DNA of 33,598 bases from Rubrivivax sp. (GTDB lineage: Bacteria > Pseudomonadota > Gammaproteobacteria > Burkholderiales > Burkholderiaceae_C), in assembly GCA_030693565.1 (NCBI GenBank), contig JAUYAJ010000698.1:1-33598 (forward strand), in the 5' to 3' direction. This document shows, one piece after another, positions 1 to 33,598 of the stretch; within the stretch, counting starts at the first letter, position 1, and each line of letters starts with the position of its first letter. The notes beneath the pieces were generated by a model. That model did not search any database. It had not been told where the DNA came from and saw nothing but the letters and a program-made list of their open reading frames with translations. Position numbers and translations under genes: made by a program.

Positions 1-602
<602 letters not shown>

Positions 603-611
603 CGGTGTGTC

Positions 612-2270
612 TCAGGTTCGGCGCCAGTCGAAGCCGGCTTTGTGCCCGCTGCCATAGGCGGTGAGCGCGCCTTGGGCGCCGACGGCGTTGGGGCGCTGGA
701 AGATCCAGTTCTGCCAGGCGCTGAGGCGGCCGAAGACGCGCGTGGCCAGGTTCTCCGGGCCGTTGAAGCGCAGATTGGCTTCCAGGCCGGTCAAGGCGTC
801 GGGCGACATCGCCACCCGCTGCTCGACGGCGATGCGCAACTCGTCGGCCCAGTCGATGTCGTCGGGATTGCGCGTCACCAGCCCGAGGGCGACGGCGGCG
901 TCGGCGTTCAGTGCCTGGCCGCAGTGCTGGCGCACCGCGGCCAGCGCCGCGGCTTCGTCGTGGAAGCGCCGGCCGAGCCGGCTTTGGCCGCCGACCATCG
1001 GATAGCGGCCGAAGTTGGCTTCGGTGACGACGATGGTGGGCGCGTTGGCGGCATCGCCCGGCAGCGCCAGCTGGTAGCTGCGGTCGCAGGCCAGCGCCAG
1101 CTCCAGCAGCGGGCCGGCAAAACACGAGCCGGGCTCGATCAGCGCAAACAGGCTGCGCGACGACAGGTCCAGCCGGCTCAGCGTGCGGCGCAGCAAGCCG
1201 ATGGTCTCGCGCACCCGCCAGTCGGCCTGGTGGGCTTGCAGCGTCGCGTCCAGTGCCAGCGCGGCGCCGATGTCGCCTTCGGTCTTGATGAGCCAGGTGC
1301 CGATCTCGGTCTCGTTGGTGCGCATCCACAGGATGGCGTCGTCGAGCTCGCGCGCCATCTGCAGCGGATACCAGGCGGCGCCGGCGCCTGTTATGCCTGC
1401 GATGTCGGTCGGCTGCCCGGCGGCCGGGCCGCGAACGGTGAAGGTGGCGCAGCGACCGCCGCGGTCCATCGCCACGCTGACATGTGCATGGTGAAGTGCA
1501 TCGGCCTCGAGCCGGCGCCGCAGCGGCGTCAGCGCCACCCCGCGGTCCGCTGCGGGCCGGTCGCTGCCGGCCGCCAGTGCAAGGGTGCGGTCCTGCACCG
1601 CGGCGGCGAAATCGTCTGGCTTGGCCAGCTGATCGACCAGCCGCCAGTCGAGCGCGCGCTGGCCGCGCACGCCTTCGACGCTGGTGCAGAACAGGTCGGC
1701 CAGGTCGTGGCGCACATGGCGCTTGTCGGTCAGCCGGGTCAGCCCGCCGGTGCCGGGCAGCACGCCCAGCAGCGGCACCTCGGGCAGGCTGATGTGGCTG
1801 GAGCGGTCGTCCACAAGCAGGATTTCGTCGCAGGCCAGCGCCAGTTCATAACCGCCGCCGGCGCAGGTGCCGTTGACGGCGGCCAGGAACTTCAGCCCGC
1901 TGTGGCGCGAAGCGTCTTCGATGGCGCCGCGCGTCTCGTTGGTGAACTTGCAGAAGTTCACCTTCCAGGCGTGGCTGCTGAGTCCGAGCATGAAGATGTT
2001 GGCGCCCGAGCAGAACAGCCTGGGCCGGGCGCTGGTGATGACGACGGCACGCACCGCGGGGTGTTCGAAGCGAATGCGGTTGACGGCGTCGTGCAGTTCG
2101 ATGTCGACGCCCAGGTCGTAGCTATTCAGCTTGAGCGCATAGCCCGGACGCAGCCCGCCGCCTTCGTCGGTGCCCAGCGCCAGCGTCGCGACCACGCCGT
2201 CGACGCTGAGCGTCCAGTGGCGGTAGGCGCCGGGGTGGGTCCGGTAGTCGACGGGCAGGGGCTGGTCCAA
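612..2270 (-). CDS. boxC: BoxC, benzoyl-CoA-dihydrodiol lyase (2,3-epoxybenzoyl-CoA dihydrolase)
   Basis: This 552-residue protein, of normal length for the family, opens the ring of 2,3-epoxybenzoyl-CoA hydrolytically to give 3,4-dehydroadipyl-CoA semialdehyde and formate. It is a long crotonase-superfamily member. Oxyanion-hole segments CSGANI (87-92) and GTCAGGGYE (134-142) are present, followed by the acidic loop LPEVPLLGVLPGTGG (162-176). The C-terminal half, with EPGSCFAG and PMVGGQSRLGRRF, is also typical of BoxC. I take a TTG start at 2270-2268 because AAGGAG lies 8 bases upstream, and no ATG is placed as well. The gene sits between boxR and boxB on the same strand, so it is probably controlled by BoxR through the site at 2306-2319. 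Confidence 0.96.
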   Translation of the reverse strand: MDQPLPVDYRTHPGAYRHWTLSVDGVVATLALGTDEGGGLRPGYALKLNSYDLGVDIELHDAVNRIRFEHPAVRAVVITSARPRLFCSGANIFMLGLSSHAWKVNFCKFTNETRGAIEDASRHSGLKFLAAVNGTCAGGGYELALACDEILLVDDRSSHISLPEVPLLGVLPGTGGLTRLTDKRHVRHDLADLFCTSVEGVRGQRALDWRLVDQLAKPDDFAAAVQDRTLALAAGSDRPAADRGVALTPLRRRLEADALHHAHVSVAMDRGGRCATFTVRGPAAGQPTDIAGITGAGAAWYPLQMARELDDAILWMRTNETEIGTWLIKTEGDIGAALALDATLQAHQADWRVRETIGLLRRTLSRLDLSSRSLFALIEPGSCFAGPLLELALACDRSYQLALPGDAANAPTIVVTEANFGRYPMVGGQSRLGRRFHDEAAALAAVRQHCGQALNADAAVALGLVTRNPDDIDWADELRIAVEQRVAMSPDALTGLEANLRFNGPENLATRVFGRLSAWQNWIFQRPNAVGAQGALTAYGSGHKAGFDWRRT

Positions 2271-2305
2271 ACGTTTATCTCCTTGGCAAGCCGCTTGTGG
2301 ATTGA

Positions 2306-2319
2306 TGCAGCATAGTGCT
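2306..2319. promoter_or_regulatory. Degenerate BoxR operator-like site upstream of boxC
   Basis: The sequence TGCAGCATAGTGCT is TGCA-N6-TGCT and matches the divergent-promoter site at 3293-3306 (TGCACAATAGTGCA) at 11 of 14 positions. It lies in the 59-base gap between the boxR stop and the boxC start. BzdR/BoxR-type regulators are known to bind repeated TGCA elements. That this copy is a second operator for boxCB is an inference. Confidence 0.5.
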
Positions 2320-2329
2320 TGTTGGATGG

Positions 2330-3262
2330 TCAGACCGCCATCCCCAGCGCCTGACGCACGCGCTGGCGCAGCGCCGCAAAGGTCTGCGTCAGCGGTTGTG
2401 CGCTGGTGTTCAATTGCAGGTCGGCCTTTGAATAAAAGGCCGCGCGGCCGGCGAGGATGCTGCGCAAGTCCTGCATCGCCTCGGCGCTGGCGGCCATCGG
2501 CCGCAGGTCACCCTGGGCGGTGACGCGGGCCATGTGGTCTTCGGCGTCGGCCTGCAGCCAGATGCTGGTGCACTGGGTCAGCAGGCGGTTGAAGCTGGCC
2601 GGGTCGGACACCAGGCCGCCAGGCGTGGCCAGCACCGCCTCGGGGTGTTTGAGCAACGCCTCGTCGAGGGCGCGGCGTTCGTAGCGGCGGTACGCATTCA
2701 TGCCGTACAAGGCCTGGATCTCGGCCGTGTTGCAGCCGGCGAGTTTTTCAACCTCGCGGCTCAGCTCGACAAAGGGCATCCCCAGATCCTCGGCCAGCAG
2801 CGCCCCCAGCGTGGACTTGCCGGCGCCGCGCAAACCCACCAGGGCGATGCGGCGCTGGCGGTTGGCGCTCGGCGCGGCGCCGTCGAGCCACTGGCCCAGC
2901 GCCAGGCGGGCGCGCTGCAGCGTGGCTTCGTCGCGCGAGCTCAGCAACTCGCGAATCAGCAGCCATTCCGGCGAGCTCGTCGTGACGTCACCCAGCAGTT
3001 CGGCCAGGCTGCAGTGCAGCGCTTGCGACAACTGCAGCAGCACCAGGATCGACACGTTGCCAGTGCCGTATTCGAGGTTGGCCAGGTGGCGCTCGGAGAC
3101 GTCGGCGGCAGTGGCGACGGCTTTGCGCGTCATGCCGCGTCGCGCCCGCAGCGCCCGCGCGCGCTCGCCCAGCGCCGCCAGGAAGGGGTGTTTGTCCTCC
3201 GGCTTGCCGGGGGCGGTGGGCGCTGGCGCGGGGCGGGCGCGGTCCGCAGTCAGGTTGGGCAC
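2330..3262 (-). CDS. boxR: BoxR, XRE-family regulator with shikimate-kinase-like domain
   Basis: BoxR represses box genes and is released by benzoyl-CoA. The protein has an N-terminal helix-turn-helix (about residues 28-90, including RKAVATAADVSERHLANLEYG) and a C-terminal shikimate-kinase-like domain with Walker A GLRGAGKS (143-150) that binds the CoA-thioester effector. This two-domain architecture is diagnostic of BoxR/BzdR. The open frame extends to 3424 and has an ATG at 3307-3305. That ATG overlaps a TGCA operator element and nothing upstream of the HTH there looks conserved. I therefore prefer the GTG at 3262-3260, preceded by GGGA, giving 310 residues, the usual size. The start remains uncertain. 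The gene is divergent from the alpha/beta hydrolase and upstream of boxC. Confidence 0.93.
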   Translation of the reverse strand: MPNLTADRARPAPAPTAPGKPEDKHPFLAALGERARALRARRGMTRKAVATAADVSERHLANLEYGTGNVSILVLLQLSQALHCSLAELLGDVTTSSPEWLLIRELLSSRDEATLQRARLALGQWLDGAAPSANRQRRIALVGLRGAGKSTLGALLAEDLGMPFVELSREVEKLAGCNTAEIQALYGMNAYRRYERRALDEALLKHPEAVLATPGGLVSDPASFNRLLTQCTSIWLQADAEDHMARVTAQGDLRPMAASAEAMQDLRSILAGRAAFYSKADLQLNTSAQPLTQTFAALRQRVRQALGMAV

Positions 3263-3292
3263 GGCAAATCCCGCAGCTGAAACTTCATGAAG

Positions 3293-3323
3293 TGCACAAT
3301 AGTGCATATTCACAAGGGCTGCA
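3293..3323. promoter_or_regulatory. BoxR operator-like TGCA repeats in the boxR/hydrolase divergent region
   Basis: TGCA occurs at 3293-3296 and 3303-3306 (TGCA-N6-TGCA, also an inverted repeat TGCAC-N4-GTGCA), and a third TGCA at 3320-3323. These lie between the GTG proposed for boxR and the start of the divergent hydrolase. Repeated TGCA is the recognition element reported for BzdR/BoxR. The position fits autoregulation plus control of the divergent gene. Promoter boxes were not resolved. Confidence 0.6.
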
Positions 3324-3335
3324 AGCCTGTGGGGA

Positions 3336-4220
3336 GTGACTCTGATCCACCATCCCCGTCCTGCCGGTGCTGCCGCTGACGTCGAATTCGTCAATGTCGA
3401 CTGGGCCGGGCGGTGCGTCAGCATCGAACACCAGTGGCTGGCGCCGGCGCGATCAACAGCGGCGGGCCCGCCTTTGATCGTCTATCTCCACGAAGGCCTG
3501 GGTTCGCTGTCGATGTGGCGCGACTTTCCGCAGGCCTTGTGCGACGCCGCCGGCTGTCGCGGGCTGGTGTACTCGCGGCCGGGCTATGGGCGCTCGACGC
3601 CGCGTGCGCACGGCGAGACCTGGGGCGTGGACTTCATGCACCGGCAGGCCCATGAGCTGCTGCCGGCGCTGTTGGCCGCGCTGGGCGTGGACAGCGCGGC
3701 GCAGCCACCCTGGCTGCTCGGCCACAGCGACGGCGGCACGATCGCGCTGCTGTATGCGGCGCAGTTCCCGGCGCTGGTGGCGGGCGTGGTGGTGCTGGCG
3801 CCGCACATCGTCGTCGAGGCGGTGTCGCTGGCCAGCATCGAGCGCAGCCGCCGGGCCTATCTCGACGGCGACTTGCGCGAACGGCTGGCGCGCCACCATG
3901 CCGACCCCGACTCGGCGTTCTGGGGCTGGAACCAGGCTTGGCTGGCGCCGGCGTTTCGCGACTGGTCGATCGAAACCGAGATCGGCGCCATTCGCTGTCC
4001 GCTGCTGGCGGTGCAGGGCCTGGACGACGAGTACGGCACGCTGGCCCAGGTGCGCGGCATCGCGCGCCGGCTGCCGCGGACAGAATTGCTGGAACTGGCG
4101 GATTGCGGCCATTCGCCGCACCGCGATCAGCGCCAAGCCGTCATCGTGGCCGCGTGCGCCTGCATCGAAGGCGGCCAGGCGGGCTCGCCAGCCGCCGCCC
4201 GGGTGTCGGCTGCGCCATAG
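3336..4220 (+). CDS. Alpha/beta hydrolase divergent from boxR
   Basis: This 294-residue alpha/beta-hydrolase-fold protein has an oxyanion-hole motif LHEGLG (51-56), a nucleophile elbow GHSDGG (Ser131), an acid candidate in GLDDEYG (Asp230 or 231) and a catalytic histidine in CGHSPH (His259). The catalytic triad is therefore complete. No signal peptide is seen, so it is probably cytoplasmic. Hydrolases of this kind are often found beside box genes in Burkholderiales. A role as a thioesterase or ester hydrolase for aromatic or CoA-linked intermediates is an inference from context; the substrate is not known. The start is uncertain: the GTG at 3336 lies directly on a GGGGA, and no in-frame ATG occurs before residue 60. 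Expression is likely shared with or opposed to boxR through the TGCA sites. Confidence 0.85.
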
Positions 4221-4323
4221 TTCACGCTGGCGTCACCCTCGGGGTTTCGGGCTGCGTGCCAAAATCTGGCTTGACTCCGACCGGCCAGCGCGCAAAGGCG
4301 ACATCACCTGGCCTCGCTCCACC

Positions 4324-5331
4324 ATGAAAATCCTGCTCACCGGCGCGGCCGGCTTCATCGGCATGACCGCCGCGCTGCGCTTGCTGGCGCGCGGCGACGA
4401 GGTGGTCGGCGTCGACAACCTGAACGACTACTACGAAGTCCAGCTTAAGCTCGACCGCCTGGCGCGCTTGCAGCCGCTTGCGGGCTTTCGCTTCGTCAAG
4501 CTCGATGTCGCCGACCGCGACGGCATGGCGGCGCTGTTTGCGCAGGAGAAATTCGACCGCGTGATCCACCTGGCGGCGCAGGCCGGCGTGCGTTACTCGC
4601 TGAAGAACCCGCACGCCTACGTCGGCAGCAACATCGTCGGCTTCATGAACGTGCTCGAAGGCTGCCGCTACAGCGCCGTCCAGCACCTGGTCTACGCGTC
4701 GAGCTCCAGCGTCTACGGCGGCAACACGAAGATGCCGTTCTCCGAGCGCGACAGCGTTGACCACCCAGTCAGCATGTACGCGGCGACCAAGAAGGCCAAC
4801 GAGCTGATGGCCCACACCTACAGCCATCTGTACGGTTTGCCGACCACGGGGTTGCGCTTCTTCACCGTCTACGGCCCCTGGGGCCGGCCGGACATGGCGC
4901 TGTTCCTCTTTACCAAGGCAATCCTTGAAGGCCGGCCGATTGACGTTTTCAATCACGGCCAGATGCAGCGCGACTTCACCTATGTCGACGACATCGTCGA
5001 AGGCGTGATCCGCGTCCTCGACCGTGTCGCCGCGCCCGACCCCACCTACGACGCCAGTCAGCCCGACCCGGGCGCCAGCAACGTGCCTTACCGTGTGTTC
5101 AACATCGGCAATCACGACCCCGTGCCGCTGCTCGACTTCATCGGTTGCATAGAGGATGCGCTGGGCATGAAGGCGCAGAAGAACCTGCTGCCGCTGCAAG
5201 ACGGCGACGTGCCAGCCACCTACGCCGACGTCAGCGCGCTCCAGGCCTGGGTGGGTTTCACGCCGGCCACGAACATCCGCACCGGCATCGGACGATTCGT
5301 GCAGTGGTACCGTGGGTACTATGCTCGCTGA
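4324..5331 (+). CDS. UDP-glucuronate 4-epimerase-like NAD-dependent sugar epimerase
   Basis: The 335-residue protein is an extended short-chain dehydrogenase acting on a nucleotide sugar. It has the NAD-binding GAAGFIG (7-13), a catalytic SSSS run (126-129), the Tyr152-x3-Lys156 pair in [10 protein letters not shown], and the substrate-side motif [15 protein letters not shown]. This motif set is typical of the UDP-glucuronate 4-epimerases (UDP-galacturonate supply) that accompany capsule and EPS loci; closely related epimerases share most motifs, so the exact sugar is inferred. The start is the ATG at 4324 ([10 protein letters not shown]), as expected for the family. It stands alone between the benzoate genes and the HPr-rel-A cassette, with about 100 bases before it and 200 after. 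It probably feeds precursor to the exopolysaccharide encoded further right. Confidence 0.9.
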
Positions 5332-5539
5332 TCCGCAATTTGCTCACCTGCGCGGACGGCAACACGACCCACTCCATCTCGACGGCTGGCGGCGATCGAG
5401 CAATTTGACATGTTCTCCAGCGGGTCACCCTTGACTCGGGGGGTTATAGGCCCGGGTTGGGGCGATATAGTGCGTAAGCATGGGGTCGTTTCGGCCCTGG
5501 GCAGTGACTATCGGTGGAGTTGCTTGTAGGGAAATGGCA

Positions 5540-6289
5540 ATGAACCAAGAACAGCATCAGCAGATCAGCATCGCGGGGGTTGGCCATGAGGTGCAGCCAG
5601 CGTCGCAGCGCGAGTCCGTCCGTGTCGATGACGGCCGTCGTCGTCTCTTCAGGGGTGCGGGCGCCGGGGTTGGCGTGCTGTTGACGGTGAGTGCGAAGAC
5701 GGCGCTGGGCGGGACGGTTTGCCAAAGTCCTTCGGCCATGATGAGCGGGAACACGAGTCCGCGACCTGGCACGGGCGGGACTTGTTCGGGAGGGCGCTCG
5801 CCCGGGTACTGGAAGGTGCCGCAGCACAGTGGCAGCTGGAACGTGGCTGGGGGCCAGTACCCGACCTTCAAGAAGACAGTGGTCGAGTGTGCGAAGGGCA
5901 TGGGAAATTTAAGCATTGATGACGTCAAGAGCCATGGCACGCTGTTGGCTTCGGTTTTCCCCGGTGCTCCCAGCACCTATGGCTTGTGGGCCGTGCTTGC
6001 CTTTCCCAATGACCCGATCTTTGGCAACAAGGGTCAGTTGCTCAGGCACCTCAGCGCCGCCTGGTTGAACGCCGGTTACTTCAACGCCAGTGCTGCGCAG
6101 TATCCGATCAGCAAAGCACAGGTGGTTGCGATGTGGCATGCAGTGAAGTATGGCGGCCTGTATTGCCCGCCATCCATGCCAAACTGCGGCACCAAGGGCT
6201 GGAGTGCGGATCAGGTCAAGTCATACATTGAGGGGATGTACGATGTGAACGCCCAGATCAGCGAGCCTGACTTGTGCAAGACAACATAG
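5540..6289 (+). CDS. Tat-exported six-cysteine protein of unknown function, first gene of the HPr-rel-A cassette
   Basis: I do not recognise a named family. The 249-residue protein has a twin-arginine signal: GRRRLF (32-37), then a hydrophobic Gly/Ala/Val-rich segment (38-50) and a likely cleavage region near ALGG (55-58). The mature part has six cysteines (61, 82, 117, 209, 216, 246), a Gly/Ser/Pro-rich linker, an RSPGYWK motif (86-92) like the 'SPGYWK/SPGFWK' signature of some secreted proteins, and several aromatic-rich segments. The ATG at 5540 is chosen because AGGGA lies 7 bases upstream; ATGs at 5480 and 5534 are in frame. The next gene starts less than 50 bases downstream, so it probably shares a transcript with the PqqD-like, kinase and nucleotidyltransferase genes. 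It could be the substrate they act on, but that is inference. Confidence 0.8.
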   Translation: MNQEQHQQISIAGVGHEVQPASQRESVRVDDGRRRLFRGAGAGVGVLLTVSAKTALGGTVCQSPSAMMSGNTSPRPGTGGTCSGGRSPGYWKVPQHSGSWNVAGGQYPTFKKTVVECAKGMGNLSIDDVKSHGTLLASVFPGAPSTYGLWAVLAFPNDPIFGNKGQLLRHLSAAWLNAGYFNASAAQYPISKAQVVAMWHAVKYGGLYCPPSMPNCGTKGWSADQVKSYIEGMYDVNAQISEPDLCKTT

Positions 6290-6337
6290 CGGTTGGCGGG
6301 GCATTTCCACCGCCGTCCGCTGGCAATCAACTTCGCA

Positions 6338-6664
6338 ATGAGTGGGTCTGCCCCGACCACGGGCTTGCTGTCCCTGGCCGCAGGGCGGCGCCTGCTCTGG
6401 GGCCCGCGCTGGAACTGTGCAGAAGCCGGGCTGGCGTTTGACGTCAACTCGGGCGACTTCTGGGTGCTGACTCCGTTGGCGCGTCAGATCATCGAACAAC
6501 TCCTTACCCAGGATCGACTCAGCGAGGCCGAGTTGCGCTCGCGAACTGCAGGTGATTCACGGCCCGCCGACTGGGCTGAGACCTTGGCCGCCGTGGTGCA
6601 GTCGGGACTCGTGCAACAGGCCGTCGACGTTGCCGACCAGCGCCACCCGAACCTGACGACTTGA
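6338..6664 (+). CDS. PqqD-like peptide-binding protein of the HPr-rel-A system
   Basis: A small protein (108 residues from the ATG at 6338) with the PqqD/RRE-like winged-helix pattern: a WNCAEAGLAFDVNSGDFWVLTPLARQ-type core (shown in part), then helices with DRLSEAEL and a C-terminal hydrophobic strand. PqqD-like proteins bind leader or substrate peptides and deliver them to modifying enzymes. Members lying next to an HprK-related kinase form the 'HPr-rel-A system PqqD family'. A TTG at 6293 could extend the N-terminus by 15 residues; neither start has a good ribosome site. The ATG gives the usual length of about 100. The stop overlaps the start of the kinase gene by four bases (TTGA), implying translational coupling. 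Confidence 0.82.
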   Translation: MSGSAPTTGLLSLAAGRRLLWGPRWNCAEAGLAFDVNSGDFWVLTPLARQIIEQLLTQDRLSEAELRSRTAGDSRPADWAETLAAVVQSGLVQQAVDVADQRHPNLTT

Positions 6665-7521
6665 TCAACGCCGTCCTCCACATTCCGCCGTTTCGTGTCC
6701 GCTTGCGCTCACCGCTGGCGGAAGTCTGGCGCCATGTCGATCTCTTCTATCCGGGCGCTGACAGCGACGCCGTCGACATCTTCGTCGACTTCGACGTCGA
6801 GATTTCACATGGCGACGGTATCCGACGTCTTTGGCGTCGGCAGGCGCGCTTCCTGCTCGACGGCGCCGAGCCCTTCTTCCCGCTGCCCGCAGAGCAGGCC
6901 GCACCGATGTTCGAATGGGGGTTGAACTGGTGTGTCGCCCAGCGGCCGCTGGGCTACCTCGTGCTGCACGCAGCGGTCGTTGAACGCGACGGCGCCGCGC
7001 TGATGCTTCCGGGGTTTCCAGGTGCGGGCAAGAGCACCTTGTGCGCTGCGCTGACGCTGATCGATCGCTGGCGGCTGTTTTCGGACGAACTGGCGATCCT
7101 TGACCCGGCGGACGGCTTGCTGCTGCCTCACCCGCGGCCCATCTGCGTCAAGAACGACTCGATCGACCTCGTCGCCGCATTTCCGGGCAGCTGCGTTGGG
7201 CCCGTCTACCAAGACACGCGCAAAGGAACGATTGCACATCTGGCATGCGCACCGCAAGCACGCGAGCGTGCCGCCGAACGCGCGCGGGTGGCCTGGATCG
7301 TCTTTCCGCGCTTCGTCGCCGGGGGGCCGCTGCAGGTCGAGCGGATCAGCCGGGTTGAAGCGTTTGCCTGGATTTCTGAGCAGTCGTTCAACAAGGAGCG
7401 AATGGGCGAAGCCGGTTTCAAGGGGCTTTGCGATGTGCTCGACACTGCAGAGTGTTTTGAGCTGAGCTACGGCTCGACGGCGGACGCACTAGAGGGTATT
7501 GAGCGAATCTGCAGCCCATGA
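6661..7521 (+). CDS. HprK-related kinase A
   Basis: A 286-residue P-loop protein related to the catalytic domain of HPr Ser kinase/phosphorylase. It has LHAAVV (102-107), a Walker A GFPGAGKST (118-126) and the downstream acidic segment SDELAILDP (141-149) where HprK carries its Walker B. It lacks the N-terminal domain of true HprK, and no HPr gene is nearby, so a role in sugar PTS control is unlikely. Related HPr-kinase homologues in lasso-peptide clusters phosphorylate the peptide, which makes kinase action on a peptide or protein plausible here. The TTG start at 6661 overlaps the preceding stop by four bases. The stop overlaps the next ATG by four bases (ATGA). The substrate is unknown. Confidence 0.88.
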   Translation: MINAVLHIPPFRVRLRSPLAEVWRHVDLFYPGADSDAVDIFVDFDVEISHGDGIRRLWRRQARFLLDGAEPFFPLPAEQAAPMFEWGLNWCVAQRPLGYLVLHAAVVERDGAALMLPGFPGAGKSTLCAALTLIDRWRLFSDELAILDPADGLLLPHPRPICVKNDSIDLVAAFPGSCVGPVYQDTRKGTIAHLACAPQARERAAERARVAWIVFPRFVAGGPLQVERISRVEAFAWISEQSFNKERMGEAGFKGLCDVLDTAECFELSYGSTADALEGIERICSP

Positions 7522-8630
7522 AGCTTGATGCGGACACGGCCGAAATGGTGGCGATACTGCGTGCCCCGGAGCGCACCGTCGGCTGGCGTGACACCGACTG
7601 GTCAAGACTCGTCGGCGCAGCGCGCGGCGCCAACTTGCTCGGCGCACTTGCCGAGCGGCTCCACTGTGCAGGCATTCAGCCAGCAGCAGCAGCGCGGCGA
7701 CACCTTGACGGTGCCAGGCAATTGAGCGAACGGCAGCGGCTTTCAGTGGTCTGGGAGGCCCATGGCCTGCGCTCCGTCCTTGCTGGCCTCGACGTTCCCG
7801 TGGTGCTGCTGAAGGGGGCGGCCTATGTTTTGGCGTATCCGGAGTTCGCCCGCGGGCGTTTGTTCGGCGACATCGATGTCCTGCTGCCTCGATCGGTTCT
7901 GGCCGAGGTCGAGAGCCAGCTGATGTTGAACGGCTGGGCCAGCGCCAAGCCCGATGCCTACGACCAGCGCTACTACCGCGAGTGGATGCACGAACTGCCG
8001 CCAATGGTGAACGTCCGCCGCGGGACCGTGCTCGACGTGCACCACACGATCCTGCCGCTGACGGCGCGCAACACCCCCGATCCGGCGGCGATCATCGGCC
8101 GTTCGCTGCCCGTCGAAGGGCTTGCCGGCCTGCGCGTACCCTGCCCCGAAGATCTCGTCGTGCACAGCATCACGCACCTGATGTACGAGGGCGAGCTGCA
8201 CAACGGCTTGCGCGATCTGCACGACATCGACGCCATGCTCAGATCGTTCTCGGTCCGCCCTGACTTCTGGTCGCGGCTGGCGGCGACCGCGGCGGACAAC
8301 GATCTGGCCGCGCCGGTCGCCAATGGCCTGCGTCTCGCTGCGCGGGTGTTCGACTCGCCGGTGCCGGCACAGGTGCTGGCCCGGCTCGACGATGGCTCGC
8401 ATCGCCGCACCTACCGGCTGCTAGAACCCTTGTACATGCTCGCGCTGCAGTCACCACAGACCACCAGGCCGCGCCTGCCGGTGCGGCTGGCCCGGTTGGC
8501 GATCTACTTGCGGGGGCACTGGCTGCGCATGCCGCTGCCGCAGCTTCTGCGGCACCTTGCGGTCAAGGCGTGGAAGGGGGCCAGGGCAGCGCCTGGCGCG
8601 ACGCCGCCCGAGCTTAACGCCCCCCCTTGA
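7518..8630 (+). CDS. NTP_transf_5 family nucleotidyltransferase of the HPr-rel-A cassette
   Basis: The 370-residue protein matches the uncharacterised nucleotidyltransferase family (NTP_transf_5, from memory PF14907). It has VVLLKGAAY (95-103), the metal-binding FGDIDVLLP (116-124, Asp118 and Asp120) and VLDVHHTI (171-178), then a mostly helical C-terminal half with a RDLHDIDAML segment. The GDxD pair is the usual polymerase-beta-type catalytic aspartate arrangement, so nucleotidyl transfer to a small molecule or protein is likely; the acceptor is unknown. It starts inside the kinase stop (ATGA overlap), so the two are coupled. Its 3' end overlaps the convergent serine protease gene by 17 bases (8614-8630). 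Confidence 0.88.
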   Translation: MKLDADTAEMVAILRAPERTVGWRDTDWSRLVGAARGANLLGALAERLHCAGIQPAAAARRHLDGARQLSERQRLSVVWEAHGLRSVLAGLDVPVVLLKGAAYVLAYPEFARGRLFGDIDVLLPRSVLAEVESQLMLNGWASAKPDAYDQRYYREWMHELPPMVNVRRGTVLDVHHTILPLTARNTPDPAAIIGRSLPVEGLAGLRVPCPEDLVVHSITHLMYEGELHNGLRDLHDIDAMLRSFSVRPDFWSRLAATAADNDLAAPVANGLRLAARVFDSPVPAQVLARLDDGSHRRTYRLLEPLYMLALQSPQTTRPRLPVRLARLAIYLRGHWLRMPLPQLLRHLAVKAWKGARAAPGATPPELNAPP

Positions 8631-9390
8631 GCAGCTCGGTCACAAATCGCACCGGGATCGCATAGGTGATGCCCGTGGGGTGGCTCAAGGCCGACTCCCG
8701 GGTGCCGCGGATCAGCACCATGTTGACGACGCCGACGACGCGCCCGGTCTGGACGTCGAGCACCGGTCCGCCGCTGTTGCCGGGGTAGGCGGTGGCGTCG
8801 AGCTGAAGGATGTCGAACGCGCCGTCGCGCAAAGTGGCGATGGCGCGTGCGCTCAGGCGCTCGGAGGTTGGCGCCGGCAGCGCGATGGCGCTGATCGACG
8901 CGATGATGCCGCGGTGCGTGACCGGCGCAAAGCCGAGCACGCCGCCGATCGGGAAGCCGATCAAGGCAATCGACGTGCCTTCGCGCGCCACCCCTGAGCC
9001 TTCGAGCGGCAGCGCCGGCAGCGGTGGACCTTCGATCTGCAGCAAGGCCAGGTCGTGGGTGCGGTCGCTGCTGATCAGCCTGGCCACGCGCCCTTCGAGT
9101 TCACGCCCGCCCTTGGGAATCTGGATCATCAAGGTCGGGCCCGAGGCGCTTTCCACCGCCCCGGGCAGGACGTGGAAGTTGGTGATCACCTGGGTGCCGT
9201 CGCCGACGACAAAACCCGTACCGCGAAAGCCGAAGCGCGGATTGTCGGTGGGGTTGTAGGTGCCGACGGCGACCACCGACGGCTTGGTGCTGGCGATGAG
9301 ATCGGGCAGCGACGCCTGCGCGGCGCTGCCGGCGAGCGCGACGGCGGCGAATGCCAGCCACCGCGCCGCCCGGCTCAGCAAACGCCTCAT
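8614..9390 (-). CDS. Secreted S1C-type (trypsin-like) serine protease without PDZ domain
   Basis: The 258-residue protein carries a Sec signal peptide (MRRLLSRAARWLAFAAVALA, cleavage near AQA-S27) and a complete chymotrypsin-fold triad: His73 in NFHVLP, Asp113 in THDLALL and Ser206 in GNSGGP. It resembles the DegP/HtrA protease domain but ends right after the protease fold (ITYAIPVRFVTELL), so there is no PDZ domain. It should act in the periplasm. Its ATG overlaps the stop of the upstream TPR lipoprotein by four bases (ATGA), so it is translationally coupled to the PrsT genes. A role in processing or quality control of PEP-CTERM or EPS components is inferred from that coupling. Its 3' end overlaps the convergent nucleotidyltransferase. 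Confidence 0.92.
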   Translation of the reverse strand: MRRLLSRAARWLAFAAVALAGSAAQASLPDLIASTKPSVVAVGTYNPTDNPRFGFRGTGFVVGDGTQVITNFHVLPGAVESASGPTLMIQIPKGGRELEGRVARLISSDRTHDLALLQIEGPPLPALPLEGSGVAREGTSIALIGFPIGGVLGFAPVTHRGIIASISAIALPAPTSERLSARAIATLRDGAFDILQLDATAYPGNSGGPVLDVQTGRVVGVVNMVLIRGTRESALSHPTGITYAIPVRFVTELLKGGR

Positions 9391-12152
9391 ACGCCCTTGA
9401 GCAATTCGCTGACTTCGGCGTGGTCGGTGAAGCGCTTGCCCAGCTTGGACAGCTTCTCAAGCTCGGAGCGCGCTTGCAGCTTGTCGCCGGCCTGCAGGTA
9501 CAGCCGCGCCAGGTTCAGCCGCATGCCAGCGTCGTCAGGCATGCGCTCGACGGTTTTCTTCTGCAGCTCCAGCGCCTTGGCAACCTGCTTGTCGGCCGCC
9601 AGCGACATCGCCAGCGTGTCCAGCAAGGCCGGCTGATCGGGCAGCAGCTGATTGGCCTTTTCCGCAAGGGCCAGCGAACCCGGCTTGGACTGTTTCACCA
9701 GCAGCCAGGCAATGTTGTTCAGCGCCAATGCGTTGTTGGGTTGCAGGCGGGCCACTTCGCGGTAGCGCAGTTCCGCCCCTGCCCAGTCCTTGCGGCCGAG
9801 CGCGGCGTCGCCGAGGTAGAAGCGGAACGCGATGTCATTGGCGTGCTCCTTTTCCCAGCTGGTGGCGAACCGGTCGGCTTCGTCGGCCTTGCCGGCGGTG
9901 TTCATCGCATGGTGGAGCTTGATCGCGGCCTCGGTCGACTTGGACTTCTGCAAGCCGGTGCGGAAGGCCGCCAGCGCTGCGTCCCAGTTCCTGCGCTGCA
10001 GCTCGACCTCGCCTTCGAGGTGGAAGCCGATGTCTTCGGCCGGACGCTCCTTCTGCACCGCGCGCGCGACCGCCAGCGCTTCCGGAAAGCGGCGATCGCT
10101 GTTCATCAGGCCGACCAGGCCGCGCTGCGCGACCAGCAGCTTGGGCGAGATCTCCAGCGCACGCTTGAGGCTGCGTTCGGCGGCGGCGAAGTCCTTCAGC
10201 CCGACATGGGCGTCAGCCTGGCCAAGCTGCGCGGCCGGCGAGTTCGGTTGCATCGTCGACAGCTTGTTGAAGGTCGACAGCGCTTGCTGGAAGTCGCTCG
10301 CGGCCAGCTGGCTGCGCCCCAGCGCATGCACCAGCTCGCGGCTGCTGGGAATGGCCGTCGTCGCGGCTTGTGCTGCCGCCAGAGCGGACTTGGTGTCGCG
10401 CGTGGCCAGATGGTGTTCGATCAGCTGCAGCCGCGGCCCGGCCTCGGTGGGAGCGGTCTTTACCGCCTGGGTGATCAGCGAGGTGATCTCCTGCGGGCTG
10501 CCGCCCGTGCGCGTCAGCAAGCTGGCCAGTGCCTGCATGGCACGGTGGTTTTTCGGCTCTGCCTTGAGCAAGTCGTCGAAGCGCTTGCGCGCGGCGTCGG
10601 GCTTCTTCTCGGTCAGGTCGAGCGCAGCCAGGCTGGCGACGGCGGGGAAATAGACCGGGTCGAGCTGCAACGCCTGCTCGAAGCTGCGGCGGGCGCCGGC
10701 GGCATCCTGGCGCATCATCAGCACGCGGCCGCGCAGGTTCGCCGCCAAAGGCTTGTCGGCCTGTTTGCGCTCGAGGGTGTCGATGGCCTTCAAAGCCTTG
10801 TCGAGCTCGTTGCGACGCAGATAGGTGGTCACCAGGGCCAGGTTGGCAGTGACGCCATCGTCGGCCGCAGACACCGCCTCGAGCTCGGCCAAGCCAGCAG
10901 CCGAGTTGCCCTTGCCGATCTGGCTCAAGGCCAGCGCGGTGCGGATGCGCGGATCGTCGGGCTTGGCTTTCGAAGCCCGCGTGAACAAGGCTTCGGCGCG
11001 CTTGACGTCGCCGGTGTGCAGGTAGGCTTCAGCGGCCAGCGTGACCATTTCGGCGCTGGCGCTGTCGCCCTCGATCACTGGCCGCAGCGTTTCCAGCGCC
11101 TTGTCGGCCTGACCGGTGCGCAGGTAGGTGCGGGCCAGCAACTGGCGCGCCATCGGCAGGCCGGGGGCCAGCTTGACGGCCTGGGCGAGCAAGGTCTCGG
11201 CCTGGGGTAGCGAACGCAGGTTGAACTCGGCGGCGCCCGCCAGTTGCAGCAGCAAGGGGTTGTTGGGGGCCAGTTGCAGCAAGGGCGCCGTCAGTTCACG
11301 GGTGGCCTGGTAGTCCTTGCGCAGAAAGGCCATCTGGGCGTCCAGCATGCGCGCCTGGGGGTGGTTGGGATGGGTCTTCTTCAGCTGCGCCACATGGGCT
11401 TGGGCCGCATCGAGTTCGCGCGCGGCGATCAGCAAGGTGACGATGCCTTGATGCGCCGCCATGGCGTCGCCTCGGCCTTCGACGGCTTTGCGATAGGCGG
11501 CCAGAGCCGCGGCCTGGTCGCGGGTGCCGAAGTGCAGGATCTCGCCCTTGAGCAACCAGGCGTCGGTGTTGCCGGGCTCGCGAGTGATGATGTCGTCGAG
11601 CAAGGCCAATGCGGCGGGGAAGTCGCCGGTGCCGGCGCTCATGCGCGCCTTCATGATCTTCGCCGGCGCATGGTCGGGCGCTGCCGCCAGCGCGTCGGCG
11701 ATCGCCTGGGCCGTCAGCTCGCGCTTGTCCTGGCGCGCGTAGGCCGCGGCCAGGGTCGTCTTCAGGTCGGCTTGCGCCGCCGCGTCGCTCAAGGTGACCT
11801 GGGCGTAGTTCTCGGCGACCTTGCGGTCTTCACCGGCCAGCAGCATGGCCTTGGCCAGCGCTGGCGTGACCAGGGTGTCCTGGTACTTCAGCTCGGCGGC
11901 CTTGCGAAGCTCCACGGCCGCGGCGACGGCGTCGCCGCTGTCGAGCAAGGCCTTTCCCAGCAGGTAGCGGGCCTCGGCGGACTGCGAGTTGCCTTGCAGC
12001 GCCGTCTTCAGCTGGATGATGGCCGCCGCAGGGTCCTTCTTCTCCAGATAAGTCTTGGCCGAGGCGATGAGGTCACCTTCGGACGGGCCGCTGCAGGCCT
12101 GGAGGCTGAACGCCAGCGCGATGACCAGCGCAGTGAGGCGAAGTGTGTGCAT
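9387..12152 (-). CDS. prsT: PrsT, PEP-CTERM system TPR-repeat lipoprotein (second copy)
   Basis: About 921 residues made almost wholly of tetratricopeptide repeats after a lipoprotein signal (MHTLRLTALVIALAFSLQAC; lipobox LQAC). The frame opens earlier (12209), but the ATG at 12152 puts the signal peptide at the N-terminus, so I choose it. The opening SEGDLIASAKTYLEKKD and length of about 900 match the PrsT family, found beside PrsK and PrsR in genomes with exosortase systems. The protein should be lipid-anchored and face the periplasm; whether in the inner or outer membrane is not evident. Its function is not established; assembly of or scaffolding for EPS export is the usual suggestion. It follows a paralogue by 53 bases and its stop overlaps the protease start. 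Confidence 0.92.
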   Translation of the reverse strand: MHTLRLTALVIALAFSLQACSGPSEGDLIASAKTYLEKKDPAAAIIQLKTALQGNSQSAEARYLLGKALLDSGDAVAAAVELRKAAELKYQDTLVTPALAKAMLLAGEDRKVAENYAQVTLSDAAAQADLKTTLAAAYARQDKRELTAQAIADALAAAPDHAPAKIMKARMSAGTGDFPAALALLDDIITREPGNTDAWLLKGEILHFGTRDQAAALAAYRKAVEGRGDAMAAHQGIVTLLIAARELDAAQAHVAQLKKTHPNHPQARMLDAQMAFLRKDYQATRELTAPLLQLAPNNPLLLQLAGAAEFNLRSLPQAETLLAQAVKLAPGLPMARQLLARTYLRTGQADKALETLRPVIEGDSASAEMVTLAAEAYLHTGDVKRAEALFTRASKAKPDDPRIRTALALSQIGKGNSAAGLAELEAVSAADDGVTANLALVTTYLRRNELDKALKAIDTLERKQADKPLAANLRGRVLMMRQDAAGARRSFEQALQLDPVYFPAVASLAALDLTEKKPDAARKRFDDLLKAEPKNHRAMQALASLLTRTGGSPQEITSLITQAVKTAPTEAGPRLQLIEHHLATRDTKSALAAAQAATTAIPSSRELVHALGRSQLAASDFQQALSTFNKLSTMQPNSPAAQLGQADAHVGLKDFAAAERSLKRALEISPKLLVAQRGLVGLMNSDRRFPEALAVARAVQKERPAEDIGFHLEGEVELQRRNWDAALAAFRTGLQKSKSTEAAIKLHHAMNTAGKADEADRFATSWEKEHANDIAFRFYLGDAALGRKDWAGAELRYREVARLQPNNALALNNIAWLLVKQSKPGSLALAEKANQLLPDQPALLDTLAMSLAADKQVAKALELQKKTVERMPDDAGMRLNLARLYLQAGDKLQARSELEKLSKLGKRFTDHAEVSELLKGV

Positions 12153-12205
12153 GGAGTGCCCGGAGTTTCGTTTGGATTGAGGGGTCATCGAACAGCAGTG
12201 TCGGC

Positions 12206-14986
12206 TCACAGTGTCGCCAGCAGGCGCGCAACTTCGGCTTGCCCGCCGTACTGCGTGCCGAGATCGGCCAAGGCCTGCAGTTCCTTGCGGGCCTGGGCCT
12301 TGTCGCCTGACTGCAGGTAGATCTTGGCCAGCGACAGACGCAGGATGTGTTGATCGGGTTGGCCGGCCAGCGCTCGACGCTGAATCTCGATCGCGCGGAC
12401 GAACTGGCCTTCGGCGGCCAGAGCGAGCGCCAAGGTGTCCATCAGTGCCGGCCGTTCCGGGGCAATCTGGTTGGCCTTTTCTGCAAACGGCAGCGCACCT
12501 GACTTGTTCTGCTTCAGCAGCATGTAGGCAAGGTTATTGAGCGCCAGCGAGTTGTCGGGCTGCAGGTCGACCACAGCGCGGAAGCTGCGCTCGGCTGCCG
12601 CATGTTCTTCTCGCAGCAACGCGACATCGCCCAGATGGATGAGAAACACAACATCCTTGGGAAACTCCTTGACCCATTGCTGAGCCATCTGTTCGGCGGC
12701 GGCATGTTGTGCGCTGGCCACCAGCGTCCCATGCACTTTGGCCGCCAGTTGGGCGACGCGTTCACGCTGCAGGCCGGTGCGATAGGCTGCCAAGGCCGAG
12801 GTCCACTGCTCCTTGCGAGCGTGTACATCGCCTTCGTAAAGCCAGCCGACCGCTTGTTTGGGACGCTGTTTCTGGATCTCACGTGTGACCCGTAGCGCTG
12901 CGTCATGGCGACCACTGTCCAACTGAACTGCAATCAGTGCACGCTGTCCGTCCAAATGAGTCGGCTCGAGCTCAAGCAGTCGATTCAAGGTCTGTTCGGC
13001 CTCGCGATGGTTCTTCATCGCAAGTTGTACGTCGGCCAGCCGCAGGTAGGCGTTGGGTGATCGCGGCTCAAGAGCAACCAACTTGCGAAAGCTGATCAGA
13101 GCCTGCTCGCTGTCGCCGGACTTGAATTGCGCTCGCCCTAGCAAGGCCAGAAGTTGCGGATTGTTCGGGATGGTCGCGACGGCGTCCTGAGCGGCGCTGA
13201 GGGCGGTCTTGGCATCGTTGCGATCAAGAAGCCCCCGGATCAAGAGAATTCGCGGCGCGGGCTCCGTCGGACTCAGCCGGGCGGCTTCAGCGATGATCTT
13301 GCGCACATCCTCGGGCGTGCCGCCGGTGCGTTCGCGCAGTTCGCCTAAGGCGAGCATCGCTATCGTGTGCTTGGGGTCGACCTTGAGAATGGCCTCGAAG
13401 CGCTGTTTGGCTTGATTGGGCTTGGCGTCGATCAGGTCCTGCTCTGCCAGCGCCGTGGCAGCGGGAAAGTAAGTCGACTCGATCGCCAGAGCGCGCTCGT
13501 AGCTCTTTGCGGCGGCGCTCGTGTTCTGCTGCCGGGTGTAGATGCGGCCCCGCAGATAGCTTGCAAACGGTCGATTGGGCTGCTTGGACTCGAGCAGTTC
13601 GATGGCCTGGAGCGCCTTGTCAAGACTATTGCTCCGCATGCGGGCGCTGATCAAGGCCATGTCGGCGTAAGTGCCAGGGTCGCTGGCGGCGACGGCCTCG
13701 AGTTCAGCGAAGGCGGCACTGGCGTCGCCACCGGCCAGCCGCCGAAGCGCCACCGCGGTGCGGATTTGCGGGTCGTTCGGGTTGATCTTGGCGGCGCGGG
13801 CGAACAGTTGCTCGGCCTGCCGGGTGTCGCCCTTGAGCAGGTAGGCCTCGGCGGCAAGCGCCAGGCTGTCCGCGGTCGGCGAGCTGACTCCCAGCAGCGG
13901 CGCCAGCGCAGCGAGTGCCTTTTCGACCTGGCCTGAATGGAGGTAGGTCTGGGCCAGCAACCGCCGGGCCAGCGCCAGATCGGGCGCCAGTTGCACAGCC
14001 TTGGCCAGATGCTGCTCGGCTTGCAGCAGCTTGTTGTCCTGCAGCTCGATCGCCCCAGCCAGTTGCAGGATGCGGAAATTGTCAGGCACGAGCTTCAACA
14101 GCAGTTGGGCGATCTCGCGCGCCTTGGCCGACTCGCCCCGCATGTAGTAGAGCTGTGACTCGAAGAACTTGGTTTGCGGGTGATTGGGCAACACCTTGCG
14201 CAGCTCTTCGATTTGCGCTTCGGTGCGCTGGCTGTCGCGCTGCTCCATCAGCACCGCCAGCATGTTCATGTGGGCGGGCAGATAGCGCGGATCGGCGTCC
14301 AGCGCTTTGCGGAAATCGGCCAGTGCCGGCGCACGGGCACTGGCCGTGAACAGTGCCAGGCTGCCTTTGATCGTCCATGCTTCGGCGTTCTTTGGCTCCT
14401 TGGCCAAAACTTGCTCGCACAGCGCCAGCGCGCCGCTGAAGTTGCGCGCGGCGCCAAGCAGGCGGGCTTTGAGCAGCAGCGCTGGCGCGAAGTCCGGCGA
14501 CGCCGCCAACGCGTCCTCGACGACAACTTCCGCACGATCGTTGGCGCCGAGTTGCAGGTGAGCGGCGGCGACGCTGGTCTTCAGGTCGGCGATCGAGACC
14601 GGATCCTGAAGGCGTGTGCGCGAAAATTGCGCCACCACTTGCTTGGCGTCGCGCTGAAGCAGCAGCGCGCGCGCCAGCGCTGGCAGCACATCGTTGTCGT
14701 CGTGCTTCAGGTCCAGGGCTTTCTGAAGTTCCAGCGCCGCCGCTGCGGCGTCGCCGGATTCCAGCAAGGTCTTGCCCAACAGGAAACGTGCTTCGCCCGA
14801 TTGCGGGTTGCGTTGCAGCGCCGCCTTGAGCTGGATGATGCCGGCCTTGGTGTCCTTCTGCTCCAGATAGGACTTGGCCGAGGCGATGAGGCTGCGATCG
14901 GACTCGCCGGCGCAGCCGCCCATTGCCGTCACGACGAAGGCCATGCTGAGGGCGAGGGCGATGCGTGCGGTGCCTGTGGAATTCAT
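12206..14986 (-). CDS. prsT: PrsT, PEP-CTERM system TPR-repeat lipoprotein (first copy)
   Basis: About 926 residues of TPR repeats behind a lipoprotein signal ending in the lipobox-like GGC at about residues 22-24 from the ATG at 14986-14984. This ATG has AGGAG 7 bases upstream. The longer open frame to 15295 is an antisense read-through into prsR and is rejected. The N-terminal segments, such as SLIASAKSYLEQKD and IIQLKAALQRNPQSGEARFLLGKTLLESGDAAAA (shown in part), are closely similar to the downstream copy, so the two arose by duplication. The gene is 20 bases downstream of prsR, in the same direction, and should be co-transcribed with it. PrsT-type lipoproteins co-occur with EPS and PEP-CTERM systems; molecular function is unproven. 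Confidence 0.92.
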   Translation of the reverse strand: MNSTGTARIALALSMAFVVTAMGGCAGESDRSLIASAKSYLEQKDTKAGIIQLKAALQRNPQSGEARFLLGKTLLESGDAAAAALELQKALDLKHDDNDVLPALARALLLQRDAKQVVAQFSRTRLQDPVSIADLKTSVAAAHLQLGANDRAEVVVEDALAASPDFAPALLLKARLLGAARNFSGALALCEQVLAKEPKNAEAWTIKGSLALFTASARAPALADFRKALDADPRYLPAHMNMLAVLMEQRDSQRTEAQIEELRKVLPNHPQTKFFESQLYYMRGESAKAREIAQLLLKLVPDNFRILQLAGAIELQDNKLLQAEQHLAKAVQLAPDLALARRLLAQTYLHSGQVEKALAALAPLLGVSSPTADSLALAAEAYLLKGDTRQAEQLFARAAKINPNDPQIRTAVALRRLAGGDASAAFAELEAVAASDPGTYADMALISARMRSNSLDKALQAIELLESKQPNRPFASYLRGRIYTRQQNTSAAAKSYERALAIESTYFPAATALAEQDLIDAKPNQAKQRFEAILKVDPKHTIAMLALGELRERTGGTPEDVRKIIAEAARLSPTEPAPRILLIRGLLDRNDAKTALSAAQDAVATIPNNPQLLALLGRAQFKSGDSEQALISFRKLVALEPRSPNAYLRLADVQLAMKNHREAEQTLNRLLELEPTHLDGQRALIAVQLDSGRHDAALRVTREIQKQRPKQAVGWLYEGDVHARKEQWTSALAAYRTGLQRERVAQLAAKVHGTLVASAQHAAAEQMAQQWVKEFPKDVVFLIHLGDVALLREEHAAAERSFRAVVDLQPDNSLALNNLAYMLLKQNKSGALPFAEKANQIAPERPALMDTLALALAAEGQFVRAIEIQRRALAGQPDQHILRLSLAKIYLQSGDKAQARKELQALADLGTQYGGQAEVARLLATL

Positions 14987-15006
14987 GTGGGATCTCCTGG
15001 CCGCGG

Positions 15007-16374
15007 CTATTTGATCGCCAGCCGATGCATCAAGTCGTAAAGCGTGGGCCGGCTGACGCCGAGCATCTCCGATGCTTTGGCGATGTTGCCATTGGCGCGC
15101 GCCAGCGCCGCCAAGATGGCCTGGCGTTCGGCATTTTCGCGAACCATGCGCAGATCGAGGTCGCGCGGAGCGTCGCCGTCTGCGTCGGTGGATGGTGCCG
15201 TCAAGCCGATGTCGGCGGCGCTGATGCGTTGGCCTTCGGCCATGATCGTGGCGCGCTTGGTCGCGTTGAGCAACTCGCGCACATTGCCCGGCCATGCGTG
15301 AGCCTCGATGGCTTTGAGCGCATCGTCGCTGAAGTTCATGCCCACGCGCTTTTGATCGTTGGCGAAGCGGCGCAGGAAGGCATGGGCCAGCAGCACGGCG
15401 TCACCTTGGCGGGCACGCAGCGGCGGGATGTCGACGACGATTTCGGCCAGCCGATAGTAGAGATCCTCGCGAAACCGGGTCTCCTTGATCAGCGCCATCA
15501 AGTCCTGATGGGTGGCGCAGACGACGCGCACGTCGACTGCAATTTCCTGCCTGCCGCCCAGGCGCTCGATTTTTCGCTCCTGCAAGAAACGCAGCAGCTT
15601 GGCTTGCAGCGAGTGAGGCAGGTCGCCGATCTCGTCGAGCATCAAGGTGCCGCCGTTGGCCGTTTCGATCTTGCCGACCGTGGTCTTGCTGGCGCCGGTG
15701 AAAGCGCCCTTCTCGTAGCCGAAGAGCTCGCTCTCGAGCAGATTTTCGGGAATCGCAGCGCAGTTGATGGCGACGAAGCGACCACTGCGCTTGGACGCCT
15801 GGTGCAGTCCCTGCGCCAGCACTTCCTTGCCGGTACCGCTTTCACCCAGCAGCAGCACGGTGGCGTCGCTGCTGGCGACGCGTTCGATCATGCGCGCAAT
15901 GCGCATCATCTCGGGGTCGCGCGTCATCAGGTCTTCGAGTGCGTCGGGCTGGTGCAAGGCCTGCAGGCGCTTGTTTTCGGCCTGCAGCTCGGCCATCCGG
16001 TAGGCGCGCTCGATGGTCAGTGTGAGGATGTCCGGGTCAAAGGGCTTGGCCAGGAAGTCATAGGCGCCCAGCGCCACCGCGCGCAAGGCGTGAGCCTGGT
16101 CGTTCTGCCCGGTCAGCACGATGACCTTGACGCCGGAGTCCAGATCCAGCATCTGCTCCAGCAGCTTGAACCCCTCGGTCACCGAGTCCGGGTCCGGCGG
16201 CAGGCCCAGATCCATCGTCACCACAGCGGGTTGATGGCGGCGAAATTGTGCGATCGCGCTTTCGCGGTCGCTGGCGGTCACCGACTCGAAACCGTCGAGC
16301 GCCCATTTGATCTGCTTTTGCAGCGCCAGATCGTCTTCGACGATCAGCAACGGGGTCGAGTGGTTTGCGCTCAT
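15007..16374 (-). CDS. prsR: PrsR, sigma-54-dependent response regulator of the PEP-CTERM system
   Basis: The 455-residue protein has a receiver domain (1-120; phospho-acceptor Asp55 in TMDLGLP, Lys110 in LAKPF), a sigma-54 AAA+ domain (about 145-380) and a Fis-type helix-turn-helix at the C-terminus ([20 protein letters not shown]). Walker A GESGTGKE (177-184), the sigma-54 contact GAFTGA (223-228) and Walker [12 protein letters not shown] (241-251) are intact, so it should be an active enhancer-binding protein. It overlaps prsK by four bases (ATGA), as cognate pairs often do. PrsK/PrsR is known to drive PEP-CTERM genes from sigma-54 promoters. A matching control region lies at 21025-21110 in this window. 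Confidence 0.95.
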
Positions 16375-18482
16375 GCAGGCGTGGACAGATGGAGGTCGGA
16401 GTGGGCCGAGGCTTCGAAAAGTGGCAAGGTCAGGCTGATCACGGTGCCGCGCCCGAGCGCGCTGTCGACCGCGATGATGCCGCCAAGCTCCTGGATGTAT
16501 TGCGCGCTTTCGTACGATCCGATGCCCATGCCGGTGTGCTTGGTGCTGCTGAAGGGGCGGAACAGTTGTGTGCGCACGAAATCCTCGCTCATGCCGGCGC
16601 CGTTGTCGCCAACCTCGACCCGAACCTGGCCGCTGTACCGAGCGACGCCAACCCAGACCCGGCCCGATTCGGGCGTGGCGTCCAGTGCGTTGTCGACAAG
16701 ATGACCCAGTACCCGCTCCAGACGATCGTCGTGCCCCCGAGTGGCCAGACCGCTGTCGCAGTCGACCTCGATGTTTCGGCCTCGGGAGCTCGCCATGGCC
16801 GCCAGGCGTTGAAGAATCGGCGCCAGTTCAACACCCCGCGCACCGCCCGGCGGTGTCGCGCCTTCACGCAGTTGCAGCATCAAGCGCCGCATCTTCTCCA
16901 GTGAGCTCTGCACCGTCAACAGCATGTCTTGCTGGAATTCGGGGTTGCCGTGATGGCGTTCCGCATTCTTCAACATCAAGGCCAGCTGGGTGACGATGTT
17001 CTTCAGATCGTGGACGACAAAAGCCGACATGCGGTTGAAAGCGTCGAATTTGCGCGCTTCGAGCAAGGCTTCTGTGGCCTGCATCTGCGCCAGGAAACCG
17101 GCCGCCTGGCGGCCGGCTGTCTTGAGCAGGTCGCGCACTTCCCAATCGAGGTCCATCGACGTGCGAGGCCTGGCCAGGGTCACGAAACCCAGCAAGTCAT
17201 CGCCAGCCAGCAGCGGGATGACGAGCCAGATGTTCTCGCTGCCCAGCATCCAGGCCGGCATCGCCAGTTTTTCGTAGCGGCGCGGCGAATTGCGGTACTC
17301 GTCGATGTTGATCACCCAGCCGGTCTCGAGCAGAAAGCTCGCCAGTTCCGACCCCGGGTTCTCCTGCGCGGCGATGGCGGGCGCGTTCCAGTTCGCCACT
17401 TGCCGGTAGCTGGCCTGGGCGCCGGCGCGGGTCCAGAGGCTGCCGCCGGGCGACTCGACCATGTCGGCCAGACCCCGGATCACCAGACCACCGACCTCCT
17501 GCGCCGAGCCACGGGTCGACAGCATGTTCGTGAAGCGCAACCACTCCTCGCGGTAGTCGTATCGATAGCTGAAGAAGTGCTTGCCGACGAAGACGCGAAT
17601 CCAGGCGCGCAATGAGCCCGACAGTGCCAAGGCGATCAGAAAAGCCAGTCCGGCCGCCGCCAGGCCGAGTTGCAGCGCGTTGCCCCATTCGCCGCCGAAG
17701 AAGCGCACGTAGTAGCCGACCGCCGACATGAACAGCAAGTAGCCGCCGCCGAGCAGCAAGGTGGCCGAGTGGAATGCCGCCGAGCGCGAGACCTCGAGCC
17801 GGCGGATCCAATCTGCGTGGCGGCGCGTGGCCACCAGCAACAGCGGAATTGCCAGCGTGTGCACGCCGCCGCGAATGGCCTGGGCGTCGGGATCAAAACG
17901 GCCGAACAGCAAGGCTTCGGAGCTCGTGTAGAGGTCGAAGGCGAAGACAAGACCCAGGCCCAGACAGACGGGTTTGGCGTTCCAGCGTGAATCTTCGGCC
18001 AGATTGCGGAACAGCTGCTCCACGAGAACGAGGCCGAACAGCGGCAGGCTCATGGCCACGGCGAGCTGGAGGCGCGAGGTTTCAGCTGCCGACGAGTCCG
18101 CGATGAAGCGATGCACCATCGTCGCGGCCGCTGCGGCCAGCACCAAGACCGCTGCCGGCAGCAACAAGCGCGGCGCCCTGGCGCTTGCGTCGCTCAGCGC
18201 CGGCCGCAGCAGCGTCAGCACAAAGGCAAACCACAGCGCGTAGCGCGCCAGATCTGCCAGCGCGGCGACATGGGCGGCTGTCTGCGTCTGCGAGAAGGGG
18301 TCCGCCAGCGCAGCCAGTGCCCAGGCGGCGCTGGCGAGAATGGCGGCAATGAACAGCCGCGGGCCGGGCCCAGGCTCGGGTTTGCGACGCCCCAGACGGA
18401 CGAGATGGATGGCAAACGCCAGGTGCAGCAGCGCTGCAAGCGCATGGCCGTAGATCGTCAGCTCTTCAGTCGCGCCACCCAT
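16371..18482 (-). CDS. prsK: PrsK, membrane histidine kinase of the PEP-CTERM system
   Basis: 703 residues. The N-terminal 290 residues form a polytopic membrane domain with roughly eight to ten hydrophobic segments. A GAF-like region follows (about 320-450), then the kinase core: H-box FVVHDLKN (His491), N-box HLVDNALDATP (Asn598), G1 DNGAGM (626-631) and the GMGIGSY segment (651-657). Architecture and length fit PrsK. The H-box reads HDLKN where many kinases have HELRT, which is usual for this family. The signal is unknown. It starts 65 bases after the sugar transferase stop on the same strand and its stop overlaps the prsR ATG. The operon order is therefore sugar transferase - prsK - prsR - prsT - prsT - protease. 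Confidence 0.95.
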   Translation of the reverse strand: MGGATEELTIYGHALAALLHLAFAIHLVRLGRRKPEPGPGPRLFIAAILASAAWALAALADPFSQTQTAAHVAALADLARYALWFAFVLTLLRPALSDASARAPRLLLPAAVLVLAAAAATMVHRFIADSSAAETSRLQLAVAMSLPLFGLVLVEQLFRNLAEDSRWNAKPVCLGLGLVFAFDLYTSSEALLFGRFDPDAQAIRGGVHTLAIPLLLVATRRHADWIRRLEVSRSAAFHSATLLLGGGYLLFMSAVGYYVRFFGGEWGNALQLGLAAAGLAFLIALALSGSLRAWIRVFVGKHFFSYRYDYREEWLRFTNMLSTRGSAQEVGGLVIRGLADMVESPGGSLWTRAGAQASYRQVANWNAPAIAAQENPGSELASFLLETGWVINIDEYRNSPRRYEKLAMPAWMLGSENIWLVIPLLAGDDLLGFVTLARPRTSMDLDWEVRDLLKTAGRQAAGFLAQMQATEALLEARKFDAFNRMSAFVVHDLKNIVTQLALMLKNAERHHGNPEFQQDMLLTVQSSLEKMRRLMLQLREGATPPGGARGVELAPILQRLAAMASSRGRNIEVDCDSGLATRGHDDRLERVLGHLVDNALDATPESGRVWVGVARYSGQVRVEVGDNGAGMSEDFVRTQLFRPFSSTKHTGMGIGSYESAQYIQELGGIIAVDSALGRGTVISLTLPLFEASAHSDLHLSTPA

Positions 18483-18547
18483 GTGCGAAGCTTACGCTGT
18501 GCCTCGCTGGCCCGGGCGGCGCGCGGGCACCCCCCGTTGCAGAGCGG

Positions 18548-19930
18548 TCAGCGCGCCCCCTTGCCGGTCAGCACGACGCCCACAGTCTCGAGCAAGATGA
18601 TGGCGTCGAGGAACAGCGAGTGGTTCTTCACGTAGTAAAGGTCGTACTGGAGCTTTTGCTGCGCGTCCTCGACAGTCGCGCCATATTGGTAGCGCACCTG
18701 GGCCCAGCCGGTGACGCCGGGCTTGACGCTGTGGCGGACGGCGAAGTAAGGAATCTGCTGGGTCAGCTGATCGACGAAGAAGGGCCGCTCGGGACGCGGG
18801 CCCACCAAGCTCATGTCGCCGCGCAGCACGTTGAAGAGTTGCGGCAGTTCGTCGATTCGCAGCCGGCGGATGATGGCGCCAACACGGGTGACGCGGTCAT
18901 CCTGCAAGCTGGCCCAGCGCGGCTTGCCGTCTTGCTCGGCGTCGGTGCGCATGCTGCGGAACTTGGCGACCATGAAGGTGCTGCCGTTGATGCCGACACG
19001 TTCCTGGCGATAGACCAGCGGGCCGCGACTGTCCAGTTTGATCAACAAGGCAGCGATGATCATCACCGGCGCCGACAACACGATCAGCAGCAGCGCAAAG
19101 ACGACGTCGAACAAGCGCTTGACCGCCGAACGCAAGGCGCCTTGATTGAAACCGTCACCGAAAACCAGCCAGCCGGCATTGACGAACTCCACCCGGATGA
19201 GCCCGAGGCGTTTCTCGAAGTGGGTAGCCAGGTCGTAGACCTTGATGCCGAACAGCTTGCAGTCGAGCAACTGGCGCAGCGGCATGCTGCCGGCGCGGCG
19301 TTCCGTCAAGGCGACGATGATCTCGTCGACGCCGTGCTCGTGGGCAATTTGAGTCAATGGACGGTCGCCATTGAGAATCATCTTGAGCGGAACGGCAGGC
19401 TCGCTTTCGTTCGGACCCGGGACATAGCCGACGATCTGGGCCAGCGGATCCGAGTCCTCCAAGGTGTCGCCGACGATCTTCGCGGCCTTGCCGGTGCCAA
19501 AGATCAGCACTCGGGTGCGCTCGCCAGTGACCGCGCCCGAGTGGGTGACATAGATTCGCCGCATCAGCACCGCGGCGACCCCGACCATGGCGGAGATCTG
19601 CACCGTCAGACGAGTTTGCGGTTCGGCCGGCAGCAGCCCAAAGATGACATAAGTCAACGGCAAGGCCAGCATCAAAGCCAGCGTCGCTCTGGCGCAGGTC
19701 TGAACCAGCGTGACATTGCCTGATTTCTGGTAGACGCCCGACGCCGTGCCGATGACGAAGACGCCGGCCGTCAGCGACAGCACCTGGGTGCTGGCGATTG
19801 GCAGCCAGTTGTTCAGGTACTCGAACTGCGTTGACAGCGCGGCCAGCAAGGCCACGACCAGGAAGCCCAGATCAGCCAGGGCCTGCCGGAGCGTGTCGCG
19901 ATGGAGGTAGTGGTTGAAGATCCGAATCAT
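18548..19930 (-). CDS. XrtA/PEP-CTERM-associated undecaprenyl-phosphate sugar-1-phosphate transferase
   Basis: This 460-residue protein is a polyisoprenyl-phosphate hexose-1-phosphate transferase that loads the first sugar onto undecaprenyl phosphate. The N-terminus has about four membrane segments. A CoA-binding-like nucleotide fold follows (RVLIFGTGKAAKIVGDTL). A fifth long hydrophobic segment (FDVVFALLLIVLSAPVMII) precedes the catalytic domain, with the signatures GPLVYRQERVG, MVAKFRSM, LRIDELPQLFNVLRGDMSL and VGPRPERP. It belongs to the exosortase-locus subfamily (EpsB-like). The ATG at 19930 has a weak GGA site 6 bases upstream. It heads the minus-strand operon with prsK and prsR. In related genomes this gene lies next to the export and chain-length genes; here they are about 5 kb away, separated by the istB remnant and the PEP-CTERM and acyltransferase genes. 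Confidence 0.95.
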   Translation of the reverse strand: MIRIFNHYLHRDTLRQALADLGFLVVALLAALSTQFEYLNNWLPIASTQVLSLTAGVFVIGTASGVYQKSGNVTLVQTCARATLALMLALPLTYVIFGLLPAEPQTRLTVQISAMVGVAAVLMRRIYVTHSGAVTGERTRVLIFGTGKAAKIVGDTLEDSDPLAQIVGYVPGPNESEPAVPLKMILNGDRPLTQIAHEHGVDEIIVALTERRAGSMPLRQLLDCKLFGIKVYDLATHFEKRLGLIRVEFVNAGWLVFGDGFNQGALRSAVKRLFDVVFALLLIVLSAPVMIIAALLIKLDSRGPLVYRQERVGINGSTFMVAKFRSMRTDAEQDGKPRWASLQDDRVTRVGAIIRRLRIDELPQLFNVLRGDMSLVGPRPERPFFVDQLTQQIPYFAVRHSVKPGVTGWAQVRYQYGATVEDAQQKLQYDLYYVKNHSLFLDAIILLETVGVVLTGKGAR

Positions 19931-20496
19931 CTGGTTTCCAGGAGGGGCGGCACGCCGGGGTGCGTCAGTGCAGGTCGACTTGTGCTCACACTTGCTACAT
20001 ATGTGAGCTTGAGCGGCTCGCCGAGTGCTTGGTGACAGACGCGCTTGGCCCGGTTGTGGTCGGGCAGCCTGACACTGTTCGGCTCACTGTAAGCAGTTGC
20101 ATCACGGCCGGGCAACCCCCGGCTTGAGGGGTTGCCGGTGTCGTGCGCGACCCAATTCGCGAACTTTGGGAGCGCTCTGCATCGGTGCCGTTCGTGGTGT
20201 TGGTGGGGCCAAATTCATCGATGGATCATCGTCGCTGGCGTTGGCGAACGGGTGGAAATGAATCGGCATTCGTCCACGAAACCAGCGTCTCAATCGCGTT
20301 GCACTGCTGTCAGTAGTGCCCGGCATCGCCCTTGGGGTTCCCGTTTATCGAGGTGTCGACGCCTGATAGTTACCAGCGCCGATACAAGTCTGGCCCACCC
20401 TGCCGAACCAATATTGCCCAGGGGTGGGCGCTGCCCCGGTGACCGCCAGTTGTGGGCGGCGTGTAGGTCTATGCTCGGTTTGTTGGTCTCCGGGGT
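19931..20496. other. Gene-free stretch upstream of the sugar transferase
   Basis: About 570 bases between the sugar transferase start and the istB remnant. Apart from the inverted repeat at 19984-20008 I see no convincing gene. Reading frames crossing it on either strand show no recognisable domain. The frame of the istB remnant stays open to 20290 but loses IstB resemblance at about 20497. The stretch probably holds the operon promoter and decayed DNA left from the insertion. Confidence 0.5.
19984..20008. repeat. Inverted repeat upstream of the sugar transferase gene
   Basis: GCTCACA (19984-19990) and TGTGAGC (20002-20008) form a perfect 7-base inverted repeat with an 11-base spacer, about 55 bases upstream of the sugar transferase ATG. 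The size and position suit an operator for a dimeric regulator. No regulator can be named, and no matching promoter boxes were resolved. Confidence 0.45.
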
Positions 20497-20961
20497 GCGG
20501 CTCTGTTCGCGCCCTTTGGCCAACGCACTGCGGCGCGGGAAGCAAGGACTCTCGTTGCCTTTCGCCACGATGTGACCGTGGTGCGTACGCTGGTCCAGCG
20601 GCGTCGTGGTCATCTTCGCGGCGCCGAACACGCTGGATCATTCCGCGAGGCCCAGGTTGGTCGTGATCATCTCGCGGGTGCGCTCGCACAGCTTTGACAG
20701 CAGGTAGAGCAACAGCGCCCCGCAGGCCTGGCTGAAGCGCAGGCAGCCCAGCTTATCGAGGATGACCAAGTCCATCCGTGGCAGGCTCAGCGCAATGCGC
20801 CCGGCTTGCTCTATGACTGACCACTCCACCGTCGAGCAAGTCCTCACCCGGCGTCCGAGGTGGGTGATGCCGGCCATCCCGACGGCTGTTACCGGGTGTG
20901 TCTTGCCAGCGTTCGGCCCGCCCATCAGCGCCACAATGTGCGCGACCTCGGGCGGCGGCAT
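20497..20961 (-). pseudogene. istB: Decayed IS21-family IstB-like ATPase (helper of transposition)
   Basis: The minus strand still reads as an IstB-type AAA+ ATPase: P-loop MGGPNAGKTH, then GRIALSLPRMDLVILDKLG (Walker B region), LLYLLSKLCERTREMITTNLGLAE, and after a stop SSVFGAAKMTTTPLDQRTHHGHI. The stop is an in-frame TGA at 20640-20638, exactly where relatives have the Trp of an 'AEW-SSVFG' motif. It is thus a nonsense mutation in one continuous frame, not a frameshift. The normal N-terminal DNA-binding third is missing, and no istA transposase gene or clear element ends are seen. Several motif positions have drifted (GKTHP, DKLG for DELG), so it is long dead. It marks an old insertion between the two halves of the EPS/PEP-CTERM region. 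Confidence 0.82.
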
Positions 20962-21024
20962 CTCGGCGAGCGCGTGATGCGTGGTCTCATAACCGCCAAC
21001 AAGTGTCGGTCTACCTTACAGTGC

Positions 21025-21041
21025 CAGGAGCGGCGCTCCTG
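21025..21041. promoter_or_regulatory. Inverted repeat, candidate PrsR upstream activating site
   Basis: CAGGAGC-GGC-GCTCCTG is a perfect 7-base inverted repeat centred at 21033, about 62 bases before the -24 element at 21095. Enhancer-binding proteins such as PrsR usually bind such repeats 80-150 bases before the start of transcription. A terminator hairpin is an alternative, since a T-rich run follows at 21052-21064, but it is 10 bases away and no gene on the plus strand ends upstream. Confidence 0.5.
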
Positions 21042-21064
21042 AGGTCGGACTATTTTTTCTTTGT

Positions 21065-21077
21065 TTTCAACGACTTA
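21065..21077 (+). promoter_or_regulatory. IHF-like site between the inverted repeat and the sigma-54 promoter
   Basis: TTTCAACGACTTA matches the IHF consensus WATCAANNNNTTR with one mismatch and is preceded by a T-rich run. Its place between a putative enhancer and the -24/-12 promoter is where IHF bends DNA in sigma-54 systems. Assigned from consensus only. Confidence 0.4.
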
Positions 21078-21094
21078 GGTCAACTCCAAAAGTC

Positions 21095-21110
21095 TGGCAT
21101 GGAATCTGCT
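21095..21110 (+). promoter_or_regulatory. Sigma-54 (-24/-12) promoter of the PEP-CTERM gene
   Basis: TGGCATGGAATCTGCT fits the sigma-54 consensus TGGCACG-N4-TTGCW at 10 of 12 fixed positions, with the invariant GG and GC ten bases apart. Transcription would begin near 21121, leaving a leader of about 35 bases before the ATG at 21156. PEP-CTERM genes in XrtA bacteria are typically RpoN- and PrsR-dependent. Confidence 0.78.
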
Positions 21111-21155
21111 TGATTGAGGACACGGGCCTAACCCGTTCAACATCTGGAGAGTTAC

Positions 21156-22037
21156 ATGTCAAATCTAAAAGTAGGCTCAGTCCTTGCCGGCGTGCTGATG
21201 TCCTTGGGCGCCGCCAGTTCGGCGCAGGCGTTTGCCATCGTCGCTGGCAATTACAAGATCACCATCGACGCGCACGATTCCGCGACGACGACTTATGCGC
21301 CAGCTGGGCCTGGTGTGAAGTGCGTGGATATTGCCACTTGCAACGCGGCCGGTATTCCGCCTGCCCTGGGTAGCATTGGTTCAGTGAACCCGGGCGCCGA
21401 CACCTTGGGCATCTTTTCAGTGGCATCGATTACGAACATCGTCACGTCCGCGAACTTCTTCACACGCGGTGTGGACGGCTTTCTGACTGGCATCTTCAGT
21501 AACTTGACGGACTTCTATGTCGAGAACACAGGGCTCGGCGGGGCGACCACAAACACCAACGCCTCCGGTGGAACGTTCAAGATGTGGCTCAACGCGGCCG
21601 ATTTCAATCCGTTGCTCGGTCCGACCGTTGCGGTGGGAAAAGATCTGAATGCGCACCTGTACCCGGGCATCAGCGGCGGCGCGCTGTATCTTGAAGGTAA
21701 CTTTGCCTCCGGGATTGGTGGGCCCGCCGATGCGGTGACCACGTGGGCAACGAACTTCAATTCCACGAGTTTGGTAGGTGGGGGCGCTGGATACCTCGAC
21801 TTCACCGGCGGCAGCGCGCTCGCGAATTTCAACACAGATTCCCACGTCGTGGCGCCTGGCGTCACCCGTGATGCACTTGCGCAGTTCACCTTCAGTCCCA
21901 TCGGGGCGGCGAGCGGTTGGACCGTCGTTGCGACCGGTGACATCCGCGGCAATGTGATTCCCGAGCCTGGCTCGTTGGCGCTGGTGGCTTTCGGCCTGTT
22001 GGCGGCCGGCGGACTGGCGCGCCGCAAGCAAGCTTGA
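21156..22037 (+). CDS. PEP-CTERM sorting-domain surface protein
   Basis: 293 residues with a Sec signal peptide (cleavage probably after AQA at 23-25) and a C-terminal sorting signal: Pro269-Glu270-Pro271 in VIPEPGSLAL, a hydrophobic segment (272-287) and a basic tail ARRKQA. Exosortase A should cut at the PEP motif and pass the protein to the envelope or EPS matrix. The body is Gly/Ala/Asn/Thr-rich with beta-strand character, typical of these poorly conserved substrates; no enzymatic domain is visible. The ATG has GGAGAG 5 bases upstream. It is a single-gene unit between a sigma-54 promoter and a hairpin, close to the prsK/prsR operon. Its specific role (matrix or floc adhesion) is inferred. 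Confidence 0.95.
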   Translation: MSNLKVGSVLAGVLMSLGAASSAQAFAIVAGNYKITIDAHDSATTTYAPAGPGVKCVDIATCNAAGIPPALGSIGSVNPGADTLGIFSVASITNIVTSANFFTRGVDGFLTGIFSNLTDFYVENTGLGGATTNTNASGGTFKMWLNAADFNPLLGPTVAVGKDLNAHLYPGISGGALYLEGNFASGIGGPADAVTTWATNFNSTSLVGGGAGYLDFTGGSALANFNTDSHVVAPGVTRDALAQFTFSPIGAASGWTVVATGDIRGNVIPEPGSLALVAFGLLAAGGLARRKQA

Positions 22038-22087
22038 GTCTGTGAGCCCGTGGAGGGGGTAGTCCCCTTTCGAGGCGATTAACGCCA

Positions 22088-22122
22088 AGCCGCGATGCTG
22101 CAAAGTATCGCGGCTCTTCTCT
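22088..22122 (+). terminator. Hairpin after the PEP-CTERM gene, probable terminator
   Basis: AGCCGCGAT (22088-22096) pairs perfectly with ATCGCGGCT (22107-22115) around a 10-base loop, followed by CTTCT (22116-22120). The stem is strong and lies 51 bases after the stop, but the T tract is weak. The other 230 bases to the convergent gene at 22357 hold nothing I recognise. Confidence 0.65.
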
Positions 22123-22356
22123 GCCTCCAGCTTTTTCCGTGCGCGCCTTCGGACTTGCTGTCAACGACAGTCTGCTCTATGTCGCAGAACGAGACCTGCC
22201 ATTCGTTCGATCTCGCCACCATCCTCGTGCGCCTGCAGCGTACCTTGGCCGCCACCAAGCACCGCCCGGCGCGTCGATCATGCACGGTAAGCCTTCCGGG
22301 TCAGGCGGTGGGCCCTGTCAAAGTCGCCCAGGTGCTGCTGCGACGACGCTCAAGGC

Positions 22357-23781
22357 TCATTGCCCTGGCGGGGCCGAGATCAGATAGGGAAACTTGCGCT
22401 CGAAGTCGAGCATCGGTCGCCAGGGGAAGGCAGATGGTGCCGCCACAGTGATGTGCAGCGGCAGTTGACGCCCTGCGTTGATGAGCGCCTCGATTCGGTC
22501 GATCAATGCCGGGTCGGCCGCCGCGGCAGCGTTGGTGGCCTGCAAGGTCAGCGTCGCCGCGCCGCGGGTGTCGTGGGCGAGGCGGAAGGCGCCGCTGAGT
22601 TGGTCGGCGACCTCGTGTTCGGTATACAGTAGTTCCTTCAGCTCTTCGGCCGACGGCAGACCTGTGGCGCGGTCGCTGCTGCGGCCGCAGACAATTGCCA
22701 CGGGAAGCCACGGCGGTTCGCAGCCTGCAATGGCGGCGGCCGTGCAGACGGCGGTGCGCTCGACCAGGCGGCCGACGTCGCCGGTGGCGTAGCGCGGCAG
22801 CGGGATCACCGCATCGGCGTCGATGATGGTGAAGCAGAGCTCGCCGAAGCCGTTGGCGTCTGGGTTCAGCACCTCGACATGGCAGCGCAGCGGGTTGTAG
22901 CAGAACACCGAGGGCATCGACGGCCCTGCGGCCCGGCCGGCGAGCAGCTGTTCGACGCCGGCCTGGTTGCGCATGGCGCGTCGGAGCTGGATCGTCTCGC
23001 GGGTTTCGAAGAGCAGGTTGAGGCCGAGTTCGCCGACGCCGAAGGAGCTCAGCACGGCGCGCGACCCGCCGCCGTTCAAGTCGATGCCCATCTTGGCCGC
23101 GATGTATTCGCGCTGCGACTCGACCAGCACTTCCTCGCCGATGATCACGCTGGTGTTGAGCGCCCGCCAGTCGATCTGATTCGCTTCTCCCTGCGCCAGC
23201 AGGCGGCGGATGAACAAGGGGTCGCTGCAGATCAGGGTCTGCTCGAAGCGTGGACCGACGTCGCGCAAGATGGCGCAAGCCATGTCCTCGCGCACGCTGA
23301 CGTTGGCCACGGTGACGGCGCGGGAGGAGAACACCACGCCCATCGGCAGGCAATTGACGAGCAGCGTCGAGCGGTCATCGACACCGAACGCGTCCTGCAA
23401 ACCGAGGTCGATGTTGAACCAGGCCCGTTCGTGCGACTTGCGCGCGCTCAGGCGGAAGCCGAAGGTGCGGCCGCCGCGGCCCGAACTGGTCAGCACGTCG
23501 GCGAGGTTGGTGGCCGGCAACTCGCGCGACAACTCGTCGACCGTGAAGCGGCCGAAGGTGTTGTCTTTGTCCAGCACCGGCAGGGCGTCGAACTCGGCCC
23601 GCGCGGCGTCGACGCCCGCCTCAAGCAAGAGCTGTTGGTAGGCGCGACTGCTGCGTGCCGCGCATTCGGCCATGCGCGCAGCGCCAGCGCGGCTGCGCGC
23701 CAGCATGCGTTCGATCGGCATGCCTCTGGCCAGGTGCAGCAGCACTCGCCGGACCAGCCGACGGCCGAAGGCCAGTGTCAT
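22357..23781 (-). CDS. Adenylate-forming enzyme (PaaK/CapK-like) of the exosortase region
   Basis: The 474-residue protein resembles phenylacetate-CoA ligase/CapK-type adenylate-forming enzymes. It has the Ser/Gly-rich nucleotide loop TSSGRGG (98-104) and the YATGDVGRL motif (RYATGD; conserved Y/x-TGD ATP-ribose-binding segment), with a C-terminal subdomain after it. The loop has Arg where many relatives have Thr, so activity cannot be assumed. The substrate is unknown; an acyl or carboxylic acid activated as AMP or CoA ester is the expected chemistry. It lies 18 bases after the acyltransferase gene on the same strand. The pair may act in sequence: this enzyme activates an acid and the acyltransferase transfers it, or the reverse. 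That is inference from pairing. No strong ribosome site precedes the ATG at 23781. Confidence 0.82.
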   Translation of the reverse strand: MTLAFGRRLVRRVLLHLARGMPIERMLARSRAGAARMAECAARSSRAYQQLLLEAGVDAARAEFDALPVLDKDNTFGRFTVDELSRELPATNLADVLTSSGRGGRTFGFRLSARKSHERAWFNIDLGLQDAFGVDDRSTLLVNCLPMGVVFSSRAVTVANVSVREDMACAILRDVGPRFEQTLICSDPLFIRRLLAQGEANQIDWRALNTSVIIGEEVLVESQREYIAAKMGIDLNGGGSRAVLSSFGVGELGLNLLFETRETIQLRRAMRNQAGVEQLLAGRAAGPSMPSVFCYNPLRCHVEVLNPDANGFGELCFTIIDADAVIPLPRYATGDVGRLVERTAVCTAAAIAGCEPPWLPVAIVCGRSSDRATGLPSAEELKELLYTEHEVADQLSGAFRLAHDTRGAATLTLQATNAAAAADPALIDRIEALINAGRQLPLHITVAAPSAFPWRPMLDFERKFPYLISAPPGQ

Positions 23782-23799
23782 TCGCCTGCGCGGCGCCGA

Positions 23800-24555
23800 T
23801 CAGCTGTTGTTGCCATCCGGTCGCTGCAGCCAGGCCAGCAGGGCCGGGTTGCTGCGACCGACGTCGGTTTCCATCTGCCGCAAGTCCATCAGATAAGGCG
23901 CGACCGGGCCGAAGTAGTCGGTCTCCGGACCGAGCTGGCGGAACTTGAAGTCCATGCGCTGGAGCGAGCGCGCCAGCGGCCGCTCCATCGCTGCATACCA
24001 GTAGCGCACGCCAGCCTTGAGGCTGTTCTGGTACATCTGCCGGTACATGCTGAGCAGGATCTGCGGCGACTCCATGCGCCGCTCGCCGGCGACGGGTCCG
24101 TTGCCGTCGGCGGTGTTGACGCCAGACAACACGTCGCCGCGCCGGCGCCGGTAGTCGCGGCGCACCATCAGCCGGCTGATCTCGCCGGCCTGGCCGGCCG
24201 GCGGCAGTTCGATACCCGGGAGCAGGTTGGTGCAGAAGCGCTGCCAAGGGAACTCGCCGTCTTCGTCGGCCGGCACCAGTCGCACATAGCCGACCAGTTC
24301 CTTCTGCAGGTTGTAGGCGTAGAAGTGAGCCGAATCGTCGTCGTAGTCGTCGGACTCGCGGCGTTCCGGGTACTCCTCTGCTTCCAGGAAGTGACACTCT
24401 TCGCAGTACACCTGGTACCGCAGCTCTTGCGCGCTCTGCATCATGGTGCCGTCCTCGTCGTTGTGACCCGAATGGGCAACAAAGTATGGTGCGAAGTCGA
24501 CGACATCAGCAGCGGTGTTACGGATGGTTTCGCCTTTGTCAGCGCGTTCAGTCAT
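23800..24555 (-). CDS. PEP-CTERM/exosortase-associated acyltransferase (autoinducer-synthase-like GNAT)
   Basis: The 251-residue protein resembles LuxI-type acyl-homoserine-lactone synthases and the PEP-CTERM/exosortase-associated acyltransferase family. Visible features are the RYQVYCEECHFLEAEEYP block (46-63, where LuxI has RxxVF...), the acidic SDDYDD stretch (68-73), HFYAYNLQKELVGYVRLVP (acyl-CoA/ACP-binding strand) and EISRLMVRRDYRRRRG (core helix start). The ATG at 24555 has AGAGG 6 bases upstream, so I prefer it to the upstream ATG at 24645. It could make a diffusible signal or acylate a polymer or lipid; neither is proven for the family. It is divergent from the EPS operon with about 300 bases between them, and is followed by the adenylate-forming gene. 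Confidence 0.88.
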   Translation of the reverse strand: MTERADKGETIRNTAADVVDFAPYFVAHSGHNDEDGTMMQSAQELRYQVYCEECHFLEAEEYPERRESDDYDDDSAHFYAYNLQKELVGYVRLVPADEDGEFPWQRFCTNLLPGIELPPAGQAGEISRLMVRRDYRRRRGDVLSGVNTADGNGPVAGERRMESPQILLSMYRQMYQNSLKAGVRYWYAAMERPLARSLQRMDFKFRQLGPETDYFGPVAPYLMDLRQMETDVGRSNPALLAWLQRPDGNNS

Positions 24556-24853
24556 GACGTCCTCTCGGGCTGCTCCAGGGCTTGGGCGAACCCCTGAGCC
24601 GATGGGCGCTGGCGCTGGCGACAGCGGCTGGCCGGAAGTCACCATCGAAACAGGGAGCGGAAAACCGTGAAGTATGCCGAAGAGTCAGGCCTGCGCGCGC
24701 TGGCGCAGGGGATTGAAGTGGCAACCAGCTGTGACATGATTCAACGCTCGTTGTCGCCGGTGGCCCTTGTGCGGCGGCGTCGTGCGGATGTTGGCAGCTG
24801 GGCCACGATGCTGCCGCCTCAACGCACTTCGTAACCCTTGGTGAGGACATGCC
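24556..24853. promoter_or_regulatory. Divergent intergenic region between acyltransferase and EPS operon
   Basis: About 300 bases with no gene separate the two divergent transcripts, so both promoters should be here. Several GG-N10-GC arrangements occur, for example in 24760-24775, but they match the sigma-54 consensus at about 7 of 12 positions only, and I do not call a promoter. No other site was identified. Confidence 0.55.
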
Positions 24854-25489
24854 TTGAAGCTCAACTTTGCCTTTGCCGGTCGCCGTTTCGCCGCCGCTTG
24901 CCTGGCCACGGTTCTGGTGGCGCTGGTTGGATGCGCATCGACCGCGGTCACCCATCCGCCCGCGCCTGCCACGGTCTCGGCCCAGGACTACACCTACATC
25001 ATCGGCCCGGGCGACAGCCTGAACATCATCGTCTGGCGCAACCCGGAGTTGTCGATGGCGGTGCCGGTGCGGCCCGACGGCAAGGTCGCGGCGCCACTGG
25101 TCGACGAGATCGTCGCCCAGGGCAAGACATCGATCGAACTGGCCCGCGACATCGAGAAGGTGCTCGCCAAGTACGTGCGCGATCCGATCGTGACGGTGCT
25201 GGTGTCGGGATTCGTCGGCCCTTACAGCGAACAGATTCGGGTCGTCGGTGAAGCGGCGCGGCCGCAGTTCCTGCCGTACAAGAACAAGATGACCTTGCTC
25301 GACGTGATGATCGCCGTCGGTGGGCTGACCGACTTCGCGGCTGGCAACCAGGCAACGATCCTGCGCGGTGCCGAAGGCAACAAGCAGTATGCGGTGCGCT
25401 TGCGCGACCTGATCAAGCGCGGTGACGTGTCGGCCAACGTCGAGATGCGCCCAGGTGACATCCTGATCATTCCGCAGAGCTTCTTCTGA
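24854..25489 (+). CDS. XrtA-type polysaccharide export lipoprotein (Wza/EpsD family)
   Basis: A 211-residue polysaccharide biosynthesis/export protein. It has a lipoprotein signal (lipobox ALVGC, lipidated Cys27) and the Poly_export domain: YIIGPGDSLNIIVWRNPELS, VRPDGKVAAPLVDEI and a SLBB-like segment with VGEAARPQFLPY and the closing MRPGDILIIPQSFF. It forms the outer-membrane export channel for EPS. The TTG at 24854 is chosen because AGGA lies about 8 bases upstream and it starts exactly at the signal peptide (MKLNFAFAGRR). It is the first gene of the plus-strand operon, 32 bases before the chain-length gene. Confidence 0.95.
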   Translation: MKLNFAFAGRRFAAACLATVLVALVGCASTAVTHPPAPATVSAQDYTYIIGPGDSLNIIVWRNPELSMAVPVRPDGKVAAPLVDEIVAQGKTSIELARDIEKVLAKYVRDPIVTVLVSGFVGPYSEQIRVVGEAARPQFLPYKNKMTLLDVMIAVGGLTDFAAGNQATILRGAEGNKQYAVRLRDLIKRGDVSANVEMRPGDILIIPQSFF

Positions 25490-25521
25490 CGGCCGGCGCG
25501 CAACAACCAGACGGTACAAGC

Positions 25522-27105
25522 ATGGAAGAGCTGATCCGCCAAGCCCTGTCGATCGCCCGCGGCATGTGGAAGTTCCGCTGGCAGGGGCTGATCGTGGCCT
25601 GGGTGGTGGCTGCGCTGGGGGTGGCTGCGGTGTTTCGCATCCCCGACCAGTTCGAGGCCTCGGCGCGCATCTTCGTCGACACCCAGTCCATCCTCAAGCC
25701 GCTGATGTCCGGCCTGACGATCCAGCCCAATGTCGAGCAACAAGTGGCGATGCTCAGCCGCACGCTGATCAGCCGGCCCAATGTCGAGAAGCTGATCCGC
25801 ATGGCCGACATGGACTTGCAGAGCCAGTCCAAGTTCGAACAGGAAGCACTGATTGACCGTTTGACCAAGGACATCCAGATTCGCAACACCGGTCGCGACA
25901 ACCTGTATTCGCTGGCCTTTCGGGACAACGATCAGGACAAGGCCAAGCGGGTCATCCAGTCGCTGGTCTCAATCTTCGTCGAGTCCAGCCTGGGCGCCAG
26001 CCGCAAAGACACCGACTCGGCCAAGACCTTCCTCAACGAGCAGATCAAGCAATACGAGACCAAGCTCGAGGAGGCCGAGAGCCGCTTGAAGGAGTTCCGC
26101 CTGCGCAATCTCGACCTCCGCGCGGCAGATGGCGGTGGCGATGCGGCCTCCCGCTTGGTTGCGATCGGTGCTCAGCTGGAAGAGGCCAAACTTCAGTTGC
26201 GCGAGGCTGAGCAATCGCGCGATGCCGCCAAGCAGTACCTGAATGCCGAGAAGGGGCAGGGCGCCAACCTGACGACCCAGAGCTTGCTGCAGGAGTCGGC
26301 CATTCAGGTCACGACACCCGAGATCGACGGCCGCATCGATGCCCAGAAGCGCAACCTCGACGCCATGCTTCAGCGCTACACCGAGCAGCACCCGGACGTT
26401 GTCTCGGCGCGGCGCATGGTCAAGGACCTCGAGGCGCAGCGCAGCAAGGAAGTGGCCGAGTTGCGCCGCATCGCCATGGCTGCGCCCACGGCCACCAAGG
26501 GCGCGACCGCCAGCCTCGCGGTCCAGGAGCTCGGCCGCATGGTGGCATCGTCCGAGGTTCAGGTTGCGGCATTGAAGGCTCGCGTGGCTGAGTACGGCTC
26601 GCGGATGGTGCAGGCCAGGGCGGCGTTGAAGACCTCGCCGCAGATCGAGGCCGAGGCGGCGCAGCTGAATCGCGACTACGCGATCAACAAGAAGAACTAC
26701 GAAGACCTGGTGGCGCGACGGCAGTCGGCCATCATGTCGGGCGAGCTTGAGGTTGCGTCAGGCGTGGCCGACTTCCGCCTCATCGACCCGCCGCGCGTGT
26801 CGCCCAAGCCGGTGTCGCCCAATCGCCTGGCGCTGTTGCCGCTGGCGCTGATCGCCGGTGTCGGCGCAGGGCTGTTCGTGGCATTCGCTGCCAGTCAGTT
26901 GCGGCCGGTCTATGGCGACGCCAATGAGTTGCGGACCAAGACGGGCCTGCCTTTGCTGGGTGTGGTGTCGCTGGTGATGAGCGACATCGACCGCCGCCGT
27001 GAACGTGTGAGCCTGATCCGCTTCGTGGGGGCATCCGGGGGGCTGGTCGGCGTCTTCGTGCTCGGTCTGATTGCCATGGCCATGCTGGCCAGACAGGTAG
27101 GTTGA
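25522..27105 (+). CDS. XrtA-type polysaccharide chain-length determinant (Wzz/GumC family)
   Basis: This 527-residue inner-membrane copolymerase-type protein has a first membrane segment (about 21-38), a Wzz-like periplasmic domain and a long helical coiled-coil region (about 160-420). A second membrane segment follows (about 432-455), next to a PRVSPKPVSPNRLALLP proline-rich stretch, and there is a third hydrophobic run near the end (506-523). It has no C-terminal kinase; that function is encoded separately by the next gene, whose start is a few bases away. It controls EPS chain length and links polymerase to the export lipoprotein. The length is usual for the XrtA subfamily. Confidence 0.94.
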   Translation: MEELIRQALSIARGMWKFRWQGLIVAWVVAALGVAAVFRIPDQFEASARIFVDTQSILKPLMSGLTIQPNVEQQVAMLSRTLISRPNVEKLIRMADMDLQSQSKFEQEALIDRLTKDIQIRNTGRDNLYSLAFRDNDQDKAKRVIQSLVSIFVESSLGASRKDTDSAKTFLNEQIKQYETKLEEAESRLKEFRLRNLDLRAADGGGDAASRLVAIGAQLEEAKLQLREAEQSRDAAKQYLNAEKGQGANLTTQSLLQESAIQVTTPEIDGRIDAQKRNLDAMLQRYTEQHPDVVSARRMVKDLEAQRSKEVAELRRIAMAAPTATKGATASLAVQELGRMVASSEVQVAALKARVAEYGSRMVQARAALKTSPQIEAEAAQLNRDYAINKKNYEDLVARRQSAIMSGELEVASGVADFRLIDPPRVSPKPVSPNRLALLPLALIAGVGAGLFVAFAASQLRPVYGDANELRTKTGLPLLGVVSLVMSDIDRRRERVSLIRFVGASGGLVGVFVLGLIAMAMLARQVG

Positions 27106-27110
27106 AGGCG

Positions 27111-28025
27111 ATGAGCAGCTTGATCGAACAGGCGGCGCAGCGGCTGGAGCAGTTGCGCCAGGCCGGGGTCGAGATCCCGGAGATCGAAGTCGCGCCGGCG
27201 CCAGTGGCGCGTGCGCAGCCCGCCGCCGCGGTGGCGCCTGTGCCCGAGGTGCCGGCGCCGACCTCGCGCCAGGTCATCCTCAATCTCCAGTCGATAGCCG
27301 CTTCGGGCATCGTGACGCCGAGCGCGCCGCGCTCGCACCTGGCCGACCAATTCCGCGTCATCAAGCGGCCGCTGATCAGCAATGCCGTGGGCAAGGGTGC
27401 GGCGCCTTTGGCGCATGGCAACCTGATCATGGTCACCAGCGCGCTGGCCGGCGAGGGCAAGAGCTTCACCTCGGTCAACCTGGCGATGAGCATCGCCGCC
27501 GAACTCGACCACACGGTGATGCTGGTCGACGCCGACGTCGCCCGGCCTTCGGTGCTGCGCATGCTCGGCCTTCCACCCGGCCCCGGCCTGCTCGACTTGC
27601 TCGAGGGCAAGGCGGAGATGGCCGACGTGCTGCTCCGGACCAACGTCGACACCTTGACGATCCTGCCCAGCGGCACGCCGCATCCGAAAGCCACCGAGTT
27701 GCTCGCCAGCGATGCGATGACGAACTTGCTCGAGGACATGGCGACGCGCTACCCTGAACGCATCATCATCTTCGATTCACCGCCGCTGCTGCTGACCACT
27801 GAGTCGCGCGTGCTGGCCTCGCACATGGGCCAGATCGTCGTCGTCGTCCATGCCGGCAAGACCGTGCAGGCCGACGTCCAGCAGGCGCTGTCGACCATCG
27901 ACTCCTGCCCGGTGCGCATGCTGGTTCTGAACAAGGCGCGCGAGCGCGAAGGTGCGTATGGCTACGGCCATGGCTATGGCTACGGCTACGGCTACGGCTA
28001 TGGCAGCGACCAACGCGAAGGCTGA
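27111..28025 (+). CDS. XrtA-associated tyrosine autokinase (BY-kinase)
   Basis: The 304-residue cytoplasmic BY-kinase partners the chain-length protein. It has Walker A LAGEGKS (112-118), Walker A' VMLVDADVARP (136-146) and Walker B IIIFDSPP (218-225). The C-terminal tail (283-298) is almost entirely Tyr-Gly with seven tyrosines and one His, the autophosphorylation cluster. A TTG at 27102 overlapping the previous stop could add three residues; the ATG at 27111 starts MSSLIEQAAQRLE, as in relatives. The N-terminal 100 residues are Pro/Ala-rich. Phosphorylation cycling of the tail is the known mode of control of EPS assembly in this family. Confidence 0.95.
   Translation: MSSLIEQAAQRLEQLRQAGVEIPEIEVAPAPVARAQPAAAVAPVPEVPAPTSRQVILNLQSIAASGIVTPSAPRSHLADQFRVIKRPLISNAVGKGAAPLAHGNLIMVTSALAGEGKSFTSVNLAMSIAAELDHTVMLVDADVARPSVLRMLGLPPGPGLLDLLEGKAEMADVLLRTNVDTLTILPSGTPHPKATELLASDAMTNLLEDMATRYPERIIIFDSPPLLLTTESRVLASHMGQIVVVVHAGKTVQADVQQALSTIDSCPVRMLVLNKAREREGAYGYGHGYGYGYGYGYGSDQREG
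27957..28004 (+). repeat. Tyr-Gly codon repeat at the kinase C-terminus
   Basis: Eight TAY/CAT-GGC units in a row (GGCTAC/GGCTAT hexamers, one CAT for TAT) encode the Tyr-Gly tail of the kinase. Nearly identical hexamers can slip during replication, so tail length may vary between strains. Confidence 0.85.
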
Positions 28026-28028
28026 CGT

Positions 28029-29588
28029 TTGCGTTGGCGTGCCATGAGATTGGGGCAGCGCTGTCGCGCCGGCTCGCCGCTGCGGCCTGAACTGCTGCCG
28101 CTGTGCGCCGCGCTGGCCCTGGTGTCGACGTCGGCCTGGAGCCAGACTGCCGTGGCGGGACGCGGCTTCACGTTCACGCCGACGCTGAGCCTGAGCCAGG
28201 TGCTGACCGACAACCGAAATCTGGACTCGGTCGGCAAGTCCTCTGAGGCCATCACCCAGATCAGCCCCGGACTGCGCTTGAGCAGCCGATCCGGGCGTGT
28301 GCAGGGCACGCTTGACTATTCACTCAACGCCCTGGTCTATGCGCGCGGTTCGGGCTCGAACGCGATCCAGCATGCGCTGAACTCGTCGGCAGCGGCCGAA
28401 CTGGTCGAGAACCGGGTCTTCGTCGATGGCCGGGCGACGATCTCGCAGCAAACCATCTCGGCCTTCGGCGCTCAGTCCGGCCAGAACAATGCGGCAGTCA
28501 ACGCCAACCGCAGCGAGGTCGTGACACTGGGGCTGTCGCCATCGGTGCGCGGACGGCTGGCTGGCGTGGTCGACTACGAGGCGCGGCTGTCTTATGCCGG
28601 CACGCGCAGCGGTTCGACGCAGGCGGCGGATTCGTCCAACCTGTCCGGGCTGGTGCGGCTCAGTGGTGGGCGCGGGCAGTTCGGCTGGTCGGCCGATGCC
28701 AGCCGCCAGGTGTCGGACTTCAACGCCGGCCGCCGCACCGAGCAAGACCGGATCGGCGCTGGCGCGACCTACCGGCCCGACCCCGAACTGCGATTCTCGG
28801 CCCGGCTGGCGCAGGAATCGACCGACGTCATCAGCAGCGAGCGCCGCGACACCACCTCGTGGGGCTGGGGCGTCGACTGGACGCCGTCGCAGCGAACCTT
28901 GGTCGGGCTGCAAAGCGACCGGCGCTACTTCGGCAATTCGCATGGGCTGACCTTGCAGCACCGGCTGGCGCGCTCAATCTGGCGCTATACCGACAGTCGC
29001 AATGCCTCTTCCAGCACCGGCGTGGCCGGCGCGCCGCTGACTCAGTACGACCTCTTTTTTGTCCAGTTCGCATCGCTCGAACCCGACCCGACGCGCCGCG
29101 AGCAACTGGTGCGCAGCTTTCTGCTCAGCAACGGTCTGGACGCCAACGCCACGGTCAGCGGCGGCTTTCTGAGTTCCGCACTGTCGGTGCAGCGCAGCCA
29201 GAACCTGTCGATGGCGCTCACCGGCCAGCGCCAGACAGTCACTTTGGCTGCCTTCCGCACGGCGACGCGGCGTCTGGACAGCATCAGCGGCGTGAGCGAC
29301 GACTTGTCGCAGGTGGATTCGCTGCAGCAAACCGGCTACAGCCTGAGCCTAGCGCACCGGCTGACACCGACTTCGTCGATCAGCCTGCTGGCATCGAACC
29401 AGAAGACAACGGGTCGCGGTGGCAGCAACCCCGCCGGCAACGAGCAGCGCTCGCTCAACCTGGCGTGGTCGAGCCAGATCGCTGCTCGCGCCAATCTGAC
29501 GGTCGGTGCCCGCCACATCGAATTCGACAGCGCCACCAAGCCTTACAACGAGTCGGCGCTCACCGCCACGTTGAGCCTGCGGTTCTAA
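28029..29588 (+). CDS. XrtA/PEP-CTERM-associated outer-membrane beta-barrel protein
   Basis: 519 residues with a signal peptide (hydrophobic ALALVSTSAW, cleavage near WSQ-T) and alternating beta-strand patterns ending in a C-terminal aromatic strand ALTATLSLRF, as expected for an outer-membrane barrel. Repeated RLSSRSGRVQGTLDYSLNAL-type strand pairs and the operon position match the PEP-CTERM-associated barrel family found between the kinase and the ATPase in XrtA loci. It probably forms the outer-membrane part of the secretion path together with the export lipoprotein; the exact role is not established. The TTG at 28029 has AAGG 7 bases upstream; an ATG at 28044 is the alternative start. Confidence 0.85.
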   Translation: MRWRAMRLGQRCRAGSPLRPELLPLCAALALVSTSAWSQTAVAGRGFTFTPTLSLSQVLTDNRNLDSVGKSSEAITQISPGLRLSSRSGRVQGTLDYSLNALVYARGSGSNAIQHALNSSAAAELVENRVFVDGRATISQQTISAFGAQSGQNNAAVNANRSEVVTLGLSPSVRGRLAGVVDYEARLSYAGTRSGSTQAADSSNLSGLVRLSGGRGQFGWSADASRQVSDFNAGRRTEQDRIGAGATYRPDPELRFSARLAQESTDVISSERRDTTSWGWGVDWTPSQRTLVGLQSDRRYFGNSHGLTLQHRLARSIWRYTDSRNASSSTGVAGAPLTQYDLFFVQFASLEPDPTRREQLVRSFLLSNGLDANATVSGGFLSSALSVQRSQNLSMALTGQRQTVTLAAFRTATRRLDSISGVSDDLSQVDSLQQTGYSLSLAHRLTPTSSISLLASNQKTTGRGGSNPAGNEQRSLNLAWSSQIAARANLTVGARHIEFDSATKPYNESALTATLSLRF

Positions 29589-29591
29589 GCC

Positions 29592-30698
29592 ATGTACGAA
29601 GCGTTCTACGGGCTGAGCAGCAAGCCCTTCCAACTCAACCCCGACCCGAACTTCTTTTTCGGCAGCAAGCAGCATCGGCGCGCCAAGGCCTACCTCGAGT
29701 ACGGGGTGTCGCGCAACGAAGGCTTCATCGTCATCACCGGCGAGATCGGTGCCGGCAAGACGACGGTGCTGCGTTCGCTGATCGACGGCCTGCATGGCAG
29801 CAACGTCATCACCGGCCACCTGGTCACGACCCAACTCGGCGCCGAGGACACTTTGCGCATGGTCGGCGCGGCCTTCGGCTTTCGCGTCAAGGACGTGCCC
29901 AAGTCGGAACTGCTGATCACGCTCGAAGCCTTTCTGATCAGCCAGACCAGCAAGGGCAAGCGCTGCCTGCTGATCGTCGACGAAGCACAGAACCTGTCGC
30001 CCAAGGCGGTCGAGGAATTGCGCATGCTGTCGAACTTCCAGTTCGGCAACCAGGCGCTGCTGCAAAGCTTCCTGGTCGGTCAGCCCGAGTTCCGCCAGAT
30101 CCTGCAGCAGCCGGAAATGGAGCAGTTCCGCCAGCGCGTGGCCGCCACCTGCCACATCGGGCCGCTCGATCAGGAGGAGACCCAGCGCTACATCGAGCAC
30201 CGGCTCAAGTGCGCCGGCGCCACCGACAAGCCGACCTTCGAGCCCGCCGCCTTCGAAGGCATCTACAAAGCCAGCCAGGGCATTCCGCGGCGCATCAACT
30301 CGGTCTGCGACCGCCTGCTGCTGCTCGGTTTTCTGGGCAACAAGACCCACTTGAGCGCTGACGACGTCAGCGAAGTCGTGCGCGAGTTCGCTCAGGAGTC
30401 CCACGTGGCGGCAGCGCCGCCGCCGCCGGCCAGTGGCCCTGCAGCGGCTGGCGGCGGCGCTGCCGCCGCGGTGGCGCAGGAACTCGACGTCGACCTGTCA
30501 AAGCTCAAGCTCGACATCAGCGAAGCCGAAGCGATGTCCAAGCAACTCGCTTCGCTGACAGCCGACCAGCGCGGCGACCAGTTGCAGCGCCTGGAACGCA
30601 GTTTGTTGCGGCTCGAGCGAATCAATGTGCAGACGCTGTCGATGCTGCAAAAGCTCGTCAACGCCGTGAAGAAGAACCCAGGCGAAACACCGAAATGA
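29592..30698 (+). CDS. XrtA-associated AAA ATPase (ExeA-like)
   Basis: The 368-residue protein starts MYEAFYGLSSKPFQLNPDP, the typical opening of ExeA/GspA-like secretion ATPases, and has Walker A GEIGAGKT (50-57) and Walker B CLLIVDEAQ (125-133). The C-terminal 100 residues are Ala/Pro-rich followed by a Leu-rich coiled-coil-like segment, and no peptidoglycan-binding domain is seen. Function in the XrtA locus is not established; a motor or assembly role for the envelope machinery is inferred. The ATG at 29592 lies 3 bases after the barrel stop, and its own stop overlaps the wecB ATG by four bases. Confidence 0.92.
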   Translation: MYEAFYGLSSKPFQLNPDPNFFFGSKQHRRAKAYLEYGVSRNEGFIVITGEIGAGKTTVLRSLIDGLHGSNVITGHLVTTQLGAEDTLRMVGAAFGFRVKDVPKSELLITLEAFLISQTSKGKRCLLIVDEAQNLSPKAVEELRMLSNFQFGNQALLQSFLVGQPEFRQILQQPEMEQFRQRVAATCHIGPLDQEETQRYIEHRLKCAGATDKPTFEPAAFEGIYKASQGIPRRINSVCDRLLLLGFLGNKTHLSADDVSEVVREFAQESHVAAAPPPPASGPAAAGGGAAAAVAQELDVDLSKLKLDISEAEAMSKQLASLTADQRGDQLQRLERSLLRLERINVQTLSMLQKLVNAVKKNPGETPK

Positions 30699-31834
30699 TC
30701 GCTCCCGTGATGTGCGTCGTTGGCGCCCGGCCCAACTTCATGAAGATGGCGCCGATCCTGCGCGCGCTGGCTGCGCACCAGCCGCCGCTGCCGGCGCTGC
30801 TGGTCCACACCGGCCAGCATTACGACAAGGACATGAGCCACCAGCTGTTCGACGACCTCGGACTGCCGCGGCCCGACATCAACCTGGAGGTCGGCTCGGG
30901 CAGCCATGCGGTGCAGACCGCCGAGGTGATGCGCCGCTTCGAGCCGGCGCTGGACGAGCACAAGCCGTCTTGCGTGATCGTCGTCGGTGACGTCAATTCG
31001 ACGCTGGCCTGCACGCTGGTGGCGGTGAAGAAGGGCGTGCCTGTCGTCCATGTGGAAGCCGGCTTGCGCAGCTGGGACCGCAAGATGCCCGAAGAGATCA
31101 ACCGCGTGCTCACCGACCAGGTGGCTGACCGGCTTTACACCACCGAACGCAGTGCCGCCGACAACCTGCTCCGCGAAGGTGTCGCCGCCGAGCGCATCGT
31201 GTTCACCGGCAATGTGATGATCGACTCGCTGCTGGCCAGCCGCGAGCGCGCCCACCCTGCGGCCGACACGCTGCGCGTCCATGGCGCCGACCCTGGCGTG
31301 CTCGGCGGTCCGTCCGGCTACGGCGTGGTCACCTTGCACCGGCCGTCGAATGTCGACGACGCCGGCACGCTGCGCAGCTTGCTCGGCGTGCTGGCTGAAG
31401 TGGCGACGCAACTGCCGCTGGTGTTCGCGCTGCACCCGCGCACGCGCAGCAACATTGAACGCTTCGGGCTGACGGCGCTGCTCGATCCGCAGCGCATCGT
31501 GACGCTGCCGCCGCAAGGCTATCTGGAGATGATCGGCCTGATGGCCGGCGCCGCGCTGGTGCTGACCGACTCCGGCGGCCTGCAGGAAGAGACCACCGCC
31601 CTTGGTGTACCGTGCCTGACGATGCGCGAGAACACCGAACGGCCGATCACCGTCGAGCAAGGCACGAACACCATGGTCGGCAGCGACCGCGGCGCCATCT
31701 TGCAAGGCGTCAGCGACATCCTGGCCGGCCGCGGCAAGCGCGGCCGTGTGCCCGAGTACTGGGACGGCCGCGCCGCCGAGCGCATGGCGGCCGATCTCTG
31801 GCAGTGGCTGGGCGATCCAGCGCCGGCCGGCTGA
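30695..31834 (+). CDS. wecB: UDP-N-acetylglucosamine 2-epimerase (non-hydrolysing)
   Basis: The 379-residue enzyme interconverts UDP-GlcNAc and UDP-ManNAc. Family signatures are present in order: VVGARPNFMKMAPI, HTGQHYD, VVGDVNST, HVEAGLRS, PEEINR, GNVMIDS, TLHRPSNVDD, HPRTR and the C-terminal LTDSGGLQEET with the following RENTERPIT. Length is normal. The ATG is inside the upstream ATPase stop (ATGA), so it is translationally coupled. It supplies a ManNAc-type residue to the EPS, which suggests the polymer contains a HexNAc that the deacetylase gene next door could modify. Confidence 0.95.
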   Translation: MIAPVMCVVGARPNFMKMAPILRALAAHQPPLPALLVHTGQHYDKDMSHQLFDDLGLPRPDINLEVGSGSHAVQTAEVMRRFEPALDEHKPSCVIVVGDVNSTLACTLVAVKKGVPVVHVEAGLRSWDRKMPEEINRVLTDQVADRLYTTERSAADNLLREGVAAERIVFTGNVMIDSLLASRERAHPAADTLRVHGADPGVLGGPSGYGVVTLHRPSNVDDAGTLRSLLGVLAEVATQLPLVFALHPRTRSNIERFGLTALLDPQRIVTLPPQGYLEMIGLMAGAALVLTDSGGLQEETTALGVPCLTMRENTERPITVEQGTNTMVGSDRGAILQGVSDILAGRGKRGRVPEYWDGRAAERMAADLWQWLGDPAPAG

Positions 31835-31847
31835 GCGAAGGCATCGG

Positions 31848-32726
31848 ATGCTGGCCCCACAGATCACCAACGCGCTGACCATTGACGTCGAAGACTACTT
31901 CCAGGTCTCGGCGTTCGCGCCCTACATCCGGCGCGAGGACTGGGACGCGCGCGAATGCCGAGTCGAGCGCAACGTCGGCCGCATCCTCGAGATGCTGGCC
32001 GAGCGCGATGTGCGCGCCACCTTCTTCACGCTGGGCTGGATCGCCGAACGCTACCCGGCGATGGTGCGCGCCATCGTCGACCAAGGCCATGAACTGGCCA
32101 GCCACGGCTACGGCCACCAGCGCGCCAGCGACCTCAGCGAGGCGGACTTCCGCAGCGATGTCGAGCGGGCCAAGAAGATCCTCGAAGACCTGGCCGGCAC
32201 CGAAGTGCGCGGCTACCGGGCGCCGAGCTTTTCGATCGGTGCCCGCAACCTCTGGGCTTTCGACGTGCTGGCGCGCGCCGGCTACCGCTACAGCAGCAGC
32301 ATCTACCCGATCCAGCACGACCACTACGGCATGCCCGATTCGCCGCGCTTTGCTTACCGCGTCGGCGGCGGGCTGCTCGAAGTGCCGGTGACCACGCTGC
32401 GCTGGGGCAGCCGCAACCTGCCCTCCAGCGGCGGCGGTTATTTCCGCCTGCTGCCTTACGCCGTCTCGCGCTGGATGCTGCGGCGTGTGAACCGGCTCGA
32501 CCGTGAACCGGCAGTTTTCTACTTCCACCCGTGGGAGATCGACGCTGGTCAGCCGCGCATCCCGGGCATCGACGCCAAGACCCGCTTTCGCCACTACGTG
32601 AACATCCCGCGCATGCCCAATCGGCTGCACCAGTTGTTGGGCGACTTCCGCTGGGGCCGCATGGATGACATATTTCTCGATCGGGCCCGGGCCGAACACC
32701 CACCATCAGTCCGATCTGCGGTCTGA
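31848..32726 (+). CDS. XrtA-type polysaccharide deacetylase
   Basis: A NodB-homology (CE4) deacetylase of 292 residues. The catalytic Asp motif is TIDVEDYF (11-18; Asp13, Glu15, Asp16) and the metal-binding motif is SHGYGH (His86, His90). Further family motifs are RGYRAPSFSI and the C-terminal FYFHPWEID. The ATG at 31848 is chosen because GAAGG lies 6 bases upstream. It should remove N-acetyl groups from the EPS or its lipid-linked precursor. No signal peptide is seen, so a cytoplasmic or membrane-associated site is likely. It follows wecB by 13 bases in the operon. Confidence 0.95.
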   Translation: MLAPQITNALTIDVEDYFQVSAFAPYIRREDWDARECRVERNVGRILEMLAERDVRATFFTLGWIAERYPAMVRAIVDQGHELASHGYGHQRASDLSEADFRSDVERAKKILEDLAGTEVRGYRAPSFSIGARNLWAFDVLARAGYRYSSSIYPIQHDHYGMPDSPRFAYRVGGGLLEVPVTTLRWGSRNLPSSGGGYFRLLPYAVSRWMLRRVNRLDREPAVFYFHPWEIDAGQPRIPGIDAKTRFRHYVNIPRMPNRLHQLLGDFRWGRMDDIFLDRARAEHPPSVRSAV

Positions 32727-32735
32727 TAGCCGGCT

Positions 32736-33598
32736 GTGCCGAACATCCTGCGTCTATCCCCCGAAGACGCCCGCGACAACGCGTCGTGGGACGCCTTTGT
32801 CATGGCCTGCCCGCAGGCCAGCTTCTTCCACCGTGCAGGCTGGCAGCGCATCTTGCGCAATGTGTTCCGCCACGACACCTACTTCCTCTTTGCCCAGCAC
32901 GAAGGCCGGATCACCGGCGTGCTGCCGCTGGCGCATGTCAAGAGCCTGCTGTTCGGCAATTCGCTGACCAGCCTGCCCTTCGCCGTCTACGGCGGCGTTG
33001 CAGCCAGCGACGAAGCCAGCGCGGCGGCGCTGGAGCAAGAAGCCCAGCGCATCGCCCGCCAGCTCGGCGTCGCCCATCTCGAACTGCGCAACGTCCAGGC
33101 CCGGCACGCCGACTGGCCGGCGCAAGATCTCTACGTCACCTTCCGCAAGCCCATCCTGGCCGAGGAAGAAGCCAACATGCTGGCGATCCCGCGCAAGCAG
33201 CGCGCGATGGTGCGCAAAGGCATCAAGAACGGCTTGCGCAGCGACATCGACAGCGGCGTCGAACGCTTTTTCGCCCTCTACGCCGACAACGTCCACCGCC
33301 ATGGCACGCCGGCCATGCCCAAGCGCTACTTCCAGGCCTTGCAGGCTGAATTCGGTGCCGACTGCGAAGTGCTCACCGTCAGCGCGCCTGACGGCCGCCC
33401 GCTCAGCAGCGTGATGAGCTTTTACTTCCGCGACGAGGTGCTGCCTTATTACGCCGGCGACGACGAAGCGGCGCGCGACCTGGCGGCGAACGACTTCAAG
33501 TACTGGGAGCTGATGCGCCGCGCCTGCGCCCGCGGCCTGGCGCTGTTCGACTACGGCCGCAGCAAACAAGGCACGGGTTCGTTCGCTTTCAAGAAGAA
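32736..33598 (+). CDS. FemAB-like XrtA/PEP-CTERM-associated protein (C-terminus cut by right edge)
   Basis: The reading frame from the GTG at 32736 (9 bases after the deacetylase stop) gives 287 residues with no stop before the right edge. It has the FemAB/GNAT-like features of the XrtA-associated family: FFHRAGWQRILRNVF near the N-terminus, RKQRAMVRKGIKNGL in the middle, PLSSVMSFYFRDEVLPYYAGD and the Lys/Tyr-rich ANDFKYWELMRRACARGL near the end. Relatives are about 330-350 residues, so perhaps 50 residues are missing. FemAB proteins add amino acids to cell-wall peptides; in XrtA loci the actual acceptor is unknown. The exosortase, glycosyltransferases and asparagine synthase-like gene usually follow it. 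Confidence 0.93.
   Translation, partial: MPNILRLSPEDARDNASWDAFVMACPQASFFHRAGWQRILRNVFRHDTYFLFAQHEGRITGVLPLAHVKSLLFGNSLTSLPFAVYGGVAASDEASAAALEQEAQRIARQLGVAHLELRNVQARHADWPAQDLYVTFRKPILAEEEANMLAIPRKQRAMVRKGIKNGLRSDIDSGVERFFALYADNVHRHGTPAMPKRYFQALQAEFGADCEVLTVSAPDGRPLSSVMSFYFRDEVLPYYAGDDEAARDLAANDFKYWELMRRACARGLALFDYGRSKQGTGSFAFKK

What the first reader, a model, noticed from the sequence alone, without database searches (positions are those of the whole stretch)
22357..24555. Acyltransferase plus adenylate-forming enzyme pair divergent from the EPS operon
A LuxI-like GNAT protein and a CapK/PaaK-like adenylate-forming protein are 18 bases apart. The pair would be able to activate and transfer an acid, which could make a signal or acylate the EPS or its lipid anchor. 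The loop TSSGRGG has Arg where Thr is common, so catalysis may be altered. Neither product nor substrate is known.
Basis: partly seen in the sequence, partly recalled or inferred. Interest (0 to 1): 0.55.

Follow-up and report, generated by a model that had tools for sequence, protein, structure and literature searches.

The report
Paired lipid enzymes beside PEP-CTERM gene
Two neighbouring bacterial genes most likely make a fatty amino-acid lipid and then activate it with ATP, and they sit beside a gene for a surface protein of the PEP-CTERM sorting system; the activating enzyme belongs to a family with no existing name, and related bacteria replace it with an unrelated enzyme expected to do the same job.

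Summary
[quoted passage not shown] The second (22357-23781, minus) is a PaaK-like adenylate-forming enzyme, here called CAP, of a family no Pfam or NCBIfam model covers. The pair stands between an XrtA exopolysaccharide operon and a PEP-CTERM protein gene that has a sigma-54 promoter.

CAP was found beside a TIGR03694-type NAS at all 13 loci recovered, and beside a PEP-CTERM gene at 12 of 13. It keeps to one NAS subclade, marked by Val at residue 218 (Arg in the other 40). In three CAP-less members of that subclade, one from the window's own genus, a ThiF/E1-like adenylating enzyme takes CAP's place. Two unrelated adenylating families alternating in one spot suggests the conserved step is ATP activation of a carboxylate.

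Precedent: in TyzABC/OxzAB a NAS makes N-acyl-tyrosine and a ThiF homologue cyclises it with ATP to an acyl-oxazolone. I infer that CAP adenylates the NAS product; substrate, product and link to protein sorting are untested. The Arg in TSSGRGG is one case of a family-wide change (Arg, His or Gln for Thr), not a defect of this copy.

The parts
23800..24555 (-). [quoted passage not shown]
   Evidence: TIGR03694 4.7e-64 over cut-off; Pfam PF13444, PF21926 FeeM; predicted fold (pLDDT 69) matches AHL synthases and FeeM 2g0b
24181..24183 (-). NAS Glu125, candidate catalytic Glu (equivalent role to FeeM Glu95 / Nas354 Glu103)
   Evidence: invariant in 62 aligned NAS together with R46, E67, D69, D72, R92, R128; role from PMC4897644; the exact residue match to FeeM is inferred
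23902..23904 (-). NAS Val218 in YFGPV, diagnostic of the CAP/ThiF-linked subclade (Arg in other TIGR03694)
   Evidence: Val in 22 of 22 subclade rows, Arg in 40 of 40 others; also Val in both NAS of G019
22357..23781 (-). CAP: PaaK-like adenylate-forming enzyme of an unnamed family
   Evidence: hhalign to PaaK 98.7%, E 2.8e-16; PDB PaaK E 1e-8; no Pfam match in 12 members; NCBIfam only below cut-off
23470..23490 (-). CAP altered P-loop TSSGRGG (PaaK: SSGTTGK)
   Evidence: TSSG then Arg (5), His (7) or Gln (1) in 13 members, never Thr; PaaK set has SSGTTG
21156..22037 (+). PEP-CTERM protein gene, convergent with CAP; weakly like flocculation protein PepA and THxN family
   Evidence: C-terminal PEPGSLALVAFGLLAAGGLARRKQA; NF033554 PepA 4.9e-5, NF038125 THxN 5.6e-4, TIGR02595 above cut-off
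21095..21110 (+). sigma-54 -24/-12 promoter TGGCATGGAATCTGCT, 46 bases upstream of the PEP-CTERM gene
   Evidence: 2 mismatches to TGGCACGN4TTGCW; 3 of 200 shuffles as good; like the mapped Aquincola pepA promoter (PMC9850573)
24854..32726 (+). XrtA/PEP-CTERM exopolysaccharide operon, divergent: export protein, chain length, tyrosine kinase, OMP, ATPase, WecB, deacetylase
   Evidence: TIGR03027, 03007, 03018, 03016, 03015, 00236, 03006 all over cut-off
9387..19930 (-). PEP-CTERM regulatory and EPS genes: PrsT x2, PrsR, PrsK, EpsB-type glycosyltransferase
   Evidence: TIGR02917 (9387-12209 and 12206-15295), TIGR02915 (15007-16374), TIGR02916 (16371-18482), TIGR03013 (18548-19930), all over cut-off

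Best explanation
The module is a two-step lipid pathway attached to a PEP-CTERM surface-protein locus. Step 1: the NAS transfers a long acyl chain (from acyl-ACP or acyl-CoA) to the amino group of an amino acid or similar amine. Step 2: CAP, a PaaK-type enzyme, uses ATP to adenylate the free carboxylate of that N-acyl product, which then closes to an oxazolone or, more likely since no desaturase is present, is joined as an ester or amide to a second molecule. The lipid serves the PEP-CTERM/exopolysaccharide matrix in which the neighbouring sigma-54-controlled PEP-CTERM protein acts. Shown here: gene identities, strict linkage, co-inheritance, exchange of CAP for a ThiF-type adenylating enzyme, promoter. 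Inferred: CAP's substrate and that it is active. Unknown: acyl chain, acceptor, final product.
For: NAS family with FeeM/LuxI fold and invariant residues. CAP is a PaaK relative (Foldseek of a poor model also puts PaaK, NatL2 and AjiA1 on top), with A5 Glu251, A7 Asp335, A8 Arg367 and Lys463 invariant. CAP lies beside a NAS at 13 of 13 loci, 10 of them in whole genomes, while 35 of 43 order genomes with TIGR03694 over its cut-off lack CAP. CAP and NAS trees group the loci alike. In V-type NAS loci without CAP (G019 of the same genus, G334, G416) a ThiF protein lies at the same place; apart from one lone extra NAS copy, each V-type locus has exactly one of the two. Precedent: TyzB, a ThiF homologue, does ATP-dependent cyclisation of N-acyl-Tyr made by the FeeM-like TyzA (PMC10404671); NatL2, a PaaK-family enzyme, makes an ester instead of a CoA thioester (PMC7204872). 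PEP-CTERM gene within 4 kb of the NAS at 13 of 14 V-type against 11 of 40 R-type loci and 0 of 20 control regions. A mutant of a NAS annotated to this family in Methylomonas LW13 loses its polysaccharide band (PMC11072679).
Against: CAP's P-loop lacks the Thr-Thr-Gly-Lys of PaaK, so adenylation is not assured. The PaaK and ThiF partners could act on different molecules. No desaturase (nitroreductase-type) gene was found at CAP loci, so a TyzABC-type desaturated oxazolone is not expected from these loci alone. Two CAP genomes (G113, G068) also carry a ThiF-nitroreductase fusion elsewhere. Only three CAP-less ThiF loci of the subclade are seen and two (G334, G416) share a genus. Loci are related, so the Fisher values are not corrected for shared descent. 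The CAP structure model was poor (pLDDT 50).
Confidence: 0.5

Rival explanations
1. CAP acts first: it is an acyl-CoA ligase (aryl or unusual fatty acid) that loads the acyl donor which the NAS then transfers.
For: PaaK relatives are CoA ligases. AHL synthases that use acyl-CoA, including aryl-CoA (RpaI, BjaI), are among the nearest solved structures of this NAS. Some XrtA loci carry another AMP-forming acyl-CoA ligase (TIGR03098, from memory).
Against: In the same place relatives use a ThiF/E1-type enzyme, a superfamily not known to me to make free acyl-CoA thioesters. In TyzABC the ATP step comes after N-acylation (PMC10404671).
Confidence: 0.22
2. The pair makes a diffusible AHL-like signal.
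For: The NAS fold is that of AHL synthases; a LuxR-type HTH gene lies beside the NAS in G113 and G068.
Against: No LuxR-type gene was found among the window genes scanned with Pfam or the other CAP-locus neighbours scanned; the constant neighbour is a PEP-CTERM protein gene.
Confidence: 0.13
3. CAP is catalytically dead or a regulator or scaffold of the NAS.
For: Family-wide loss of the P-loop Thr-Thr-Lys.
Against: A5 Glu, A7 Asp, A8 Arg and a C-terminal Lys stay invariant across about 30% identity; TSSG is kept and a basic or polar residue stands at the changed position; relatives replace CAP by a ThiF protein that keeps its catalytic motif (NxNRQ...K...D).
Confidence: 0.1
4. The lipid made here is the anchor that exosortase attaches to the neighbouring PEP-CTERM protein.
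For: Near-constant PEP-CTERM neighbour; exosortases are thought to leave an unknown new moiety on their substrates (PMC11980579); a Neisseria relative named as a PEP-CTERM-associated NAS makes N-acyl-ornithine and N-acyl-lysine (PMC9762135), which I take to keep a free side-chain amine.
Against: Within the genus XrtA is common (9 of 10 genomes over cut-off or cut by a contig end) but NAS was found in only 4 of 37 genomes, so it cannot be the general acceptor.
Confidence: 0.12

Closest known systems
PEP-CTERM/exosortase-associated N-acyl amino acid synthases (TIGR03694; Craig 2011)
   Same: NAS over the family cut-off, beside a PEP-CTERM gene and XrtA-type EPS genes
   Different: Val instead of Arg at residue 218 and a strictly linked PaaK-like partner; I recall no such partner being described
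Acyl-oxazolone pathways TyzABC (Mycobacterium) and OxzAB (Pseudoalteromonas)
   Same: NAS followed by an ATP-dependent carboxylate-adenylating enzyme; V-type relatives use a ThiF protein like TyzB
   Different: CAP is of the PaaK/ANL superfamily, not ThiF; no nitroreductase desaturase at CAP loci; product unknown
Phenylacetate-CoA ligase PaaK and PaaK-family AMP ligases (NatL2, AjiA1)
   Same: Overall homology and motifs A5, A7, A8, candidate A10 Lys
   Different: P-loop TSSG(R/H/Q) in place of SSGTTGK; no aromatic-catabolism context; below PaaK cut-offs
LuxI/AHL synthases
   Same: Fold and core acidic and Arg residues of the NAS
   Different: Family is NAS by TIGR03694; no adjacent LuxR in the window

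Membership tests
TIGR03694 PEP-CTERM/exosortase-associated acyltransferase (NAS) | score above curated cut-off | tested here: met
   216.1 bits against 111.95
TIGR03694 PEP-CTERM/exosortase-associated acyltransferase (NAS) | FeeM/LuxI fold and conserved catalytic Glu | tested here: met
   Foldseek LasI 1.5e-8, FeeM 2g0b 4e-6; Glu125 invariant; exact match to FeeM Glu95 inferred
TIGR03694 PEP-CTERM/exosortase-associated acyltransferase (NAS) | makes N-acyl amino acids | not testable with these tools
   shown for family members in the literature only
PaaK phenylacetate-CoA ligase (TIGR02155) | matches the curated family model | tested here: not met
   window CAP has no TIGR02155 hit at E 0.01; the best of 12 family members is only 1.8e-9
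PaaK-like / ANL superfamily | profile homology over most of the length | tested here: met
   hhalign 98.7%, E 2.8e-16, 368 columns
PaaK-like / ANL superfamily | P-loop [TS]SGTTGK | tested here: not met
   TSSG(R/H/Q)
PaaK-like / ANL superfamily | A5 Glu, A7 Asp, A8 Arg | tested here: met
   Glu251, Asp335, Arg367 invariant; A7 and A8 aligned to PaaK by hhalign, A5 matched by eye
PaaK-like / ANL superfamily | A10 catalytic Lys | tested here: inconclusive
   Lys463 in D(F/Y)ERKF invariant but outside the profile alignment; structure model poor
TyzABC/OxzAB acyl-oxazolone pathway | NAS gene | tested here: met
TyzABC/OxzAB acyl-oxazolone pathway | ThiF-type cyclase | tested here: not met
   no close ThiF of this family in the window genome (only a 3.9e-24 housekeeping-level hit; genome 76% complete); CAP in its place
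TyzABC/OxzAB acyl-oxazolone pathway | nitroreductase-type desaturase | tested here: not met
   no hit at window or CAP loci; present at R-type NAS loci L064, L066, L079, L083
TyzABC/OxzAB acyl-oxazolone pathway | oxazolone product | not testable with these tools
   needs chemistry
LuxI/LuxR quorum-sensing system | cognate LuxR regulator adjacent | tested here: not met
   none among window genes scanned; PF00196 neighbour only in G113 and G068
XrtA/PEP-CTERM system locus | EPS operon, PrsK/R/T, PEP-CTERM substrate, XrtA in genome | tested here: met
   XrtA fragment cut by contig end, 207 bits against 208

The most novel reading that the evidence does not exclude
The NAS plus an interchangeable adenylating enzyme (PaaK-type or ThiF-type) builds an activated lipid that is joined to the neighbouring PEP-CTERM protein, either directly or through exosortase, giving that protein its own lipid anchor. 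This would name an acceptor for at least some PEP-CTERM proteins.
Probability: 0.1. Interest if true: 0.88.

Novelty: new variant of a known kind. Interest (0 to 1): 0.58.

Why it matters
Why PEP-CTERM bacteria keep N-acyl amino acid synthases beside their surface-protein genes is unexplained. The finding adds a second, ATP-using step: a PaaK-like family without a name, swapped in relatives for a ThiF-type enzyme whose counterpart TyzB is known to act on N-acyl amino acids. That gives a concrete, testable chemistry (activation of the N-acyl amino acid carboxylate) and a small set of loci in which to look for the lipid and for its effect on PEP-CTERM protein attachment, an open question in exosortase biology.

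Tried and rejected
Structure prediction of CAP with the five permitted rows gave pLDDT 50 and is used only as weak support. The 16 distant CAP-like proteins in class and phylum samples (E 1e-24 to 1e-44; most end in GVKHRYTRR or similar) showed no NAS beside them and are a different family. Plasmid records: no CAP match at 1e-10. A NAS-ThiF fusion, suspected from the length of NCBIfam model PRK14852, could not be confirmed: hits covered ThiF (and in one case more) but not the N-terminal part. A sigma-54 site upstream of the NAS in the window: none; sigma-54-like matches over the whole window are no more frequent than in shuffles, so only the positioned site counts. Sigma-70-like promoters near the pair: none. 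Craig 2011 is not held in the library, so its content is from memory. The idea that Arg102 marks a damaged copy was rejected. The idea that the NAS product is the general exosortase acceptor was rejected because most genomes of the genus lack a NAS although XrtA is common.

Full report
OBSERVATION. CAP is 22357-23781 (-), 474 aa; the GNAT is 23800-24555 (-), 251 aa, with an 18-base gap and a plausible ribosome site GAGAGG before the ATG at 24555. To the right, on the + strand from 24854, is an XrtA-type EPS operon (TIGR03027, 03007, 03018, 03016, 03015, WecB, 03006). To the left lie a PEP-CTERM protein gene (21156-22037, +), then EpsB-type transferase, PrsK, PrsR and two PrsT genes. The window is contig 662 of a 76%-complete genome; XrtA itself is on another contig, cut at its end.

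THE GNAT. It is TIGR03694, far over the cut-off, and hits PF13444 and FeeM PF21926. Its predicted structure (pLDDT 69, pTM 0.71) matches AHL synthases and FeeM. R46, E67, D69, D72, R92, E125 and R128 are invariant over 62 NAS. Nas354 E103A shows that the NAS Glu is needed (PMC4897644). The N. meningitidis protein annotated as a PEP-CTERM-associated NAS makes N-acyl-ornithines and -lysines (PMC9762135). From memory, Craig, Cherry and Brady 2011 showed that this family makes N-acyl amino acids and that NAS genes lie beside PEP-CTERM genes; the paper is not held, its title is cited by held papers.

THE PARTNER. CAP matches no Pfam family, nor do eleven relatives. Against NCBIfam only sub-threshold PaaK, FlxY, DVU1553 and F390 hits appear. 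Profile comparison with PaaK gives 98.7%, E 2.8e-16, and PaaK structures are the best PDB hits. In 12 aligned members (31-63% identity to the window) T98-S99-S100-G101, E251, D335, R367 and K463 are invariant. Residue 102 is Arg in five, His in seven and Gln in one of 13 members, never Thr. So the altered P-loop is a family trait, and the rest of the site is kept.

LINKAGE. CAP was sought in 61 relatives, 399 order, 369 class and 399 phylum genomes (overlapping samples) and in the GTDB contigs. It was found in 10 genomes and three further contigs. All 13 loci have a TIGR03694-type NAS next to CAP; in G035 the two are divergent, with a second NAS nearby. At 12 of 13 a PEP-CTERM gene is close by, usually the next gene; the exception, L005, is a short contig. 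Control regions of the same genomes had none in 20. In the order sample 43 of 399 genomes have TIGR03694 over its cut-off and 8 of these have CAP. The CAP and NAS trees agree in their main groups.

A SUBCLADE. All CAP-linked NAS fall in one clade of 22 rows (SH-aLRT 94). At residue 218 these have Val in 22 of 22, all other NAS have Arg in 40 of 40. The five rows of the clade without CAP are four NAS of G334 and G416 and a lone extra copy in G363. G019, of the window's genus, also has two V-type NAS and no CAP.

THE EXCHANGE. In G019, G334 and G416 the place between NAS and PEP-CTERM gene holds a ThiF/E1-like protein (PF00899, E 1e-31 to 1e-34). It keeps the GxGxxG, NxNRQ, K and D residues of adenylating ThiF/MoeB enzymes (roles from general knowledge). 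Thus each V-type locus has CAP or ThiF, never both; only the lone G363 copy has neither. Eight of ten CAP genomes have no close ThiF relative; G113 and G068 have one elsewhere, fused to a nitroreductase. Among R-type NAS loci four of the 40 surveyed have a ThiF within about 4 kb, and several carry a nitroreductase (L064, L066, L079, L083). Those resemble TyzABC and OxzAB, where a FeeM-like NAS makes N-acyl-tyrosine, a ThiF homologue cyclises it with ATP, and a nitroreductase-type oxidase desaturates it (PMC10404671). No nitroreductase of that kind was found at CAP or V-type ThiF loci.

INFERENCE. Two unrelated carboxylate-adenylating families alternating in one place beside one NAS subclade is best explained by a shared function: ATP activation of a carboxylate, most likely that of the N-acyl amino acid. 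What happens next (ring closure, ester or amide) is open. NatL2 shows that PaaK-type enzymes can make esters without CoA (PMC7204872). The Val218 change may reflect a different acceptor; this is a guess.

REGULATION. The PEP-CTERM partner has a sigma-54 -24/-12 site within 30-113 bases of its start at 11 of 13 genes (window: TGGCATGGAATCTGCT, 46 bases), the NAS at 1 of 13 (Fisher p 2e-4, not corrected for descent). This agrees with the PEP-CTERM regulon (PMC1569441) and with Aquincola pepA, whose RpoN-dependent promoter is TGGCAC/CTGCTT and whose overexpression shifts EPS from soluble to bound (PMC9850573). NAS and CAP thus appear to be outside this regulon.

ROLE. Disruption of a PEP-CTERM-associated NAS in Methylomonas LW13 abolishes its polysaccharide band, restored by complementation (PMC11072679). 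But in the window's genus XrtA is common while NAS was found only in G000, G019, G026 and G035 of 37 genomes. The module is therefore an accessory of the PEP-CTERM matrix, not a core part. G486 has the triple without a detectable XrtA.

LIMITS. No chemistry was done. Loci share descent, so counts overstate independence. The window genome is incomplete. CAP's structure is not modelled well. The literature search covers open papers only, so prior notice of CAP or of the exchange cannot be excluded.

Noticed in passing
L064, L066, L079, L083/L160, L159: R-type NAS loci near PEP-CTERM genes carry ThiF and/or nitroreductase-type genes, resembling acyl-oxazolone pathways (TyzABC/OxzAB) within PEP-CTERM regions.
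   Followed up: partly
L155 6177-8171, L156 5542-7533: ThiF-nitroreductase fusion proteins (about 665 aa) within a few kb of PEP-CTERM genes in two CAP-bearing genomes, on other contigs than CAP.
   Followed up: partly
L008 7560-10065 and 16017-16802; L004 721-1536: MacB/FtsX-type permeases, an ABC ATPase and a LolA-like protein near NAS-CAP pairs: possible export of the lipid product.
   Followed up: no
L044 11113-12276, L045 6794-7996: A LuxR-family HTH gene divergent from the NAS in two genomes of one family.
   Followed up: no
L110-L125, L127-L142: A distant CAP-like family of about 500-550 aa, most with C-terminus GVKHRYTRR or similar, without NAS neighbours.
   Followed up: partly
window 9387-15295: Two PrsT genes in tandem, both strong TIGR02917 matches.
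   Followed up: no
window 7518-8630; L046 5581-6681: PF14907 nucleotidyltransferase gene in the window's PEP-CTERM region and near the V-type NAS of G334; role unknown.
   Followed up: no
G035 C682:8261-9022 (L164): The CAP-bearing relative has a third NAS of the R type besides two V-type copies.
   Followed up: no
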